Under the pieces are notes generated by a model, which worked only from the letters and a program-made list of their open reading frames with translations, did no database searches and had not been told where the DNA came from. Source: Streptomyces eurocidicus (GTDB taxonomy: Bacteria > Actinomycetota > Actinomycetes > Streptomycetales > Streptomycetaceae). From it: a DNA stretch of 64,000 nucleotides. Shown here one piece after another: positions 1-64,000 of this stretch. The stretch lies in contig NZ_LGUI01000001.1 in the NCBI RefSeq assembly GCF_002891295.1, positions 682,001 through 746,000 on the forward strand. The letters run 5' to 3'. The number at the start of each line of letters is the position of its first letter. Position 1 is the stretch's first letter. Made by a program: the position numbers and the translations under genes.

Positions 1-509
1 TCGCGGTAGGTCTCGATGAACCGCTCGGCCGCGATCGGCGCGCCGTCGAGGCTGATGCGCTCGGTGACGGACTGGACGTGCGGGCTGGTGTAGCGGCCGG
101 TGCGCAGGTCGAAGGCGCCCAGCAGGGCCTCGATCATGCGGGCGGTGCTGGTCTTGCCGTTGGTGCCGGTGATATGGATCGCGGGGTAGGCGCGCTGCGG
201 CTGACCCAGGATGTCCATCAGCGCCTCGATGCGCACCAGCGAGGGGTCGAGCTTGGTCTCGCCCCAGCGCCCGGCGAGCTCGGTCTCCACCTCGCGCAGC
301 GCCCGGTCGACCTCGGGGTCGGCCGGGCGGGCGGGGACGTCGCTCTGCGGGGGCCCGGACTGGGCGCGCAGGGTGCGGCTGCCGGCCTCGATCACGGCAA
401 GGTCGGGGTCGCGGTCGGGGTCGGTCTCGGCATCGACAATCTCGGCGAAGCGGTCGTCCTCGCCGGTGCCGGTGTCGCCGTTGTCGTCGTTCAGGGGGCG
501 CTCGCTCAC
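1..509 (-). CDS. folC: Folylpolyglutamate synthase / dihydrofolate synthase, N-terminal part
   Basis: Partial gene running off the left edge; about 169 residues are present. FolC adds glutamate to dihydropteroate and folates in the cytoplasm using ATP. The Mur-ligase P-loop is clear (IHITGTNGKTSTARMIEALL, around residue 115-135), followed by the folate-loop type sequence RYTSPHVQSVTERISLDG. The first ~75 residues are an acidic, low-complexity extension (many D/E before the conserved domain), longer than in enterobacterial FolC and common in actinomycetes as I recall. The GTG at 507-509 is the first good start; about 38 bases separate it from the upstream PBP gene on the same strand, so the two may be co-transcribed. 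FolC usually lies directly downstream of valS in Streptomyces; here valS is 8 kb away. Confidence 0.93.
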   Translation of the reverse strand, partial: MSERPLNDDNGDTGTGEDDRFAEIVDAETDPDRDPDLAVIEAGSRTLRAQSGPPQSDVPARPADPEVDRALREVETELAGRWGETKLDPSLVRIEALMDILGQPQRAYPAIHITGTNGKTSTARMIEALLGAFDLRTGRYTSPHVQSVTERISLDGAPIAAERFIETYR

Positions 510-547
510 GCCGACCAGTCTACGGAGCGGCACCGACACCGCGGGCA

Positions 548-2005
548 TCAGGCGGCCGGGGCCAGCCCGGCGCGCATGATCTTCTCGGCCACGGGCGCGG
601 CCAGTCCGTTGCCGCTGACCTCCGAGCGGGCGGCGTCGCTGTCGGCGATCACGACGGCTACGGCGATCTGCTTGCCCTGGGCGTTCTGGGCGTACGACAC
701 GAACCAGGCATAAGGCGTACCGCTGTTGTCGACTCCGTGCTGAGCGGTGCCGGTCTTGCCGCCGACCGTGAGTCCGTCGATCCGGGCGTTGCTGCCGGTG
801 CCCTTCTCCACCACGGTGCGCATGGCGGACTGGAGCTGCCGGGCCGTGTCGGCCGACATCGCCCGGCCGTACTCCTTGGGGTCGCTCTTCTCCAGGACGC
901 CGGAGGTGCCGTCGGTGACGCGGTCGACGAGGCGCGGCGTCATCAGCAGGCCGTCGTGGGCGATGGCCGAGGAGACCATGGCCATCTGGAGCGGGGTGGC
1001 CCGGACGTCGAACTGGCCGATGCCGGAGAGCGCGGTCTGCGCCTTGTCCATGCCGGTCGGGTAAAGGCTCTCGGCGGCGCGTACGGGCGTGTCGAGCTTG
1101 CCGTCGCCGAAGCCGAGCTTCTTGGCCTGCTCGGCGACCTTCTGCTGGCCGAGCCGCTCGGCGAGGTGGCCGAAGACGTTGTTGCAGGAGTACTGGAGGG
1201 CGGTGCGGATCGAGGCGTTCGCACAGGGTGCCGCGCTGTTCTCGTTGCGCAGATAGGTGGTGGTGCCGGGCAGGAGGTAGGGGTCGGGGCTGTCGGTCGC
1301 CTGATCGACGGAGGTGTAGAGGCCGTTCTCCAGGGCGGCCGCGGCGACGACGAGCTTGAAGGTGGAGCCCGGCGGATAGGTCTGGCGCAGGGCGCGGTTC
1401 AGCATCGGCTGGTCCTCGTCCTTCTGCAGCGCCTCCCACGCCCTGCGGTCGGCCGCCCCGGTGCCGGCGAAGCGCCCGGGGTCGTACGAGGGCGTGCTGG
1501 CCATCCCGAGGATCGCGCCGGTGGCGGGGTCCAGGGCGACGGCGGCGCCGGTCTTGCCGCCGAGCGCCTCGTAGGCCGCCTTCTGCACCGCCGGGTCGAG
1601 GGTGGTCAGGACGTCGCCGGGGGTGGGCTCCTTGCCGGTGAGGGCGTCCGCGGGGCTGCGCAGCCGGCTGTCGCGGCCGGTGAGGACGGACTCGTAGAGG
1701 TTCTCCAGCTGGGTGCTCCCGTACGCCTGCGAGAGGTAGCCGGTGACCGGCGCGTACATCGCGCCGTCGGTGTAGGTGCGCTTGTACTTCAGCTCGCCGT
1801 CGGTCTCGGTGGAGCCGGTGACGGGCTTGCCGCCGACCAGGATGTCGCCGAGCGGCCGGGAGTGGGCGGCGATGATCTGGCGGCGGTTGTGCGGGTTGTC
1901 GTCGAGCGCACCGGCCTCGGCCGCCTGGACCCAGGTGGCCCGGACGAGCACGGCGAGGACGAGCAGCAGGGCGAAGACGGCCACGTGCCGGAGCGGTCGG
2001 TTCAT
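548..2005 (-). CDS. Class B penicillin-binding protein (PbpA/FtsI-like transpeptidase)
   Basis: A 485-residue DD-transpeptidase that cross-links peptidoglycan outside the membrane. It has one N-terminal membrane anchor (residues 8-23), a dimerisation/linker domain, and a penicillin-binding domain with all three active-site motifs: S214-T-F-K217, S273-C-N275 and K417-T-G. Length and layout match Streptomyces PbpA-type proteins (about 490 residues). The ATG at 2003-2005 is chosen because it starts the anchor helix; the same frame stays open far upstream but is antisense to the histidine kinase. The gene diverges from the two-component system at 2115-4015, with an inverted repeat between them, so I infer cell-wall-stress control by that system. 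Any shift in beta-lactam sensitivity cannot be read from the sequence. Confidence 0.93.
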   Translation of the reverse strand: MNRPLRHVAVFALLLVLAVLVRATWVQAAEAGALDDNPHNRRQIIAAHSRPLGDILVGGKPVTGSTETDGELKYKRTYTDGAMYAPVTGYLSQAYGSTQLENLYESVLTGRDSRLRSPADALTGKEPTPGDVLTTLDPAVQKAAYEALGGKTGAAVALDPATGAILGMASTPSYDPGRFAGTGAADRRAWEALQKDEDQPMLNRALRQTYPPGSTFKLVVAAAALENGLYTSVDQATDSPDPYLLPGTTTYLRNENSAAPCANASIRTALQYSCNNVFGHLAERLGQQKVAEQAKKLGFGDGKLDTPVRAAESLYPTGMDKAQTALSGIGQFDVRATPLQMAMVSSAIAHDGLLMTPRLVDRVTDGTSGVLEKSDPKEYGRAMSADTARQLQSAMRTVVEKGTGSNARIDGLTVGGKTGTAQHGVDNSGTPYAWFVSYAQNAQGKQIAVAVVIADSDAARSEVSGNGLAAPVAEKIMRAGLAPAA

Positions 2006-2114
2006 CGGGGGCGCGGTCCCTGTCTTTGGCTTACGGTTCGGTCGTACAGATGTCCCGAAAACTCCCGTAAGGGGAGTCGGGGTTCCCCGCCTCGATGAGA
2101 GCTGGGTGAGAAAA
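2006..2114. promoter_or_regulatory. Divergent promoter region with inverted repeat CTTACGG-N28-CCGTAAG
   Basis: The 109-base gap between the PBP gene (minus) and the histidine kinase gene (plus) must carry both promoters. It contains a perfect 7-base inverted repeat, CTTACGG at 2030-2036 and CCGTAAG at 2065-2071. The arms are 35 bases apart centre to centre, which fits two half-sites on the same DNA face better than an RNA hairpin. I infer a candidate operator, perhaps for the adjacent OmpR-type regulator; nothing in the sequence proves which protein binds. Confidence 0.4.
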
Positions 2115-3299
2115 ATGCCGTCCGAGGACCGGGACCGGCTCCAGGCGGTCCTGGAGGCGCTGCCCGCGGGCGCCGTGCTGCAGAGCCCGGCCGACGAGGT
2201 GCTGGCGGTCAACACCAAGTTCGTCCGCATGTTCGATCTGGCGGGCCGGGTGGACCTCTCCCCCGGGTCCCCCATGCGGGCGGTCGTCCCCCTCGTACGG
2301 GCCTTCTTCGCCACCGGCCCCGGCGCCCCGGACGAGCTCCAGACCCGCGGCCACGTCCACCGGACGGCCGAGATCCCGCTCACCGACGGCCGGGTCGTCC
2401 GCCGCGAGGTGGAGCCGCTGCGCCACGGCGGCGCCTCGCTGGGCGTCCTGTGGGTCTTCCAGGACATCACCGAGCGCAAGCGGCGCGAGCACGACCTGGA
2501 GCGCGACAACCGCGCCCTGACCGAGCTCGCCAGGCAGCGCAACGCCTTCACCGCCGCCGCCTCGCACGAGCTGCGCACCCCGCTCACCTCGATCCTCAGC
2601 TTCTGCGAGCTGCTCGCCGACCCCGCCTTCGGCGCGCTCACCGCGGACCAGCGGTCCTTCCTCGACGCGGTCCACCGCAACGCCGACCGCATGCAGCGGG
2701 TGATCACCGACCTGCTGCTGACCACCCGGATGCGGGCGGCGGCCCTGGAGCTGGAGTTCGGCGCAGTGGACGTGCCGGGGATGCTCCAGGAGGCCGTCCT
2801 GGACCGGCCGGCCTCGGCGAAGACTCCGGACGTCTTCACGGTCCTGGACTGCGCGCCGGGCCCCGCGCTCCGGGGCGACCGGCACCGGCTCCAGCACGTG
2901 CTGGGGAACCTGCTGGAGAACGCGGCGAAATTCACCCCGCCGGACGGCCGGATCACGGTCACGGCCGCGCCCCGGGACGCGTACTGGGAGATCGAGGTGG
3001 CCGACACCGGGATCGGGATCCCCGAGAAGTACCGGGAGGAGATCTTCACCGGCTTCGTCCGGGCGCCCAACGCGGAGGACGGCGGCTACCCCGGCACCGG
3101 CCTGGGGCTGGCCATCAGCCGCACGGTCGTCCAGCTGCACGGCGGCACGCTGACCGCCGGGGGCACGGAGGGCGAGGGCGCCGCGTTCCTGATCCGGCTG
3201 CCGGTGGGCGGACCGGCGGAGGGGACGGGCGGGGAGAGCGGGAACGCCGGGGACGGCGGGGGTGCCGCGTCCGGCGGGGCGGCAGGAGTACCCGCGTGA
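2115..3299 (+). CDS. Soluble PAS-domain sensor histidine kinase
   Basis: A 394-residue histidine kinase without any transmembrane segment. Residues 1-125 form a PAS-like domain ending in the PAC signature (LGVLWVFQDITERKRRE). The HisKA region has the H-box SHELRTP with phospho-accepting His151. The ATPase domain shows the N-box (LENAAKF), G1 (ADTGIGIPE) and G2 (GTGLGLAIS) motifs. The C-terminal 30 residues are Gly/Ala-rich and probably disordered. The ATG at 2115 is used; a GTG at 2106 in frame is possible. The stop overlaps the response-regulator start, so both are translated together. A cytoplasmic PAS sensor suggests an intracellular cue such as redox state or a small ligand rather than direct wall sensing, although it adjoins a PBP gene. 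Confidence 0.9.
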   Translation: MPSEDRDRLQAVLEALPAGAVLQSPADEVLAVNTKFVRMFDLAGRVDLSPGSPMRAVVPLVRAFFATGPGAPDELQTRGHVHRTAEIPLTDGRVVRREVEPLRHGGASLGVLWVFQDITERKRREHDLERDNRALTELARQRNAFTAAASHELRTPLTSILSFCELLADPAFGALTADQRSFLDAVHRNADRMQRVITDLLLTTRMRAAALELEFGAVDVPGMLQEAVLDRPASAKTPDVFTVLDCAPGPALRGDRHRLQHVLGNLLENAAKFTPPDGRITVTAAPRDAYWEIEVADTGIGIPEKYREEIFTGFVRAPNAEDGGYPGTGLGLAISRTVVQLHGGTLTAGGTEGEGAAFLIRLPVGGPAEGTGGESGNAGDGGGAASGGAAGVPA

Positions 3300-4015
3300 G
3301 CCGCGTCCTGGTCGTCGAGGACGACGCCGACCTGGCCCTGGCCCTCCGCACGCTCCTCACCCGCGCGGGCTACGAGGTCCTGCACGCCGACAACGGCCGC
3401 GAAGGGCTGCGGCTGCTCTTCGCCGAGCGGCCCGCGCTCATGCTCCTGGACATCGGGCTGCCCGAGCTCAACGGCTGGGAGGTGCTGGAGCGCACCCGCG
3501 ACCTCAGCGACCTGCCCGTCCTGCTGCTCACCGCCCGGGGCGCCGAGACCGACCGGGTGCGCGGCCTGCGCGCCGGCGCCGACGACTACCTCCCCAAGCC
3601 CTTCGGCAACGACGAGCTGCTCGCCCGGGTCGAGGCGCTGCTGCGCCGCACGGACCCCACCCGGTGGGCGGGCGACTCCTTCGACGACGGGCTGCGGCTG
3701 GTGCCCGAGCGCCGCTCGGCGGTCTGGCAGGGCCAGGAGGCCCGGCTCAGCGACATCGAGTACCGGCTGCTCCAGGTGCTCGTCCGCAACCGGGGCCGGG
3801 TGATCACCACCGACCAGCTCCTCGACCGGGTCTGGGACGACCCCGAGGGAACGGGCCGGGAACGGGTGAAGTTCGCGGTGCTGCGCCTGCGCCGAAAACT
3901 CCGCCAGGCGGCGGGGGACGAGGCGGCGGACCCGCTGGAGGCGGTACGGGGGCTGGGGTACCGGTACCGGGCGGACGGCGAGGGGGGCGGGGGCTCCGGC
4001 CCGTCCGGCGCTTGA
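3296..4015 (+). CDS. OmpR/PhoB-family response regulator
   Basis: A 239-residue DNA-binding response regulator. The receiver domain has the acidic pocket (VVEDDAD near the N terminus), phospho-acceptor Asp52 in LLDIGLPELNGWE, the switch Thr in LLLTARG, and the conserved Lys in LPKPFGNDEL. The C-terminal half is a winged-helix domain ending in VRGLGYRYR. The GTG start at 3296 overlaps the kinase stop (GTGA), so the pair is a coupled two-component system. The last residues (GSGPSGA) and the stop codon are encoded inside a dispersed intergenic repeat (core 3999-4019), so the C-terminal tail appears to have been created or replaced by the repeat. Confidence 0.93.
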   Translation: MSRVLVVEDDADLALALRTLLTRAGYEVLHADNGREGLRLLFAERPALMLLDIGLPELNGWEVLERTRDLSDLPVLLLTARGAETDRVRGLRAGADDYLPKPFGNDELLARVEALLRRTDPTRWAGDSFDDGLRLVPERRSAVWQGQEARLSDIEYRLLQVLVRNRGRVITTDQLLDRVWDDPEGTGRERVKFAVLRLRRKLRQAAGDEAADPLEAVRGLGYRYRADGEGGGGSGPSGA

Positions 4016-4180
4016 GGACGCCGGTGGAGCGCCGAACGGGGAGGGAGGCCAAACCCAGCCCGGCCGGCGTTTGAGGCCACCGCGCGGAGCGGGGAAGGGC
4101 ATCCAGCCCGTCCGGCGTCTGAGGACACCGCGCGGCAGCGCGGAAGGGGGCCCGGGGGCGGAGCCCCCGGTTACGGGAAG
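3999..4180. repeat. Cluster of three dispersed-repeat cores plus a GC hairpin
   Basis: Three copies of the core CAGCCCGTCCGGCGTTTGAGGAC lie here in direct orientation: 3999-4019 (overlapping the regulator stop codon), 4057-4078 (diverged) and 4104-4126. The last is followed by a CCGCGCGGCAGCGCGG hairpin and then by a strong GC hairpin around 4150-4172 (CCCGGGGGC/GCCCCCGG type). The same module occurs at 5590-5650 and, as an inverted pair, at 27310-27521. Similar units are widespread at gene ends in Streptomyces, from memory; function is not established. The terminal hairpin could end transcription of the two-component operon. Confidence 0.75.
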
Positions 4181-4411
4181 GGGCGGGTAGGGGAAGGCCC
4201 CGCGCAGCGGCACCCGCACCCGCACCCGCACACCGCCCCGCACCCGCACCCGCACCCAGGACCAAAGTCCCACCCCCCACCAGGCCAAAAGCCCCCACAA
4301 CCCCGCCCCACAAGATCGCAACCGTCCGGCAACCCAACCCCATCCCACCCCGCAACCGACCCCCCGCAGGCTCTGGAGCTGTCACCCCCGGCCAGCCCCA
4401 GGAGTCACCTC
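4016..4411. other. Non-coding gap: repeats and hexamer tract
   Basis: The 396 bases between the response regulator and wecB contain no credible gene. The left part is the repeat cluster. At 4211-4257 there is a C-rich tract built from the hexamer CACCCG (three units, an 8-base interruption, then almost three more). From about 4260 to 4380 the plus strand is very C-rich with short A runs, and there is no obvious -35/-10 pair. A wecB ribosome binding site (AGGAG, 4400-4404) closes the region. Confidence 0.6.
4387..4404 (+). repeat. 18-base leader shared with the next gene (copy 1)
   Basis: The 18 bases CCCGGCCAGCCCCAGGAG occur here, ending in the wecB ribosome binding site, and again at 5651-5668, ending in the glycosyltransferase ribosome binding site. 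This looks like a duplication of the translation-initiation leader during assembly of the cluster. It could also coordinate translation of the two genes. Confidence 0.8.
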
Positions 4412-5560
4412 GTGTCGCACAGCTCGTCGAACAGCGCCCTGCCCACCCGTAGCGTCGCCGTCGTCCTCGGTACCCGCCCCGAGCTCGTCAAGCTCACCGA
4501 CCTCGTCCGCCTGCTGGGCCCCGCCGCCCATCTGGTGCACACCGGTCAGCACTACGACGAGGAGCTCTCCGGCCGCTTCCTGGCCGAGCTGGGCCTGCCG
4601 GAGCCGACCTTCCTGACGGGCATCGGCGGACAGCCGCGCGCCGTGCAGATCTCCGCCGCCCTCGCTCAGCTCGACGAGCTGTTCACCGCCGAGCCGCCGC
4701 TCGCCGTAGTCGTCCAGGGCGACACCAACGCCGCCCTCGCCGGCGCGCTCGCCGCCAACGCCCGGGGCATCCCGCTGCTGCACGTCGAGGCCGGGCTGCG
4801 CAGCCACGACCGCAACATGCCGGAGGAGCACAACCGCGTCCTCATCGACCGCATCGCCGACGTGCTGTGCGCCGCCACCGAGGACAACCGCGCCAACCTC
4901 CTCGCGGAGGGCGTGGCGGACTCCCGCGTCGTCGTCACCGGCAACACCGTGGTGGAGGCCGTGCACGGCCAGCTGCCGGACGCCGCCGCCCGCGCGGAGC
5001 TCCTGGCCCGGCACGGGCTGACCCCGGACTCGTACGTCCTGGCCACGGTCCACCGCCCCGAGAACACGGACTCCGCCGAGGCGCTGCGGGCCATCTTCAC
5101 GGAGCTCGCCGCGCTCGTGGCCGACGGCCGGCCGGTCGTCCTGCCGCTGCACCCGCGCACCCGGGCCCGGATCGAGGCCACCGGTCTGGAGCACCTGCTG
5201 GCCGGCCTGACCGTGACCCGCCCGCTCGGCTACGGCGAGTTCCTGGCCCTGGCCCGCCACGCGGCGCTGCTGGTCTCCGACTCCGGCGGCATCCAGGAGG
5301 AGTGCACGGTGCTGGGCCGCCCGCTGGTGGTCGTCCGCCGCTCCACGGAGCGTCCGGAGGCCATGGCGGACTTCGCGGACCTGGTGGAGCCGGGTGCGGA
5401 GATCGGGCACGCGGCCCGTCGCCGCCTCGCGGAGGGGCCGGAGGGCCTGGCCCGCCTGTCGTCCCTCCCCAGCCCCTTCGGCGACGGCCTGGCGTCGGAC
5501 CGGATCGTGAACCTGCTGGCCGCGATCGCGGCCCCGGCGGAGCTCGCGGCGGCCGCGTAG
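4412..5560 (+). CDS. wecB: UDP-N-acetylglucosamine 2-epimerase (non-hydrolysing)
   Basis: A 382-residue cytoplasmic enzyme that interconverts UDP-GlcNAc and UDP-ManNAc, supplying ManNAc for surface glycans. Family signatures are present: VLGTRPELVKL at the N terminus, HTGQHYDEELS, VQGDTNAALAGAL, HVEAGLRS, PEEHNRVLIDRIAD, VHRPENTDS, and SDSGGIQEECTVLG near residue 288. The length is normal for the family. The GTG at 4412 follows AGGAG by seven bases. An 18-base leader directly upstream (4387-4404) is repeated exactly before the next gene. A glycosyltransferase and a polytopic membrane protein follow on the same strand, so I infer a ManNAc-containing cell-wall or capsule glycan pathway. Confidence 0.92.
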   Translation: MSHSSSNSALPTRSVAVVLGTRPELVKLTDLVRLLGPAAHLVHTGQHYDEELSGRFLAELGLPEPTFLTGIGGQPRAVQISAALAQLDELFTAEPPLAVVVQGDTNAALAGALAANARGIPLLHVEAGLRSHDRNMPEEHNRVLIDRIADVLCAATEDNRANLLAEGVADSRVVVTGNTVVEAVHGQLPDAAARAELLARHGLTPDSYVLATVHRPENTDSAEALRAIFTELAALVADGRPVVLPLHPRTRARIEATGLEHLLAGLTVTRPLGYGEFLALARHAALLVSDSGGIQEECTVLGRPLVVVRRSTERPEAMADFADLVEPGAEIGHAARRRLAEGPEGLARLSSLPSPFGDGLASDRIVNLLAAIAAPAELAAAA

Positions 5561-5589
5561 GGGTCCTCTCCCCACCCCGCCCCACGCCC

Positions 5590-5650
5590 CCAGACCCCGT
5601 ACCGCGCTGAACGCGCTCGTCCCCGAACGCCGGACGGGCTGAATTCTCAG
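5590..5650. repeat. Dispersed intergenic repeat, single copy
   Basis: The wecB-glycosyltransferase spacer carries one repeat module on the plus strand: a CAGACCCCG box, a short GC hairpin (ACCGCGCTGAACGCGCT) and the core GTCCCCGAACGCCGGACGGGCTG at 5619-5641. It matches the reverse complement of the cores at 3999-4126 with two changes. The repeat separates two genes that otherwise look like one transcription unit. Confidence 0.75.
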
Positions 5651-5668
5651 CCCGGCCAGCCCCAGGAG
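5651..5668 (+). repeat. 18-base leader shared with wecB (copy 2)
   Basis: Exact second copy of the leader found at 4387-4404. Its AGGAG lies eight bases before the ATG at 5676. Confidence 0.8.
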
Positions 5669-5675
5669 CACCCGC

Positions 5676-7040
5676 ATGTTCTCCAGCCCCTTCCTGCTCG
5701 CCTTCCCCTTCCTCCTCCTGATCTGCTTCCTGCTGTACTGGGCGGGGGCCCGGAACGCCTATCTGCGCCGCCCCGCCGTCGAGGACGGCGACCCGGCCTC
5801 CCACGAGTGGCACTTCTTCGTGCCCTGCCGGGACGAGGAGGCGGTCGTGGGCACCACCGTCGAGCGGCTGCGCACCGACCACCCCGGCGCCCACGTCTGG
5901 GTGATCGACGACGACAGCGAGGACCGCACCGGCGCGATCGTGGCCGGGCTCGCCGAGACCGACCGGCGCGTGCACCTCGTCAGCCGCCGCCGGCCCGAGG
6001 CCCGGCAGGGCAAGGGCGCGGCCCTGAACGCCGCGTACGACGAGCTGAACCAGTTCCTGTCCGAGGACACCGACCGCGAGAAGGTCGTCGTGTGCGTCAT
6101 CGACGCCGACGGTCAGCTGGACCCGCGGGCCCTGGCCCGCGTCAGCGGCCCCGCCGGCTTCGGCGACCCGGAGACCGGCGGTGTCCAGGTCAGCGTGCAC
6201 ATGCGCAACGCCGAGGACCCGCGCCCGCTGGCCGACCGCGGCCGGATCCGCAACGCCTTCGCCCGCCTCCTGGTCCGGATGCAGGACATGGAGTTCTCCG
6301 TCTCCAACGCCGGCATGCAGCTGCTGCGCGGCCGCACCGGCTCCGTCGGCCTCGGCGGCAACGGCCAGTTCACCCGGCTCGCCGCCCTGGACCGCATCGC
6401 GGCCGCCGAGCGCCGCCCCTGGCAGCGCGGCGCGCTCCTGGAGGACTACGAGCTCGGGCTGCACATGATCCTCAACGGTGACCGGATAGCCCACATCGCC
6501 GACACCTGGGTCTCCCAGGAGGGTCTGCCGCACGGCCGCCGCTTCCTCACCCAGCGCACCCGCTGGGCCCAGGGCAACCTCCAGTGCGTCCGCTACGCGC
6601 CGCGCATCGTCTCCTCCCGCCACTACGGCGGCAAGGGCGTCCTGGAGACGCTGTACACCTTCCTCCAGCCCGTCGCCCACCTGGTGACCCTCGCGCTGTG
6701 CGCCGTGATGTTCGCCGTGCTCGGCCTGACCGTGGCCGAGGAGGGCTTCGGCGAGGCGTTCGGCGGCATGCTGGCGCTGTGGCCGCTGGTGCTCGTCCTG
6801 GCCGTCGTCTCCGTCCTGCCGTTCGTCCTGTGGGGCCCGGTCTACCGCCGGGACCGCGCGCCCGGCAGCTCGCTGCTGGTCTCCCTGCTGTGGGGCCTGG
6901 CCCTGTGGGTGTACGCGTACCACCTCTTCCCGGCGTCCGCGCGCGGCTTCGTCCGGATGCTGCGGGGCCGCAACGGCTGGGCCAAGACCCGCCGCAACGC
7001 CGAGGTCGTCACCTCCGGCCCGGTGGCCGTCGAAAGCTGA
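5676..7040 (+). CDS. Membrane-embedded processive family 2 glycosyltransferase
   Basis: A 454-residue GT2 enzyme. A hydrophobic N-terminal segment (residues 6-25) precedes the catalytic domain: FVPCRDEEAV, the nucleotide-binding VIDDDSED, the metal-binding DADGQLD, acceptor-site LLEDYELG and the QRTRW (QxxRW) motif typical of cellulose- and hyaluronan-synthase-like polymerising enzymes. Three hydrophobic segments follow (about residues 325-430), suggesting that the polymer is extruded during synthesis. It follows wecB, so UDP-ManNAc or UDP-GlcNAc is a plausible donor; the product is unknown. The ATG at 5676 has AGGAG eight bases upstream in the duplicated leader. Confidence 0.9.
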   Translation: MFSSPFLLAFPFLLLICFLLYWAGARNAYLRRPAVEDGDPASHEWHFFVPCRDEEAVVGTTVERLRTDHPGAHVWVIDDDSEDRTGAIVAGLAETDRRVHLVSRRRPEARQGKGAALNAAYDELNQFLSEDTDREKVVVCVIDADGQLDPRALARVSGPAGFGDPETGGVQVSVHMRNAEDPRPLADRGRIRNAFARLLVRMQDMEFSVSNAGMQLLRGRTGSVGLGGNGQFTRLAALDRIAAAERRPWQRGALLEDYELGLHMILNGDRIAHIADTWVSQEGLPHGRRFLTQRTRWAQGNLQCVRYAPRIVSSRHYGGKGVLETLYTFLQPVAHLVTLALCAVMFAVLGLTVAEEGFGEAFGGMLALWPLVLVLAVVSVLPFVLWGPVYRRDRAPGSSLLVSLLWGLALWVYAYHLFPASARGFVRMLRGRNGWAKTRRNAEVVTSGPVAVES

Positions 7041-7115
7041 CCCGCCGGCCTTCTGCGGCCGCCCGCGCACAAACCATGAAGTGCGTCACAGAAGTGCCCC
7101 ACGGGGCAACCTCCG

Positions 7116-7182
7116 CTCCCGTTCCGCCATCTGACCCCCGGTGACTCATGTCCCGGAGCGGTTCCGGGTGGCGGAACGGGAG
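7116..7182 (+). promoter_or_regulatory. Nested hairpin covering the ribosome binding site of the next gene
   Basis: A perfect 13-base inverted repeat joins CTCCCGTTCCGCC (7116-7128) to GGCGGAACGGGAG (7170-7182). Inside the loop is a second hairpin, CCCGGA (7152-7157) with TCCGGG (7163-7168). The right outer arm ends in GGGAG, the best ribosome binding site for the GTG at 7187. If formed, the structure would hide that site, so a cis-regulatory role is a reasonable inference. A smaller hairpin at 7095-7108 (TGCCCC/GGGGCA) may end the upstream transcript. Confidence 0.5.
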
Positions 7183-7186
7183 TGTT

Positions 7187-8386
7187 GTGCGGGTACCGGA
7201 AATCAGCACGCGGATGCACCTGCTGCTGCTCACGGCGTGGACCGTGCTGTGGTTCGCGGTCGTGGAGCCCAGCGGCGGCTTCTCGTGGCACTACCTGCGG
7301 ACCGGCGGCGAGCTGATCTACCAGGGCGGGAACGGCGACGGGACCGGCGGGCTCAACCTCTACGCCCATCACCCCGAGCTCCAGATGGGGCCCATCAGCT
7401 TCCTGGTCGCGGGGCTGTTCAACCCCTTCTCGGAACACATGGGCCAGTTCCTCGCGGCGGCCTTCATGTCCGCCCTGGGCCTGGTCATCGTGGTCCTCGC
7501 GGGCCGCAGCGCCGCCATCCACTTCCTGGGCACCGGCACCAACCACCAGCGGCTGCGGCAGCGCGTCCTCATCGCCGGGCTGGCCTTCATCCCCATGTGG
7601 ATCGAGGTCTCGGTGCGCTTCGGGCACCTGGACGACGTGCTCGCGCTGTTCTTCACCGCGCTGGCCGTCTGGTTCCTGACCCGCTGCAACCCGGCCGCCG
7701 TGGGCATCTGCCTGGCCCTGGCCATGGACTCCAAGCCGACCGCGCTGGCCTTCGTACCGCTGATCCTCGCCCTCCCCCGGGACCGCTGGATGCGGGCGGT
7801 CCTCTGGTGCGCGGCGCTGCTGGCCGTCGCCTGGCTGCCGTTCTTCGTGGCGGCCCCGGACTCCTTCGCCGCGGCGAAGTTCACCATCCCCAACAACCCG
7901 GCCTCCGCGCTGCGCTGGCTCGGCGGCAACACCCCCGTCACCCCCGACTGGGCCCGCCCCGCGCAGGCCGCGCTCGGCCTCGCGCTCGGCGCGATCGCCG
8001 TGTGGCGCGGCCGCTGGGCCGGGGTGGTGCTGCTGGGCGCGAACGCCCGCATCCTCCTCGACCCCAGCGTCTACACCTACTACACCGCCTCCGTGCTGCT
8101 CGGCACCCTGCTGTGGGACGTGTGCGGGCAGCGCCGCCTGGTGCCGTGGTGGAGCTGGATCGCGCTGATCGTGCTCTACGGCAGCGTCTTCGCCGTCCCC
8201 GACGAGTCGGTCAAGGGCCTGATCCGGCTGTGCTTCGTGGCGGTGTCGACGGCGTACGTGCTGTTCTGGCCGCAGCACCGCCGCGGTCGGCGCGGGCCGC
8301 TGCCGGAGGAGGGCGACGCCCTGGTGGAGGGCCCGTGGGGGCCGATGTGGGATCCGAACCGGTCGAGGCCGTGGGCGGCGCGTTAG
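7187..8386 (+). CDS. Polytopic membrane glycosyltransferase-like protein
   Basis: About 399 residues with roughly nine hydrophobic segments and short charged loops. It resembles GT-C fold lipid-linked sugar transferases of the GT87/DUF2029 type: an early acidic loop after the first membrane span, the conserved-looking VSVRFGHLDDVLALFF with the DD pair, and SKPTALAF. No precise family can be fixed by eye. The GTG at 7187 is preferred because GGGAG lies four bases upstream; an ATG at 7148 would add 13 residues but has no ribosome binding site and lies within the hairpin loop. It is the third gene of the wecB-glycosyltransferase group, and a role in adding or exporting a sugar is inferred. Confidence 0.72.
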   Translation: MRVPEISTRMHLLLLTAWTVLWFAVVEPSGGFSWHYLRTGGELIYQGGNGDGTGGLNLYAHHPELQMGPISFLVAGLFNPFSEHMGQFLAAAFMSALGLVIVVLAGRSAAIHFLGTGTNHQRLRQRVLIAGLAFIPMWIEVSVRFGHLDDVLALFFTALAVWFLTRCNPAAVGICLALAMDSKPTALAFVPLILALPRDRWMRAVLWCAALLAVAWLPFFVAAPDSFAAAKFTIPNNPASALRWLGGNTPVTPDWARPAQAALGLALGAIAVWRGRWAGVVLLGANARILLDPSVYTYYTASVLLGTLLWDVCGQRRLVPWWSWIALIVLYGSVFAVPDESVKGLIRLCFVAVSTAYVLFWPQHRRGRRGPLPEEGDALVEGPWGPMWDPNRSRPWAAR

Positions 8387-8414
8387 ACACTCCGCCGGAA
8401 GCGCGACGGAGTGC

Positions 8415-8467
8415 CGCGCCCCGTCAGGGGCGCGGGGAACTGCGCGACAAGCCCCCACCGGCCCGCA
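8415..8467. repeat. Second dispersed Streptomyces-type repeat (CGCGCCCC hairpin element)
   Basis: CGCGCCCC (8415-8422), loop GTCA, GGGGCGCG (8427-8434), then GGGGAACTGCGCGACAAGC and a CCCCACCGGCCC tail. I recognise this arrangement from memory as a very common Streptomyces 3-prime-end repeat of unknown function. It lies 28 bases after the membrane protein stop. Confidence 0.6.
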
Positions 8468-8491
8468 GGGACAGGGCCGGTCGAGACCTGC

Positions 8492-8527
8492 AAACGGCCC
8501 CCGTACCCATGGGTACGGGGGCCGTTT
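8492..8527. terminator. 36-base perfect palindrome between convergent genes
   Basis: A fully palindromic 36-mer with arm AAACGGCCCCCGTACCCA and its exact complement. It lies between the membrane protein gene (plus) and valS (minus). A and T at the outer ends give a stem followed by T residues in both directions, so it should act as a bidirectional terminator. Confidence 0.85.
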
Positions 8528-8547
8528 CAGAACCCGGCGGCGCCGAC

Positions 8548-11181
8548 TCAGCCCTGCGGCAGAGCCGCCAGCTGCGCACTGATCCGCTCGATGTCCGCGT
8601 CGGCCGTCTCCAGCCGCTTGCGGATCTTCTCCACGGCGGCCTCGGCGGCCTTGGCGAGGAACGCCTCGTTGCCGAGCTTGGCCGTGGACTGCGCCTTGTC
8701 CTTCTCGGCCGCGGCCAGTGCCTTGGTCAGGCGCTTGCGCTCGGCCTCCACGTCGATCGTGCCGGAGAGGTCGAGGGCGACGGTGGCCCCGGCGACGGGG
8801 AGCGAGGCGGTGGCGGCGAAGCCCTCGCCGGCCGGCTGGAGGCGCAGCAGCGAACGGATCGCGTCCTCGTGGGCCGCGACCGCCGTGCCGGTCAGGTCCA
8901 GCCGGGCCGGGACCTTCTGGCCCGGCTGCAGGCCCTGGTCGGAGCGGAAGCGGCGGACCTCGGTGACGACCTGCTGGACCGTCGCGATCTCCTGCTCGGC
9001 GGCCGCGTCACGGAAGCCGCTGTCCTTCGGCCAGTCGGCGATGACGACGGACTCCTTGCCGGTGAGCGTGGTCCACAGCGTCTCGGTGACGAAGGGCACG
9101 ACCGGGTGCAGGAGCTTGAGGGTGACGTCGAGGACCTCGCCCAGGACGCGGGCCGAGACCTCGGCCTCGGCGCCGCCCTTCTGGAAGGTGGTCTTGGACA
9201 GCTCGACGTACCAGTCGAAGACCTCGTCCCACGCGAAGTGGAACAGCGCGTCCGAGAGCTTCGCGAACTGGTAGTCGTCGTAGAGCGCGTCCACCTCGGC
9301 GACGACGGCGTTGAGGCGCGACATGATCCAGCGGTCGGTGGCCGACATCTGCTCGACCGGCGGCAGCTCGCCCTCGACCGTCGCGCCGTTCATCAGCGCG
9401 AAGCGCGTGGCGTTCCAGATCTTGTTGGCGAAGTTGCGCGAGCCCTGGACCCAGTCCTCACCGATCGGCACGTCGACACCGGGGTTGGCGCCGCGGGCGA
9501 GGGTGAAGCGGACGGCGTCGGAGCCGTACTTGTCCATCCAGTCCAGCGGGTTGACCGCGTTGCCGAAGGACTTCGACATCTTCTTGCCGAACTGGTCGCG
9601 GACCATGCCGTGCAGGGCGATGGTGTGGAACGGCGGGGTGCCGTCCATCGCGTACAGGCCGAACATCATCATCCGGACGACCCAGAAGAAGAGGATGTCG
9701 TAGCCGGTGACGAGGACGGAGTTCGGGTAGAACTTCTCGACGCTCTCGGTCTTCTCCGGCCAGCCGAGGGTGGAGAACGGCCACAGGCCGGAGGAGAACC
9801 AGGTGTCCAGGACGTCGGTCTCCTGGTGCCAGCCCGCGCCGCTCGGCGGCTGCTCGTCCGGGCCGACGCAGACCATCTCGCCGTCCGGGCCGTACCAGAC
9901 CGGGATGCGGTGGCCCCACCACAGCTGGCGCGAGATGCACCAGTCGTGGAGGTTGTCGACCCAGTCGAAGTAGCGCTTCTCCATCTCCTGCGGGTGAATC
10001 TTGACCTTGCCGTCGCGAACGGCGTCGGCGGCGGCCTTCGCCAGCGGGGCGGTCTTCACCCACCACTGCATGGACTGACGCGGCTCCAGCGTCGTCTTGC
10101 AGCGCGAGCAGTGGCCGACGGAGTGGGTGTACGGGCGCTTCTCGGCGACGATCCGGCCCTCGGCGCGCAGGGCGCCGACGATCGCGGAACGGGCCTCGAA
10201 GCGGTCCAGGCCCTGGAAGGGGCCGTGGACGGTGATGACGCCGTGCTCGTCGAGCACGGTGAGGCTCGGCAGGTCGTGCCGGCGGCCGATCTCGAAGTCG
10301 TTCGGGTCGTGGGCCGGGGTCACCTTGACGGCGCCGGTGCCGAACTCGGGGTCGACGTGGGTGTCGGCGACGACCGGGATCGAGCGGTCCGTGAGCGGCA
10401 GCTTGATCTGCTTGCCGATCAGGTGGGCGTAGCGCTCGTCGTCCGGGTGGACGGCCACGGCGGTGTCACCGAGCATCGTCTCGGCGCGGGTGGTGGCCAC
10501 GACGAGGGTTTCCTCGCCCTCGCCGTAGGTGATGGAGACGAGCTCGCCGTCGTCGTCCTGGTACTCCACCTCGATGTCGGAGATGGCGGTCAGGCAGCGC
10601 GGGCACCAGTTGATGATGCGCTCGGCGCGGTAGATCAGCTCGTCGTCGTAGAGCTTCTTGAAGATCGTCTGGACGGACTTGGACAGGCCCTCGTCCATGG
10701 TGAAGCGCTCGCGCGACCAGGCGACGCCGTCACCCAGGCGACGCATCTGGCCGGAGATCTGGCCACCGGACTCGGCCTTCCACTGCCAGACGCGCTCGAT
10801 GAACGCCTCCCGGCCGAGGTCGTGACGGGACTTGCCCTCCTTGGCCAGCTCGCGCTCGACCACGTTCTGCGTGGCGATGCCCGCGTGGTCCATGCCGGGC
10901 TGCCACAGGACCTCGAAGCCCTGCATGCGCTTGCGGCGCGTGAGGGCGTCGATCAGCGTGTGCTCGAAGGCGTGGCCCAGGTGGAGGGAGCCCGTGACGT
11001 TCGGCGGCGGGATGACGATGGTGTACGGCTCTTTGTCGCTCTTCGCGTCGGCCTCGAAGTAGCCCCGCTCTACCCAGCGCTCGTACAGCGGCCCCTCTAC
11101 ATCGGCCGGCGCGTACTGGGTCGGCAGTTCGGGGTTGCTGTCGTTCGGCCCGCTGTCGGGGCGCTGAGTGTTCTCGGTCAC
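8548..11181 (-). CDS. valS: Valyl-tRNA synthetase
   Basis: An 877-residue class I aminoacyl-tRNA synthetase that charges tRNA-Val. It has the HIGH-type motif HLGH (residues 67-70, within [14 protein letters not shown]), the KMSKS loop (534-538), a CP1 editing region ([11 protein letters not shown] and following), and a C-terminal coiled coil ([22 protein letters not shown]) typical of ValS. Length is normal for bacteria. The GTG at 11179-11181 begins MTENTQRP. In Streptomyces folC usually follows directly; here the envelope island and terminators intervene, so valS appears monocistronic. Confidence 0.97.
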
Positions 11182-11407
11182 GGGAGAAGTCTACGGGGGC
11201 GTGCGCGGGGGTTACGAATCCATTCGGGGCGGCGTGCGGGGGGTGCGGACGGGGCGTGCGGGCCGTGGGGTGCGGGCCTTGCCGATCAACTGTTCCGAAA
11301 CCGTTGCCGCCTCGTGGTAAAGCCCCCGTAAGAGATCAGGAAGGATGATCGGACTGTCACGAGACTCCTGCCACTCCCCCCACGGACGCGAAGAGAGACA
11401 CCCCGCG
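11182..11407. promoter_or_regulatory. Divergent promoter region valS / paralogue array
   Basis: A 226-base gap with start codons facing away on both sides, so promoters for valS and for the four-paralogue operon must lie here. No convincing -35/-10 pair or inverted repeat stands out, and no T-box-like leader is visible before valS. Confidence 0.4.
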
Positions 11408-12358
11408 ATGAGCTACCACCAGCCGGGCCCCTACGGCCAGCAGCCGCCACAGCAGCCGGGCCCGTACGGCCAGGGCGGCGCCCCCGGCCAGCCCGGCTAC
11501 GGCTACCCGCAGCAGGCCCCGCCGCCCCCGCCGCCGTACGTGGGCGGCGGCCCGCAGGCTCCTTACGGCGCCCCCCAGCAGCCGGGCCCGTACCAGCAGG
11601 CGCCCTACGGCCAGCAGCCCGGGATGCCGGGCCAGTACCCGCCGCCGGTGCCGCCGCAGGGCGGGGGCAAGGGGAAGGCGATCGGGATCACGATCGGCGC
11701 GCTGGTGGTCGTGGGCGCGCTCGTGGGCGGTGCCGTGTGGTTCATGGGCGGGAGTGACGGGGAGGTGGCGCCGTACACGATGGTGATGCCGGACAAGTTG
11801 CTGGACGGCCAGTTCACCAAGGGTGGAAGCGCGGGCGCCCCCGGCGGCCAGGACTCCGAAAGCCTCACCAATGACAAGGATGCCAAGGAGATGGGCATCA
11901 ACAACGGCACCGGCGTCAAGGGGGCCTACACCAATGCCCAGAAGCAGGCGCTCATGGTCGTGGGCGCCTACGGCGAGCTCCCCGACCCCGAGAAGTCGGT
12001 CGACGCGATGATCGCGAAGATGGACGAGGGCGAGAAGAAGAACCAGGCCGTCGTGAAGGGTGCCCAGGTCGAGACGGTCACCGCCTGGACCGCCTTCTCG
12101 CCGGGCAACTTCGACGGCGCGGTCATGAAGTGCGAGACGAAGAAGTCCAACTACTCCGTCGGCGCCATCTCCAGCAGCGCCGAGGTCAGCGTCTGCATCT
12201 GGGGCGACTCCAGCGCCGTGGGCGTCGTCCGGCACCAGGTCGCGAAGACCACTTCTCCTTACGGAGGCAGCTCCGCTGCCACCGGCAGCGTGATGTCCGC
12301 CAAGGACCTCGCCGAGGCCACCGCCAAGATCCGCAACGAAGTCCGCAAGAACAAGTAG
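11408..12358 (+). CDS. Membrane-anchored paralogue 1: Pro/Gln/Gly-rich N terminus, two-cysteine outer domain
   Basis: 316 residues, function unknown. Residues 1-86 are a low-complexity PGQY-rich cytoplasmic tail with repeated PGPYGQ units; residues 91-113 are one membrane span; the rest is predicted extracytoplasmic. The outer domain has landmarks shared with the next three genes: YTMVMPDKLLDGQF just after the membrane, a GAY..AQKQALMVVGAYGELPDP strand region, a conserved pair of cysteines (MKCETKK and VCIWGD) likely to form a disulfide, and a C-terminal amphipathic AEATAKIRNEVRK helix. ATG at 11408. First gene of a probable four- or five-gene operon. Confidence 0.82.
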   Translation: MSYHQPGPYGQQPPQQPGPYGQGGAPGQPGYGYPQQAPPPPPPYVGGGPQAPYGAPQQPGPYQQAPYGQQPGMPGQYPPPVPPQGGGKGKAIGITIGALVVVGALVGGAVWFMGGSDGEVAPYTMVMPDKLLDGQFTKGGSAGAPGGQDSESLTNDKDAKEMGINNGTGVKGAYTNAQKQALMVVGAYGELPDPEKSVDAMIAKMDEGEKKNQAVVKGAQVETVTAWTAFSPGNFDGAVMKCETKKSNYSVGAISSSAEVSVCIWGDSSAVGVVRHQVAKTTSPYGGSSAATGSVMSAKDLAEATAKIRNEVRKNK

Positions 12359-12423
12359 CCCCCCAAGTAGCCCCCCTCCCCACACGTAACAGCACAGCGC
12401 GCCGAGCCCCGAGGAACCCCCAC

Positions 12424-13194
12424 ATGAACGACAACCAGCCGGGGCAGGTCCAGCCGCCCTCCGCCGCGTCCGCCGCCACCGCCCCGCGAAGCGGCGGCGG
12501 AGGCAGGGGGAAGGGCAAGGGCAAGGCCATCGGCATCGGGGCCGGCGCGCTCGTCGTGGCGGGCGCCCTCGTGGCAGGGGGCGTCCTCCTCTTCGGGGGC
12601 GGGGACGACAGCGAGGACGCGGGCTCGTACACGCTCGTGATGCCGGACACGCTCGTGGACGGCGCGTTCAAGAAGGACTCCTCGGGCGGCGACGCCAAGC
12701 CGGAGGAGCCGAGCGACTCGGACGTCGAGGAGATGAAGACGTTCGGCATCGAGAACGCGGACGGCGCCGACGGCTCGTACACCAACGCCGAGAAGCAGAG
12801 CCTCCGCGTCGTGGGCGTGCACGGGGACATCCCGGACCCCGTGAAGAGCGTGAACGACCTGCTCGCCAAGACCCAGAAGCAGGAGAAGGACGAGCAGAAG
12901 GTCCCGGGGGCGAAGACGGAGACGACCCCGTACCAGGACTACCACCCGGCCGGCTTCAAGGGCGCGGTGCTGAAGTGCACCGCCTCGAAGACCACGTACA
13001 CCTTCGACGGCGGGGCCCCCATGGGCAACGCCCTGGAGACCAGCACCTGCGTGTGGGGCGACAAGGGCGTCCTCGGCATGGTCACGGTCGACAACATGCA
13101 GGGCGTCGCGGAGGGCAAGACCAAGGGGCTGTCCGCGAAGGAGCTGTCCGAGGTCACGGCCAAGGTCCGCACCGAGATACGCAAGAAGAAGTAG
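12424..13194 (+). CDS. Membrane-anchored paralogue 2: two-cysteine outer domain
   Basis: 256 residues, same family as its neighbours. The N-terminal tail is short (about 34 residues, with basic GRGKGKGK before the membrane), residues 35-57 span the membrane, and the outer domain repeats the family landmarks YTLVMPDTLVDGAFKKD, SYTNAEKQSLRVVGVHGDIPDP, LKCTASK, STCVWGD and LSEVTAKVRTEIRKKK. It is the closest relative of paralogue 1 over the outer domain but has lost the PGQY repeats. It starts 65 bases after paralogue 1 and ends 24 bases before paralogue 3, consistent with an operon. Function unknown. Confidence 0.82.
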   Translation: MNDNQPGQVQPPSAASAATAPRSGGGGRGKGKGKAIGIGAGALVVAGALVAGGVLLFGGGDDSEDAGSYTLVMPDTLVDGAFKKDSSGGDAKPEEPSDSDVEEMKTFGIENADGADGSYTNAEKQSLRVVGVHGDIPDPVKSVNDLLAKTQKQEKDEQKVPGAKTETTPYQDYHPAGFKGAVLKCTASKTTYTFDGGAPMGNALETSTCVWGDKGVLGMVTVDNMQGVAEGKTKGLSAKELSEVTAKVRTEIRKKK

Positions 13195-13218
13195 CACGAA
13201 CCTGAGGGGGACCCCCAC

Positions 13219-14238
13219 ATGAGCCACCACCAGCCGGGACCGTTCGGTGCGCCGCAGCCGCCGCAGCAGCCGCCGTCGTCGAACCCGTACGGACAGCCGG
13301 CCCAGCCCGGCCCCGGCCAGGGGTACCCCCCGCAGCCGCCGTACGGGGCGCCGCAGCCGAACCCGTACGGCGGCGGTTCGCCGCAGCAGCCGCCGAACCC
13401 GTACGGGCAGCCTTACGGAGGTCCGGGCGCGCCCGGGCAGTACCCGCCGCCGATACCCCCGCAGGGCGGCGGCAAGGGCAAGACGATCGGCATCGCGGCC
13501 GGCGCGGTCGTGCTCGTCGCGGCGATCGTGGCGGGCGTCGTCCTCGTAGCCGGGGGCGGCAAGAGCGACGGCAAGGACGACAAGGCCGACGGCGGGAACT
13601 CGGCGAGCCCCTCGGCCGGCACCTCCTCCGCCCCGCCCGCTCCGGCGAAGAAGTACAAGCTCGTCGCGCCCGACGTGGTCGTGGGCGACTACAAGAAGGA
13701 CACCGCGAAGTCCACGGGCGGGTTCGACTCCAAGGACCTGAGCAACCTCAGGCTGCTGGGCGTCGTCAATCCGCAGAACGTCACGGGCTCCTACAAGTCC
13801 GGTGGCGCGGAGAAGACCTCTCAGAAGCTGCTCCGGTTCACCGGTGCCTGGGGCGACGACGTCCGGGACCCGGAGGCGGTCGTGGACGGCCTGTTCAAGG
13901 ACATCCGGAACAGCGCCTCCAAGGACACCGACAAGGACTCGAAGACCGAGTTCGAAGGCAGCCCGCAGCGGATGTCCACCGCGGGGCTGGGCGACGCGGT
14001 GCTGAAGTGCCAGATGAGCAAGTGGTCGACGCCCGGTTCGCCCGGTTCCAAGGAGCTGCGGATGCCGCTGTGCATCTGGGCCGACAAGACCACGGTCGGC
14101 ACGGTATTCGCCCTGGACGCGTCCCTGATCGTGCAGGGCCTGGACCTGGACCTGGAAGAGGCCGCCAAGCGGACGGTGCGGCTGCGGCAGGACGTACGCG
14201 TGGAGACGACGGAGGAAGCCGGGACGCGGGCGAGCTGA
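13219..14238 (+). CDS. Membrane-anchored paralogue 3: Pro/Gln-rich N terminus, two-cysteine outer domain
   Basis: 339 residues. Residues 1-86 are again PQGY-rich with NPYGQP repeats, residues 89-111 span the membrane, then a linker rich in G, K, D, S and P precedes the outer domain. Landmarks are present but diverged: YKLVAPDVVVGDYKKD, a SQKLLRFTGAWGDDVRDP strand region, LKCQMSK and PLCIWADK. The C terminus extends past the family helix (RVETTEEAGTRAS). A ribosome binding site (GAGGGGG) precedes the ATG. Function unknown. Confidence 0.82.
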   Translation: MSHHQPGPFGAPQPPQQPPSSNPYGQPAQPGPGQGYPPQPPYGAPQPNPYGGGSPQQPPNPYGQPYGGPGAPGQYPPPIPPQGGGKGKTIGIAAGAVVLVAAIVAGVVLVAGGGKSDGKDDKADGGNSASPSAGTSSAPPAPAKKYKLVAPDVVVGDYKKDTAKSTGGFDSKDLSNLRLLGVVNPQNVTGSYKSGGAEKTSQKLLRFTGAWGDDVRDPEAVVDGLFKDIRNSASKDTDKDSKTEFEGSPQRMSTAGLGDAVLKCQMSKWSTPGSPGSKELRMPLCIWADKTTVGTVFALDASLIVQGLDLDLEEAAKRTVRLRQDVRVETTEEAGTRAS

Positions 14239-14312
14239 CCGGACTCGGGAAGTCCGGAGTACCGGACGCCGCGGAAAGCCGCCCCTGAAGGGCTCATCGA
14301 CGCCATCATGAA

Positions 14313-14993
14313 ATGCCACGGCAGGTAGACGATGACGAGCGGGAGTTTCACGATGCCGGTCCGATGCCCGCGTGGAGATCGCGAAGTGACGCGCTGAACA
14401 GGGCCGCGCTCGTCACATCGGTGGCGGGGGCCGCGGGGGCCGTGACCGCGGCGCTGCTCCTGCTGGGCGGCGGGGGCGACGAGGACGGTGCCCCCGCCAC
14501 CCGGCTCGTCACCCCGCCGGCCGTCGCGGACGGCGCGTACCGGCTGGTGGCGGACACCGCGGCCCTGGAGAAGGAGGGCATCGCCGTCCAGCCCGGCATG
14601 CCGGAGGGCACGGTGTCCGTGCTGGCCCGCTACGCGCGCGCGGACGACCCGAAGGCCACCCTGTCGCTGTCCGGGGCGTACGGCGGCGTGGGCGAGCCGA
14701 AGGCCGTCCTGGACGGCATGCTGAAGGGCTTCGAGGAGGGCCCGGGCTCCCCCGCCGTGGTCTCGGCCCGCCACGTCCTCACCCCGGACGGCCCGGAGGG
14801 CCCGGCCCTCACCTGCGAGGTCGTCCGCCTCGACGGCCGCACGTACGCCCCGGCCTGCGCCTGGGCGGAGAAGTCGGACGCCGCGCTGCTGATCGGCTTC
14901 GACCCGCGGAAGACCTCGGCGGCCGGGGTGGACGAGACGGCCTTCGCGAAGGTCACGGCCAGGGTCTACCGGGACGTCCGCGGAACGGGCTGA
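14313..14993 (+). CDS. Membrane-anchored paralogue 4: most diverged member
   Basis: 226 residues from the ATG at 14313; a later in-frame ATG at 14364 is possible and neither has a strong ribosome binding site. The tail is short and acidic instead of PGQY-rich, the membrane span is at about residues 31-52, and the outer domain keeps the family order: TRLVTPPAVADGAY, ATLSLSGAYGGVGEP, TCEVVRLD and PACAWAEK (the two cysteines), and FAKVTARVYRDVRG. It is the most distant paralogue and ends the tandem array. Function unknown. Confidence 0.75.
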   Translation: MPRQVDDDEREFHDAGPMPAWRSRSDALNRAALVTSVAGAAGAVTAALLLLGGGGDEDGAPATRLVTPPAVADGAYRLVADTAALEKEGIAVQPGMPEGTVSVLARYARADDPKATLSLSGAYGGVGEPKAVLDGMLKGFEEGPGSPAVVSARHVLTPDGPEGPALTCEVVRLDGRTYAPACAWAEKSDAALLIGFDPRKTSAAGVDETAFAKVTARVYRDVRGTG

Positions 14994-15044
14994 CCGTGCC
15001 CGGGACGGTTGCGCCTCCGGACGGGGCCGGTGTGGACTGCGCCT

Positions 15045-15581
15045 ATGACTGCCCCCCGTGTGCTGTACCTGATCGCGTGCGCCGCCTCGCCCACGCAGCA
15101 TGTCCGTACCGGCGTCGAGAAGGCCCAGGCCGCCGGGTGGGAGGTGTGCCTGGTCGTGACGCCCTCCGCCCTGCGGTGGATCGAGCGGGACATGCCAGAG
15201 CTGGAACGGCTCACCGGGCATGTGGTGCGCAGCGCGCACAAGCTGCCGGGCGAGCCGGACGTGCTGCCGCCGGCGGACGCCATGGTCGTCGCGCCCGCGA
15301 CGTTCAACACGATCAACAAGTGGGCGGCGGGCATCAGCGACGCCCTCGCGCTCAGCCTCGTCAACGAGGCGGTCGGGCTGCGACTGCCACTCGTCGCGCT
15401 GCCGCACCTGAGCGCCGCCCAGGCGGCCCACCCGGCCTTCGGCCGCAGCGTGGCGCTCCTGCGGGAGTACGGGGTGAAGGTGCTGCTCGGGGAGGACAGG
15501 GGCGGCCTCACCGCGCCCGGGGCCGACCCGGCCGCCTTCCCCTGGGACACGGCCCTGGAGGCCCTTCCCTCGGTCTTCTAG
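15045..15581 (+). CDS. Small flavoprotein (Dfp/phosphopantothenoylcysteine decarboxylase-like fold)
   Basis: 178 residues resembling the HFCD/flavoprotein fold: VLYLIACAASPTQHV at the N terminus, ADAMVVAPATFNTINKWAAGISDALAL (the FMN-binding PAT..N..K pattern), and a C-terminal LPHLSAAQAAHPAFGRSVALLREYGVKVL. It is shorter than CoaBC and lacks the synthetase half, so it is probably an FMN-binding decarboxylase or oxidoreductase of unknown substrate. ATG at 15045, 51 bases after paralogue 4 on the same strand, so it may belong to that operon. Confidence 0.78.
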   Translation: MTAPRVLYLIACAASPTQHVRTGVEKAQAAGWEVCLVVTPSALRWIERDMPELERLTGHVVRSAHKLPGEPDVLPPADAMVVAPATFNTINKWAAGISDALALSLVNEAVGLRLPLVALPHLSAAQAAHPAFGRSVALLREYGVKVLLGEDRGGLTAPGADPAAFPWDTALEALPSVF

Positions 15582-15617
15582 GGCCGACGCCCCGGACTGC
15601 CGCGCGGCCACATCGCA

Positions 15618-15648
15618 GAGGGCGCCCGGCACTCGCCCGGGCGCCCTC
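15618..15648. terminator. Bidirectional hairpin terminator
   Basis: GAGGGCGCCCGG (15618-15629) pairs exactly with CCGGGCGCCCTC (15637-15648) around a 7-base loop, with TT after it. It separates the flavoprotein gene (plus) from the convergent Rpn-like gene (minus). Confidence 0.8.
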
Positions 15649-15662
15649 TTCCAAGCTAACGC

Positions 15663-16541
15663 TCAGCTCTCGTCCTCGAAGAGTTCGTCGGCCGTGGAGA
15701 CGGTGAGAGCGCGGTCCATCCAGCGCTCCAGGGTGTGCAGGTCGGTGCAGCTCGTGATGCGCTCCCGGGTCTCAGCGGGCACGAGGATTCCGCGCTTCTC
15801 CAGTACACGCAGCACCATCTGCGCGGATCCCTTGGCCTCGCCCTCCAGGAGCGTCTCCTCGATGAGGGTGCCACGGCCGGGGAAGTAGGTACGGATCATC
15901 AGGTTCCTCCAGGTCTTCCTCGCCGGGGATTCCCCCAGGCCGATCTCCAGCAGTTCCGAGTAGTACGCCACAGACTCTTTGTCAGCCGTTCCCAGGGCAC
16001 GCGCCAGCGCATCCAGTATGGCCGGAGCATCCTGGCTCCGGCCATGTGTCATGGCGGAGAAGGTCGCCATGGCCAGGTCCTGGGCAGCCTCCTCCGGGTC
16101 GATGATCGGCGGAACGTTGCCGGGCCCCAGAACCAGTGGGTGCACAGACAGCGCCGTCCAGCCGTCGGGGCCGAGATCGAACGGCCCGGCCGCCCAATCC
16201 GCGGTCGCCTTGTCCTGGCAGACCACCAGCAGCAACGCCGGGCAGTCGTACTTGGCCTTCAGATACGCCAGGTAGTACGCCCAGCTGACCGCCTTGTCCC
16301 CGTCGCGGCGCCCCTGCGCCTCAATGGCCAGGAGAAGACCACCACTCCCATCAGGCGGCTCGATGCGCAGCACGCTGTCCACGCGCCGCTCCAGCGGTCT
16401 GATCTCCGTGGCGTCCGCCGAGAGCACTTCGACGACCGCATTCCGCGGTAACGGCACGCCCAGAATCCGGAACACCGGCTCGAGCAGCTCGGGGCGTTCC
16501 TGGAAGATCCGGTGCGATGCCTCGTGGTTCGCTGTAACCAT
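15663..16541 (-). CDS. Rpn/PD-(D/E)XK nuclease-like protein
   Basis: 292 residues. The N-terminal half resembles Rpn/YhgA-type recombination-promoting nuclease folds: [24 protein letters not shown] supplies a D...ExQ pattern in place of D...ExK, followed by [27 protein letters not shown]. The C-terminal half is helical, with a [29 protein letters not shown] coiled region that also occurs in such proteins. It is a single gene with no transposase companion, and its base composition is somewhat less GC-rich than its neighbours, which hints at acquisition. ATG at 16539-16541. Nuclease activity is inferred from fold only. Confidence 0.65.
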
Positions 16542-16648
16542 GATCGGACCATAGAAGTGCCGTGGGAGCCACGTCCGGCAATCCGCGCCCGACCACCCGT
16601 TCGAGCATCGAGTCGTTCGCCAGTTCTACCGACATCAAGCAAGAGAAA

Positions 16649-16675
16649 GGGCGCCCGGCATAACGCCGGGCGCCC
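16649..16675 (-). terminator. clpX terminator hairpin
   Basis: GGGCGCCCGGC (16649-16659) and GCCGGGCGCCC (16665-16675) form a perfect 11-base stem with loop ATAAC, 27 bases past the clpX stop on the minus strand. Confidence 0.8.
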
Positions 16676-16702
16676 CCTCACCTACGCACAAGCGGCAAGC
16701 GC

Positions 16703-17980
16703 TTACGCGCTCTTCTCGTGCCGCTCGTCCTTCGGGACGATGCGCGGCACCAGCGTCGGGTTGACGTTGGAGTGGACGACGTCCGCGGTGATGACCACGC
16801 GGGCCACGTCCTTGCGGGACGGGACCTCGTACATCACCGACATCAGGACCTCTTCCATGATCGCGCGCAGGCCGCGCGCGCCCGTGCCGCGGAGGATCGC
16901 CTGGTCGGCGATGGCCTCCAGCGCCGGGCGGTCGAACTCCAGCTCGACACCGTCGAGTTCGAAAAGCCTTTGGTACTGCTTCACCAGGGCGTTGCGCGGC
17001 TCGACCAGGATCTGGAGGAGGGCCTCGCGGTCCAGGTTGTGGACGGAGGTGATGACCGGGAGGCGGCCGATGAACTCGGGGATCATGCCGAACTTCACCA
17101 GGTCCTCGGGCATGACCTCCTGGAACTGGTCGCTCGCCTCGATCTCCCGCTTGGAGCGGATCGTGGCGCCGAAGCCGATGCCCTTGGCACCCGCGCGGGA
17201 CTCGATGATCTTCTCCAGGCCGGAGAAGGCGCCGCCCACGATGAACAGGACGTTCGTCGTGTCGATCTGGATGAATTCCTGGTGCGGGTGCTTGCGGCCG
17301 CCCTGGGGCGGGACCGAGGCCGTGGTGCCTTCGAGGATCTTCAGCAGGGCCTGCTGGACGCCCTCGCCGGAGACGTCCCGTGTGATCGACGGATTTTCGC
17401 TCTTACGGGCGACCTTGTCGATCTCGTCGATGTAGATGATGCCGGTCTCGGCCTTCTTGACGTCGTAGTCAGCGGCCTGGATCAGCTTCAGCAGGATGTT
17501 CTCGACGTCCTCGCCCACATAGCCGGCCTCCGTGAGGGCCGTGGCGTCGGCGATGGCGAAGGGCACGTTCAGCATCCGGGCCAGGGTCTGGGCCAGCAGC
17601 GTCTTGCCGGAGCCCGTGGGACCCAGCAGCAGGATGTTGGACTTCGCCAGCTCGATGCCGTCGTCGCGGTGACCGCCGTTCTCACCGGCCTGGACGCGCT
17701 TGTAGTGGTTGTAGACGGCCACGGAGAGGGCCTTCTTGGCCGCTTCCTGGCCGACGACGTAGCCCTCGAGGAACTCGTAGATCTCGCGGGGCTTGGGAAG
17801 CTCCTCCCAGCGCACCTCCGAGGTCTCCGCGAGCTCTTCCTCGATGATCTCGTTGCAGAGGTCGATGCACTCGTCGCAGATGTACACACCAGGACCCGCG
17901 ATGAGCTTCTTCACCTGCTTCTGGCTCTTGCCGCAGAACGAGCACTTGAGCAGGTCGCCGCCGTCACCGATGCGTGCCAC
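16703..17980 (-). CDS. clpX: ATP-dependent Clp protease ATP-binding subunit ClpX
   Basis: A 425-residue AAA+ unfoldase that feeds substrates to ClpP. The N-terminal zinc-binding domain has four cysteines in CSFCGKSQ and CDECIDLC. The AAA+ module has Walker A GPTGSGKT, Walker [10 protein letters not shown], the pore loop GYVGEDV and sensor-1 [12 protein letters not shown]; the IGF-type ClpP-docking loop appears as IGFGATI. GTG at 17978-17980. It is downstream of clpP1-clpP2 but separated by 178 bases with two hairpins, so it probably has its own promoter. Confidence 0.97.
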
Positions 17981-18071
17981 GAGGTGCTTCCCCTTCGCCT
18001 GGGATCCGCCTTGCTCTGCGAACCCGGGTGCTTGCCTATCGACGGTACCTTGCCGGGCCCCCCGAGCGGGC

Positions 18072-18100
18072 CCCCCTTGGACCTACTCGGTCCAAGGGGG
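18072..18100 (-). terminator. Hairpin between clpP2 and clpX
   Basis: CCCCCTTGGACC (18072-18083) pairs perfectly with GGTCCAAGGGGG (18089-18100) around TACTC. Together with a nearer hairpin (GGACTTCC 18127-18134 with GGAAGTCC 18139-18146), it should end the clpP1-clpP2 transcript before clpX. Confidence 0.75.
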
Positions 18101-18158
18101 CGGCCGGCGGCACGGTGGTTCCGGACGGACTTCCGGACGGAAGTCCCACCGGAAACGG

Positions 18159-18848
18159 TCAGGCCGTAACGGACGTCTTGCGCGTCGAGACGATCTGGTC
18201 GACCAGACCGTACGCGAGCAGCTCGTCCGCGGTGAGGATCTTGTCGCGCTCGATGTCCTCGCGGATCTTCTCGATCGGCGTGGTCGAGTGCTTGGCCAGC
18301 ATGTCTTCGAGCTGGGCGCGCATCCGCAGGATCTCGTTGGCCGCGATCTCCAGGTCGGAGACCTGGCCCCGGCCCGTCTCGCTGTACGGCTGGTGGATCA
18401 GGACGCGGGCGTTCGGCAGCGCCATCCGCTTGCCGGGGGTGCCGGCGGCGAGCAGCACGGCCGCGGCGGAGGCCGCCTGGCCCATGCAGACCGTCTGGAT
18501 GTCGGGCTTCACGAACTGCATCGTGTCGTAGATCGCCGTGAGCGCGGTGAAGGAGCCGCCCGGGCTGTTGATGTAGATCGAGATGTCGCGGTCCGGGTCC
18601 ATCGACTCCAGGCACAGCAGCTGCGCCATGACGTCGTTGGCCGAGGCGTCGTCGATCTGCACGCCCAGGAAGATCACCCGCTCCTCGAAGAGCTTGGCGT
18701 ACGGGTCGTACTCGCGCACGCCCTGCGAGGTGCGCTCGACGAAGCGCGGGACGATGTAGCGGGACTCGGCGCGGGGGCCGGTCGACTGCGACTGGGGGCC
18801 GGTGTAGAGGCCGCTGCCGGCGTAGTTGTTCATCTGCTTCTTCACCAT
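18159..18848 (-). CDS. clpP2: ATP-dependent Clp protease proteolytic subunit ClpP2
   Basis: 229 residues from the ATG at 18848; an in-frame ATG at 18833 with GAAGAAG before it is an alternative. Catalytic Ser lies in GQAASAAAV, His in VLIHQPYS, Asp in EDIERDK. The N terminus has the actinobacterial ClpP2 opening ([35 protein letters not shown]). In actinobacteria ClpP1 and ClpP2 form a mixed tetradecamer used with ClpX or ClpC. It lies 50 bases downstream of clpP1 on the same strand. Confidence 0.96.
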
Positions 18849-18898
18849 CCTGATGGCGTTCGGTGGGGCGGGGTTTCGCTGCGCGGGCGCGCCGGGGC

Positions 18899-19516
18899 TC
18901 AGGCCCCGGTGCCGCCCCCGCCCGGAACGCCTGCGGCGGTCTTCATGACCTCGTCGATGAGGCCGTAGTCCTTGGCCTCCTCGGCGGAGAACCAGCGGTC
19001 GCGGTCGGAGTCGTGCGTGACCTGCTCGACGGTCTGACCGGTGTGCAGCGAGGTCAGCTCCGCCATCCGCTTCTTGGTGTACAGCAGCCGCTCGGCGTGG
19101 ATCTTGATGTCCGAGGCGGAGCCCGCCAGGCCCGCGGAGGGCTGGTGGATCAGGATCTCGGCGTTCGGCAGGGCGAAGCGCTTGCCGGGCGTACCGGCGC
19201 TCAGCAGGAACTGCCCCATCGAGGCGGCGAGGCCCATGGCGATGGTCACCACGTCGTTCTTGATGTACTGCATGGTGTCGTAGATCGCCATGCCGGCCGT
19301 GATCGAGCCGCCCGGGCTGTTGATGTAGAGGTAGATGTCCTTGTCCGGGTCCGCGGCAAGGAGGAGCAGCTGCGCCGTGATCTTGTTGGCGATGTCGTCG
19401 TCGACCGGCTGGCCGAGGAAGATGATCCGTTCCCCGAGCAGCCGGTTGTAGACCTGGTCGCCGAGGCCACCGAAGCTCGGCTCGCCGGCGGCGGCGGAAG
19501 GCATCAGATTCGTCAC
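18899..19516 (-). CDS. clpP1: ATP-dependent Clp protease proteolytic subunit ClpP1
   Basis: 205 residues from the GTG at 19514-19516, which has AGGTGG a few bases upstream. An upstream GTG at 19613-19615 also has a good site (AGGGGAG) and would give 238 residues, so the start is uncertain. Catalytic Ser in GLAASMGQ, His in ILIHQPSAG, Asp in HDSDRDRW. Landmarks [21 protein letters not shown] and [12 protein letters not shown] are typical. First gene of clpP1-clpP2, preceded by a ClgR-type operator at 19687-19700. Confidence 0.95.
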
Positions 19517-19686
19517 GTATCCACCTGCTCGTTGTTCGACGGCCGCGAGCCGTCTCAGCGTCTTCTTCACGGGGCGGGGTGCGGGCGCGTCGTCCGGGCT
19601 TCCGCGTCGCGCCACGGGACTCCCCTGCCCCCGTATCTACGGACCCTAACGCGCTGGTAGGCGGGCGCCATCCCGCATCAGGAACT

Positions 19687-19700
19687 GTTCGCTCTGAGCG
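19687..19700. promoter_or_regulatory. ClgR-type operator upstream of clpP1
   Basis: GTTCGC-TCTGA-GCG matches the published Streptomyces ClgR pattern GTTCGC-N5-GCG, as I recall it. It lies about 70 bases upstream of the longer clpP1 start and 170 bases from the shorter one, in the expected promoter. ClgR is the known activator of clpP1-clpP2 in Streptomyces. A possible -10 (TAGGGT on the minus strand, about 19640-19650) lies between it and the gene. Confidence 0.75.
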
Positions 19701-19729
19701 CAGGTTCACCAGGGGTCCGGAGACCACGG

Positions 19730-19774
19730 CGGGCCCGGCCGCGACACCCCGGTGGGGTGTCGCGGCCGGGCCCG
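19730..19774 (-). terminator. Trigger factor terminator
   Basis: A perfect 21-base stem (19730-19750 with 19754-19774, loop GGT), the longest hairpin of its kind in the window. It is 45 bases past the tig stop and separates tig from the clpP1 promoter. Confidence 0.88.
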
Positions 19775-19818
19775 TTTCCGTCACCGGTCGCGCGGACCGG
19801 TCACGAGGTGGGTGAGGC

Positions 19819-21210
19819 TCAGGCCTCGGTCTTGTCCTCGGTGCCCTCGGCGGCCTCGACGACCTCGGTGGCGGCCTCGACCGTCTCGGCGGTCTCGTCC
19901 TCGTCGTCCAGGTCGACGACCTCACCGTTGGTGTCCAGGACCTTGGCGACCTCGACGACGGACGCCAGGGCCTTACCGCGGGCGACCTCGCCGACGAGCA
20001 TCGGCACCTGGCCACCCTCGACGACGGCCTGGGCGAACTGGTCGGGGCTCATGCCGGAGGACTGGGCACGGCGCATGAGGTGCTCGGTGAGCTCCTCCTG
20101 GCCGACCGACAGCTTCTCCTTGTTGACGATCTCGTCAAGGATGAACTGGGTCTTGATGCCCTTCTCGGCCTGCTCCTTGAGCTCGGCGTCGAACTCCTCG
20201 GCGGACTTGCCCTGGATCTCCAGGTACTTCGCCAGGTCCAGGCCCATCTGGCCCAGCTGGTGGTGCTCGAGGTTGTGCTTACGAGTGTTGACCTCGTCCT
20301 CGAGCAGCTTCTCCGGCATCGGGACCTCGACCAGCTTGATCAGCTCGTCGAGGACCTTCTCCTGGGCCTGGGTGGCCTGGTCGTACTTCTTCATGCGGGC
20401 GAGGCGCTTGGCGCTGTCCGCGCGCAGCTCCTCCAGGGTGTCGAACTCGCTCGCGAGCTGGGCGAACTCGTCGTCCAGGGCGGGCAGTTCGCGGGCCTTG
20501 ACGGCGGTGACGTCGACCTTGACCTCGGCCTCCTTGCCCTCGGCGGAGCCGCCCTTGAGCTCGGAGGTGAAGGTGGCGGTGCCGCCGGCCTCGAGACCGG
20601 TCACGGCCTCGTCGATGCCCTCGAGCAGCTGACCCGAGCCGATGGTGTAGTCGACGCCCTTGGCGACGCCGTCCTCCAGCACCTCGCCGTCGACCTTGGC
20701 CTCCAGGTCGACGGTGACGATGTCGCCCTCGGCCGCGGCGCGCTCGACCGGGGAGGTCGTGGCGAAGCGGTCGCGGAGCTGCTCCAGCGACTTCTCGATG
20801 TCCTCGTCGGTCACCTCGGCGGCGTCGACGGTGACCTCGATGCCGGAGTAGTCCGGGATCTCCAGGGTCGGGCGGATGTCGACCTCGGCGGTGAAGGAGA
20901 GCAGCTCGCCGTCCTTCAGCTCCGTGATGTCGACCTCGGGCTGGCCCAGCGGGTTGAGGTCGGCCTCGTTGACCGCCTCGGTGTAGAACTTCGGGAGCGC
21001 GTCGTTGACGGCCTCTTCGAGGACCGCACCGCGGCCGAACCGCTGGTCGATGACGCGGGCCGGGATCTTGCCCTGACGGAAGCCCTTCACCGTGACCTGC
21101 TGGTTGATCTTCTTGTACGCCGCGTCGAGGCTGGCCTTGAGCTCCTCGAAGGGCACCTCGACAGTGAGCCGAACCCGAGTCGGGTTCAGGGTCTCCACGG
21201 CGCTCTTCAC
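19819..21210 (-). CDS. tig: Trigger factor (ribosome-associated chaperone)
   Basis: 463 residues, normal for the family. Trigger factor binds the ribosome exit tunnel and assists folding of new chains. The ribosome-binding signature appears as [12 protein letters not shown] (residues ~45-56), the PPIase domain covers the [15 protein letters not shown] region, and the C-terminal helical arms follow. The acidic tail ([13 protein letters not shown]...) is longer than in E. coli and usual in actinobacteria. The GTG at 21208-21210 has AGGAG eight bases upstream. Placement next to clpP1-clpP2-clpX is the standard bacterial order. Confidence 0.97.
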
Positions 21211-21341
21211 GGTTCGGTCTCCTTGGGGCTGACTTCTGGGATTCCGCTGAGGTTCAGCGAGTCGCGCCCGGCACACAGACACACGGGCACGCAGCTTGCA
21301 TAGTAACCGCAAGCAGGATGGGCCCCACAATGTGATCTTGA

Positions 21342-21418
21342 TGGTCGGGGTGGCCGGATTCGAACCGACGACCTTCCGCTCCCAAAGCGGACGCGCTACC
21401 AAGCTGCGCCACACCCCG
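21342..21418 (-). tRNA. tRNA-Pro (anticodon TGG)
   Basis: On the minus strand the sequence opens CGGGGTG, closes CACCCCG, discriminator A, and encodes CCA at 21342-21344. The anticodon stem TCCGC/GCGGA encloses TTTGGGA, giving TGG. The T loop GGTTCGAATCC is present. Confidence 0.95.
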
Positions 21419-21570
21419 TCGGTGCGAGACGTAGGGTACATGCCCGCAGGGCCTCCGGACGCCGACTTTCGCGGGCGGTCGCACGGCGGGCGGCCGGGTG
21501 TGCGGCGCGCGGCCGGGACCCGCTACGATGCACCACAGAGCCGTACGGCCCCCGGGCCGTCGCGGTGTGC

Positions 21571-21641
21571 GCGGGCGTAGCTCAATGGTAGAGCCCCAGT
21601 CTTCCAAACTGGCTACGCGGGTTCGATTCCCGTCGCCCGCT
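21571..21641 (+). tRNA. tRNA-Gly (anticodon TCC)
   Basis: Acceptor arm GCGGGCG/CGCCCGC, D arm TAGCTCAATGGTAGAGC, anticodon stem CCAGT/ACTGG with loop CTTCCAA (TCC), T loop GGTTCGATTCC, discriminator T. CCA is not encoded. Confidence 0.95.
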
Positions 21642-21648
21642 CCGTATG

Positions 21649-21679
21649 ACGCCTCCGGCCCCGGGCCGGAGGCGTTTTT
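21649..21679 (+). terminator. tRNA-Gly intrinsic terminator
   Basis: ACGCCTCCGGCC (21649-21660) pairs with GGCCGGAGGCGT (21664-21675) and is followed by a T run. It is one of the few hairpins here with a classic U tail. Confidence 0.9.
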
Positions 21680-21770
21680 CGTGCCCGCGACCACCCCTGG
21701 GCGCCCCTGAGCACCTCTGATCGCCCGACCGGCCGCGCTCGCCGACGGGCTCCGCCGCACGCGGGGGCCG

Positions 21771-21965
21771 TCAGAACTTGATGCCGTTTATCGTCTCGGC
21801 GATCGAGTTCAGGAAGCGCTGGATCGACGGCGCCATGCCCGTCGACGCGAGGAAGAAACCGAAGAGGATCGCCACGAGCGCCGGCCCGCCCTTGATATTG
21901 CCGGCGCGGATCATCACCACCAGCACGATCGCCAGGAGCAGCACCACTGACAGCGAAATGGCCAC
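21771..21965 (-). CDS. Small two-span membrane protein
   Basis: 64 residues with hydrophobic spans at about 3-19 and 28-44, a basic turn (IRAGNIKGG) between them and a hydrophilic C terminus (IQRFLNSIAETINGIKF). GTG start at 21963-21965. It resembles, from memory, short proteins found in Streptomyces chromosomes and beside spread genes of tRNA-integrating elements, with the same GFFLAST..APSI signature. No integrase or att duplication is seen here, so a remnant origin is only a possibility. Function unknown. Confidence 0.7.
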   Translation of the reverse strand: MAISLSVVLLLAIVLVVMIRAGNIKGGPALVAILFGFFLASTGMAPSIQRFLNSIAETINGIKF

Positions 21966-22228
21966 AACTGATCACACCCTCGGTCGGAACACCTGGTAGC
22001 TCCGGAAGACATGCTGCCCCGTAGCCCCCACACATCAATCATGGTGCCATCAACTTGCCCTCTACAGGGGCAGTGTGACGTTTCGTCGACACCTCGTCGA
22101 GAATCGTCCGGAAAGCTGCGGGAGATGATATCGGGCGACTTGACTGGGACAGGACCGGTTCGTGATGAATAAGCAAATAAACGGAACAAGGTTTTACCAC
22201 TTCCGAATCCATCGCTAAGGTGCCTCGA
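21966..22228. promoter_or_regulatory. Divergent gap with AT-rich promoter region
   Basis: 263 bases between the small membrane protein (minus) and the acyltransferase (plus). The stretch 22160-22200 is unusually AT-rich for this genome (AAGCAAATAAACGG and GGTTTTACC), as expected for a promoter. No gene is seen. Confidence 0.4.
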
Positions 22229-23314
22229 ATGCCTTCCGCTGTCACCCCTCCCGCACGATCGGCGGTGCCCGCACCGCGCCTTCCGGGACTCCCGGGAGCG
22301 TCCCCCGCCGGAGCGGGGCGCGACCCGTTCTTCGACAACGCCAAGTACTTGGCGATCGTCCTCGTGGGCCTGGGACACGCCTGGGAGCCGCTGACCCACA
22401 GCAGCCGCGCGGCGCTGGCGCTGTATCTCACCGTCTACGCCTTCCACATGCCGGCCTTCATCCTGATATCCGGCTATTTCTCCCGTGACTTCGACCTGAG
22501 CCCCGCCAAGGTCAAGCGGCTGGTCACCGGGGTGGCCGTGCCCTACCTGGTCTTCGAGGTCGCCTACACCTACTTCCAGCACTGGGCGGAGGACGCGCCG
22601 CCGGAGCCGATCACGCTGCTCAACCCCTGGTACCTGAACTGGTTCCTGGCCGCGCTGTTCGTCTGGCGGCTGACCACGCCGATCTGGCAGAACCTGCGCT
22701 GGGCGATCCCGGTGTCGTTCGCGATCGCGATCCTCGCGGCGCTCTCACCCGAGATCGGCAATGATCTCGACCTTCAGCGGGTCCTTCAGTTCCTGCCGTT
22801 CTTCGTGATCGGCCTGCACCTGGAGCCGCACCACTTCAAGCTCGTCCAGCGTCGCGGGCTGCGGATCGCCGCGGTACCGGTGTTCGCGTCCGCGATCGCG
22901 GTGGCCTACTGGGCGGCGCCCCGGATGAACAGCTCGTGGTTCTACCACAACGACAGCGTCCAGGAGCTGGCCGCGCCGCTGTGGGCCGCGCCGGTGATGC
23001 AGCTGGCGATGTTCGCCTGCGCGGCGGTGCTGATCGTGTGCTTCCTGGCCTGGGTCCCGCGCCGGACCGTGTGGTTCACGGCGCTGGGCGCGGGCACCCT
23101 CTACGGCTTCCTGCTGCACGGCTTCCTGATCAAGCTCTCGCGCTGGTGGGAGTGGTACGACGCGTACGCGTGGATCCGGGAGCCGGTGGGCGGCGTGGTG
23201 GTGACGCTGCTCGCGGCCGTGGGGATGACCGCGCTGTGCACCGCGCCGGTGCGGCGGGTCTTCCGCTTCGCCGTGGAGCCGAGGATGGAGTGGGCCTTCC
23301 GCAAGCGGCCCTGA
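22229..23314 (+). CDS. Acyltransferase family 3 / fucose 4-O-acetylase-like membrane protein
   Basis: 361 residues with about ten membrane spans. The signature FFDNAKYLAIVLVGLGHAW, then FHMPAFILISGYFSRDF, fits the acyltransferase_3 family, close to the fucose 4-O-acetylase (COG3594) branch; the His in GLGHAW is the usual candidate catalytic residue. Such enzymes O-acetylate sugars of surface polymers or secondary metabolites. ATG at 22229 follows AAGG by eight bases. A proline-rich cytoplasmic tail (residues 1-30) precedes the first span. The substrate cannot be inferred from its neighbours. Confidence 0.83.
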   Translation: MPSAVTPPARSAVPAPRLPGLPGASPAGAGRDPFFDNAKYLAIVLVGLGHAWEPLTHSSRAALALYLTVYAFHMPAFILISGYFSRDFDLSPAKVKRLVTGVAVPYLVFEVAYTYFQHWAEDAPPEPITLLNPWYLNWFLAALFVWRLTTPIWQNLRWAIPVSFAIAILAALSPEIGNDLDLQRVLQFLPFFVIGLHLEPHHFKLVQRRGLRIAAVPVFASAIAVAYWAAPRMNSSWFYHNDSVQELAAPLWAAPVMQLAMFACAAVLIVCFLAWVPRRTVWFTALGAGTLYGFLLHGFLIKLSRWWEWYDAYAWIREPVGGVVVTLLAAVGMTALCTAPVRRVFRFAVEPRMEWAFRKRP

Positions 23315-23375
23315 CGGGACGGCTCAGGGCGGCCCCGGAAGGCCCGGGAAAGGCCCCGGAAGGCCCGGGGCGGCT

Positions 23376-23864
23376 TCAGGCCGCCCCGTCACGGCCTCCG
23401 GCGGCAAGGTCGTCCAGGCCCAGCAGTTCACCCATACGGGCGTACTTGTGCCGCAGCCTCTCGCGCGTGTCCGGGTCGAGGACGGCGGCCCGGACCGGGT
23501 CCGCGTTGTGTGCGAGGTCCGCGGCCTTGACCATGAGCGCGCCCGGCGTGGCGAGGATCCGTGCCGCGTACGCCTCCGGGCCCTCCCCCGGCCGCTTGGT
23601 CACCGCGAGGACGATGTCCACGGTCCCCTCCGGCAGGTCCGCCGCCGCCAGCCACTCCTCGGTGACGGCGCCGTCCTCGACCGCGTCGTGCAGCCAGGCG
23701 GCGGCGATCTGCGCGTCGGTGCCGCCCCGCGCCCGTACGCCCGCCGCGACCGCGGCCAGGTGCTCGGTGTACGGGCGCCCGGCCTTGTCCCTCTGGGCCG
23801 CGTGCGCCCGCCGGGCGAGCGCCTCGACGGCGGCGAGGTCCAGGGGTGCGGGACGGTGCGGCAT
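23376..23864 (-). CDS. HD-domain protein, RelA/SpoT hydrolase-like
   Basis: 162 residues matching the HD hydrolase half of RelA/SpoT proteins: YTEHLAAVAAGV, LHDAVEDG (HD motif), IVLAVTKRPGE and LMVKAADLAHNADP (equivalent to VKLADRLHN). It lacks a synthetase domain, so a small (p)ppGpp hydrolase or a related nucleotide phosphohydrolase is the best guess. The ATG at 23862-23864 has GAGGAG four bases upstream. It lies 28 bases after the SpoIIE-type phosphatase and is probably co-transcribed with it. Confidence 0.82.
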   Translation of the reverse strand: MPHRPAPLDLAAVEALARRAHAAQRDKAGRPYTEHLAAVAAGVRARGGTDAQIAAAWLHDAVEDGAVTEEWLAAADLPEGTVDIVLAVTKRPGEGPEAYAARILATPGALMVKAADLAHNADPVRAAVLDPDTRERLRHKYARMGELLGLDDLAAGGRDGAA

Positions 23865-23892
23865 ACGGCTCCTCGGGGGCGTGGGCGACCGG

Positions 23893-25029
23893 TCAGTGGC
23901 GGCAGATGAGCAGTAGGGCCCGGTCGTCGTTGACGTCCTTGGCGACCGCCTCGATGAGGTGCCAGGCCGCGCCCTGGAAGCCGCCGGAGACATAGCGGTC
24001 CGCCTCGCCGGTGAGCCGGTCCATGCCCTCGGTCAGATCGCGCTCGGCCGTCTCGACCAGGCCGTCGGTGAAGAGCATCAGGACGTCGCCCGCGCCCAGC
24101 GTGCCCTTTATCGGGTCGAACTGGGCCCCGTCGTAGACGCCCAGGAGGGGGCCTTCGGCGGCCTTCTCCTCCCAGCGGCCCGTACCGGCGCTGAGCTGGA
24201 GACCGGGCAGGTGACCGGCGGAGAACATCTCGTAGTCGCCGCTGTCGAGGTCGAGGACGAGGTGGACGGAGGTGGCGAAGCCCTCGTCCCAGTCCTGCCG
24301 GAGCAGATAGCCGTTGGCGGCCGGCAGGAAGGCGTGCGGCGGCAGCGAGCCCAGCAGGCCGCCGAAGGCCCCGGACAGCAGCAGGGCGCGCGAGGCGGCG
24401 TCCATGCCCTTGCCGGAGACGTCGGTGAGGACGACCTCCAGGGTGCGGCCGCCGTTGGTCCGGGCGGCGACGACGAAGTCGCCGGAGAAGGACTGGCCGC
24501 CGGCCGGGCGCAGGGCCATCTCCCGGTGCCAGCCGCGCGGGAGTTTGGGCAGTTTGCTCTGGACGCGGATGCGTTCGCGGAGGTCGAAGAGCATGGTGCC
24601 GCCGCGTCGCCAGGGAACGCCGACGCGGCTGCGGAACTGGGCGATCAGCAGCCCGAGGAAGCCGACGGCCGCGACGACGAGGATGGTGCCCGGGGTGACC
24701 CGGTCGGCGCCGTCGCCGCCCGTGTCCAGGGCGGCGGCCTCCGCGATCAGCGCCGCGGCGGAGGCGGCGTAGAGGGCGAGCAGGCTGGCGGGGCGCAGCA
24801 GGAGCCCGCCCGCGACGATGGGCAGGACGAGCGCCGAGGGCGCGCACCACTCGGGCATGGCCACGGTGCCGAGCGCGAGGGCGGGGACGCAGAGCAGCAG
24901 GGCGCCCAGGGCGATCCAGTCGGAGCCGTCGCCGCGGAAGTAGTCGACACCGGCTTTGCGCACGCTCGTGCGAGCCCGGTGCAGTGCTTTGCGCATCCGG
25001 GCCGTCGGGGTCTCCGCACCGCCAGTCAT
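23893..25029 (-). CDS. Membrane-anchored SpoIIE-family PP2C phosphatase
   Basis: 378 residues. About four membrane spans lie at residues 38-135, followed by a cytoplasmic PP2C/SpoIIE domain: GGQSFSGDFVVAARTNGGRTLEVVLTDVSGKGMDA, FSAGHLPGL, VLMLFTDGLVE and a final NDDRALLLICR. The metal-binding Asp residues in SGDF, LTDVSGKG, FTDGLVE and NDDRAL are all present. Such proteins usually dephosphorylate anti-anti-sigma factors; no STAS or RsbW-type partner is encoded in the window. ATG at 25027-25029. First gene of a two-gene unit with the HD protein. Confidence 0.88.
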   Translation of the reverse strand: MTGGAETPTARMRKALHRARTSVRKAGVDYFRGDGSDWIALGALLLCVPALALGTVAMPEWCAPSALVLPIVAGGLLLRPASLLALYAASAAALIAEAAALDTGGDGADRVTPGTILVVAAVGFLGLLIAQFRSRVGVPWRRGGTMLFDLRERIRVQSKLPKLPRGWHREMALRPAGGQSFSGDFVVAARTNGGRTLEVVLTDVSGKGMDAASRALLLSGAFGGLLGSLPPHAFLPAANGYLLRQDWDEGFATSVHLVLDLDSGDYEMFSAGHLPGLQLSAGTGRWEEKAAEGPLLGVYDGAQFDPIKGTLGAGDVLMLFTDGLVETAERDLTEGMDRLTGEADRYVSGGFQGAAWHLIEAVAKDVNDDRALLLICRH

Positions 25030-25177
25030 TGCATCGTGACCTTATCCACCCATTCGGCGGTGCGTCGACTCACGCCGCGCCGACACGTCGACCGGGGGCA
25101 GGGCGCAAAGAAGCACGGAGAGCCACCATATGCGAAATTCGTTCGCCCGGAAGGGAATCCGCTGCTGTCATGAGGCC

Positions 25178-26407
25178 ATGACGACGGAGATCCGAGTACT
25201 GCGTCAGGCCGACTGGGACGTCTGGTACGGCACGGTGGAGCTGGCGTTCGGCGGGGTCGCCGAGGCTCCCGAGGAGGCCGCGCTGTGGCGCGAGCTGACC
25301 CCCTTCGAGCGGTCGATCGGCGTCTGGGACGGCCCCGAAGTCGTGGGCACGACCGGGGCGTTCGCCTTCCGGATCACGGTTCCGGGCGGGGCGGCGGTGC
25401 CCGCCGCCGGGGTGACGATGGTGGGCGTGCGGCCGACGCACCGCAGGCGCGGCGTGCTGCGCGCGATGATGCGGCGTCAGTTGGACGACGTCCGGGCCTG
25501 GGGTGAACCGGTCGCGGTGCTGACGGCTTCCGAGGCGGGGATCTACGGCCGGTTCGGCTACGGCATCGCGACCCACAACATGCGCGTGGCCGTCGACACG
25601 ACCCGGGTGCGTCTCGCCGTCCCTGGCGGCACGGACGAGGTGCGGTTGCGCTTGTCGAAGCCCGATGAAGCACGGGACGCCTGCGAGGCGGTCTACGCGC
25701 GCCGGGTAGCCGCCCGGCCCGGGATGCTGGAGCGGCTGCCCGGCTGGGCGGCGCTGCCGCTGCTGGACCCGGCCGGTCAGCGTGCGGGGGCCTCGCCGTT
25801 GCAGTGCGTCCTCGCGGAGGCCGGTGGCGAGGTGGTGGGGTACGCGCGGTACGCGATGAACCCGGAGTGGACGCCGGCGGGGCCGAACGGCACGGTGCGG
25901 CTGCGTGACGTCGAGGCCCTGACGCCGGCGGCGTACGCGGCGCTGTGGCGCTATCTGTGCGGGATCGATCTGACGTCGCGGGTCACCTGCTTCAGCCTGC
26001 CGGTCGACGATCCGCTGCTGCACCTGGTCGGTGACGTCCGGCGGTGCGAGCCGGCGGTGCGGGACCAGTTGCACGTACGGCTGGTCGACGTGGGCGCGGC
26101 GCTGGCTGCGCGTACGTACCGGACGCCGGTGGACGTGGTGTTCGAGGTGGCCGACGACTTCTGCCCCTGGAACGCGGGGCGCTGGCGGCTGACGGGGGAT
26201 CCGAAGGGTGCCTCCTGCGAGCGCACCGAGGACGCCGCGGACCTGCTGCTGTCCGTGCGGGAGCTGGGCGCCGCCTATCTGGGCGGGGTGTCGCTGGCCG
26301 CGCTGGCGGCGGCCGGCCGGGTGACGGAGGTGCGGGAGGGCGCGCTGGAGGAGGCGGCCACGGCGTTCGGCGGCTCGGTCGCGCCGTGGCTGCCGCACGG
26401 CTTCTGA
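25178..26407 (+). CDS. Eis-type GNAT N-acetyltransferase
   Basis: 409 residues, the usual size of Eis proteins, which fuse two GNAT domains with a sterol-carrier-like C-terminal domain. The acetyl-CoA motif is MVGVRPTHRRRGVLRAMMRRQL (about residues 83-104), followed by EPVAVLTASEAGIYGRFGYG. The C terminus ends in the free carboxylate-type PHGF motif that Eis uses in catalysis. Homologues acetylate amines, including some aminoglycosides and protein lysines; the substrate is unknown here. ATG at 25178 starts MTTEIRVL; an in-frame ATG at 25130 is less likely. Confidence 0.88.
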   Translation: MTTEIRVLRQADWDVWYGTVELAFGGVAEAPEEAALWRELTPFERSIGVWDGPEVVGTTGAFAFRITVPGGAAVPAAGVTMVGVRPTHRRRGVLRAMMRRQLDDVRAWGEPVAVLTASEAGIYGRFGYGIATHNMRVAVDTTRVRLAVPGGTDEVRLRLSKPDEARDACEAVYARRVAARPGMLERLPGWAALPLLDPAGQRAGASPLQCVLAEAGGEVVGYARYAMNPEWTPAGPNGTVRLRDVEALTPAAYAALWRYLCGIDLTSRVTCFSLPVDDPLLHLVGDVRRCEPAVRDQLHVRLVDVGAALAARTYRTPVDVVFEVADDFCPWNAGRWRLTGDPKGASCERTEDAADLLLSVRELGAAYLGGVSLAALAAAGRVTEVREGALEEAATAFGGSVAPWLPHGF

Positions 26408-26438
26408 GCCTCCCCGGGCCCGGCCGGCCGGGAGCCCG

Positions 26439-27251
26439 TCAGCGCTGCTGGCAGGCGGGGCACCAGAAGAGGTTGCGGGCGGCGAGACCGGCGGTGCGGA
26501 TCTCGCCACCACAGATGTGGCAGGGCTGCTGGGCCCGGCGGTAGACGTACACCTCGCCGCCGTGGTCGTCCACGCGCGGTGGGCGGCCCATGGCCTCCGG
26601 GGTGTGCTCGGGGCGCACGGTGTCGATTCTGTTGTTCCGTACGCCTTCGCGCATCAGCTCGGCCAGATCCGACCACATCGCGTCCCACTCCGGCCGGGTG
26701 AGGTCGCGGCCGAGGCGGTAAGGGTCGATTCCATGCCGGAAAAGGACCTCGGCGCGGTAGACATTGCCGACGCCGGCGATGACCTTCTGGTCCATGAGGA
26801 GCGCGGCGACGGTGGTGCGACTGCGGCTGACGCGGGCCCAGGCGGCCTCGCCGTTGTCCTGTGCGCGCAGCGGGTCGGGGCCGAGCCGGTCGTGTATCGC
26901 CTGCTTCTCCCCCTCGGTGACGAGGGCGCAGGTGGTAGGGCCGCGCAGGTCGGCGTACGCGGTGGCGGTCGCGAGCCGCAGCCGCACGGTGTCGGTGGGC
27001 GGGGGGACGGGGGCGTCACCGAAGGTGTACTTCCCGAAGAGGCCGAGGTGGATGTGGATCCACACGTCGGCTTCGCCGAAGCCGAGGAAGAGGTGTTTGC
27101 CGTGGGCTTCGGCGGTGGTGAGGGGGTTGCCGTCCAGGAGGGCGGCGCTGTCCGCGAATTTGCCTTGGGGACTGGTCACCCGGACCTCGCGGTTGCCGAA
27201 CCGTTCGGCGTGATCCTGGGCGAGCCGATGAATGGTGTGCCCTTCGGGCAA
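26439..27251 (-). CDS. nei: Fpg/Nei-family DNA glycosylase (Nei2-type)
   Basis: 270 residues; excises oxidised bases and nicks the strand. The mature N terminus PEGHTIHR gives the catalytic Pro and Glu. The helix-two-turn-helix region MDQKVIAGVGNVYRAEVLF and a four-cysteine zinc finger (CHICGG...FWCPAC) close to the C terminus are intact. The start is a rare TTG (27249-27251): any other start would displace the essential Pro2, and AGGAG lies seven bases upstream. Convergent with the Eis-like gene. Confidence 0.93.
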   Translation of the reverse strand: MPEGHTIHRLAQDHAERFGNREVRVTSPQGKFADSAALLDGNPLTTAEAHGKHLFLGFGEADVWIHIHLGLFGKYTFGDAPVPPPTDTVRLRLATATAYADLRGPTTCALVTEGEKQAIHDRLGPDPLRAQDNGEAAWARVSRSRTTVAALLMDQKVIAGVGNVYRAEVLFRHGIDPYRLGRDLTRPEWDAMWSDLAELMREGVRNNRIDTVRPEHTPEAMGRPPRVDDHGGEVYVYRRAQQPCHICGGEIRTAGLAARNLFWCPACQQR

Positions 27252-27309
27252 GGCGTTTCTCCTGCGGAGTGCGGTCAGTGGTCAGGTGCGGCCCGATTGC
27301 CTGTTCCCC

Positions 27310-27521
27310 GGCCCCGCCCCTTCCCGCAGCATCCGATGTGCGGCTCCGCCGCGTGGCGGGGGCAGGCCCCCAGACCCCCGAAGCGGCTGCGCCGCTTGTC
27401 CTCAAACGCCGGACGGGCTGGATTTTCGCGGACCGCAGCCGGCGAAATCAGCCCGTCCGGCGCTTGAGGACACCGCGCGCCGGCGCGGTCCGGGATCCGG
27501 GGCAGAGCCCCGGAGGGTGAG
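27310..27521. repeat. Inverted pair of dispersed-repeat modules
   Basis: The nei-rpiB spacer holds two repeat modules head to head. The plus-oriented core GTCCTCAAACGCCGGACGGGCTG is at 27398-27420 and the opposite core at 27449-27471; they differ at one base and are 28 bases apart. Flanking parts (GCGGGGGC boxes, CCAGACCCCC, short GC hairpin, GATCCGGGGCAGAGCCCCGG) mirror each other too. Compare 3999-4180 and 5590-5650. The pair could fold into a very long hairpin and probably ends rpiB transcription. Confidence 0.8.
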
Positions 27522-27529
27522 CCGGTCGG

Positions 27530-28015
27530 TCAGGGCTGCGGGTGGTGGGCCGGGATCGGCGGGAGCTCGCCCGTCGTCTCGTAGCGGCTCAGCATCTCGA
27601 TGCGGCGGGTGTGCCGCTCCTCGCCGGAGTACGGCGTCGCCAGGAAGATCTCGACGAACTTCGTCGCCTCCTCCTGGGTGTGCATCCGGCCGCCGATGCT
27701 GATCACGTTGGCGTCGTTGTGCTCACGGCCGAGCGCCGCGGTCTGCTCGCTCCAGGCGAGGGCGGCCCGGACGCCCTTGACCTTGTTCGCGGCGATCTGC
27801 TCGCCGTTGCCGGAGCCGCCGATGACGATGCCGAGGCTGTCCTTGTCCGCGGCGGTCCGCTCCGCGGCGCGGAGGCAGAACGGCGGGTAGTCGTCCTGGG
27901 CGTCGTAGATGTGGGGACCGCAGTCGACGGCCTCATGGCCCTGGGCCGTGAGCCACTCGACGAGGTGGTTCTTGAGTTCGTAGCCGGCATGGTCGGAGCC
28001 GAGATACACGCGCAT
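27530..28015 (-). CDS. rpiB: Ribose-5-phosphate isomerase B
   Basis: 161 residues; interconverts ribose 5-phosphate and ribulose 5-phosphate in the pentose phosphate pathway. The RpiB/LacAB signature SDHAGYELK is at the N terminus, followed by VDCGPHIYDAQDDYP, IVIGGSGNGEQIAANK, HNDANVISIGGR and RHTRRIEML. GGSGNGE lacks the E. coli catalytic Cys at the usual site and has the Glu used by mycobacterial enzymes, so it is the actinobacterial subtype. ATG at 28013-28015. Confidence 0.95.
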   Translation of the reverse strand: MRVYLGSDHAGYELKNHLVEWLTAQGHEAVDCGPHIYDAQDDYPPFCLRAAERTAADKDSLGIVIGGSGNGEQIAANKVKGVRAALAWSEQTAALGREHNDANVISIGGRMHTQEEATKFVEIFLATPYSGEERHTRRIEMLSRYETTGELPPIPAHHPQP

Positions 28016-28077
28016 ACGACCGAGTGTGGCACGAGTACGGGCCCGGATCGCCCCAGGGGCACCCCCAAGCACAGGTG

Positions 28078-28097
28078 AACGTCAGGCAACGTCAGGC
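28078..28097. promoter_or_regulatory. Tandem AACGTCAGGC repeat upstream of permease 1
   Basis: Two exact, adjacent copies of AACGTCAGGC lie about 95 bases before the first permease. ACGTCAGGC recurs once upstream of the third permease (34693-34701). It is a candidate regulator-binding site; the binding protein is unknown. Confidence 0.35.
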
Positions 28098-28190
28098 GAT
28101 CACAACGATACGGATTCGGACCTTCCTAAATACGCCTTCGAAAAGTTCTAATGCGGGGGCTCGTAACCCGAGAACCTAAGGAACGTGCAC

Positions 28191-29642
28191 ATGGGCGCGA
28201 CACCGCCGACTATGACAAAGGCGTCGACCACCGGCGACCCCGGGCAGGCCACCGCCGCGTCTGCCCAGGACGGCCTCAAGGCCGGGCTCAAGAACCGCCA
28301 CCTGTCCATGATCGCCATCGGCGGTGTGATCGGTGCCGGCCTCTTCGTGGGCTCCAAGAGCGGTATCGCCGCCGCCGGGCCCGCCATCCTCGTCTCCTAC
28401 GCACTCGTCGGCGCGATGGTCGTCTTCGTGATGCGGATGCTCGGCGAGATGGCCGCCGCCAATCCGACCTCCGGCTCCTTCTCCGCCTACGCGGACCGGG
28501 CGCTGGGCCGCTGGGCCGGTTTCACCATCGGCTGGCTGTACTGGTTCTTCTGGGTCGTCGTGCTGGCGGTCGAGGCGACCGCGGGCGCGGAGATCCTCGA
28601 AGGCTGGATACCGGCCGTTCCGCAGTGGGCCTGGGCCCTGATCGTCATGGTGGTCCTCACCGTCACCAACCTCGGCTCGGTGAGCTCCTACGGCGAGTTC
28701 GAGTTCTGGTTCGCGGGCATCAAGGTCGTCGCCATCTCCGCGTTCGTCGTGATCGGCGGGCTGGCGATGTTCGGCCTGCTGCCGGGCTCGGACAACCCGG
28801 GCGCGGGCCTGGACAACCTGACGGCGCACGGCGGGTTCATGCCCAACGGGCCGGGCGCGATCCTCGCCGGTGTGCTGATGGTCGTCTTCTCCTTCATGGG
28901 CAGCGAGATCGTCACCCTGGCCGCCGGTGAGTCCGAGGACCCGCAGCGCGCGGTCACCAAGGCCACCAACAGCGTGATCTGGCGCATCGGCGTCTTCTAC
29001 CTGGGCTCGATCCTCGTCGTGGTCTCCCTGCTCCCGTGGGACTCCAAGGAGATCGCCGAGAAGGGCAGCTATGTCGCCGCCCTGGACTCGATCGGCATCC
29101 CGCACGCCGGCCAGATCATGAACGTCATCGTCCTGACCGCCGTGCTGTCCTGCCTGAACTCCGGTCTCTACACCGCCTCCCGCATGGCCTTCTCGCTCGG
29201 CCAGCGCGGCGACGCCCCCAGGGCGTTCGCCCGCGCCAACAAGAGGGGCGTCCCGCAGGCCGCGATCCTCGGCTCGGTCGTCTTCGGCTTCCTGTCCGTG
29301 TTCTTCAACTACATGTGGCCGGACACCGTCTTCAAGTTCCTGCTGAACGCCTCGGGCGCCGTCGCCCTCTTCGTCTGGCTGGTCATCTGCTTCACCCAGC
29401 TGAAGATGCGCGGCATCATCCAGCGCGAGTCGCCGGAGCGGCACGTGGTGAAGATGTGGCTCTTCCCGTACCTGACCTGGGCCACCATCGGCATGATCAC
29501 CTTCGTGCTGGGCTACATGGTCTACGACGGCGGCGACAACCGCGAGCAGGTCCTGCTGTCGACGCTGCTGGGCGCGATCGTCCTGGTCGTCGGCCTCGTC
29601 CTGGACCGCCGCCGGCGCACGCGGGGCGCCGTCCAGGGTTAA
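28191..29642 (+). CDS. APC-family amino-acid permease 1 (GabP-like)
   Basis: 483 residues, 12 predicted membrane spans. The N-terminal consensus is clear (GLKNRHLSMIAIGGVIGAGLFVGSKSGIAAAGPA), as are YGEFEFWFAGIKVVAI and TATAGAEILEGW regions typical of the amino-acid transporter (AAT) branch that includes GabP, AnsP and AroP. Likely a proton-coupled importer; the substrate cannot be assigned. ATG at 28191 has AAGGAA eight bases before it. Two close paralogues follow at 33236 and 34822. Confidence 0.92.
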   Translation: MGATPPTMTKASTTGDPGQATAASAQDGLKAGLKNRHLSMIAIGGVIGAGLFVGSKSGIAAAGPAILVSYALVGAMVVFVMRMLGEMAAANPTSGSFSAYADRALGRWAGFTIGWLYWFFWVVVLAVEATAGAEILEGWIPAVPQWAWALIVMVVLTVTNLGSVSSYGEFEFWFAGIKVVAISAFVVIGGLAMFGLLPGSDNPGAGLDNLTAHGGFMPNGPGAILAGVLMVVFSFMGSEIVTLAAGESEDPQRAVTKATNSVIWRIGVFYLGSILVVVSLLPWDSKEIAEKGSYVAALDSIGIPHAGQIMNVIVLTAVLSCLNSGLYTASRMAFSLGQRGDAPRAFARANKRGVPQAAILGSVVFGFLSVFFNYMWPDTVFKFLLNASGAVALFVWLVICFTQLKMRGIIQRESPERHVVKMWLFPYLTWATIGMITFVLGYMVYDGGDNREQVLLSTLLGAIVLVVGLVLDRRRRTRGAVQG

Positions 29643-29661
29643 GCACCTCCCGGCGGGCGCG

Positions 29662-31272
29662 TCACGAGGTCTCGAAGGACTTCTTGGCGCGCTCGTACAC
29701 CGCGAGGGCGGTGGACTCGGCGGAGTCGGCGTACCAGACGCTCACCTGGTACGTCCGGCCTCCCTTCTCGAAGCCGAGCTGCCGCCCCTGCCGGGGCTTC
29801 CCGCCCTGCAGGAACGCGTACTCCCAGACCACCGCCGGATCACCGGAGAAGGTGGTCCTTTCCAGTTTCGTCTTCCGGTAGCCCGGTGTGTCGTGGAAGC
29901 CGCTCTCGAAGCGCTCCCAGTGCGTCAGCAGGTCCTCCGTCGTGCGGCCCTGCTTGGCGGAGAGCTCGATCGCACCGTCCTTCGAGGTGTACGTGACGTC
30001 GGCGGGCGACTGCTGCGTACGGTTCCAGTCGGCCGGCGGCTCCCAGCTGAAACCCTCCTCGGACCGGCGCGCCCCCACCGCGGCGCCCCCGGACGCCTTC
30101 CCTCCGGACGTCTGCCCGGCCGGTGCCGAGCTGCCCGGCGGCCGGTCCGTACCGCCCGCCGGGGCGCCCCCGCCCTCGCCTCCCCCGGGCCCGCGCGCCA
30201 CCAGGACGATCCCCACGGCCACCGCCGACACGGTCACCACCGCTCCGGCGGCGAGCAGCGCGACCCGGCGGCGCGCCGGACCGCCGCCCCGCGGGCCCCG
30301 CACCGGCGCCGCCGGCCGCTCCGGGGGCGGTACGGGTGCGGGCACCGGCGGCGGTACGGGCACCACCGCCGGCCGGCCGGCGAGGACCGTCGGCGGGTGC
30401 GGCACCGGCTCGGCGAGTGCGGCCAGCGCCCCTTCCACCGCGTCGAGGGACGGCCGCCGCCCCGCCTCCTTGAGCAGCAGCCCGGCCAGCAGCTCGCGCA
30501 GCGGGCCCGCGGCGGCCGGAATCTCCGGCTGCTCGTAGAGCACGGCGTGCAGGGTGGCCAGGGTGGTCGCCCGGGTGAAGGGCGACTGGCCGGCGACGGC
30601 CGCGCACAGCGTCGCGCCGAGCGACCAGAGATCGGAGGGCGGGCCCTGCTGCCTGCCCTCGATCCGCTCCGGGGCCATGTACTCCGGTGAGCCGACCAGG
30701 GTGCCCGCCATCGTCAGGGCCGCGGCGTCCTGCATGGCCGCGATGCCGAAGTCGGTGAGCACGATCCGGCCGCCCGCGGTCAGCAGGACGTTGCCCGGCT
30801 TGATGTCACGGTGCAGCACCCCGACGGCATGCACCGCGCGCAGGGCGCGCACCAGCCCCAGGCCGATCCGGGCGGCCTCGCGCGGGGCGACCGGGCCGTC
30901 GTGGCCCAGCGCCTGTTCCAGGGAGCGGCCGTCGACGAGCTCCATCACGATCCACAGCCGGTCGTCCTCCTCGGCCACGTCGTAGACCCGCACGACGTTC
31001 GGGTGGTCGATCCGGGCGGTGGCACGGGCCTCCCGCAGACTCCGCTCCCGCTGGACGGCGCTGGCCTCGCCGACGAGCCCGTCGATACGGATCTCCTTGG
31101 CCGCCACCGGCCGGCCGAGTATCCGGTCGTCCGCCCGCCACACCCGGCCCATTCCACCGCGCCCGATCAATTCCAGCAGCCGGTAGCGACCCACCACCAG
31201 CCGCTGCCCCCGCCCCTCGTCGCTCGAATTCCCCACCAGGCCCGCCCCCATTGCGGAATTATCGTTCCGCAC
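29662..31272 (-). CDS. Transmembrane serine/threonine protein kinase (PknB-like)
   Basis: 536 residues. Kinase domain, residues ~28-290: glycine loop IGRGGMGRVW, AAKEI lysine, HRDIKPGNVLL catalytic loop, DFGIA, and SPEYMAPERIEG activation segment. A Pro/Ala-rich juxtamembrane segment leads to one span (about 340-362); the outer region has a G/S/T-rich linker and a ~125-residue globular domain (FSWEPPADWNRTQ to the C terminus) rather than PASTA repeats, so its signal is different from PknB. GTG at 31270-31272; an ATG at 31251 lies just after an inverted repeat. Divergent from the LPXTG-type surface-protein gene. Confidence 0.9.
   Translation of the reverse strand: MRNDNSAMGAGLVGNSSDEGRGQRLVVGRYRLLELIGRGGMGRVWRADDRILGRPVAAKEIRIDGLVGEASAVQRERSLREARATARIDHPNVVRVYDVAEEDDRLWIVMELVDGRSLEQALGHDGPVAPREAARIGLGLVRALRAVHAVGVLHRDIKPGNVLLTAGGRIVLTDFGIAAMQDAAALTMAGTLVGSPEYMAPERIEGRQQGPPSDLWSLGATLCAAVAGQSPFTRATTLATLHAVLYEQPEIPAAAGPLRELLAGLLLKEAGRRPSLDAVEGALAALAEPVPHPPTVLAGRPAVVPVPPPVPAPVPPPERPAAPVRGPRGGGPARRRVALLAAGAVVTVSAVAVGIVLVARGPGGGEGGGAPAGGTDRPPGSSAPAGQTSGGKASGGAAVGARRSEEGFSWEPPADWNRTQQSPADVTYTSKDGAIELSAKQGRTTEDLLTHWERFESGFHDTPGYRKTKLERTTFSGDPAVVWEYAFLQGGKPRQGRQLGFEKGGRTYQVSVWYADSAESTALAVYERAKKSFETS
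31252..31271. promoter_or_regulatory. Inverted repeat at the kinase start
   Basis: TGCGGAA (31252-31258), loop TTATCG, TTCCGCA (31265-31271). It overlaps the first codons of the longer kinase form and sits in the divergent promoter region. It could be an operator, or a hairpin favouring the downstream ATG (31251). Confidence 0.35.
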
Positions 31273-31343
31273 CCTCGGACATTGGAATCTTGTGGTACCT
31301 ATTCAAATACCTCTGCAGGGAGCGGAGATAGGGGGGAGCGAAA

Positions 31344-32269
31344 ATGTTCCGAAGTATTCGACGGAGGCGCCGCGCGGTATCGCCGGCGCTGCCGGTCCCG
31401 GTGGCCCTGGCCGCTTCGGCGGCCCTGGCGGCGGCCCTGGTACTGCCGTCCGCCGTTACCGCCCAAGGCGCCGCCGCGCGCGCCGCCGAGCCCACGCCCG
31501 GCAGCAGCCAGGGCGGCAGCCCCGGCCCGAGCGCCCCGGCGGGGTACCGGGTCACCACCGGCCTGCCGGCCAAGATATCCGTGGACAAAAAGACGGGGAA
31601 CACCAGTCTGAATGCCACGATCCGTAATGGCGAGGCCAAGGAACTCGGGTCGGTCCGGCTGAAGGTGGTCGGATTCGAGGGAATGCAGATCAAGGCGGTC
31701 GAGGGATGCTCCCCCATCCCGGCCGGAGAGCTGCCCGAGGGTTCGAACAGCGGATTCTCCTGCACCGTCGACAAACTGGGCGCGGGGCAGAGCCGGGATT
31801 ACCGGGTGACGGCGCGCTTCGACCTGGGGAAGACCGGCCGGATCTGTCTTCCCGTCACCTTGGGCGACACGAAGACCCTGCTGTGGCAGCAGGGCCCGGT
31901 GCACTTCGGCACCACCGACACCAGCTCCGACGCACCGGACACCCCGCTGCTGCTCGGCACCAAGAACGTGCCGTCCGGTGGGGCGGCCACCCCGGGCGGG
32001 GGCGCGGCGAGCGCGCCGACGGCGGCCGGGAAGTCCGGTGGCACGGGCGGCGGCACGGTGAGCTCCGCGCCGTCGGCGGGCAAGGGCAAGGAGGCCGGCC
32101 CGGCCCGGAGCACGGGCGGCGCGGCGCCCTCGACGAGCGAGTCCCGGGCGAGCTGCCCCGGACGGGCTCCCCGTCGGCGCTGCCGCTGGCGGGCGCGCTG
32201 GCCGGTGCGCTGCTGCTCGCGGGCGCGATCGGGATCTGGGCGACCCGCAGGCAGGGCCGCCGCCACTGA
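31344..32269 (+). pseudogene. LPXTG-type cell-wall-anchored protein, frameshifted before the sorting signal
   Basis: The gene encodes a signal peptide after a basic start (MFRSIRRRRRAV..., hydrophobic to about residue 40), a ~150-residue outer domain with two cysteines (VEGCSPIP, GFSCTVDK) plus one later (GRICLPV), and a G/S/A/T-rich linker. Frame 1 then runs into an Arg-rich nonsense tail to 32432. One base earlier in phase, the same DNA encodes ELPRTG, a membrane span (ALPLAGALAGALLLAGAIGIW) and RRQGRRH-stop at 32269: a complete sortase signal. One extra C in the CCC run at 32143-32145 would restore it. This may be a true mutation, a programmed shift or a sequencing error. ATG at 31344 has GGGGGGAG upstream. 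Confidence 0.8.
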
Positions 32270-32294
32270 GCCCCGCGGCCGCCATGGACGCGAA

Positions 32295-32329
32295 CCGGGC
32301 CCGCACCCCGGTGAGGGGTGCGGGCCCGG
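32295..32329. terminator. Bidirectional terminator between the surface-protein gene and bioY
   Basis: CCGGGCCCGCACCCC (32295-32309) pairs exactly with 32315-32329 around GGTGA. It begins 26 bases after the restored stop (32269) but within the frame-1 tail, supporting 32269 as the real gene end. Confidence 0.82.
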
Positions 32330-32352
32330 CCGCGCGTACGGGGGCGGTGGCG

Positions 32353-32955
32353 TCAGCCGCGCCGGCCCAGCAGCTTCCAGGCGGCGGGCAGGGCGCCCAT
32401 GGCCAGGGCGGCCTTCAGGGCGTCGCCGATGAGGAAGGGCGTCAGCCCCGCCGCGACCGCCTCGGTGAGCGAGATGTGGGCGTACAGCGCGAGGTAGGGG
32501 ACACCGACCGCGTAGATGATCGCGGAGCCGAGCGCCATGCTGCCCGCGGTGCGCAGGGCGGAGCGGTCGGCGCCGCGGCGGGCGAGCGCGCCCACGACGG
32601 TGGTGGCCAGCAGCATGCCGAGGACGTAGCCGAAGGAGGCGAAGGCCGTGCCGGAGCGGCCCTCGGCGAACCACGGCACGCCGGCCATGCCGACCACCGC
32701 GTACAGGGCGAGGGAGAGGAAGCCCCGGCGGGCGCCGAGGGCGGTGCCGACCAGGAGGGCGGCGAAGGTCTGACCGCTGACCGGGACCGGGGAGCCGGGG
32801 ACCGGGATCGCGATCTGGGCGGTCAGGCCGGTCAGCGCGGCACCGCCGAGGATCAGGGCCGCGTCGCGGGCGCGGGCGCGCCCGGCGGAGGTGGCGGGGA
32901 GCAGATCGGCGAGGACCGTACCGGTCCGGGTGACAGAAGCAACGGCGGTGGCCAT
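32353..32955 (-). CDS. bioY: Biotin transporter substrate-binding component BioY
   Basis: 200 residues with six membrane spans. BioY is the S-component that captures biotin and works alone or with an ECF energising module. The family signature is present: ALTGLTAQIAIPVPGSPVPVSGQTFAALLVGTALGARRG, then YAVVGMAGVPWFAEGRSG and GYVLGMLLA. No bioM or bioN genes lie nearby, so it would act alone or with a shared module. ATG at 32953-32955 follows GCGGAG. No classical BioQ-type palindrome is evident in the 280-base upstream gap. Confidence 0.93.
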   Translation of the reverse strand: MATAVASVTRTGTVLADLLPATSAGRARARDAALILGGAALTGLTAQIAIPVPGSPVPVSGQTFAALLVGTALGARRGFLSLALYAVVGMAGVPWFAEGRSGTAFASFGYVLGMLLATTVVGALARRGADRSALRTAGSMALGSAIIYAVGVPYLALYAHISLTEAVAAGLTPFLIGDALKAALAMGALPAAWKLLGRRG

Positions 32956-33235
32956 CGGTACTCCGCGAGATAGAGGTATAGGACAAGTAAGTAAGGGACC
33001 AGGGCGACGTTAGCCGAGCGTCGCCGTCCCGGCACCGTGTGGCGATGACAAAGGCACGACGTTCCGCTTGGCGGGTTCCCAGCGTGGGCGGATCGGTGGG
33101 TGATGCTCGTCACTGGGGAGCGGCGAGGCTTGGCTCAGACCGCCCTGCCGGGAGAATGTGGAGTCACCTATACCCCTTTGCGCTCCGCGCGCAGCCCCCC
33201 ATGCGCCTCGTGCGCAGATCCGGAAGTACGAGCCC

Positions 33236-34630
33236 ATGCACGACGCACCGCCGGCCGCCGGCACCCTCACCGGCGACAAAGAACCGCTGTCGGGCGGGCT
33301 CAAGCAGCGTCATCTGACGATGCTGGGGCTGGGCGGCGTGATCGGCGCCGGCCTGTTCGTGGGCTCGGGCGCCGGCATCGCCGTGGCGGGCCCGGGGATC
33401 ATCGTGTCGTATCTGATCGCGGGCGCGCTCGCGATGCTGGTGATGCGGATGCTCGGCGAGATGTCCTCGGCGATGCCCGCGTCGGGCGCGTTCTCGGTGC
33501 ACGCGGAGCGGGCGCTGGGCCGCTGGGCGGGCTTCACGGTGGGCTGGCTCTACTGGTTCCTGCTGGTGGTCGTGCTGGCGGTGGAGGCGACGGGCGCGGC
33601 CCAGATCGCGAACGGCTGGGTGCCGTCGGTGCCCCAGTGGGCCTGGGTGCTGATCTTCATGGTGGTCTTCACGGCCGCCAACCTCGCCGCGGTGAAGAAC
33701 TTCGGTGAGTTCGAGTTCTGGTTCGCCACGCTGAAGGTCGGCGCGATCGTCCTCTTCCTGGGGCTCAGCCTGCTGGCGATCTTCGGCGTGCTGCCGGACA
33801 CCAGCGCGGTGGGCCTGTCCAACCTCACCGGCCAGGGCGGCTTCCTGCCGCACGGCTGGAGCGGGGTGGTCTCCGGCGTGCTGGCCGTGGTCTTCGCCTT
33901 CGGCGGCCTGGAGGTCGTCACCATCGCGGCCGCCGAGTCCGACGACCCGGCGCGGGCCGTGGGCCGGGCCGTGCGCAGCGCCGTGTGGCGGATCCTCTTC
34001 TTCTACGTGGGCTCGATGCTGGTCATCGTGACCCTGCTGCCGTGGTCGTCCATGCAGCCGGGCAAGAGCCCGTACGTGGCGGTGCTGGACCACATCGGGG
34101 TGCCCGGGGCCGGGCAGATCATGAACATCGTGGTCTTCGTGGCGCTGCTGTCCGCCCTGAACGCCAACCTCTACGGCTCGTCGCGGATGGTCTTCTCGCT
34201 GGCCGAGCGCGGCGAGGCGCCCCGCTCGCTGCTCAAGGTCTCCGGTGGCGGCGTGCCGCGCCGGGCGGTGCTCGCCTCGGTCGCCTTCGGTTTCGCCTCG
34301 GTGATACTGAACCTGGAGTGGCCGGATTCGATCTTCCACTACTTGCTGAACGCCGTGGGTGCGGTACTGCTCTTCGTCTGGGGTCTGATCGCCGCCTCGC
34401 AGCTGCGGCTGCGGCGCCGGATCGAGCGGGAGATGCCGGACCGGCTGACGCTGCGGATGTGGGGCTTCCCCTATCTGACCTGGGTCGCGCTGGCGGCGAT
34501 GGGCGCCGTGCTGGTGCTGATGCTCACCGACGAGGGCGCGCGGCCGCAGCTGCTGTGGTCCGCCGCGGCGACGGGCGCGGTGCTCCTGGTCGCCGGTCTG
34601 CGTGAGCTCCGGCTCCGCCGCGCCCGCTGA
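33236..34630 (+). CDS. APC-family amino-acid permease 2
   Basis: 464 residues with 12 spans, strongly similar to permease 1 (GLKQRHLTMLGLGGVIGAGLFVGSGAGIAVAGPG, FGEFEFWFATLKVGAI, GGVPRRAVLASVAFGFAS). The ATG at 33236 is used, with GGAAG about nine bases upstream; the open frame continues to 33158 without a better start. The upstream gap (32956-33235) must hold its promoter and that of bioY. Substrate unknown. Confidence 0.92.
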   Translation: MHDAPPAAGTLTGDKEPLSGGLKQRHLTMLGLGGVIGAGLFVGSGAGIAVAGPGIIVSYLIAGALAMLVMRMLGEMSSAMPASGAFSVHAERALGRWAGFTVGWLYWFLLVVVLAVEATGAAQIANGWVPSVPQWAWVLIFMVVFTAANLAAVKNFGEFEFWFATLKVGAIVLFLGLSLLAIFGVLPDTSAVGLSNLTGQGGFLPHGWSGVVSGVLAVVFAFGGLEVVTIAAAESDDPARAVGRAVRSAVWRILFFYVGSMLVIVTLLPWSSMQPGKSPYVAVLDHIGVPGAGQIMNIVVFVALLSALNANLYGSSRMVFSLAERGEAPRSLLKVSGGGVPRRAVLASVAFGFASVILNLEWPDSIFHYLLNAVGAVLLFVWGLIAASQLRLRRRIEREMPDRLTLRMWGFPYLTWVALAAMGAVLVLMLTDEGARPQLLWSAAATGAVLLVAGLRELRLRRAR

Positions 34631-34821
34631 GAACCCCTCGCCGGCTCTCTCTCGGGCCGCTGGAACCGCGGATTCGCATCGGTTCTGGCGAGACGTCAGG
34701 CACGTACAGTCACACTCTCGTCTGAATATCGGACAGGCGTGTCACAGGTGTTGTCCTGAGCGAACATGAACCCCACACTGAGGCCACTTTTCCGCTCTCA
34801 CCCCACGGGACACACACGATC

Positions 34822-36249
34822 ATGACTCGGACACCTGCGACCTCCGCGCCCTCGCGCGACGGGGTCACCCCCCAGGAGCCGGGCGGCACGGATCTGTCGC
34901 ACGGCCTCAAGCAGCGCCATCTGTCGATGATCGCCCTCGGTGGTGTGATCGGCGCCGGTCTGTTCGTCGGCTCGGGGCAGGGCATCGCCGCCGCCGGCCC
35001 CGCCATCGTGCTCGCCTACGCGGTCTCCGGGCTTCTGGTGATGCTCGTGATGCGCATGCTGGGCGAGATGTCGGCGGCCAACCCGGCCTCGGGCACCTTC
35101 TCCGTCCACGCCCACCGGGCGATCGGCCCCTGGGCGGGGTTCGCCGCCGGCTGGATGTTCTGGGTGGAGCTCTGTGTGGGCATCGCCGCCGAGGCGATCG
35201 GCGCGGCGGCGATCATGCAGTCCTGGTTCCCGTCGACGGACTCCTGGATGTGGGTCCTCCTCTTCATGGCGCTGTTCTGCGGCACCAACCTGGCGGCGGT
35301 CAGCAACTTCGGTGAGTTCGAGTTCTGGTTCGCGGCACTGAAGATCGGTGCGATCGGCATCTTCCTGGTGCTGGGCGTGCTCGCCATCCTCGGGGTGCTG
35401 CCGGGCACCGAGGCGCCGGGCAGCTCCAACCTCACCGGTCACGGCGGCTTCATACCCAACGGCGCCGACGGCCTGGTCGTCGGCCTGCTGGCCTCGGTCT
35501 TCGCCTACGGCGGCCTGGAGACGGTGACGATCGCGGCGGCCGAGTCCGAGCACCCGGTCAAGGGCGTCGCCCAGGCGGTCCGCACCGCGATGTGGCGCAT
35601 CGCCCTCTTCTACGTCGGCTCGATGCTCGTCATCGTCACGGTGATCCCGTGGAACGACAAGTCGGTCACCGCCGACGGCCCCTACGTGGCCGTCCTGAAG
35701 TACCTCGACATCCCGGCCGCCGGGCAGATCATGAACGTGATCGTGCTGATCGCCCTGCTCTCCGCGATGAACGCCAACATCTACGGCGCCTCCCGGATGT
35801 CGCACTCCCTGGTGATGCGCGGCCAGGGCCCCCGCTTCCTGGCCCGGACCAGCGGCGGCGTGCCCCGGCTGACGGTGCTGGCCTCCTCCGCCTTCGGCTT
35901 CTTCGCGGTGCTGCTGAGCTACTGGTGGCCCGACACCGTCTTCAAGTGGCTGCTGTACGTGACCGGCGCCGCGGTACTGGTGGTGTGGCTGTTTATCGCC
36001 GTCACCCAGCTGGCGATGCGCCGCAGGCTGGAGCGCGAGGAGCCGGCGAAGCTGGTCGTGCGGATGTGGGCCTACCCCACCCTGACCTGGGTGGCCATCG
36101 GCGCCATCCTCGTGGTGCTCGCCCTGATGCTGCGCCAGGAGGAGACCCGGATCCAGCTCTTCGCCACGGCCGGCCTCACCGTCGTCCTCTGTCTCGTCGG
36201 CTACCTGCGCCAGCGCGCGGTGGCCGGCAAGGAGCCCGCCCGGAACTGA
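34822..36249 (+). CDS. APC-family amino-acid permease 3
   Basis: 475 residues, 12 spans, with the same N-terminal signature (GLKQRHLSMIALGGVIGAGLFVGSGQGIAAAGPA). It is closer to permease 2 than to permease 1 across the NFGEFEFWFAALKIGAIGIFLVLG region, but span 3 differs (GWMFWVELCVGIAAEAIGAAA with Glu residues within the membrane), suggesting another substrate. It has its own 190-base upstream gap, which contains one ACGTCAGGC motif (34693-34701), so it is not in a simple operon with permease 2. ATG at 34822. Confidence 0.92.
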   Translation: MTRTPATSAPSRDGVTPQEPGGTDLSHGLKQRHLSMIALGGVIGAGLFVGSGQGIAAAGPAIVLAYAVSGLLVMLVMRMLGEMSAANPASGTFSVHAHRAIGPWAGFAAGWMFWVELCVGIAAEAIGAAAIMQSWFPSTDSWMWVLLFMALFCGTNLAAVSNFGEFEFWFAALKIGAIGIFLVLGVLAILGVLPGTEAPGSSNLTGHGGFIPNGADGLVVGLLASVFAYGGLETVTIAAAESEHPVKGVAQAVRTAMWRIALFYVGSMLVIVTVIPWNDKSVTADGPYVAVLKYLDIPAAGQIMNVIVLIALLSAMNANIYGASRMSHSLVMRGQGPRFLARTSGGVPRLTVLASSAFGFFAVLLSYWWPDTVFKWLLYVTGAAVLVVWLFIAVTQLAMRRRLEREEPAKLVVRMWAYPTLTWVAIGAILVVLALMLRQEETRIQLFATAGLTVVLCLVGYLRQRAVAGKEPARN

Positions 36250-36273
36250 CGCTCCACCATCACACCCCCCACG

Positions 36274-36314
36274 GAGGCGGGGTAGGTCCTGATCTTCTGG
36301 ACCTACCCCGCCTC
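36274..36314 (+). terminator. Permease 3 terminator
   Basis: GAGGCGGGGTAGGTCC (36274-36289) pairs perfectly with 36299-36314 around a 9-base loop, 25 bases after the stop codon. It isolates the superoxide dismutase gene. Confidence 0.85.
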
Positions 36315-36388
36315 GGTCTTTGGTCCGAGACTCGTCAAATAGGGCACCCTTAACGGCGTGTGGCAGGTTGTTACTGGTAGCGTCTACC

Positions 36389-36403
36389 TGCAAGTTAATT
36401 GCA
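36389..36403. promoter_or_regulatory. Nur (nickel-responsive repressor) box before the superoxide dismutase
   Basis: TGCAA-GTTAA-TTGCA is an exact match to the Nur consensus tgCaa-N5-ttGCA known from Streptomyces coelicolor sodF, as I recall it. It ends 23 bases before the ATG. Nur-nickel represses Fe-type superoxide dismutase when nickel permits the Ni enzyme, so the same switch is expected here; sodN and nur are outside the window. Confidence 0.82.
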
Positions 36404-36425
36404 ATAAGCAGTCGGAGGGCTCGGC

Positions 36426-37064
36426 ATGGCCATCTACACACTTCCTGAACTCCCCTACGATTACGCGGCGCTGCAGCCGGTCATCGATGCGAAGATCATC
36501 GAGCTGCACCACGACAAGCACCACGCCGCGTACGTCAAGGGCGCGAACGACACGCTGGAGCAGCTCGCCGAGGCCCGCGACAAGGACCAGTGGGGCGCCA
36601 TCAACGGCCTCGAGAAGAACCTGGCCTTCCACCTGTCCGGGCACATCCTGCACAGCATCTACTGGCAGAACATGACCGGCGACGGCGGCGGCGAGCCCCT
36701 GGACAAGGACGGCGTGGGCGAGCTGGCGGACGCCATCGCCGAGTCGTTCGGCTCCTTCGCGAAGTTCAAGGCCCAGCTGACCAAGGCTTCCGCGACCACC
36801 CAGGGCTCCGGCTGGGGCGTCCTCGCCTACGAGCCGATCAGCGGCAAGCTGATCGTCGAGCAGGTCTACGACCACCAGGGCAACGTCGGCCAGGGCTCGG
36901 TCCCGATCCTGGTCTTCGACGCCTGGGAGCACGCCTTCTACCTTCAGTACAAGAACCAGAAGGTGGACTTCATCGACGCCATGTGGGCCGTCGTCAACTG
37001 GCAGGACGTGGCCAAGCGCTTCGCCGCCGCCAAGGAGCGCGGCAACCTGCTGCTGGTTCCGTAA
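36426..37064 (+). CDS. sodF: Superoxide dismutase, Fe/Mn family
   Basis: 212 residues. Metal ligands are in place: His in IELHHDKHH, His in [11 protein letters not shown], and Asp/His in [12 protein letters not shown]. It converts superoxide to oxygen and peroxide in the cytoplasm. The Nur box overlapping its promoter and close similarity to Streptomyces Fe-type enzymes favour iron as cofactor. The ATG at 36426 has GGAGG upstream (CGGAGGGCTCGGC). Confidence 0.95.
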
Positions 37065-37120
37065 CACCCCTGGACGCCCTGCTCGTGATCGTCTTCTCAA
37101 CCTTCACGGGACAGGTGCCC

Positions 37121-37159
37121 GAGAGGCCCCCGCGCGGTCGATTCGCGCGGGGGCCTCTC
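37121..37159. terminator. Superoxide dismutase terminator (bidirectional)
   Basis: GAGAGGCCCCCGCGCG (37121-37136) pairs exactly with 37144-37159 around GTCGATT. It lies between sodF (plus) and the convergent hypothetical gene (minus). Confidence 0.87.
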
Positions 37160-37212
37160 CCTGTCTATCAGAGCCACTGTCGCCCCGGGGTTCCACTGCC
37201 GGAACGTTCTTC

Positions 37213-37857
37213 TCAGACGTGTCCGAACGCCTCACCGGTCACCGTGAATTCCCGCGCGAGACCCGTCTCGTGGAGACGTGCGAACACGGCGAACGGAATC
37301 CCGTATTCGGATTCTCCGCGTTCCTTCCGCGCACCCCGCGCGAAGTTCCCGTTCTTGCACACGGCAAAGCGATAGTCGACGTTCGTGGCGCCGTCGGCGG
37401 CCACCCGGACCGTGCCCGTCAGCCGGAATTCGACCCCGCGCAGGGCGAACCACCAGTCCAGGCTCCCGCGCCGGGCGAGCAGCACCCCGCGCCACCCGCT
37501 GTCGGCGGGATAGGCGGCCGGGGTGCGCGGTCCGCGGCGCCAGCGGCCCTGCGCCTCGGCGCGCCAGCGCGCCAGCTGCTCCTCGGCGGCGTACCGGACG
37601 GCCGGCAGCGCGAGCAGCTCCGCGGCGTCCACCCGGTAGGGCGTGCCGGTGGCCCGCAGATAGTGCCGCAGGACGCCCGCGGCCCGGCGCATGCCGAGCA
37701 CCGACCACAGCACCGCCGTCAGCCGGCAGCCGGCCTTGAGCAGCAGGTCGTACGGGCGCACGGGCAGCTCGGCGAAGCGGGCGCCGGCGTCCGGCGGCCG
37801 CTCGTCGGCCCGGCCGCCGTCACGGCCGAGCGGACGGGAGAGGTCGGTGCGGCCCAT
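37213..37857 (-). CDS. Conserved-looking protein of unknown function
   Basis: 214 residues; I do not recognise the family. Residues 1-30 are hydrophilic and probably disordered; about 38-60 are weakly hydrophobic; the middle is Arg/Ala-rich and helical (YAAEEQLARWRAEAQGRWRRGP); the C-terminal half looks like a beta-rich domain (WWFALRGVEFRLTGTVRVAADG, VDYRFAVCKNGNF, YGIPFAVFARL). Codon use matches the genome, so it is probably real. ATG at 37855-37857 has no strong ribosome binding site. It sits between sodF and the thioredoxin-fold gene, with 60 bases to the latter. Confidence 0.6.
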   Translation of the reverse strand: MGRTDLSRPLGRDGGRADERPPDAGARFAELPVRPYDLLLKAGCRLTAVLWSVLGMRRAAGVLRHYLRATGTPYRVDAAELLALPAVRYAAEEQLARWRAEAQGRWRRGPRTPAAYPADSGWRGVLLARRGSLDWWFALRGVEFRLTGTVRVAADGATNVDYRFAVCKNGNFARGARKERGESEYGIPFAVFARLHETGLAREFTVTGEAFGHV

Positions 37858-37917
37858 ACCGGGACATTAAGGGACCCGGCCCCATGGCGCCCGTCGAACC
37901 GCACCGACCGGTGCGGG

Positions 37918-38556
37918 CTAGTCGAAGATCGGGCCCTGCGTACGGGTGCGCTTGATCTCGTAGAACCCGGGCGTGGAGGCCACCAGCAGGGTGCCGTCCC
38001 ACAGCCGCGCCGCCGCCTCGCCCTTGGGCGCGGGGGTGACGACCGGGCCGAAGAAGGCGATCTGCTCGCCGTCGGCGCCCGGCACCGCGATGACCGGCGT
38101 GCCGACGTCCTGGCCGACCTTGTCGATGCCCTCCTGGTGCGAGGCGCGCAGCTCGGCGTCGAAGGCGTCGCTGTAGGCGGCGTCCGCGAGCTCCACGGGG
38201 AGGCCGACCTCCGCCAGGGCCGCCTCGATGGTCGCGCGGTCGCGCGGCAGGCCCTGGAGGTGGAAGCGCTCGCCGAGGGCGGTGTAGAGCGGGCCGAGGA
38301 CGTCCGGGCCGTGCTTGAGCTCGGCGGCGATGCACACCCGCACCGGGTGCCACGCCTCGGTGCGCATGACCTCGCGGAACTCCTCGGGCATCTCGTCGAT
38401 TCTGTCCTCGTTCAGCACGGCCAGGCTCATCACGTGCCAGCGCACCTCGACGGGGCGCACCTTCTCGACCTCCAGCATCCAGCGGGAGGTCATCCAGGCC
38501 CAGGGGCAGAGCGGGTCGAACCAGAAGTCCGCGACGGTCTTCTCGGGAGCGGTCAC
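37918..38556 (-). CDS. DsbA-fold protein of the Rv2466c (mycothiol-dependent reductase) type
   Basis: 212 residues. The opening VADFWFDPLCPWAWMTSRWMLEVEKVRPVEVRWHVMSLAVLNE is characteristic of the Rv2466c group of thioredoxin-fold reductases linked to mycothiol. The active-site tetrad is CPWA, keeping the nucleophilic Cys but lacking the resolving Cys of CPWC in Rv2466c. VGTPVIAVPGADGE supplies the cis-Pro loop. GTG at 38554-38556 has GAGGAG six bases upstream. Divergent from pepN with about 107 bases between starts. An oxidative-stress role is inferred from the family and from nearby sodF. Confidence 0.85.
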   Translation of the reverse strand: MTAPEKTVADFWFDPLCPWAWMTSRWMLEVEKVRPVEVRWHVMSLAVLNEDRIDEMPEEFREVMRTEAWHPVRVCIAAELKHGPDVLGPLYTALGERFHLQGLPRDRATIEAALAEVGLPVELADAAYSDAFDAELRASHQEGIDKVGQDVGTPVIAVPGADGEQIAFFGPVVTPAPKGEAAARLWDGTLLVASTPGFYEIKRTRTQGPIFD

Positions 38557-38663
38557 AGGAATCTCCTCAAACGAGCTGGTCAGTAAGCGATTCAACAACG
38601 ACACCCCGTGCCATGATTCCTGCTGTGTCCGATATACGAGACGAAGCCGAGGGAGCCCGCGTC

Positions 38664-41261
38664 GTGCCCGGTGAGAACCTGACCCGTGAAGAGGCCCGTG
38701 AGCGGGCCCGGCTGCTTGCCGTGGACGCCTACGACGTCGCGCTCGACCTGCGCTCCGCGGTAGGAGCGGGGCCCGAGCCCCGGACGTTCCGGTCGGTGAC
38801 GACGGTCCGGTTCCGGTGCGCCGAACCGGGGGCGGCGACCTTCGCCGACCTGATCGCACCGTCGGTGACCGCCGTCACGCTCAACGGCCGGGAGCTCGAC
38901 CCCGGGGCCGTCTTCGACGGCGCCCGCCTCGCGCTCGACGCGCTGGAGGCCGAGAACGTCCTGGTCGTCGACGCCCGCTGCGCCTACAGCCGCACCGGCG
39001 AGGGGATGCACCGCTTCGTCGACCCCGAGGACGGCGAGGTCTACCTCTACACGCAGTACGAGCCGGCCGACGCCCGCCGGGTCTTCGCCAACTTCGAGCA
39101 GCCGGACCTCAAGGCGCCCTTCACCCTCACGGTGACGGCCCCCGACGGCTGGACGGTGCTCGGCAACGGCGAGCGGACCGGCGAGCCCGAGCCCGCCGAG
39201 GGCTCCGGCGCCACCTGGCGGTTCGTCCCCACCCTGCCGATCTCCACCTACATCACGGCCGTCGTCGCCGGCCCGTACCACGTGGTCCGCGACCACTACA
39301 GCCGCACGTTCGACGACGGCACGGTCCTGGAGATCCCGCTGGCCGCGCTCTGCCGCAAGGGCCTGGCCCGGCACTTCGACGCCGACGACATCTTCACCGT
39401 CACCAAGCAGGGCCTGGACTTCTTCCACGACAACTTCGACTACCCGTACCCGTTCGGCAAGTACGACCAGGCGTTCGTCCCCGAGTACAACCTCGGCGCC
39501 ATGGAGAACCCGGGGTGCGTCACCTTCCGGGAGGAGTTCGTCTTCCGCGGCAAGGTCACGCAGTCGTCGTACGAGCGGCGGGCCAACGTCATCATGCACG
39601 AGATGGCGCACATGTGGTTCGGCGACCTGGTCACCATGGAGTGGTGGGACGACCTGTGGCTCAAGGAGTCGTTCGCCGACTTCATGGGCTCCTTCGCGGT
39701 GGTCGAGGCGACCCGCTTCGAGAACGCCTGGATCACCTTCGCCAACCAGCGCAAGTCCTGGGCCTACCGCGCCGACCAGCTGCCCTCCACCCACCCGGTC
39801 ACCGCCGACATCCGGGACCTGGAGGACGCCAAGCTCAACTTCGACGGCATCACCTACGCCAAGGGCGCGTCCGTCCTCAAGCAGCTCGTCGCCTACGTGG
39901 GCCGGGACGCCTTCCTGGAGGGCGCCCGCCGCTACTTCAAGCGCCACGCCTACGGCAACACCCGCCTCGGCGACCTGCTGTCGGTGCTGGAGGAGACCTC
40001 CGGGCGCGACATGAAGGCGTGGTCCGCCGCCTGGCTGCAGACCGCGGGCGTCAACGCGCTCACGCCGCTGGTGACCTACGACGCGGGCGACCGGATCACC
40101 GAGCTGGCGATCCTCCAGGAGGCCGCGGAATCCCACCCGCGGCTGCGCCCGCACCGGGTGGCCGTGGGCCTCTACCGCCGCTCCGAGGCCGACGGGGCGC
40201 TGGTGCGCTACGCCCGTGCCGAGGTCGACGTCGACGGCCCCCGTACGGTCGTCGCGGAGCTGGCCGGGGCCGAGCGGCCCGAGCTGGTGCTGGTCAACGA
40301 CGAGGACCTCACGTACTGCAAGATCCGCTTCGACGAGGGCTCGCTGGCCACCCTGCGCAAGCACCTGGGCGACCTCACCGACCCGCTCGCCCGCGCCCTG
40401 TGCTGGTCGGCGCTGTGGAACCTCACCCGCGACGGGCTGATGCCCGCCCGCGACTTCCTGGACCTCGTGGAGCGCTTCGCGGGCGCCGAGACCGAGATCG
40501 GCGTCCTCCAGATGGTGCAGACGTGGGCGCGGACCGCTCTCGTCCACTACGCGGCGCCCGGGTCGCGCGCCGGGGCCGGCCGGTCGCTGGCCGGTGCCGC
40601 GCTGCGCGAGCTGCGGCTGGCCGAGCCGGGCGGCGGCCACCAGCTGGCGTGGGCGCGGTCCTTCGCCGCCCTCGCCGGCACCGACGCCGACCTCCAGCTG
40701 CTGCGCGGGCTGCTGGACGGCTCCGGGAAGATCGACGGGCTGGAGGTCGACCAGGAGCTGCGCTGGGCGTTCCTGGCGACGCTCGCCTCCCGGGGCGCGG
40801 CCGACGAGTCGGCGATCACCGCCGAGCTGGCCCGGGACAACACCGCCTCCGGCCGGCGGCACCAGGTGCGCTGCCTGGCCTCGCGGCCGTCCGCCGAGGT
40901 CAAGGCCGAGGCGTGGGCGGCCGTCGTGGAGGCCGACACGCTCTCCAACGCGCTGGCCGAGGCCACCATCGCGGGCTTCGACCAGCCGGGGCAGCGGGAG
41001 CTGCTGGCGCCGTACGCGCGGCCCTACTTCGAGGTGATCGAGCGGGTGTGGCGCGAGCGGTCCATCGAGATCGGCATGGCCGTGGTCCGCGGCCTGTACC
41101 CGGCGCTCCAGGACGACACCCGGACGCTGGACGCCACGGACGCCTGGCTGGCCGGGCACCCGGACGCCGCCCCGGCGCTGCGGCGGCTGGTGCTGGAGGC
41201 CCGGGACGACCTGGCGCGGGCGCTGCGGGCGCAGTCCTGCGACGTGGCCGCGGCGGGCTGA
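38664..41261 (+). CDS. pepN: Aminopeptidase N, M1 family (copy 1)
   Basis: 865 residues from the GTG at 38664 (GGGAG eight bases upstream); the start aligns with the second copy, both opening PG(E/T)NLTREEA. An ATG at 38613 is in frame. Exopeptidase motif GAMEN; zinc site H312-E-M-A-H316 with E335 (HExxH-x18-E). The C-terminal ~400 residues form the ERAP1-like helical domain. It trims N-terminal residues from peptides in the cytoplasm. It shares domain order and long identical stretches with the gene at 51477, 10.2 kb downstream. Confidence 0.95.
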   Translation: MPGENLTREEARERARLLAVDAYDVALDLRSAVGAGPEPRTFRSVTTVRFRCAEPGAATFADLIAPSVTAVTLNGRELDPGAVFDGARLALDALEAENVLVVDARCAYSRTGEGMHRFVDPEDGEVYLYTQYEPADARRVFANFEQPDLKAPFTLTVTAPDGWTVLGNGERTGEPEPAEGSGATWRFVPTLPISTYITAVVAGPYHVVRDHYSRTFDDGTVLEIPLAALCRKGLARHFDADDIFTVTKQGLDFFHDNFDYPYPFGKYDQAFVPEYNLGAMENPGCVTFREEFVFRGKVTQSSYERRANVIMHEMAHMWFGDLVTMEWWDDLWLKESFADFMGSFAVVEATRFENAWITFANQRKSWAYRADQLPSTHPVTADIRDLEDAKLNFDGITYAKGASVLKQLVAYVGRDAFLEGARRYFKRHAYGNTRLGDLLSVLEETSGRDMKAWSAAWLQTAGVNALTPLVTYDAGDRITELAILQEAAESHPRLRPHRVAVGLYRRSEADGALVRYARAEVDVDGPRTVVAELAGAERPELVLVNDEDLTYCKIRFDEGSLATLRKHLGDLTDPLARALCWSALWNLTRDGLMPARDFLDLVERFAGAETEIGVLQMVQTWARTALVHYAAPGSRAGAGRSLAGAALRELRLAEPGGGHQLAWARSFAALAGTDADLQLLRGLLDGSGKIDGLEVDQELRWAFLATLASRGAADESAITAELARDNTASGRRHQVRCLASRPSAEVKAEAWAAVVEADTLSNALAEATIAGFDQPGQRELLAPYARPYFEVIERVWRERSIEIGMAVVRGLYPALQDDTRTLDATDAWLAGHPDAAPALRRLVLEARDDLARALRAQSCDVAAAG

Positions 41262-41275
41262 CCGGCCGGCCGAGG

Positions 41276-41302
41276 GGGGAGAACGGCGGGACCGTTCTCC
41301 CC
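41276..41302 (+). terminator. pepN copy 1 terminator
   Basis: GGGGAGAACGG (41276-41286), loop CGGGA, CCGTTCTCCCC (41292-41302), 15 bases after the stop. Confidence 0.78.
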
Positions 41303-41437
41303 TCCGGCCGTTCGATCCTCCGGACGTTCAACCCCCCGGCCGTTCAACCCTCCGCCCCGAGAGCGAAGTTGTCCGGATTCTCCTACGGGCCTGTAACAGC
41401 GGTTAGGGGGCGGGCGCGGGGCGGGAATGGGGCGGGC

Positions 41438-42493
41438 ATGAACCCCGACACCCCGCTCTCGCCGCGCCCCCTGCACCACCTCTCCGACGTCCGGCACCGG
41501 GTCCTGACCTCCCGTCAACTGCGGGAGCACGGGGTGCCGGGGGCGGCCGTGACGGAGCGCTGCCGTCCGGGAGGGCCCTGGCAGCAGCTCCTCCCCGGCG
41601 TCTTCCTGCTCCGCACCGGCCCGGCCACCAGCGAGGAGCGGCTGCACGCCGCGCTGCTGTACACCGTGCCCCGCACCCAGGGCCCGCCCGCCCAGCCCGG
41701 ACCGGGCACGGCCACCGCCGCCGCGCGGGCGGCGGCCGGCGACCCGTACGGCGAGGCGATGATCACCGGGCCGGCCGCGCTGGCCCTGCACCGGTTCACC
41801 TCGGTGCCCCCGCTGCTCTCGCTCGACCGCATCGACGTGCTGGTGCCGCGCACCCGCCGGCTGCGGACGACCGGCTTCGTGCGCCTGGTGCGGGCCCCCG
41901 CCCTGCCGCAGGCGAGGAGGCTGACGGGCATCCCGGTCGCCCCCGTGCCGCGCGCCGTCGCCGACACGGTGGCCCAGCTGACCGACGCCGCCGCGGTGCG
42001 CCGGGTGCTGACCGAGGCGGTGCGCGGCGGGCACTGCGAAGCGGCGGCCGTCGTACGGGAGTTGACGCGGGCCCGGCTGCTGGGGCGGGAGCATGTGACG
42101 GAGGCCGTGGACGCGCTGCTGACCGAGAGCCGGGCGGTGGCCGAGGGGCGGCTCTACGACCTGGTGCGCGAGCACCGGCTGCCCGCGCCGCTCTGGAACG
42201 TGGACCTCCGGCTGCCCGGCGGGCCGCACCTCGGCCGGGTGGACGCCTTCTGGCCGGAGCACAGCGTGGCGCTGGAGATCGACTCACGGGCCCCGCAGGA
42301 GGACGACGAGGCGCTGTGGTCGGAGCAGTACCGCAAGCGGGAGCACCTGGAGCGGCTGGGCATCACGGTCGTGCACGTCACGCCGAAGAAGCTGCGGGAC
42401 ACCCCCGAGCAGCAGGCCGCGGTGGTCCGGACCGCCCTGATGGCGTCGGCCGACCGCGACCCGGCCGCTTATCTCGTCGTCCTGCCCAGGTGA
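41438..42493 (+). CDS. AbiEi-like winged-helix / DUF559 (Vsr-fold) protein
   Basis: 351 residues. The N-terminal part (RVLTSRQLREHGVPGAAVTERCRPGGPWQQLLPGVFLLRTGP) resembles the wHTH of AbiEi-type antitoxins; the C-terminal part has a Vsr/DUF559 endonuclease-like core, GRVDAFWPEHSVALEID with E and D, then QYRKREHLERLGITVVHVTPKKL. No toxin-like nucleotidyltransferase gene is adjacent, so it is an orphan of this type. ATG at 41438; longer open frames upstream only mirror pepN. Enzymatic activity is unproven. Confidence 0.75.
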   Translation: MNPDTPLSPRPLHHLSDVRHRVLTSRQLREHGVPGAAVTERCRPGGPWQQLLPGVFLLRTGPATSEERLHAALLYTVPRTQGPPAQPGPGTATAAARAAAGDPYGEAMITGPAALALHRFTSVPPLLSLDRIDVLVPRTRRLRTTGFVRLVRAPALPQARRLTGIPVAPVPRAVADTVAQLTDAAAVRRVLTEAVRGGHCEAAAVVRELTRARLLGREHVTEAVDALLTESRAVAEGRLYDLVREHRLPAPLWNVDLRLPGGPHLGRVDAFWPEHSVALEIDSRAPQEDDEALWSEQYRKREHLERLGITVVHVTPKKLRDTPEQQAAVVRTALMASADRDPAAYLVVLPR

Positions 42494-42542
42494 GGGCGGC
42501 CCGCCCGGGTGAGAGCCGTGGGCGGTGGGGTGTCCGCGCCCG

Positions 42543-44264
42543 TCAGCGCCTGGGGAGCAGCAGCTCGGTGTTGCGGTCGCCGGCGGCCCCGGCCAGGGAG
42601 CCGTCGGCGCCGGGGGCGTTGAAGGCCAGCTCCCGGTAGAGGGAGGCGAGGCCGCGCTGGGAGAGGTCGCCGAAGTCGGTGCGGTAGGGGGCGGCGGACT
42701 CGATGAGGGTGGTGAAGAGCGAGACCGTGCCGTCGTGGTTGTCGGTGACCTCGATGACGCGCGCCAGCTGCGGATAGTCCACATGGGAGGCGGTGGCGAT
42801 CTCCCAGAAGGTGCCGCGCGGCCGGATGCGGTTGCGGTGGCTGTGGCCGTTGATCCAGGCGAGGACGTTGTTGTGGTTCTGGAGGACGGAGATCAGCTCG
42901 TTGCCGTCGTGCCGGTCCTCGCCGGGGCGGGCGGGGTCGGGGGTGAGGTTGTCCATGCTCCAGCTGGGGTGGTGGCTGAAGACGAGCGCGTACTTGTCCT
43001 CGTAGCGCTTCAGGGTCCGCTCCAGCCAGCGGATCTGGCCGGTGCCCAGGGAGCCCTGGTAGTGGCCGCCGGGGTCGGTCGAGTCGAGGCTGATGCCGAT
43101 CACGCGGTCGGAGATCCGGAAGGAGTAGTAGAGGTTGCCCGAGTCGAGGTTGTCGCGGGTGTAGCCGTGGCCCACGGGGCCGCGGCCCTTGTAGCGCGGT
43201 TCGAGGTGGGCGGCGACGTACTGGCGGGCGGTGAGCGGGGCGCGGCGGGGGTCGGGGGTGACGGTGCGCATCTCCTTGCGGTGCGCGCGCAGCATCTCCC
43301 GGATCCGCTCGCCCTTGGGGTCGACGCCCTTGGCCTCGCCCTCCATCAGCCATTTCGCCTCGGCGGCGGGGATGGTCTGGAGCTTCTTGTTCCCCACGGC
43401 GGCGTCCTGGAGGAAGGTTCCGGCAGCGGGGTAGCAGCCGCCGGAGAGCAGGTCGTGGTTGCCGAAGGTGGAGTACCAGGGGATGTCGAGGCCGGGGCTG
43501 TCGACCCGGCGGGTGGCGGCGGCGAGGTAGCCGTCGATGCGCGGGAAGCCGAGCTGCTTGTCGTCGTCGCGCAGGGCGGTGTCGGGGTGCCAGTAGAGCT
43601 TGAGGCCGCTGTTCTGGACGCCTTCGTAGTGGCGGGGGTCGCCGGTGTTGGGGTTCATCCGGCCGCCGCTGAGGGCGGTGAGGAACCACTCGACCTCGAT
43701 CCGGGCGTTCTCGTCGCCGTTGTCGCCGGTGGTGATGACGAAGCTCAGCGGGGCGCCGGTGGCGGGGCCGCGGCGCAGCTTGTTGACGCGCTCGACGAGG
43801 GAGACGACGCCGGGCAGGGTGAGCGCCTCGTGCGGCCGCCAGGCGCCGGGCTCGCCGGAGCGGAAGAACTCGTAGCGCAGCGGGTGCTGGACGTCGGTCA
43901 GGTGGATGTCGGTGAACTGCACGAAGGAGGCCAGGGCGGTGCGCCGGTCCTGGCGGCCGGACTGGGCGTCGGCCAGTTCGGCGCGGACGAGCCGGGGCCA
44001 GCCGGGGCCGTCGCCGAGCCGCCGGTAGCCGCCGGTGCCCCGGGGGGCGGCGACCGAGGCGAGGGTGGTGCCGGCCGTGAAAGGAGGCGCCGGGGCGCCC
44101 GCGGCGGCCGCGGCGGCGACGTCCTCCGGGCCGGCGGCGCTGGCCGGCCGGTCGGGGCCGAGGGCCAGGCCGATGCCGGTCGCGGTGGTCACGGCACCCG
44201 CCGCGGCGAGGAACGTACGGCGGTCGAGGCCGGAGGCGACGGATCTGTCAGATCTGCGATTCAT
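42543..44264 (-). CDS. Tat-exported metallophosphoesterase (TIGR03767-like)
   Basis: 573 residues. The N terminus is a twin-arginine signal (SGLDRRTFLAAAGAVTTATGIGLAL...ASAAG), so the enzyme folds before export. Calcineurin-type metal motifs are present: FVQFTDIHLTD (DxH), ITTGDNGDE (GD), FGNHD (GNHD), SHHPSWS and NGHSHRN (GHxH). The layout fits the actinobacterial TIGR03767 metallophosphoesterases; the substrate is unknown, perhaps extracellular phosphate esters. ATG at 44262-44264 has GGGGAG five bases upstream. Confidence 0.9.
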   Translation of the reverse strand: MNRRSDRSVASGLDRRTFLAAAGAVTTATGIGLALGPDRPASAAGPEDVAAAAAAGAPAPPFTAGTTLASVAAPRGTGGYRRLGDGPGWPRLVRAELADAQSGRQDRRTALASFVQFTDIHLTDVQHPLRYEFFRSGEPGAWRPHEALTLPGVVSLVERVNKLRRGPATGAPLSFVITTGDNGDENARIEVEWFLTALSGGRMNPNTGDPRHYEGVQNSGLKLYWHPDTALRDDDKQLGFPRIDGYLAAATRRVDSPGLDIPWYSTFGNHDLLSGGCYPAAGTFLQDAAVGNKKLQTIPAAEAKWLMEGEAKGVDPKGERIREMLRAHRKEMRTVTPDPRRAPLTARQYVAAHLEPRYKGRGPVGHGYTRDNLDSGNLYYSFRISDRVIGISLDSTDPGGHYQGSLGTGQIRWLERTLKRYEDKYALVFSHHPSWSMDNLTPDPARPGEDRHDGNELISVLQNHNNVLAWINGHSHRNRIRPRGTFWEIATASHVDYPQLARVIEVTDNHDGTVSLFTTLIESAAPYRTDFGDLSQRGLASLYRELAFNAPGADGSLAGAAGDRNTELLLPRR

Positions 44265-44514
44265 ACGGTCTCCCCGAGTGCGAACGCGAAGGGCGAGCGA
44301 GCGGCTGTGGCGCGGTGCGGTCCGGGCCGGCGGTGGTTCTGTCACTGAGGATCGTTGGCAGGGCGGATGACCTGGGCGTGAACACGGCCGCAACGGCCGC
44401 CGCCGATCACCTCACATCGATCTTGGCGATTGCGAACGGACATATAGCACTCGTCCCCTGGCGGGCTGACGCTCACTCAGCGTTCACTCTCGGGGGGAAG
44501 CCCCGGCCGGTCCT

Positions 44515-44569
44515 GGGGCCACTGGTGTAGTCCGTTTGCTCTACACCCTCTGAGCTGCGGGAATGCCCC
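44515..44569. other. Possible structured non-coding element with tRNA D-arm-like sequence
   Basis: An outer helix GGGGC (44515-44519)/GCCCC (44565-44569) encloses a perfect hairpin GGTGTAG (44524-44530), loop TCCGTTTGCT, CTACACC (44541-44547). On the minus strand the inner part reads AGCTCAGAGGGTGTAGAGC, close to a tRNA D arm with two extra bases, but no anticodon stem or T arm follows. It may be a leader RNA for the phosphoesterase, a binding site, or a tRNA-derived fragment. Confidence 0.3.
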
Positions 44570-44669
44570 TGACCGCTTCACGCCCTTCGGCACGCTTCCT
44601 CCCGAGTGGCGGATGGCGGGTTTACGCCATCCTTACGTTCCCTCTCCGACAACTCTCCCCAAACCCCCG

Positions 44670-44687
44670 TCACTTCCATAAAAGTGA
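44670..44687. promoter_or_regulatory. Inverted repeat upstream of the S8 protease
   Basis: TCACTT (44670-44675), CCATAA, AAGTGA (44682-44687), in the AT-richest part of the gap, 75 bases before the start. A candidate operator. Confidence 0.35.
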
Positions 44688-44761
44688 TCGGTCATCCGGC
44701 TCCGATTTCCGGACGCCCGCAGTTCAGCGGGGCTTTCACGTCAATTCAGCTAGGGATGTCC

Positions 44762-47461
44762 ATGACCCCCGAATCCCCCAACGCGCCGTTCGGCGGCGGC
44801 AGACGCGCCGTGCGAATAGCCGTCGCGGCCGGTCTGGTGGCCGCGCTCACCGCCGCGGGCGCCGCGCCCGTGTTCGCCGACGGGCCCACCCCCGGCCCCG
44901 GCCCGGTCGCGCCGCCCAACTCGGCCGCCGCCAAGCTCGGTTCGCAGGACGCTTCCCTGCTCGCCGAGGCCAAGGCCGACGGCGACAAGACGGTCACGAT
45001 GATGATCGCGACCGCGCCGGGCCGGACCGGCCAGGTGACCGAGAAGCTCGAGGCCGTCAAGGGCGCCTCCATCGGCCAGGCGTACGACAAGCTCGGCTAT
45101 GTCCGGGCCACTGTGCCGACCGCCAAGGCCGACGCCGCGATCGCCGAGGCGCAGAAGCTCGACTCCGTGCACGGCATCGACCTCAAGCAGGAGATACGGC
45201 TGCCGGACCCGACGCCCCGGGCCGACTCCGTCCCCGGCGCGCGGGGCGCGAAGGCGGGCGCCTACCCCGCCCCGGGCAAGGACACCCCGGCGAAGAACCC
45301 CTACCAGCCGGCCTTCGAGACCGGCGCCGTCGGCTTCGTCCAGGACCACCCCAAGGCCGACGGCCGCGGTGTGACCATCGGCATCCTCGACTCCGGCATC
45401 GACCTGGGGCACCCGGCGCTGCAGAAGACCACCACCGGCGAGCGCAAGATCGTCGACTGGGTCACCGCGACCGACCCGCTGGCGGACTCGGACGGCACCT
45501 GGCTGCCGATGACCACCGACGCGGCCGGCCCGTCCTTCTCCTTCAACGGCCGCACCTACACCGCGCCGGCCGGCTCGTACCAGGTCTCCCTCTTCCGCGA
45601 GAGCGAGACCGCCGGCGGCGACATGAAGGGCGACCTCAACCGCGACGGCGACACCACGGACTCCTGGGCCGTCCTCTACGACAAGGCCAAGGGCACCGTC
45701 CGCGTCGACCTGGACGACGACGGGAACTTCGGGAACGACGAGGAGCTGAAGCCCTACAAGGACGGCTTCCAGGTCGCCTACTTCGGCAAGGACAACCCGG
45801 ACACCCCGATCGCCGAGCGCATCCCCTTCGTCGTGCAGATCCGCAAGGACGTGCCGATGGACCCGAAGGGCGGCGACTGGGTCGGCAAGAAGGCCGACTT
45901 CGTCAGCATCGGCGTCATCGAGTCCGAGCACGGCACGCACGTCGCCGGCATCACCGCCGCCAACGGCCTGTTCGGCGGGAAGATGAACGGCGCGGCGCCC
46001 GGCGCCAAGCTCGTCTCCTCGCGCGCCTGCACCTGGAGCGGCGGCTGCACCAACGTCGCGCTCACCGAGGGCATGATCGACCTCGTCGTCAACCGCGGCG
46101 TCGACATCGTCAACATGTCGATCGGCGGCCTGCCGGCCCTCAACGACGGCAACAACGCCCGCTCCGAGCTCTACACCCGCCTGATCGACACCTACGGCGT
46201 CCAGCTGGTGATATCCGCCGGCAACAGCGGCCCCGGCGTCAACACCATCGGCGACCCCGCCCTGGCCGACAAGGTCGTCAGCGTGGGCGCGTCGATCTCC
46301 AAGGAGACCTGGGCCGCGAACTACGGCTCCGAGGTGAGCACGAAGTACGCGATGATGCCCTTCTCCTCGCGCGGGCCGCGCGAGGACGGCGGCTTCACGC
46401 CGACGCTCACCGCCCCCGGCGCCTCGATCAACACCACGCCGACGTGGGAGCCCGGTGCCCCCGTCAAGGAGTCCGGCTACGACCTGCCGCCCGGCTACGG
46501 CATGCTCCAGGGCACCTCGATGGCCTCCCCGCAGGCCACCGGCGCCTCCGCGCTGCTGGTCTCCGCCGCCAAGCAGCAGCGGATGAAGCTCACCCCGGCC
46601 GATCTGCGCACGGCGCTGACCAGCACCGCCAAGCAGATCAAGGGCGCACAGGCGTACGAGCAGGGCGCCGGCCTGATCAACATCGAGGACGCCTGGGACG
46701 CGCTGCGCGACCGCGCGACCGCCCATGAGTACGCCGTCGAGGCGCCCGTCTCGACCATGCTCTCGGGCCGCCTCAAGAAGCCGGGCTTCGGCACCGGCCT
46801 CTACGACCGCGAGGGCGGCCTGAAGGCCGGCGAGACCCGGACGTACGACGTCACGATCACCCGTACCTCCGGCCCGGACAAGGCCGTGTGGCACGAGCTG
46901 AAGTGGAAGAACAACGACGGCACCTTCAAGCTGGCCGGCGACGACGAGGTGAAGCTGCCGCTGAACAAGCCCGTGACCGTCAAGGTCAAGGCCAAGGCGA
47001 AGACGGGCGGCCTGCACAGCGCGGTCCTCACCGTCGACGACGACCGCACCGAGGGCATCGACAAGCAGATCCTCACGACCGTGGTGGTCGCCGAGCCGCT
47101 GACCGGCCCGGCGTACACGGTGGAGAAGTCCGCCAAGGCCACCCGCAACGCGACGACCTCGTACTTCGTGACCGTCCCCAAGGGCGCGAAGTCCCTGGAG
47201 GTCTCGATGGGCGGCCTCACCGAGGGCAGCCAGACCCGCTTCATCGCCATCAGCCCCTACGGCGTCCCGGCCGACCCGACCTCCACGGTCAACTGCTACC
47301 CGAACTACCCGAACCCGGCGAACACGTGCCGCCCCGACCTGCGCACGTACAAGAACCCGCTGCCGGGCGTCTGGGAGATCGAGGTGGAGTCGCGGCGCAC
47401 CTCGCCGCTGCTGGAGAACCCGTACACCCTGAAGGTCAAGGCGGACGGCGTCACCGGCTGA
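44762..47461 (+). CDS. Secreted S8-family (subtilisin-like) serine protease
   Basis: 899 residues. A Sec signal (RRAVRIAVAAGLVAALTAAGAAPVFA) ends near residue 40; an inhibitor-like propeptide follows (KTVTMMIATAPG...LGYVRATVPTAKADAAIAEAQ). Catalytic Asp210 (ILDSGID), His390 (EHGTHVAG) and Ser586 (GTSMASP) are intact, with the oxyanion Asn in SAGNSGPG. The ~180-residue insertion between Asp and His carries a calcium-like DLNRDGDTTD loop, as in tripeptidyl-peptidase II-type relatives. The last ~250 residues are beta-sandwich-like. ATG at 44762 is preferred (AGGG six bases upstream) over the ATG at 44756. Confidence 0.93.
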   Translation: MTPESPNAPFGGGRRAVRIAVAAGLVAALTAAGAAPVFADGPTPGPGPVAPPNSAAAKLGSQDASLLAEAKADGDKTVTMMIATAPGRTGQVTEKLEAVKGASIGQAYDKLGYVRATVPTAKADAAIAEAQKLDSVHGIDLKQEIRLPDPTPRADSVPGARGAKAGAYPAPGKDTPAKNPYQPAFETGAVGFVQDHPKADGRGVTIGILDSGIDLGHPALQKTTTGERKIVDWVTATDPLADSDGTWLPMTTDAAGPSFSFNGRTYTAPAGSYQVSLFRESETAGGDMKGDLNRDGDTTDSWAVLYDKAKGTVRVDLDDDGNFGNDEELKPYKDGFQVAYFGKDNPDTPIAERIPFVVQIRKDVPMDPKGGDWVGKKADFVSIGVIESEHGTHVAGITAANGLFGGKMNGAAPGAKLVSSRACTWSGGCTNVALTEGMIDLVVNRGVDIVNMSIGGLPALNDGNNARSELYTRLIDTYGVQLVISAGNSGPGVNTIGDPALADKVVSVGASISKETWAANYGSEVSTKYAMMPFSSRGPREDGGFTPTLTAPGASINTTPTWEPGAPVKESGYDLPPGYGMLQGTSMASPQATGASALLVSAAKQQRMKLTPADLRTALTSTAKQIKGAQAYEQGAGLINIEDAWDALRDRATAHEYAVEAPVSTMLSGRLKKPGFGTGLYDREGGLKAGETRTYDVTITRTSGPDKAVWHELKWKNNDGTFKLAGDDEVKLPLNKPVTVKVKAKAKTGGLHSAVLTVDDDRTEGIDKQILTTVVVAEPLTGPAYTVEKSAKATRNATTSYFVTVPKGAKSLEVSMGGLTEGSQTRFIAISPYGVPADPTSTVNCYPNYPNPANTCRPDLRTYKNPLPGVWEIEVESRRTSPLLENPYTLKVKADGVTG

Positions 47462-47499
47462 CTCACCGGTTGACCCCTCTGCCGTCCGGCTGAGGGCGG

Positions 47500-47536
47500 A
47501 GCGGGGCGGGCACACGGTATGGGCGCCCGCCCCGCT
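47500..47536 (+). terminator. S8 protease terminator
   Basis: AGCGGGGCGGGC (47500-47511) pairs with GCCCGCCCCGCT (47525-47536) and is followed by TTCC. Confidence 0.75.
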
Positions 47537-47634
47537 TTCCGTTCGACTGCCGCACTGTCGGCGGGAATCCCGCCGGGTGCGGCAGACTGGCGTGAAGCGT
47601 GGCCACCGGTGGATACCGAAGGAGACCCAGCTTC

Positions 47635-47997
47635 GTGAGCGCACAGCCCGTACACCGTCACGATCCCGACGAGCCGCTGTTCCCCATGCCCCCGCTGACG
47701 GAGGCGGCGCTGCGCGTGGCCGTCACCACCCTCGACCTGTCCTCCGCCGTACGTTTCGAGCAGGAATTCCACGCGGCCTGGCAGGAAGCCGTACAGACGG
47801 ACAGCACCGTGCCCATGCACACCTTCCTGCACCGGTGGGGAGTGTTCGTGGCATTGCGCCGCCACCCGGCCCGCGCCGCCAGGCTCTCCGAGCTGGAGAG
47901 CGCCGTGGCACGGGCGACCGACCGCGAAGCGGCCAGGGCCCTGTCCTCGGAGATCGCCACCCTGCTGGACGAAGCCGCGCGCGAGGTCACCGGATGA
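47635..47997 (+). CDS. DUF6247-like small protein, probable antitoxin
   Basis: 120 residues, mostly helical (LTEAALRVAVTTLDLSSAVRFEQEFHAAWQEA...), resembling the DUF6247 family that commonly precedes RelE-like genes in Streptomyces. The GTG at 47635 has AAGGAG ten bases upstream. Its stop overlaps the next ATG (ATGA), so the two are translated together. Antitoxin function is inferred from pairing only. Confidence 0.75.
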   Translation: MSAQPVHRHDPDEPLFPMPPLTEAALRVAVTTLDLSSAVRFEQEFHAAWQEAVQTDSTVPMHTFLHRWGVFVALRRHPARAARLSELESAVARATDREAARALSSEIATLLDEAAREVTG

Positions 47998-48269
47998 CCG
48001 ACTGGACGTGGGAGTACCTGCCCGACGCCGAGCAGGTGGTCGGCGGTCTCGACCCCGAGGTGAAACAGGACGTCGAACGCCTGGCGAGCAGGCTGGCCGA
48101 TGCCGCCTCGGTGAAACACCTCGGCGACCCTCGCATCGAGGAGTCGGGGGTCTCACGCCTGCTGGATCACGCGGAGGGCCGCCTCATCGTCTGGTACCAG
48201 GAGCACCGCCGCCTGTCCCTGATCTTCGTCGTCCGGGTGCAGCACTGGCCCGCCGATCCCCGGCCGTGA
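47994..48269 (+). CDS. RelE/ParE-superfamily toxin-like protein
   Basis: 91 residues with the RelE-type fold pattern: helix-rich start (EQVVGGLDPEVKQDVERLASRLADAA), then strands LDHAEGRLIVWYQEHRRLSLIFVVRVQHW. RelE toxins cut mRNA on the ribosome; the fold match is moderate and the catalytic residues cannot be confirmed by eye. ATGA overlap with the preceding gene supports a toxin-antitoxin pair. Confidence 0.75.
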   Translation: MTDWTWEYLPDAEQVVGGLDPEVKQDVERLASRLADAASVKHLGDPRIEESGVSRLLDHAEGRLIVWYQEHRRLSLIFVVRVQHWPADPRP

Positions 48270-48375
48270 TCCCGGCCGCCCCCGTCCCGACCCCCGGACA
48301 ATCGATTGGACTTTTGGTGCGGGTAGCACCACATGATGGAACTGCGCGGCCGGGGTGACCCGTCCCCGGCAGTGA

Positions 48376-49437
<1,062 letters not shown>

Positions 49438-49449
49438 CCCCGGGCGTCA

Positions 49450-49492
49450 CGCGAGTGGGCCGGGCACCCCGAGGGTGCCCGGCCCACTCGCG
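49450..49492. terminator. Bidirectional terminator between asd and the DUF1203 gene
   Basis: A perfect 20-base stem (49450-49469 with 49473-49492) and a 3-base loop, between convergent genes. Confidence 0.88.
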
Positions 49493-49502
49493 TCCTGCCG
49501 CC

Positions 49503-50090
49503 CTACCGGCCCGCCGGCCTGCGCACCTCGTAGTGGAAGCAGCCGTACTCCACGGCCCGCACATGGACGAGCGCGACACCGGGGTCCGCGAACGCCTCGC
49601 CGAGGGCCCGGCCCACCGCCTCGTCCGCCGCCTCCGGGAGCTCCAGGAGACGGCCGTCGCAGATGCGGCCCGCCGCGTCGTAGTACCGCAGGTTCCGCAG
49701 CGCGCCCGGCCGCGCGAAGGGGTAGCCCGTGCCCTCCGCCGGGCCCTCGCACTCCTCGCCGTGGACGAAGACGGGCCCCAGCTCCTCATAGGCCCCGGGC
49801 CGGGCCCCCGTCGCGGCCGCCCAGCGGCGCAGCGGGGCGTACGAGACCAGGGCGATCCGCTCGCCCGCCCGGCTCGGCCGCAGACAGCAGCGGAGCGGGG
49901 CGTCGCCCTCCGGGTCGGTGTACGGCTCGGCGGGGCGGCCGGCGTCGTCGCGGCGGCGGAGCTGCTCCAGCACGGCCGGGGCGATGGGCAGGACGGCGTA
50001 CCGGGCGGCCGGAATCCGCCCGTCCGCGCCCCGTGCCGACGCCGCCCGCGCCGTGTCCCGTCCCGCCGTGTCCCTCGCGTGTGTGGTCAT
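49503..50090 (-). CDS. DUF1203-family protein
   Basis: 195 residues from the ATG at 50088-50090; in-frame starts at 50144 would add 18 residues. The conserved block is YAVLPIAPAVLEQLRRRDDAGRPAEPYTDPEGDAPLRCCLRPSRAGERIALVSYAPLRR, typical of DUF1203 proteins, whose function is unknown. It diverges from the TerD-family gene, with about 80 bases between starts. Confidence 0.8.
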   Translation of the reverse strand: MTTHARDTAGRDTARAASARGADGRIPAARYAVLPIAPAVLEQLRRRDDAGRPAEPYTDPEGDAPLRCCLRPSRAGERIALVSYAPLRRWAAATGARPGAYEELGPVFVHGEECEGPAEGTGYPFARPGALRNLRYYDAAGRICDGRLLELPEAADEAVGRALGEAFADPGVALVHVRAVEYGCFHYEVRRPAGR

Positions 50091-50171
50091 GTGCGGCAGC
50101 CTGTCCGGATCCGCTGTTTTCTGCTGGCGGAATCCGGTCATCATGCTCTATTTCGATGGCAGAGTTCGATC

Positions 50172-51395
50172 ATGACCCGGATAGCAAAGGGCGGCAATCT
50201 GCCCGTACCCGTCGAACTCCTGCACATCGCCGTCAGCTGGCGCGCCGATGCCGGAGCGCCCGACGTGGATCTCTCCGCACTGCTCCTCGGCCCGACCGGC
50301 AAGGTCCGCGGCGACGCCGACCTCGTCTTCTACAATCAGCCCGCGCACCCGTCCGGCGCGGTGCGCCACCTGGGCAAGTCCGACGGCGCGGCCGGCGCCC
50401 GGGCCGACTGGCTGACCCTGGACCCGGCCCTGGTGGAGCCCGGCGTCGAGCGGATCGTGGTGTCGGCCTCGGCGGACGGCGGCACCTTCGGGCGGGTGCC
50501 CGACCTGGACATCCGCGTGGCGACCGCCACCGGCACCGCCGTCGCGTACTTCCCGATCGGCGACGCGACGACCGAGACGGCCTTCGTCTTCGGCGAGTTC
50601 TACCGGCGCGCGGGCGGCTGGAAGTTCCGGGCGGTCGGACAGGGCTACGCCGCCGGGCTGGCCGGGCTCGCGACGGACTTCGGCATCGTCGTGGACGGGG
50701 CCCCGCAGGACGCCGCGCCACAGCCGCCCGGCATACCTCCCGTACCCGCCCCTCCCATGCCCGCCCCGCCTATGCCCGCAGGGCCGCCCGGCGCCGCGTC
50801 GCAGCACCACCCGACCTTCGCACCGCCCGCCGGCGCGGCCCCGGGCTTCCCGGCCTTCGCTCCCGTGGTGCGCCACGGCCGTGGCAACGAGACCCTGACC
50901 CTCGACCGGACGCTGCCGCCGGGCCCGGTCCTCCTCCAGGTGGAGACGCGCGACAACATCTCCGTCGGCGTCTCGGACTGCGACGCCTACGGACGCACCG
51001 ACAACTCACTGCTCTTCTACTACGGCGACGCGCCCCTCTGCGGCCGCACCATCGCCCAGGTCCCCGAGGACCGCCCGCTGACGCTGCGGATCGAGGCCGA
51101 GCGGGCCTGGACCCTCGCTGTGCTCCCCGTCGACGCCGCCCGGGAGCTGACCACGGCCCCCGTGCAGGGCCGCGGCCCGGACGTCCTGATCCACCGCGGC
51201 GGCCAGGGCGTCGGCTCCTTCGCCCACCGCGGCGAGAGCAACTTCTCGGTCGAACACGTCCCCCACGACCCCGATGCCTGGGGGGATCTGCTCGTCAACG
51301 AGATCGGCCGGGTCGACGTCGGCGCCCCGCTGTCCGGCCCGGGGCTGCTGAAGATCGAGGCGGACGGCTCCTGGACGTGCTCGCTCCGCCGCTGA
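50172..51395 (+). CDS. TerD-family stress protein with C-terminal extension
   Basis: 407 residues. Residues 1-177 form a TerD domain (MTRIAKGGNLPVPVELLHIAVSW..., VDLSALLLG, DADLVFYNQPAHPSGAVRHLG, AYFPIGDATTETAFVFGEFYRRAGGWKFRAVGQGY). A Pro/Ala/Met repeat linker (PPVPAPPMPAPPMPAGPP) leads to a ~165-residue beta-rich domain containing VVRHGRGNETLTLDRTLPPGPVLLQVE, likely a TerD-associated C-terminal domain. TerD proteins bind calcium and link to tellurite, stress and development. Stand-alone, with no terABC neighbours. ATG at 50172 has a weak ribosome binding site. Confidence 0.82.
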   Translation: MTRIAKGGNLPVPVELLHIAVSWRADAGAPDVDLSALLLGPTGKVRGDADLVFYNQPAHPSGAVRHLGKSDGAAGARADWLTLDPALVEPGVERIVVSASADGGTFGRVPDLDIRVATATGTAVAYFPIGDATTETAFVFGEFYRRAGGWKFRAVGQGYAAGLAGLATDFGIVVDGAPQDAAPQPPGIPPVPAPPMPAPPMPAGPPGAASQHHPTFAPPAGAAPGFPAFAPVVRHGRGNETLTLDRTLPPGPVLLQVETRDNISVGVSDCDAYGRTDNSLLFYYGDAPLCGRTIAQVPEDRPLTLRIEAERAWTLAVLPVDAARELTTAPVQGRGPDVLIHRGGQGVGSFAHRGESNFSVEHVPHDPDAWGDLLVNEIGRVDVGAPLSGPGLLKIEADGSWTCSLRR

Positions 51396-51476
51396 TCCCC
51401 CTCCCCCGCTGATCCACACCCGTCCGGCCGCCGTGGAAGGATGGCCGGAAAGTCACGATGTCAAGGAGATGCCCAG

Positions 51477-54044
51477 GTGCCTGGAACGAACCTGACCCGC
51501 GAAGAGGCGCAGCGGCGCGCGCGCCTGCTCACCGTCGACTCCTACGAGATCGACCTCGACCTCTCCGGCGCCCAGAAGGGCGGTACGTACCGCTCCGAGA
51601 CCGTGGTGCGGTTCGAGGCGGCCGAGGCGGCCGAGTCCTTCATCGACCTGGTGGCGCCCGCAGTGCACGAGGTCGTGCTGAACGGGACCGCCCTGGACGC
51701 CGCCGAGGTGTTCCGGGACAGCCGCATCGCACTGCCCGGCCTGCTGCCCGGACGCAACGAGCTGAAGGTCGTCGCGGACTGCGCGTACACCAATACGGGT
51801 GAGGGCCTGCACCGCTTCGTCGACCCGGTCGACCAGCAGGCGTACCTCTACACGCAGTTCGAGGTGCCGGACGCGCGACGCGTCTTCGCCTCGTTCGAAC
51901 AGCCCGACCTGAAGGCGACGTTCCGGTTCACTGTGAAGGCGCCGGAGGGCTGGACGGTCATCTCCAACTCGCCCACGCCCGAGCGCCCGGCCGACAACAT
52001 CTGGCGCTTCGAGCCGACCCAGCGCATCTCCACGTACATCACCGCGCTGATCGCCGGCCCGTACCACAGCGTGCACAGCTCCTACGAGAAGGACGGCCGC
52101 AGCATCCCGCTGGGCATCTACTGCCGCCCCTCGCTGGCCGAGTTCCTCGACGCCGACGCGATCTTCGAGGTCACCCGGCAGGGCTTCGAGTGGTTCGAGG
52201 AGAAGTTCGCCTACGACTACCCCTTCCCCAAGTACGACCAGCTGTTCGTGCCGGAGTTCAACGCGGGCGCGATGGAGAACGCCGGCGCGGTCACCATCCG
52301 CGACCAGTACGTCTTCCGCTCGAAGGTGACGGACGCGGCGTACGAGACGCGGGCCGAGACCATCCTCCACGAGCTGGCCCACATGTGGTTCGGCGACCTG
52401 GTCACCATGGAGTGGTGGAACGACCTGTGGCTGAACGAGTCGTTCGCCACCTACACCTCGATCGCCTGCCAGGCCGCGGCGCCGGGCTCGAAGTGGCCCC
52501 ACTCGTGGACCACCTTCGCCAACTCCATGAAGACCTGGGCCTACCGGCAGGACCAGCTGCCGTCGACCCACCCGATCATGGCGGAGATCCGCGACCTCGA
52601 CGACGTGCTCGTCAACTTCGACGGCATCACTTACGCCAAGGGCGCGTCGGTCCTCAAGCAGCTCGTCGCCTATGTGGGCGAGGAGGCGTTCTTCCGGGGC
52701 GTCCAGACCTACTTCAAGGCGCACGCCTTCGGCAACACCCGGCTGACCGACCTGCTGGGCGCGCTGGAGGACACCTCCGGGCGCGACCTGAAGACCTGGT
52801 CGAAGGCGTGGCTGGAGACGGCCGGCATCAACATCCTGCGCCCCGAGATCGAGGTCGACGGAGAGGGCGTCATCACGTCCTTCGCCGTCAAGCAGGAGGC
52901 CCCCGCGCTGCCCGCCGGCGCCAAGGGCGAGCCGACGCTGCGCCCGCACCGCATCGCCGTCGGCCTCTACGAGCTCCAGGACGGCAAGCTCGTCCGCACG
53001 GACCGCGTGGAGCTGGACGTCGACGGCGAGCTGACGGCCGTCGAGGAGCTCGTCGGCCGCAAGCGCCCGGCGGTCGTCCTCCTCAACGACGACGACCTGT
53101 CGTACGCCAAGGTGCGCCTGGACGAGGAGTCGCTGCGGGTCGTCACCGCGCACCTCGGCGACTTCGAGGCGTCGCTGCCGCGCGCCCTGTGCTGGGCCTC
53201 GGCCTGGGACATGACCCGCGACGGCGAGCTGGCCACCCGCGACTACCTCGCGCTCGTCCTCTCGGGCGTCGCCAAGGAGTCGGACATCGGCGTCGTCCAG
53301 TCCCTCCAGCGGCAGGCGAAGCTCGCCCTGGACCTCTACGCCGCCCCCGACTGGCGCGAGACCGGTCTGGCCCGGTGGACCGAGGCGACGCTGGAGCAGC
53401 TGCGCGCGGCGAAGCCGGGCAGCGACCACCAGCTGGCGTGGGCGCGCGCCTTCGCGGCCACCGCCCGCACGGCGGAGCAGCTCGACCTGCTGGCGGCGCT
53501 GCTCGACGGCACCCGGGTGATCGAGGGCCTGGCCGTGGACACCGACCTGCGCTGGTCACTGCTGGCGCGCCTCGCGGCGACCGGCCGCGCGGACGAGCAG
53601 GCGATCGCGGCGGAGCTGGAGCGCGACAAGACCTCGGCGGGCGAGCGGTACGCCGCCTCGGCGCGGGCCGCGCGGCCGACCGCCGACGCCAAGGCCGAGG
53701 CGTGGAAGGCCGTCGTGGACTCCGGCGACCTGCCGAACGCGGTGCAGGAGGCCGTCATCGGCGGCTTCGTCCAGGCCGACCAGCGCGAGCTGCTCGCGCC
53801 GTACGCGGAGAAGTACTTCGCCGTCGTGAAGTCGATCTGGGAGTCCCGCAGCCACGAGATCGCCCAGCAGATCGCGGTGGGCCTCTACCCGTCGCTGCTG
53901 GTCTCCCAGGAGACGCTGGACGCCACGGACGCCTGGCTGGCCTCGGCCGAGCCGAACGCCGCGCTGCGCCGGCTGGTGACGGAGGCCCGCGCGGGCGTGG
54001 AGCGCGCCCTGAAGGCCCAGGGCGCGGACGCGGCCGCCGCCTGA
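51477..54044 (+). CDS. pepN: Aminopeptidase N, M1 family (copy 2)
   Basis: 855 residues from the GTG at 51477, which has AAGGAG eight bases upstream. Motifs: GAMEN, H298-E-L-A-H302 and E321, then the ERAP1-like C-terminal domain. This is probably the ancestral copy, being closest in my memory to Streptomyces pepN. Compared with copy 1 it keeps NDDDLSYAKVRLDEESL and DATDAWLAS; the zinc-site neighbourhood is nearly identical (AHMWFGDLVTMEWWNDLWLNESFA here, WWDDLWLKESFA in copy 1). A cytoplasmic aminopeptidase for peptide turnover. Confidence 0.96.
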   Translation: MPGTNLTREEAQRRARLLTVDSYEIDLDLSGAQKGGTYRSETVVRFEAAEAAESFIDLVAPAVHEVVLNGTALDAAEVFRDSRIALPGLLPGRNELKVVADCAYTNTGEGLHRFVDPVDQQAYLYTQFEVPDARRVFASFEQPDLKATFRFTVKAPEGWTVISNSPTPERPADNIWRFEPTQRISTYITALIAGPYHSVHSSYEKDGRSIPLGIYCRPSLAEFLDADAIFEVTRQGFEWFEEKFAYDYPFPKYDQLFVPEFNAGAMENAGAVTIRDQYVFRSKVTDAAYETRAETILHELAHMWFGDLVTMEWWNDLWLNESFATYTSIACQAAAPGSKWPHSWTTFANSMKTWAYRQDQLPSTHPIMAEIRDLDDVLVNFDGITYAKGASVLKQLVAYVGEEAFFRGVQTYFKAHAFGNTRLTDLLGALEDTSGRDLKTWSKAWLETAGINILRPEIEVDGEGVITSFAVKQEAPALPAGAKGEPTLRPHRIAVGLYELQDGKLVRTDRVELDVDGELTAVEELVGRKRPAVVLLNDDDLSYAKVRLDEESLRVVTAHLGDFEASLPRALCWASAWDMTRDGELATRDYLALVLSGVAKESDIGVVQSLQRQAKLALDLYAAPDWRETGLARWTEATLEQLRAAKPGSDHQLAWARAFAATARTAEQLDLLAALLDGTRVIEGLAVDTDLRWSLLARLAATGRADEQAIAAELERDKTSAGERYAASARAARPTADAKAEAWKAVVDSGDLPNAVQEAVIGGFVQADQRELLAPYAEKYFAVVKSIWESRSHEIAQQIAVGLYPSLLVSQETLDATDAWLASAEPNAALRRLVTEARAGVERALKAQGADAAAA

Positions 54045-54065
54045 CGCCCCTCCTGACACGAGAAA

Positions 54066-54099
54066 GGTGCCCCCGGCCGTGGGAACGGCCGGGGGCACC
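54066..54099. terminator. Bidirectional terminator between pepN copy 2 and the desaturase
   Basis: GGTGCCCCCGGCCGT (54066-54080), loop GGGA, and its exact complement 54085-54099, between convergent genes. Confidence 0.87.
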
Positions 54100-54118
54100 C
54101 GTGTCTTCGTCCGCGGGC

Positions 54119-55093
54119 TCAGCCCTGCTCGGCCCGCGCCCGGCGCCGGGCCAGCAGCGCGGCACGGCGCTCGTCGAACCGGGTCGCCTCGCCGTCCAGG
54201 CCGTTCATGAACAGGCCGAGCTCCTCCTGGGCGCGCAGACCGTCCGGGCCCAGCCCGCCGATCTCCAGGACCTTGAGGAAGCGGAGGACGGGCTGGAGCA
54301 CGTCGTCGTGGTGGATGCGCAGGTTGTAGATCCCGCCGATGGCCATCTGGGCGGCCGCCCGCTCGAAGCCGGGGATGCCGTGGCCGGGCATCCGGAAGCC
54401 GACGACGACGTCGCGCACCGCGGCCATGGTCTGGTCGGGCGCCAGCTCGAAAGCCTTGCCGAGCAGGTTGCGGTAGAAGACCATGTGCAGGTTCTCGTCG
54501 GTGGCGATCCGGGCGAGCATGCGCTCGCAGACCGGGTCGCCGGAGTGCTTGCCGGTGTTCCGGTGCGAGATGCGGGTGGCCAGCTCCTGGAAGGCCACGT
54601 AGGCGACCGAGTGCAGCATGCTGTGCCGGTTGTCGGACTCGAAGCCCTCCGACATGTGCTGCATCCGGAACCGCTCCAGCGCCACCGGGTCCACGGCCCG
54701 CGACGTCAGCAGGTAGTCCCGCATGACGATGCCGTGCCGGCCCTCCTCCGCCGTCCAGCGGTGCACCCAGGTGCCCCAGGCGCCGTCGCGCCCGAAGAGG
54801 GACGCGATCTCATGGTGGTAGCTGGGGAGATTGTCCTCGGTCAGCAGATTGACGACCAGGGCGGTGCGCCCGATGTCGGTCACCTTGGACTGCTCCGGCG
54901 CCCACGCCTCGCCGCCCATCACACCGTCGAAGTCGCGCCCGTCGCTCCAGGGCACGTACTCGTGCGGCATCCACTCCTTGGCGACCTTCAGATGCCGGTT
55001 GATCTCGGTCTCGACGACCTCTTCCAGCGCGTACAGCAGGCGGCTGTCGCTCCATACGGCCCGAGCGTGGTGACGGAGGGGGGCGACGGTCAC
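54119..55093 (-). CDS. Acyl-[ACP] desaturase (ferritin-like diiron)
   Basis: 324 residues of the stearoyl-ACP desaturase/DesA type, introducing a double bond in acyl chains for membrane fluidity. Diiron ligands are visible: ...EDNLPSYHHEIA, WTAEEGRHG (ExxH) and IATDENLHMVF (ExxH). Length matches DesA-type soluble desaturases of actinobacteria. GTG at 55091-55093 follows AGGAG by six bases. A putative operator lies 30 bases upstream (55123-55154). Confidence 0.93.
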   Translation of the reverse strand: MTVAPLRHHARAVWSDSRLLYALEEVVETEINRHLKVAKEWMPHEYVPWSDGRDFDGVMGGEAWAPEQSKVTDIGRTALVVNLLTEDNLPSYHHEIASLFGRDGAWGTWVHRWTAEEGRHGIVMRDYLLTSRAVDPVALERFRMQHMSEGFESDNRHSMLHSVAYVAFQELATRISHRNTGKHSGDPVCERMLARIATDENLHMVFYRNLLGKAFELAPDQTMAAVRDVVVGFRMPGHGIPGFERAAAQMAIGGIYNLRIHHDDVLQPVLRFLKVLEIGGLGPDGLRAQEELGLFMNGLDGEATRFDERRAALLARRRARAEQG

Positions 55094-55122
55094 AGACAGC
55101 TCCTGAGGGGGATGATCTTACT

Positions 55123-55154
55123 TACGGCTCCGTAGGTTACGACACCGTAGGTTA
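55123..55154. promoter_or_regulatory. Operator-like repeats before the desaturase
   Basis: TACGGCTCCGTA is a 5-base inverted repeat with a 2-base spacer (55123-55134). CCGTAGGTTA occurs twice in direct order (55130-55139 and 55145-55154), 15 bases apart. This pattern is what a TetR-type lipid regulator binding as paired dimers might use. Inferred, not proven. Confidence 0.45.
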
Positions 55155-55199
55155 AGTGGGCCGTAAACACCAAACACTCCAGGTGGCGGGGATACCACT

Positions 55200-55236
55200 C
55201 GGCCCCCGCAACCGTGCGTGGCGGGTGCGGGGGCCG
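55200..55236 (-). terminator. Hairpin after the XRE/DUF5753 gene
   Basis: CGGCCCCCGCA (55200-55210) and TGCGGGGGCCG (55226-55236) form an 11-base stem, 86 bases past the stop on the minus strand. Confidence 0.6.
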
Positions 55237-55321
55237 GGTTCCCGGTCATCCAGCCGGGCGGCCGGTCACCGAGCGGAGTCGGGGACGGGCGCGCCGGACG
55301 GGGAAGGAGGTACGGGAGCGG

Positions 55322-56173
55322 TCACAGCTCCTGGGCCACGTGGTGGACGAGCTTGCGCGACTCCTCGGGCCGGAGGGCGATCCCCGCCAGGGAGTCGAAC
55401 AGCTCGCGGTACATGGCCACCAGGGCGTACGCGTCGACGAAGCCGCCGCCGAAGGCGCTGTCGATCTGCACGGTGTCCAGCTCCGGCAGCGGGCCCACCG
55501 CGTAGAGCATCGACTGGGCGGTGCCGATGAGGCCGTCCACGTCGAAGGGGATCACCCGAAGGGTGACGTGCGGCCAGCCCGCGGCCTCCGTGAGGAACTC
55601 CAGCTGCGCCCGCTGGACGGCGCGGCCGCCGTAGCGCATCCGCAGGGCGGCCTCGTGGACCACCACCTCCGTCTCCGGCGCCGGGGTGCGCGCGAAGACC
55701 CGGCGGCGGCCGACGCGGTGCGCGACGCGGGCGCACAGCTCCCGTTCCGGAAGCCTCGGCCGGGCGCTGCCGAAGACCACCCGGGCGTACTCCTCCGTCT
55801 GGAAGATCCCCGGCACATGGGTGAGCTGCATCAGCCGCAGGGCGGTGGCGTGGTGCTCCAGCTCCGAGACATCGAGGAAGCCGGGCGACAGGACGCCCCG
55901 GAACTCCTCCCACCAGCCGCGCCCGCGCTCCTCGGCCATCGCGCACAACGCGCCGACCAGCCGCTCGTCACCCGCTCTGTAGTGCGCGGCGAGCCGGCGC
56001 ACCCGCTCGGCGCTCACGCCCCAGCGCCCGGCCTCGATATGGCCGATGCCCGCCGCGCCGCCGCCGATCAGGGCCCCGGCCTCCCCCGCGGGCATCCCGG
56101 ACGCCTCCCGCAGCTTCCGCAGCTCGGCGCCTAATCGGGCCTGGCGTGCCGTCGGGTTGCTTCTCGGTGGCAT
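55322..56173 (-). CDS. XRE-family regulator with DUF5753 domain
   Basis: 283 residues. N-terminal helix-turn-helix (ARLGAELRKLREASGMPAGEAGALIGGGAAGIGHIEAGRWGVSAERVRRLAAHY), then the DUF5753 ligand/effector-like domain (HATALRLMQLTHVPGIFQTEEYARVVFG, RRVFARTPAPETEVVVHEAALR, VTLRVIPFDVDGLIGTAQSMLYA). These regulators are very numerous in Streptomyces and usually sit beside a small DUF397 gene; none is seen within several kilobases here. ATG at 56171-56173 follows GGAGGG by eight bases. Confidence 0.9.
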   Translation of the reverse strand: MPPRSNPTARQARLGAELRKLREASGMPAGEAGALIGGGAAGIGHIEAGRWGVSAERVRRLAAHYRAGDERLVGALCAMAEERGRGWWEEFRGVLSPGFLDVSELEHHATALRLMQLTHVPGIFQTEEYARVVFGSARPRLPERELCARVAHRVGRRRVFARTPAPETEVVVHEAALRMRYGGRAVQRAQLEFLTEAAGWPHVTLRVIPFDVDGLIGTAQSMLYAVGPLPELDTVQIDSAFGGGFVDAYALVAMYRELFDSLAGIALRPEESRKLVHHVAQEL

Positions 56174-56438
56174 GGGTACGGCCCTCCGCTTCGACGCCCA
56201 TGGGTCTCCCCGGCCACCCTCCCACAGGTGCGCGCACCCGGAGGCGGGCTCGGCGGGGAGACCGCACGGGTGTGTGGTGCGGGGGACGGGCCTGCGGGGC
56301 GGGTACCCGGCGGCCGGTCCCGGAAACGGCCCTGGGAGCAACCCCGGAGACGGTCCCGGAAACAGCGCCGCCCGGCGCCCCTGGTCCTTACGGATCGAGG
56401 GGGCCGGGCGGAAGGGCTCGTGTCAGCGGCGAACGGTG

Positions 56439-56714
56439 TCAGCGCGTACGCGGGTGGTGGGTGTTGTGTCCGTGCGTGGCGGGGTTGTCCGAGCCGCGCG
56501 CGGCGACCATGGTGATGCCCGCGATGACCAGGAACAGCACGATCGGAGCGGCGACGTAGAGGCCGAGCGTGTTGATCACGCTCAGGCCCGGACCCGGGTC
56601 GTCGCCGTCGTCGCGGGTGAGCGCGAACGCGGGGGACGACATCAGCAGCATCAGCATCGTGCCGGTGGCGATGGCACCGGCACGCACGGCGTTCTTGTTG
56701 ACCTTATTGCTCAC
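56439..56714 (-). CDS. Small secreted-type membrane protein
   Basis: 91 residues from the GTG at 56712-56714. A basic start (SNKVNKNAVRAG) precedes a signal-like span (AIATGTMLMLLMSSPAFALT), an acidic loop (RDDGDDPGPG), a second span (TLGLYVAAPIVLFLVIAGITMVAA) and a His/Asn-rich tail (NPATHGHNTHHPRTR). Function unknown; it ends the minus-strand run from malQ, whose stop lies only 4 bases upstream of its GTG, suggesting co-transcription with malQ. Confidence 0.7.
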   Translation of the reverse strand: MSNKVNKNAVRAGAIATGTMLMLLMSSPAFALTRDDGDDPGPGLSVINTLGLYVAAPIVLFLVIAGITMVAARGSDNPATHGHNTHHPRTR

Positions 56715-56718
56715 GGGC

Positions 56719-58866
56719 TCAACGTATCGGACCGCCGCGCGCCCCGCGCGCCCGGGGTGGCCTATCGGCGGCCTGCCGCCGGGCACCGACCGCCTCCATC
56801 AGCGCGTGCAGCCGTGGCGAGACGGTCAGCTCCTCCAGCGGCACGGGCCGTCCCGAGGCGTCGGCGAGCGGCAGCCGCCAGTTCGGGTACTGGTCCCAGG
56901 TGCCCGGCAAGTTCTGCGGACGGCGGTCCCCGACCGTGTCCGGGAGCCAGACGCCGGTCATCCGGGCGGGGGTCATCAGGAGATAGCGGTGGACGGCCCG
57001 GACCGCGTCCTCCTCACCGTAAGGACCGTCGGGAAGCAGGCCCAGGCGGCCGAAGAGGGCGAGCCACTCCGCGACCTCCCGGGCGTCCTCGCGCTGCTCC
57101 TCGGCGAGCGGCCGGCCGAGCAGGCCCAGGCGGTGGCGCAGCTCCACATGGTCGCCGGTGAGCCGGGCGGCGGTGCTCGGCAGGTCGTGGGTGGTGGCGG
57201 TGGCCAGGCACTCGGTGCGCCAGCGGGCGGGCTCCAGCGGCTCCGCCCGGCCGTCACCCGCCGCCCAGTCCCGCTCGAACCACAGGACCGAGGTGCCGAG
57301 CACCCCGCGCTCGGCGAGCGCCTCGCGGACGCCCGGCCCGACCGTGCCCAGGTCCTCGCCCACCACGGCGGCGTTCGCGCGGTGGGCCTCCAGGGCGAGG
57401 ACGCCGAGCATGGCCTCCGGGTCGTAGCGGACGTAGGTGCCCTGGGCCGGCTCCTTGCCCTGCGGCACCCACCACAGCCGGAAGAGGCCCATCACATGGT
57501 CGATGCGCAGGGCTCCGGCGTGCCGCAGCAGGGCGCGCAGGAGGTCGCGGTACGGGCCGTAGCCGGTGGCCTCCAGGGCGTCGGGGCGCCAGGGCGGCAG
57601 ACCCCAGTCCTGGCCCCGGGAGTTGAAGGCGTCGGGGGGCGCGCCGACGGACATGCCGGCGGCGAAGGCGTCCTGCTGGGCCCAGGCGTCGGCGCCCGAG
57701 GGGTGCACGCCGACGGCCAGGTCGTGGACGAGGCCGACGCGCATGCCCGCCTCCCGGGCGGCCCGCTGGGCGGCGGCCAGTTGCTGGTCGGTGAGCCAGG
57801 CGAGCCAGCAGTGGAAGTCGACGCGGTCGAGGAGCTCGCCGCGGGCCTGGGCGGTGCGGGCGGAGCGGGGGTCCTTCAGGCCGCCGGGCCAGGAGCGCCA
57901 GTCGGGGCCGTGCGCCTCGGCGAGGGCGCACCAGGTGGAGTGGTCGTCGAGGGCCTGGCCCTGGCCGGCGAGGAAGGCGTCGTAGGCGGCCCGCCGGCCG
58001 GGGGACAGCGGGACGGCGCGGACGAGCTCCAGGGCGCGGCGCTTGAGGGCCCAGACGGCGTCCCGGTCGATGAGCTCGCCCTTGGTCAGGACGGCGTCGC
58101 GCAGGGCGGCGGCCCGGGTCAGCAGCCGGTCGGCGGCGTCCCGGCGGGCCCCGGTGAGGTAGGCGAACTCGGCGACGTCCTCGACGCGCAGGTGCACGGG
58201 GTCGGGGAAACGGCGGGAGGAGGGCCGGTACGGCGAGGGGTCGGTGGGGGCGCCTCCGGTGCCCGGCACGGCCGCGTGCAGGGGGTTGACCTGCACGAAG
58301 TCGGAGCCGAAGGCGCGGCCGGACCAGGCGGCGAGCTCCGCCAGGTCGCCGAGGTCGCCCATGCCCCAGGAGCGGGCGGACAGCAGGGAGTACAGCTGCA
58401 CGAGGAAGCCGTGGCCGCGCTCGGGGGGCGCGGGCAGCCGGTGGGGCGCGACGATCAGCGAGGCGGTGGCGGCGCGGCCGTCGGGGGCGTGGGCGCGCAG
58501 CAGGTGGCGGCCGAACGGGAGCTCCCGGGCGGCGGCGTCCCCGTACGCCCACGGGAGGCTGTCGCCGTCCTCCGTGTCGACGCGCAGGGTGGTGCCCTCG
58601 GGGAGTGCGTCCAGCGCGGGCGCCGTCCCGCGCGCCTCTCCGGTGGCTCCCGACCGGAGCACCACCGTGGCCGGGAGCAGTCGCCGCCGCTCCGCCCGGG
58701 CGTGGGCCTCCAGGGCGTCCCGGACGGCGCGGGGGGTGGAGGCGTCGACGCCGAGCGCGGCGAGGACCGCGACGACGGTGTCCTCGGGCACCGGCGCGCC
58801 GGTGCCGGGCGAGGGCTCGTGGGAGGTGGCGACGCCGTGCAGGGCGGCGAGCCGCGCTCGGCCCAT
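56719..58866 (-). CDS. malQ: 4-alpha-glucanotransferase (amylomaltase)
   Basis: 715 residues, the longer GH77 form of actinobacteria with an N-terminal beta-domain of ~150 residues. Catalytic residues: nucleophile Asp in LRIDHVMG, acid/base Glu in VVGEDLGT and Asp in ATTHDLPS. Transfers glucan segments in maltodextrin and glycogen metabolism. The ATG at 58864-58866 directly follows the stop of the leader ORF (TGAATG), so its translation is probably coupled to that ORF. The small membrane protein gene follows four bases later. Confidence 0.94.
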   Translation of the reverse strand: MGRARLAALHGVATSHEPSPGTGAPVPEDTVVAVLAALGVDASTPRAVRDALEAHARAERRRLLPATVVLRSGATGEARGTAPALDALPEGTTLRVDTEDGDSLPWAYGDAAARELPFGRHLLRAHAPDGRAATASLIVAPHRLPAPPERGHGFLVQLYSLLSARSWGMGDLGDLAELAAWSGRAFGSDFVQVNPLHAAVPGTGGAPTDPSPYRPSSRRFPDPVHLRVEDVAEFAYLTGARRDAADRLLTRAAALRDAVLTKGELIDRDAVWALKRRALELVRAVPLSPGRRAAYDAFLAGQGQALDDHSTWCALAEAHGPDWRSWPGGLKDPRSARTAQARGELLDRVDFHCWLAWLTDQQLAAAQRAAREAGMRVGLVHDLAVGVHPSGADAWAQQDAFAAGMSVGAPPDAFNSRGQDWGLPPWRPDALEATGYGPYRDLLRALLRHAGALRIDHVMGLFRLWWVPQGKEPAQGTYVRYDPEAMLGVLALEAHRANAAVVGEDLGTVGPGVREALAERGVLGTSVLWFERDWAAGDGRAEPLEPARWRTECLATATTHDLPSTAARLTGDHVELRHRLGLLGRPLAEEQREDAREVAEWLALFGRLGLLPDGPYGEEDAVRAVHRYLLMTPARMTGVWLPDTVGDRRPQNLPGTWDQYPNWRLPLADASGRPVPLEELTVSPRLHALMEAVGARRQAADRPPRARGARGGPIR

Positions 58867-59070
58867 TCAGACCTCCGTGTGCTCCGTGCCGGATGCCGCG
58901 ACCACGGCCGGTTCGCTGGTGAGGGGCGGTTCGGTGGTGAGCGGGGGCTCGCTGGTGAGCGGGGTGGCGTCGGCGAGGGGCGGCTCGCTCGTCAGCGGGG
59001 CGTCCGCGGGGCCGGGCAGGCAGGCGGCGGGTGTGAGGCCGGAGAGCAGGAGTTGAGCGGACGCGGCCAC
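58867..59070 (-). CDS. 67-residue repeat-rich leader ORF coupled to malQ
   Basis: A short ORF with an excellent start: AGGAGG five bases before the GTG (59068-59070). Its stop abuts the malQ ATG. Residues 25-53 hold an imperfect repeat (LTSEPPL, LADATPL, LTSEPPL, LTTEPPL, LTSEP). The first 20 residues are weakly hydrophobic (SAQLLLSGLTPAACLPG) without basic residues. I know no family for it; a translated leader peptide, or a small acidic protein acting with MalQ, are both possible. Confidence 0.6.
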   Translation of the reverse strand: MAASAQLLLSGLTPAACLPGPADAPLTSEPPLADATPLTSEPPLTTEPPLTSEPAVVAASGTEHTEV

Positions 59071-59443
59071 GGGGGCCTCCTGGGATGACGGCAGTGGGTC
59101 ACGTCTGCCCTACCCACTCACGGCGGGCCCAGACGTACGGATGCCGAGAAGCGGACTTTGGGACGGAAGTCCAGGTGACACCCCATCTTTGGCCCTTTCT
59201 GCACCCTTCGAAACTACGTCCACACGCCGACGCGCCGGGCAATACAGGCACTTCGGTCACGTCCGTTGACACGTCCATCCGCTGGTGATGGGCTCGACCT
59301 CCGGCTGGGCTCGGCGCGGGGCTCCGCGGCGGGCTCCGGCGAAGGGGCCGGCGGGAACCGGCAGGGGCCGCCCGCCGGGGACGGGCGGCGCCCCTCAGCG
59401 ACCAGCAGGGACCAGCGGGACATCCGAGGGCGAGGAGACGGCC
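59071..59443. promoter_or_regulatory. Divergent promoter region, malQ operon / GH84 gene
   Basis: 373 bases without a credible gene. A TTGACA hexamer is at 59266-59271 on the plus strand, but the matching -10 is poor. The stretch 59130-59230 is less GC-rich than its surroundings and fits a promoter for the malQ leader ORF. A tandem GGACCAGC motif (59399-59416) lies just before the GH84 ribosome binding site. Confidence 0.4.
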
Positions 59444-62400
59444 GTGCACTTCCGGGGCGACGACACCTCTCCCGCTTCTCCCGCCGTCCCCCGCCCCCCG
59501 TATCTCCCCCACCCCCGCCGGGCCGGCGTCACCGTGCTGGCCGCCGCGCTGCTCGGCGGGCTGCTCGGCGGCTCCCCCGGCGCCCTCGCCGCCCCCCGCC
59601 CGGACGGCACCGCGGCGACCGTCCCCGACCGCGAGGGCGAGACCGCCCTGCCCCCGGTCTGGCCGCGGCCGCAGAGCGCCCGCGCCAGGGGCCCGTACGC
59701 CCGGATCGGTGACGAGGTCACCGTGATGGCCGACCCCGGCACCGACCCCTACGCGATCGAGGCCCTCCGCGGCATCCTGCGCGGCCTCGGCGCCCGCACG
59801 GTCGTCGACGCCGCACCGGGCGGCACCCCGCCGCCCAGTGGGCTCATCGTCTACGCGGGGGGACAGGCCGCCGAGAACGCCCTGCGGGCCCTCGGCGCGC
59901 CCGCCGCCGGCGACCTGCCCCGGGGCGGCTACCGCCTGGCGACCGGAGAGGTCGACGGCCGGCCCACGGCGGGCCTGGCCGGCGCCGGTGAGGACGGGCT
60001 GTTCCACGCCGCGCAGACGCTGCGGCAGCTCGCCGTGGACACCGGCGATCCCGCCGGCGGCCGCGCGTTCGCCGGCGCCGTGGTGCGGGACTGGCCGGGC
60101 GCCGCGGTGCGCGGGCTCACCGAGGGCTTCTACGGCACGCCCTGGTCGCAGGAACAGCGGCTGGCGCAGCTCGACTTCATGGGCCGCACCAAGCAGAACC
60201 GCTATCTGTACGCGCCCGGCGAGGACCCCTACCGCCAGGCACGCTGGCGCGCCCCCTATCCCGCCGGGGCGCGCGCCGACTTCCGCGCCCTGGCCGAGCG
60301 CGCCCGCCGCAACCACGTGACCCTCGGCTGGGCGGTCGCGCCGGGGCAGTCGATGTGCTTCTCCTCCGCCGAGGACCTGCGGGACCTCAAGCGGAAGGTC
60401 GACGGGATGTGGGCGCTGGGCGTCCGCGCCTTCCAGTTGCAGTTCCAGGACGTGAGCTACAGCGAGTGGCACTGCGACGCGGACGCCGAGGAGTTCGGGC
60501 GCGGGCCCAGGGCCGCGGCGAAGGCGCAGGCGAAGGTCGCGGGGGCGCTGGCCGCGCACCTGGCGGCCAAGGGCGCCGCGGCCGCCCCGCTGTCGCTGCT
60601 GCCCACGGAGTACTACCAGGACGGGGGGACGGCCTTCCGGCGGGCCCTCGCGGACGCGCTGGACCCCCGGGTGGAGGTGGCCTGGACCGGCGTCGGGGTG
60701 GTGCCCAAGACCATCACCGGCGGTGAACTGGCCGACGCCCGCGCCGCCTTCGGGCACCCGCTGGTGACGATGGACAACTACCCGGTCAACGATTTCGCGC
60801 AGGACCGTATCTTCCTGGGGCCCTACACCGGCCGGGAGCCCGCCGTGGCGACCGGTTCGGCGGCCCTGCTGGCCAACGCCTCCGCCCAGCCGACCGCGGC
60901 CCGGATCCCCCTGTTCACCGCCGCCGACTACGCCTGGAACCCCCGTGGTTACCGCCCGCAGGAATCCTGGCGGGCGGCCGTCGACGACCTGGCGGGCCCG
61001 GACGCCCCGGCCCGCGAGGCGCTGCGCGCGCTGGCGGGCAACGACGCCTCCTCGGTGCTGGGGAGCGACGAGTCGGCGTATCTGCGGCCGCTCCTGGACG
61101 GCTTCCTGGAGGCGCTCTCGGGCACGGACCAGGCCCGGGTCACCGAGGCGGCCGACCGGCTGCGCGCCGCGTTCCGCACGATGCGGGAGGCGCCCGAGCG
61201 GCTGGCGCGGACGCTGGACGGCTTCGAGGACGAGGTGGGGCCCTGGCTGGCGCAGCTGGCGCTGCACGGCGAGGCGGGCGGCCGGGCGGTGGACATGCTG
61301 ACCGCCCAGGCGCGCGGCGACGGCGGGGCGGCCTGGCGGGCCCAGCTCGACGTGCAGCGGCTGCGCGAGCGGATCGTGTCCGGCCGGGCGACGGTCGGCA
61401 AGGGCGTCCTCACCCCCTTCCTGGACCAGGCCCTGGCCCGCGCGAACGGCTGGACGGGCGTGGACCGGCCGGTGCGCGGCGCCGGGCTGTCCACCGACGG
61501 CGACCCGGTCACGAAGGTGACGCCCGCGCCGGGCGGCCCGCTGACCGTAAGGCTGCCGCGGGCCCGCCCGCTGACGGCCGTCACCGTGCTGACCGCGCCC
61601 TCCGCCGGGGTGCGCGGCCGGGTCGAGGCGCACGACCCCGCCCGGGGCTGGCAGCAGCTGGGGACGGTGTCGGACAGCGGCTGGACGCAGGCGGCGGGCA
61701 AGGGGCTGCGAGCGGACGCGCTGCGGCTGGTGTGGACCGGTGGCGGTACGCCGCCCGACGTGCACGAGATCACCCCGTGGTTCGCGGACACGCCCTCGGC
61801 CGACTTCGAGCTCACCGACGAGGACGCGGACGCGGAGATCGGCGGCCGGCCGGCGGCCGCGACCGCCCGGATGATCAACCGGCGGCCGGAGCCGGTCCGC
61901 GAGAAGCTGACCGTAAGGGCGCCGGCGGGGGTCGTCGTGAAGGCCCCGGCGGAGCTGACGGTGGCGCGCGGCGGCGTGGCCACGGCCCGGATCGAGCTGT
62001 CGGTGCCCGCGGGCGGCGCGGCCCGGACGTTCACGGTGCCGGTGCTCCTGGGCGACCAGGAGCGGACGCTGACCGTAAGGGCGTACCCGGCGACGGACGG
62101 GCCGGACCTGGCGCGCGGCGCGCGGGCGAGCTCCTCCGGTGACGAGGGGGCGCGCTTCCCGGCCTCGGCGGCCGTCGACGGCGACCCCCGGACGCGCTGG
62201 TCCTCACGGCCGGTGGACGACGCCTGGTGGCAGCTGGAGCTGGCACGCCCGGCCCGGCTGGGGCGGCTGGTGCTGCACTGGCAGGACGCGCACCCCTCCC
62301 GCTACCGGGTGCAGGTCTCGCCGGACGGGCGCACCTGGCGGGACGCGGCGGTGGTGGCCACGGGCCGGGGCGGGGTGGAGACGGTCCGGATGGACGCCCC

Positions 62401-62512
62401 GGACGCCCGGTTCGTCCGGGTCCAGGGCGAGCGGCGGGCGACGGGGTTCGGCTACTCGCTGTGGGCGGTGGAGGCGTACGCGGTGCGGGACGCGGGCGCG
62501 GCGAAGCCCTGA
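59444..62512 (+). CDS. Secreted GH84 beta-N-acetylglucosaminidase-like protein with C-terminal carbohydrate-binding domains
   Basis: 1022 residues. A signal peptide (RRAGVTVLAAALLGGLLGGSPGALA) is followed by a GH84 N-domain, the catalytic barrel with GLTEGFYGTPWSQEQRL, a helical linker region, a NEW3-like beta domain (about residues 800-880) and a final F5/8-type C (CBM32-like) domain (ASSSGDEGARFPASAAVDGDPRTRWSS...). The family catalytic Asp-Asp pair appears as Q335-D336 in QLQFQDVS. Expected substrates are GlcNAc-containing glycans outside the cell. GTG at 59444 follows GAGGAG by six bases. Confidence 0.88.
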   Translation: MHFRGDDTSPASPAVPRPPYLPHPRRAGVTVLAAALLGGLLGGSPGALAAPRPDGTAATVPDREGETALPPVWPRPQSARARGPYARIGDEVTVMADPGTDPYAIEALRGILRGLGARTVVDAAPGGTPPPSGLIVYAGGQAAENALRALGAPAAGDLPRGGYRLATGEVDGRPTAGLAGAGEDGLFHAAQTLRQLAVDTGDPAGGRAFAGAVVRDWPGAAVRGLTEGFYGTPWSQEQRLAQLDFMGRTKQNRYLYAPGEDPYRQARWRAPYPAGARADFRALAERARRNHVTLGWAVAPGQSMCFSSAEDLRDLKRKVDGMWALGVRAFQLQFQDVSYSEWHCDADAEEFGRGPRAAAKAQAKVAGALAAHLAAKGAAAAPLSLLPTEYYQDGGTAFRRALADALDPRVEVAWTGVGVVPKTITGGELADARAAFGHPLVTMDNYPVNDFAQDRIFLGPYTGREPAVATGSAALLANASAQPTAARIPLFTAADYAWNPRGYRPQESWRAAVDDLAGPDAPAREALRALAGNDASSVLGSDESAYLRPLLDGFLEALSGTDQARVTEAADRLRAAFRTMREAPERLARTLDGFEDEVGPWLAQLALHGEAGGRAVDMLTAQARGDGGAAWRAQLDVQRLRERIVSGRATVGKGVLTPFLDQALARANGWTGVDRPVRGAGLSTDGDPVTKVTPAPGGPLTVRLPRARPLTAVTVLTAPSAGVRGRVEAHDPARGWQQLGTVSDSGWTQAAGKGLRADALRLVWTGGGTPPDVHEITPWFADTPSADFELTDEDADAEIGGRPAAATARMINRRPEPVREKLTVRAPAGVVVKAPAELTVARGGVATARIELSVPAGGAARTFTVPVLLGDQERTLTVRAYPATDGPDLARGARASSSGDEGARFPASAAVDGDPRTRWSSRPVDDAWWQLELARPARLGRLVLHWQDAHPSRYRVQVSPDGRTWRDAAVVATGRGGVETVRMDAPDARFVRVQGERRATGFGYSLWAVEAYAVRDAGAAKP

Positions 62513-62584
62513 GGCCGGCCCGGGACCGGGCCCCCGCCGCATCCGCGCGTGCTCACACGCCGATACGACGACGGCCCGGTCGAC

Positions 62585-63121
62585 TCAGGCGGAAATGCCG
62601 TCGATCCGGGCCATCGCGTCCTCCGCGCCGAATGCCTCCAGATAAGGCAGCCAGCGCGGATCCCTATGCCCCGTGCCGATGATGCGCCACGCCAGTCCGG
62701 ACGGCGGGGCCGGCTGATGGCGCAACCGCCAGCCCAGCTCGGCGACGTGCCGGTCGGCCTTGACGTGATTGCAGCGGCGGCATGCCGCCACCACGTTCTC
62801 CCAGGCGTGCTGTCCGCCGCGACTGCGCGGGACGACGTGGTCGACGCTGGTTGCGACGCCACCGCAGTACGCGCAGCGTCCGCCGTCGCGGGCGAACAGG
62901 GCACGGCGGGTGAGTGGAACGGGCCCCCGAAAGGGCACCCGCACGAAGCGCTTCAGCCGGACGACGCTGGGTGCGGGGACGGTGCAGGTCGCGCTGTGCA
63001 TATAGGCGCCGGAGTCCTCAAGGCTGATCGCCTTTTCGTTGAGGACGAGTATGAGCGCGCGGCGGAGCGGTACGACGCCGAGCGGCTCGTACGACGCATT
63101 GAGGACCAGGACATGCGGCAC
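62585..63121 (-). CDS. HNH endonuclease
   Basis: 178 residues. The HNH core is intact: GRCAYCGGVATSVDHVVPRSRGGQHAWENVVAACRRCNHVKADR, with two CxxC zinc pairs and the His-Asn-His catalytic set. The N-terminal PHVLVLNASYEPLGVVPLRRALILVLNEKA is the conserved opening of a widespread chromosomal actinobacterial HNH family, unlike phage HNH homing enzymes. GTG at 63119-63121 is preceded by AAGGAGG, deciding the start over longer frames. Cellular role unknown. Confidence 0.92.
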   Translation of the reverse strand: MPHVLVLNASYEPLGVVPLRRALILVLNEKAISLEDSGAYMHSATCTVPAPSVVRLKRFVRVPFRGPVPLTRRALFARDGGRCAYCGGVATSVDHVVPRSRGGQHAWENVVAACRRCNHVKADRHVAELGWRLRHQPAPPSGLAWRIIGTGHRDPRWLPYLEAFGAEDAMARIDGISA

Positions 63122-63379
63122 GGGTGCCTCCTTGTACGCCGGCGGCGCGTGGCTCGCGCCGGGACGATCTCCTGCAAGTGTCCCCCGGCCCCTGGTCGGA
63201 GCGCCACCATCACCAGGTAACGGGCCACGGGTGTTTTGGAACACACCGTGTTCATCCCCCGCCCAAGACCTGTCCCATCTCGAACAGAGCTGCGGAGGAT
63301 CTTCGCTGCCCCGTTAGTGTGGTGAGTCTGCCCGCGCCGCCCCTCGCCGCGGGCGTGTCTCATACGGAGGGTTCCTGCT

Positions 63380-64000
63380 GTGTTCTGGTCCGCTGCCCTG
63401 GCCGCCGACTCGACGCCCCGCCCCACCTCGCTCGACGAGGCACAACGGACGGCGAACGACGCCGCGGGCTGGGTGGAGGAGAACTGGTCCATCTGGCTCA
63501 GCAACGGTCTCCGCATGATCCTCATCGTGGTGATCGCGATCGTGATGCGTTCGCTGATCCGCCGCGCCATCACCAAGCTGATAGCGCGGATGAACCGCAC
63601 CGCGCAGGCCGTCGACGGCACGGCGCTGGGTGGACTGCTCGTCAACGCCGAACGACGCCGGCAGCGCTCGGAGGCCATCGGCTCCGTGCTGCGCAGCGTC
63701 GCCTCGTTCCTGATCATGGGGACGGCCGCGCTCACCGTGCTGTCCGTGCTCCAGATCAATCTGGCCCCGCTGCTCGCGAGCGCGGGTGTGGCGGGTGTGG
63801 CGATAGGTTTCGGCGCCCGCAATCTGGTCACGGACTTCCTGTCCGGCGTCTTCATGATCCTGGAGGACCAGTACGGCGTCGGTGACGAGGTCGACGCCGG
63901 GGTCGCCACCGGCACGGTCATCGAGGTCGGGCTGCGTGTGACCAAGCTGCGCGGCGCCAACGGCGCCATCTGGTACGTGCGCAACGGCGAGGTCAAGCGC
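63380..64000 (+). CDS. Mechanosensitive (MscS-family) channel, N-terminal part
   Basis: Partial, 207 residues to the window end. About three membrane spans are followed by the MscS pore-helix region (LLASAGVAGVAIGFGARNLVTDFLSGVFMILEDQYGVGDEVD) and the start of the beta domain (GTVIEVGLRVTKLRGANGAIWYVRNGEVK). MscS channels release solutes on hypo-osmotic shock. GTG at 63380 follows ACGGAGG by nine bases. Divergent from the HNH gene, with 258 bases between starts. Confidence 0.92.
   Translation, partial: MFWSAALAADSTPRPTSLDEAQRTANDAAGWVEENWSIWLSNGLRMILIVVIAIVMRSLIRRAITKLIARMNRTAQAVDGTALGGLLVNAERRRQRSEAIGSVLRSVASFLIMGTAALTVLSVLQINLAPLLASAGVAGVAIGFGARNLVTDFLSGVFMILEDQYGVGDEVDAGVATGTVIEVGLRVTKLRGANGAIWYVRNGEVKR

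Follow-up and report, generated by a model that had tools for sequence, protein, structure and literature searches.

Four neighbouring plus-strand genes of Streptomyces eurocidicus raise the question of what kind of protein they encode, and whether four such proteins act together or have simply multiplied. They occupy positions 11408-14993 of the window, that is, of the whole 64,000-nucleotide stretch that was analysed, and code for membrane-anchored paralogues (Table 1). Our preferred answer, which we hold with about as much doubt as confidence, is that they encode single-pass proteins with a Mog1/PsbP-like outer domain, that they stem from an old gene of this locus that was multiplied in some Streptomyces, and that they have a binding role as sensors or adaptors.

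Four tandem paralogues and their architecture

A sequence-only reading had described the genes as four tandem paralogues, and this is borne out. They lie on the same strand with gaps of 65, 24 and 74 bases, and in the pairs compared by BLASTP gene 1 matched gene 2 (43%, E 3e-50), gene 3 (26%, E 1e-14) and gene 4 (24%, E 2e-7), and gene 3 matched gene 4 (E 2e-6). Moreover, when the genome was searched at E<=10 with one profile made from all four outer domains, only these four genes were matched, and chance is thus far from sufficient to account for the tandem paralogy. The order of tail, single span and outer domain was likewise recovered in all four predicted topologies, from hydrophobic stretches and charge bias. 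Among 57 family members submitted to charge scoring, two of which were dropped because they had no clear span in the scanned stretch, the tail side of the span carried the higher net charge in 51 of the 55 scored, an excess from which the N-terminal tail is predicted to be cytoplasmic and the domain to lie outside.

Table 1. Coordinates of the array, its predicted protein regions and the neighbouring genes (window positions; valS and clpX are presumed names, assigned from the sequence)
Feature	Position	Strand	Remarks
valS	8548..11181	-	Divergent, conserved left flank
Gene 1	11408..12358	+	316 aa; single-span protein with PGQY-rich cytoplasmic tail (predicted) and outer domain; orthologues in other Streptomyces
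Gene 1 membrane span	11681..11737	+	Residues 92-110, strongest hydrophobic stretch
Gene 1 outer domain	11768..12355	+	Cys codons 12131-12133, 12194-12196
Gene 2	12424..13194	+	256 aa; single-span protein with short tail and outer domain; long branch in gene-1 clade
Gene 2 membrane span	12535..12591	+	Residues 38-56, strongest hydrophobic stretch
Gene 2 outer domain	12622..13191	+	Predicted Mog1/PsbP-like fold; Cys codons 12976-12978, 13048-13050
Gene 3	13219..14238	+	339 aa; single-span protein with PGQY-rich tail and outer domain; in other species its relatives come first in the array
Gene 3 membrane span	13492..13548	+	Residues 92-110, strongest hydrophobic stretch
Gene 3 outer domain	13645..14235	+	
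Gene 4	14313..14993	+	226 aa, start codon uncertain; single-span protein with short acidic tail and outer domain; most divergent copy
Gene 4 membrane span	14409..14465	+	Residues 33-51, strongest hydrophobic stretch
Gene 4 outer domain	14490..14990	+	Predicted Mog1/PsbP-like fold; Cys codons 14814-14816, 14856-14858
Flavoprotein gene	15045..15581	+	Adjoins array; PF02441, E 7.7e-13; not conserved with array
clpX	16703..17980	-	Conserved right flank, convergent to array; two clpP genes follow

Not every shared feature described from the sequence survived alignment. The YxLVxPDxLxDG motif, said to be common to the four, is good in genes 1 and 2, but it is degenerate in gene 3 (YKLVAPDVVVGD) and almost lost in gene 4 (TRLVTPPAVADG), and only V, P and G are invariant at this site. 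As for the proposed C-terminal basic helix, structure prediction gives genes 2 and 4 a helix at this end, but the C-terminus is clearly basic in genes 1 and 2 only. The two conserved cysteines proved invariant in two alignments, one of 53 outer domains and one of 95. They are on adjacent strands of a hairpin in the predicted models, which is the geometry a disulfide needs, and a cross-strand disulfide may therefore form in the outer domain.

The tail types had been named as PGQY-rich (genes 1 and 3), short (gene 2) and acidic (gene 4), in keeping with P+G+Q+Y fractions of 0.85, 0.43, 0.78 and 0.16 for genes 1 to 4. It is tempting to assign the tail a special role, as that reading did, and the proteins could then be structural or localisation factors whose tail makes them cluster at growth sites while the outer domain merely anchors them to the wall. 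We consider this unlikely. Of 171 distinct members, two were too short to score, and in 154 of the remaining 169 the stretch ahead of the span does have a P+G+Q+Y fraction of at least 0.6. The family also has a second conserved location, close to FtsW/RodA, NlpC/P60 and a kinase gene as called with a crude home-made gene caller. However, the fraction is lower in the other 15, among which gene 4 and the two orthologues closest to it lack the PGQY tail; tails of the same type are present on three other, unrelated membrane proteins of this genome; the distant homologues include likely lipoproteins (lipobox-like, judged by eye) that keep the outer part without the PGQY tail; and conservation resides in the outer domain. 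A special role for the tail is thus not sustained, and we infer that it is a low-complexity tail of a kind common among this genome's membrane proteins and dispensable for the core job.

The scan of 11150-16000 was uninformative: no promoter-like site came up, and the four terminator-like sites, against an expectation of 2.0, were all minus-strand. The RNA element search of 8000-20000 gave nothing at gathering threshold. The adjoining flavoprotein gene had been noted as following in the same direction; a relative was present in 0 of 30 loci and in 1 of 80 named loci, some of these loci being incomplete, and we do not count it as part of the array.

Distribution, copy number and history of the family

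Within the genus, 98 of the 101 genomes sampled carry the family, and at E<=0.01 it is found in 143 of 150 genomes and 15 of 17 genera of the taxonomic family. The 80 named loci, three of which are from the same genomes as L042, L043 and L049, are the best 80 of 301 relatives matching a window-like profile and therefore lean to close relatives; 78 of them show valS and/or clpX and 65 show both. Between these two genes there are one, two, three or four copies in 48, 7, 8 and 2 of the 65 loci, respectively. S. lincolnensis (L175) and S. noursei (L130) are among the species with a single copy there. In the genus regions holding valS, which were chosen for matches, a family gene is conserved at this place in 21 of 21. 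The flanking genes, including the two clpP genes identified by Pfam, say nothing on function. A 292-aa gene is present in seven loci. Plasmid cargo was considered as an origin and rejected, the sole match being a weak one to a 5.7-Mb Embleya record. We presume the S. coelicolor orthologue to be SCO2616; a literature search for this tag returned no papers, and among the literature matches listed no title or abstract start describes the valS-clpX family.

These counts bear on the suggestion that the four paralogues are different subunits of a hetero-oligomeric membrane complex joined through their outer domains. Such a complex would be in agreement with the tandem arrangement on one strand with short gaps, with the plus strand of 11150-16000 being free of terminator-like sites, and with the tree, in which relatives of genes 1, 3 and 4 are kept as separate types in other species. 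Against this, a single copy is the state of 48 of the 65 loci with both flanks, and the membership and order of the arrays differ between species, with relatives of gene 3 being copy 1 elsewhere and the L110 and L111 arrays being unrepresented in the clades of genes 3 and 4. Gene 2, moreover, has no close orthologue among the tree rows (best identity 45%). For these reasons we regard the complex as quite improbable and have set aside the earlier suggestion. The tree comprises 84 rows (every copy of multi-copy loci and every third single-copy locus, with sequences below 130 aa left out) and was made by a quick method with SH-aLRT only; gene 2 falls on a long branch (1.16) within the gene-1 clade and is probably a fast-diverging member of it, the placement of such a branch being unsure.

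Beyond the genus, hhalign of A5 against A7, a wider actinobacterial two-Cys ectodomain family, gave a probability of 98.2 (E 3.8e-14, 146 columns), and A7 in turn recovered the window family (E 2.2e-5), so that kinship is found reciprocally. The A7 profile misses 13 of 28 genus genomes, and the deep link is therefore weak for single genomes. Some of the 23 A7 matches outside the genus may be chance, that in G722 (L251) looking spurious, and the 30-genome set is not a blind sample, since 12 of its 30 genomes had earlier A7 matches. Distant homologues adjoin clpX or valS in other actinobacterial families, with the qualification that in L261-L263 the valS match has no more than 28-30% identity and could be a different synthetase. 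Homologues so placed make the valS-clpX locus gene look old in actinobacteria, with an ectodomain that seems to drift fast.

Predicted fold of the outer domain and its likenesses

The absence of a named family, claimed at the outset, holds in Pfam and NCBIfam: no entry covers the four genes among the window proteins, and Pfam on 53 members and NCBIfam on 95 gave scattered one-member matches only. A PDB sequence search gave nothing credible. GltJ (NCBIfam NF033761) was rejected as a compositional match through a proline/glycine-rich region (26 bits, cut-off 450). Membership was also rejected for PknH_C (PF14032; no Pfam match, hhalign probability 0.1) and for Lpp-LpqN (PF10738; no Pfam match, profile comparison probability 1.3), and searches of this genome with PF14032 and PF10738 found none. 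There being no sequence kinship to PknH_C or LpqN, their function is not transferable.

Structure prediction and fold search, which had been proposed as a check, were run for the outer domains of gene 2 (pLDDT 89.4, pTM 0.86) and gene 4 (pLDDT 94.1, pTM 0.89). They gave a moderate Mog1/PsbP-like resemblance but no Foldseek match at E<=1e-3; the best E was no better than 3e-3, PsbP being the best Foldseek match for both models. In VIA-align, members of the Mog1/PsbP-like fold top both lists, with similarity over the whole domain at moderate scores. The best match of gene 2 is the PknH ectodomain 4esq (Z 10.8, rmsd 4.1, 157 aligned), and that of gene 4 is DcrB (rmsd 3.6, 118 aligned), whose Z of 8.8 barely exceeds the 7-8 typical of models with no clear match; PknH ranks tenth for gene 4 (Z 7.6). 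The predicted outer domains thus moderately resemble a fold of extracytoplasmic domains such as those of PknH, TiME, LpqN, Apa and DcrB.

How far do these likenesses reach? PknH_C shares with the array proteins an outer domain after one span, the inside-out order and, more so for gene 2 than for gene 4, a similar predicted fold. It differs in having four invariant cysteines rather than two, and PknH has a kinase domain, whereas Pfam found none in the array proteins. LpqN (6e5d) is extracytoplasmic and has a Mog1/PsbP-like fold (Z 7.8 for gene 2, 7.3 for gene 4). The actinobacterial TiME soluble domain (7cu8, 7cu9), Apa (5zx9) and the Rv0999 orthologue (4tmd) are alike in predicted fold only (Z 6.5-9.9, 6-13% identity). 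PsbP, CyanoP, Mog1 and DcrB are of the same fold class, with 5-14% identity among the rows listed; the photosystem and Ran roles found in this class are inapplicable here. As to the cysteines, a 2012 review describes two disulfides in PknH (PMC3601408).

The type VI secretion (T6SS) immunity proteins TplEi and Tli4 also have similar folds (Z 9.3 and 9.2 for gene 2, 6.4 and 6.5 for gene 4), and one may ask whether the genes form a homogeneous immunity array, in which anchored outer domains block the secreted or contact toxins of competitors and copies are kept for breadth. Among the features listed for polyimmunity loci (PMC3482391) are paralogues in tandem on one strand, with numbers that differ from one relative to the next; the array shows these features, and the long branch of gene 2 would suit such a role. 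The chromosomal place, however, is fixed and usually holds one copy, inspection recognised no toxin gene among the ORFs inspected beside the array, and dN was lower than dS in all 12 between-species pairs, a whole-gene average behind which individual fast sites could go unseen. We therefore think an immunity array very improbable.

A putative extracytoplasmic sensor or adaptor

We return to the reading that we prefer. Each gene would give a single-pass protein whose tail is inside the cell and whose outer part is a compact Mog1/PsbP-like domain stabilised by a disulfide between neighbouring strands. The ancestral gene would be an old actinobacterial gene of the valS-clpX locus, multiplied in some Streptomyces, and its copies would be paralogues under loose constraint rather than obligate subunits of one complex. 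The outer domain would bind an envelope component or a partner protein and so act as an extracytoplasmic sensor or adaptor. This binding role is the most likely one by analogy with domains of similar fold and place, namely the PknH sensor domain, TiME, LpqN and Apa. A bolder version, which we find quite improbable, would make the family an undescribed, near-universal envelope sensor or adaptor of Streptomycetaceae, kept at the valS-clpX locus from before several actinobacterial families parted. Its fast-drifting Mog1/PsbP-like ectodomain would read a wall or membrane ligand and signal through a condensate-prone tail, and in some lineages the paralogues would have grown into a repertoire for different ligands or competitor toxins.

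According to PMC3601408, what PknH senses was still an open question in 2012. Here, a family present in almost every genome sampled from the genus, and in the same position at almost every locus checked, is without a Pfam or NCBIfam entry, and its single-copy orthologues offer a clear target for asking what the Mog1/PsbP-like outer domains of actinobacteria sense or carry.

Tandem paralogues and their architecture

The four tandem genes lie in a genome of 7.93 Mb with about 72% GC, and the closest named relatives of their products come from Streptomyces. On sequence comparison genes 1-4 are paralogues, with gene 1 matching gene 2 at 43% identity (E 3e-50), gene 3 at 26% (E 1e-14) and gene 4 at 24% (E 2e-7), and gene 3 matching gene 4 at E 2e-6. 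When a profile built from all four outer domains was run against the whole genome, it matched at the places of these genes only. The anatomy described in the sequence-only reading, with a tail, a single span and a two-cysteine outer domain, is borne out, except that the N-terminal motif of the outer domain is weaker in genes 3 and 4.

Features of the array and its surroundings in the window
Feature	Position	Strand	Remark
Penicillin-binding protein, UDP-GlcNAc 2-epimerase and family 2 glycosyltransferase	551-7037		left of valS
valS	8548-11181	minus	left flank of array
Gene 1	11408-12358	plus	
Gene 2	12424-13194	plus	
Gene 3	13219-14238	plus	
Gene 4	14313-14993	plus	
Flavoprotein gene			between gene 4 and the 292-aa gene
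292-aa gene	15663-16541	minus	between array and clpX; no match in Pfam search
clpX	16703-17980	minus	right flank

Relatives of the 292-aa gene occur near the array, in either orientation, in 7 of the 80 named loci (the best 80 of 301 relatives, which lean to close relatives).

Each of the four proteins has one strong span, and the net charge is higher on the tail side of it in 51 of 55 scored family members. The P+G+Q+Y fraction of the tail is 0.85, 0.43, 0.78 and 0.16 in genes 1, 2, 3 and 4, respectively, and reaches at least 0.6 before the span in 154 of the 169 scorable members (171 different members in the set). By eye, similar tails were also recognised on three further proteins encoded in this genome, namely a multi-span protein (locus L002), a single-span protein with a different, Cys-containing outer domain (locus L004, 677-1924, minus strand) and a protein with a long outer part (locus L006). 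Therefore, the PGQY-type tail is common to membrane proteins of this genome and is no mark of the family.

Predicted fold of the outer domain

The outer domains of gene 2 (pLDDT 89.4, pTM 0.86) and gene 4 (pLDDT 94.1, pTM 0.89) were modelled. The VIA-align list of gene 2 is headed by the PknH ectodomain (4esq; Z 10.8, rmsd 4.1, 157 aligned) and includes 4tmd (Z 9.9), TplEi and TiME (both 9.3), human MOG1 and DcrB (both 8.9), Apa (8.5), cyanobacterial PsbP (8.2) and LpqN (7.8). For gene 4 the matches include DcrB at the top (Z 8.8, rmsd 3.6, 118 aligned), cyanobacterial PsbP (8.3), TiME (7.9), Mog1 (7.7) and PknH (7.6), and the best Foldseek match of the two models was PsbP both times (E 3e-3 and 9e-3). 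Since the same fold class heads the lists of both models, the outer domain likely has a Mog1/PsbP-like fold, the scores being moderate. In both models the two cysteines sit on the paired strands of a single hairpin and are nearly equally far from its turn (Cys 119 and 143 around turn 128-132; Cys 109 and 123 around turn 115-117), placed as a cross-strand disulfide would have them.

Family spread and the valS-clpX locus

Within the genus, 98 of 101 genomes match (E<=0.001), and within the taxonomic family 143 of 150 do, covering 15 of 17 genera (E<=0.01). In the order sample all 104 genus members match and one of 15 others does so weakly (E 9.6e-4); across the phylum sample, matches occur in 3 of the 287 genomes that do not belong to the genus. 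A profile of the wider two-Cys ectodomain family, built from five outside-genus copies, matches 38 of 296 genomes of the class (15 of the 28 genus members, plus 23 genomes from elsewhere in the class), although a few of the weakest matches, such as G722, are possibly due to chance. This profile recovers the window family at E 2.2e-5, and its alignment to the Streptomyces profile spans 146 columns (probability 98.2, E 3.8e-14). The distant homologues include single-span proteins with a P-rich tail, likely lipoproteins (L192 and L231, by eye) and, from two other families in the phylum, proteins with a zinc-ribbon-like N-terminus (CxxC pairs; Pfam scores below cut-off), a span and a two-Cys outer domain (L194, 499-2004; L195, 1085-2026).

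All 21 genus regions holding valS have the copies flanked by divergent valS on one side and convergent clpX on the other. Nine other regions, chosen for weaker matches, show neither gene; four of them (L062, L064, L065 and L071) have neighbours in common and mark a second position where the family is conserved in Streptomyces. Pfam assignments among these neighbours in L065 include a pair of AurF-like proteins, a TetR regulator, a kinase that carries a PQQ propeller, NlpC/P60 and FtsW/RodA. At 78 of the 80 named Streptomyces loci valS and/or clpX is in view, and at 65 both are. Beyond the taxonomic family, clpX has a convergent homologue next to it in G645, G712, G696, G854 and G642, and valS a divergent one in G407, G773 and G642. 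ClpX was found in 29 of 30 further class genomes, once without 3' flank; searched with a model of 16 distant members, a homologue adjoins clpX in four (G768, G632, G615 and G651; E 3.6e-16 to 1.2e-6), only a similar tail lies there in G610, and the remaining genomes with clpX, including PknH_C-bearing G247 and G305, gave no homologue beside it. Because homologues adjoin clpX or valS outside the family, this place looks older than the genus, the outer domain having drifted almost past recognition. In some other families, tails of clpX-side proteins contain by eye a common motif like ILPGVPLPxW (L228-L230, L281).

Array evolution and probable role

A tree built from 84 outer domains places genes 1, 3 and 4 in groups with copies from other species (SH-aLRT 98, 100 and 98). 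Gene 2, at most 45% identical to any other row, has a long branch (1.16) and an unsure position inside a 19-row clade with gene 1 (96). The six gene-3 relatives are all the first copy in their own array. All 12 between-species pairs have a lower dN than dS (ratios of roughly 0.11 to 0.66, taken from printed values), and gene 2 against gene 1 gives 0.515 and 0.536. By contrast, the clpX genes of the regions compared for synteny share 93-98% identity with that of the window, and the valS genes 79-95%. Tree, dN/dS and the contrast with clpX and valS favour a gene under loose constraint that duplicates and drifts, and speak against a fixed set of subunits.

Tandem copies in variable number are also features of immunity arrays, as described in a section of PMC3482391, and the fold match to TplEi would fit immunity proteins. 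However, the fixed chromosomal place does not fit such an array, nor does the usual single copy: one, two, three and four copies occur in 48, 7, 8 and 2 of the 65 loci showing both valS and clpX (one two-copy locus, L159, may be a split gene).

Both fold and architecture belong to a known kind. Pfam and NCBIfam hold no model for the family, the papers listed by our literature searches include none on it, and neither the family nor its valS-clpX locus is described in the literature and databases searched. Conservation is concentrated in the outer domain, and the anchor can be either a span or, as judged by eye, a lipid. According to a 2012 review (PMC3601408), the cleft of PknH points to an unknown small molecule as its ligand. 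Given the conserved outer domain, the variable anchor, a fold known from extracytoplasmic binding domains and this cleft, we favour an extracytoplasmic sensor or adaptor, for which we infer a binding role.
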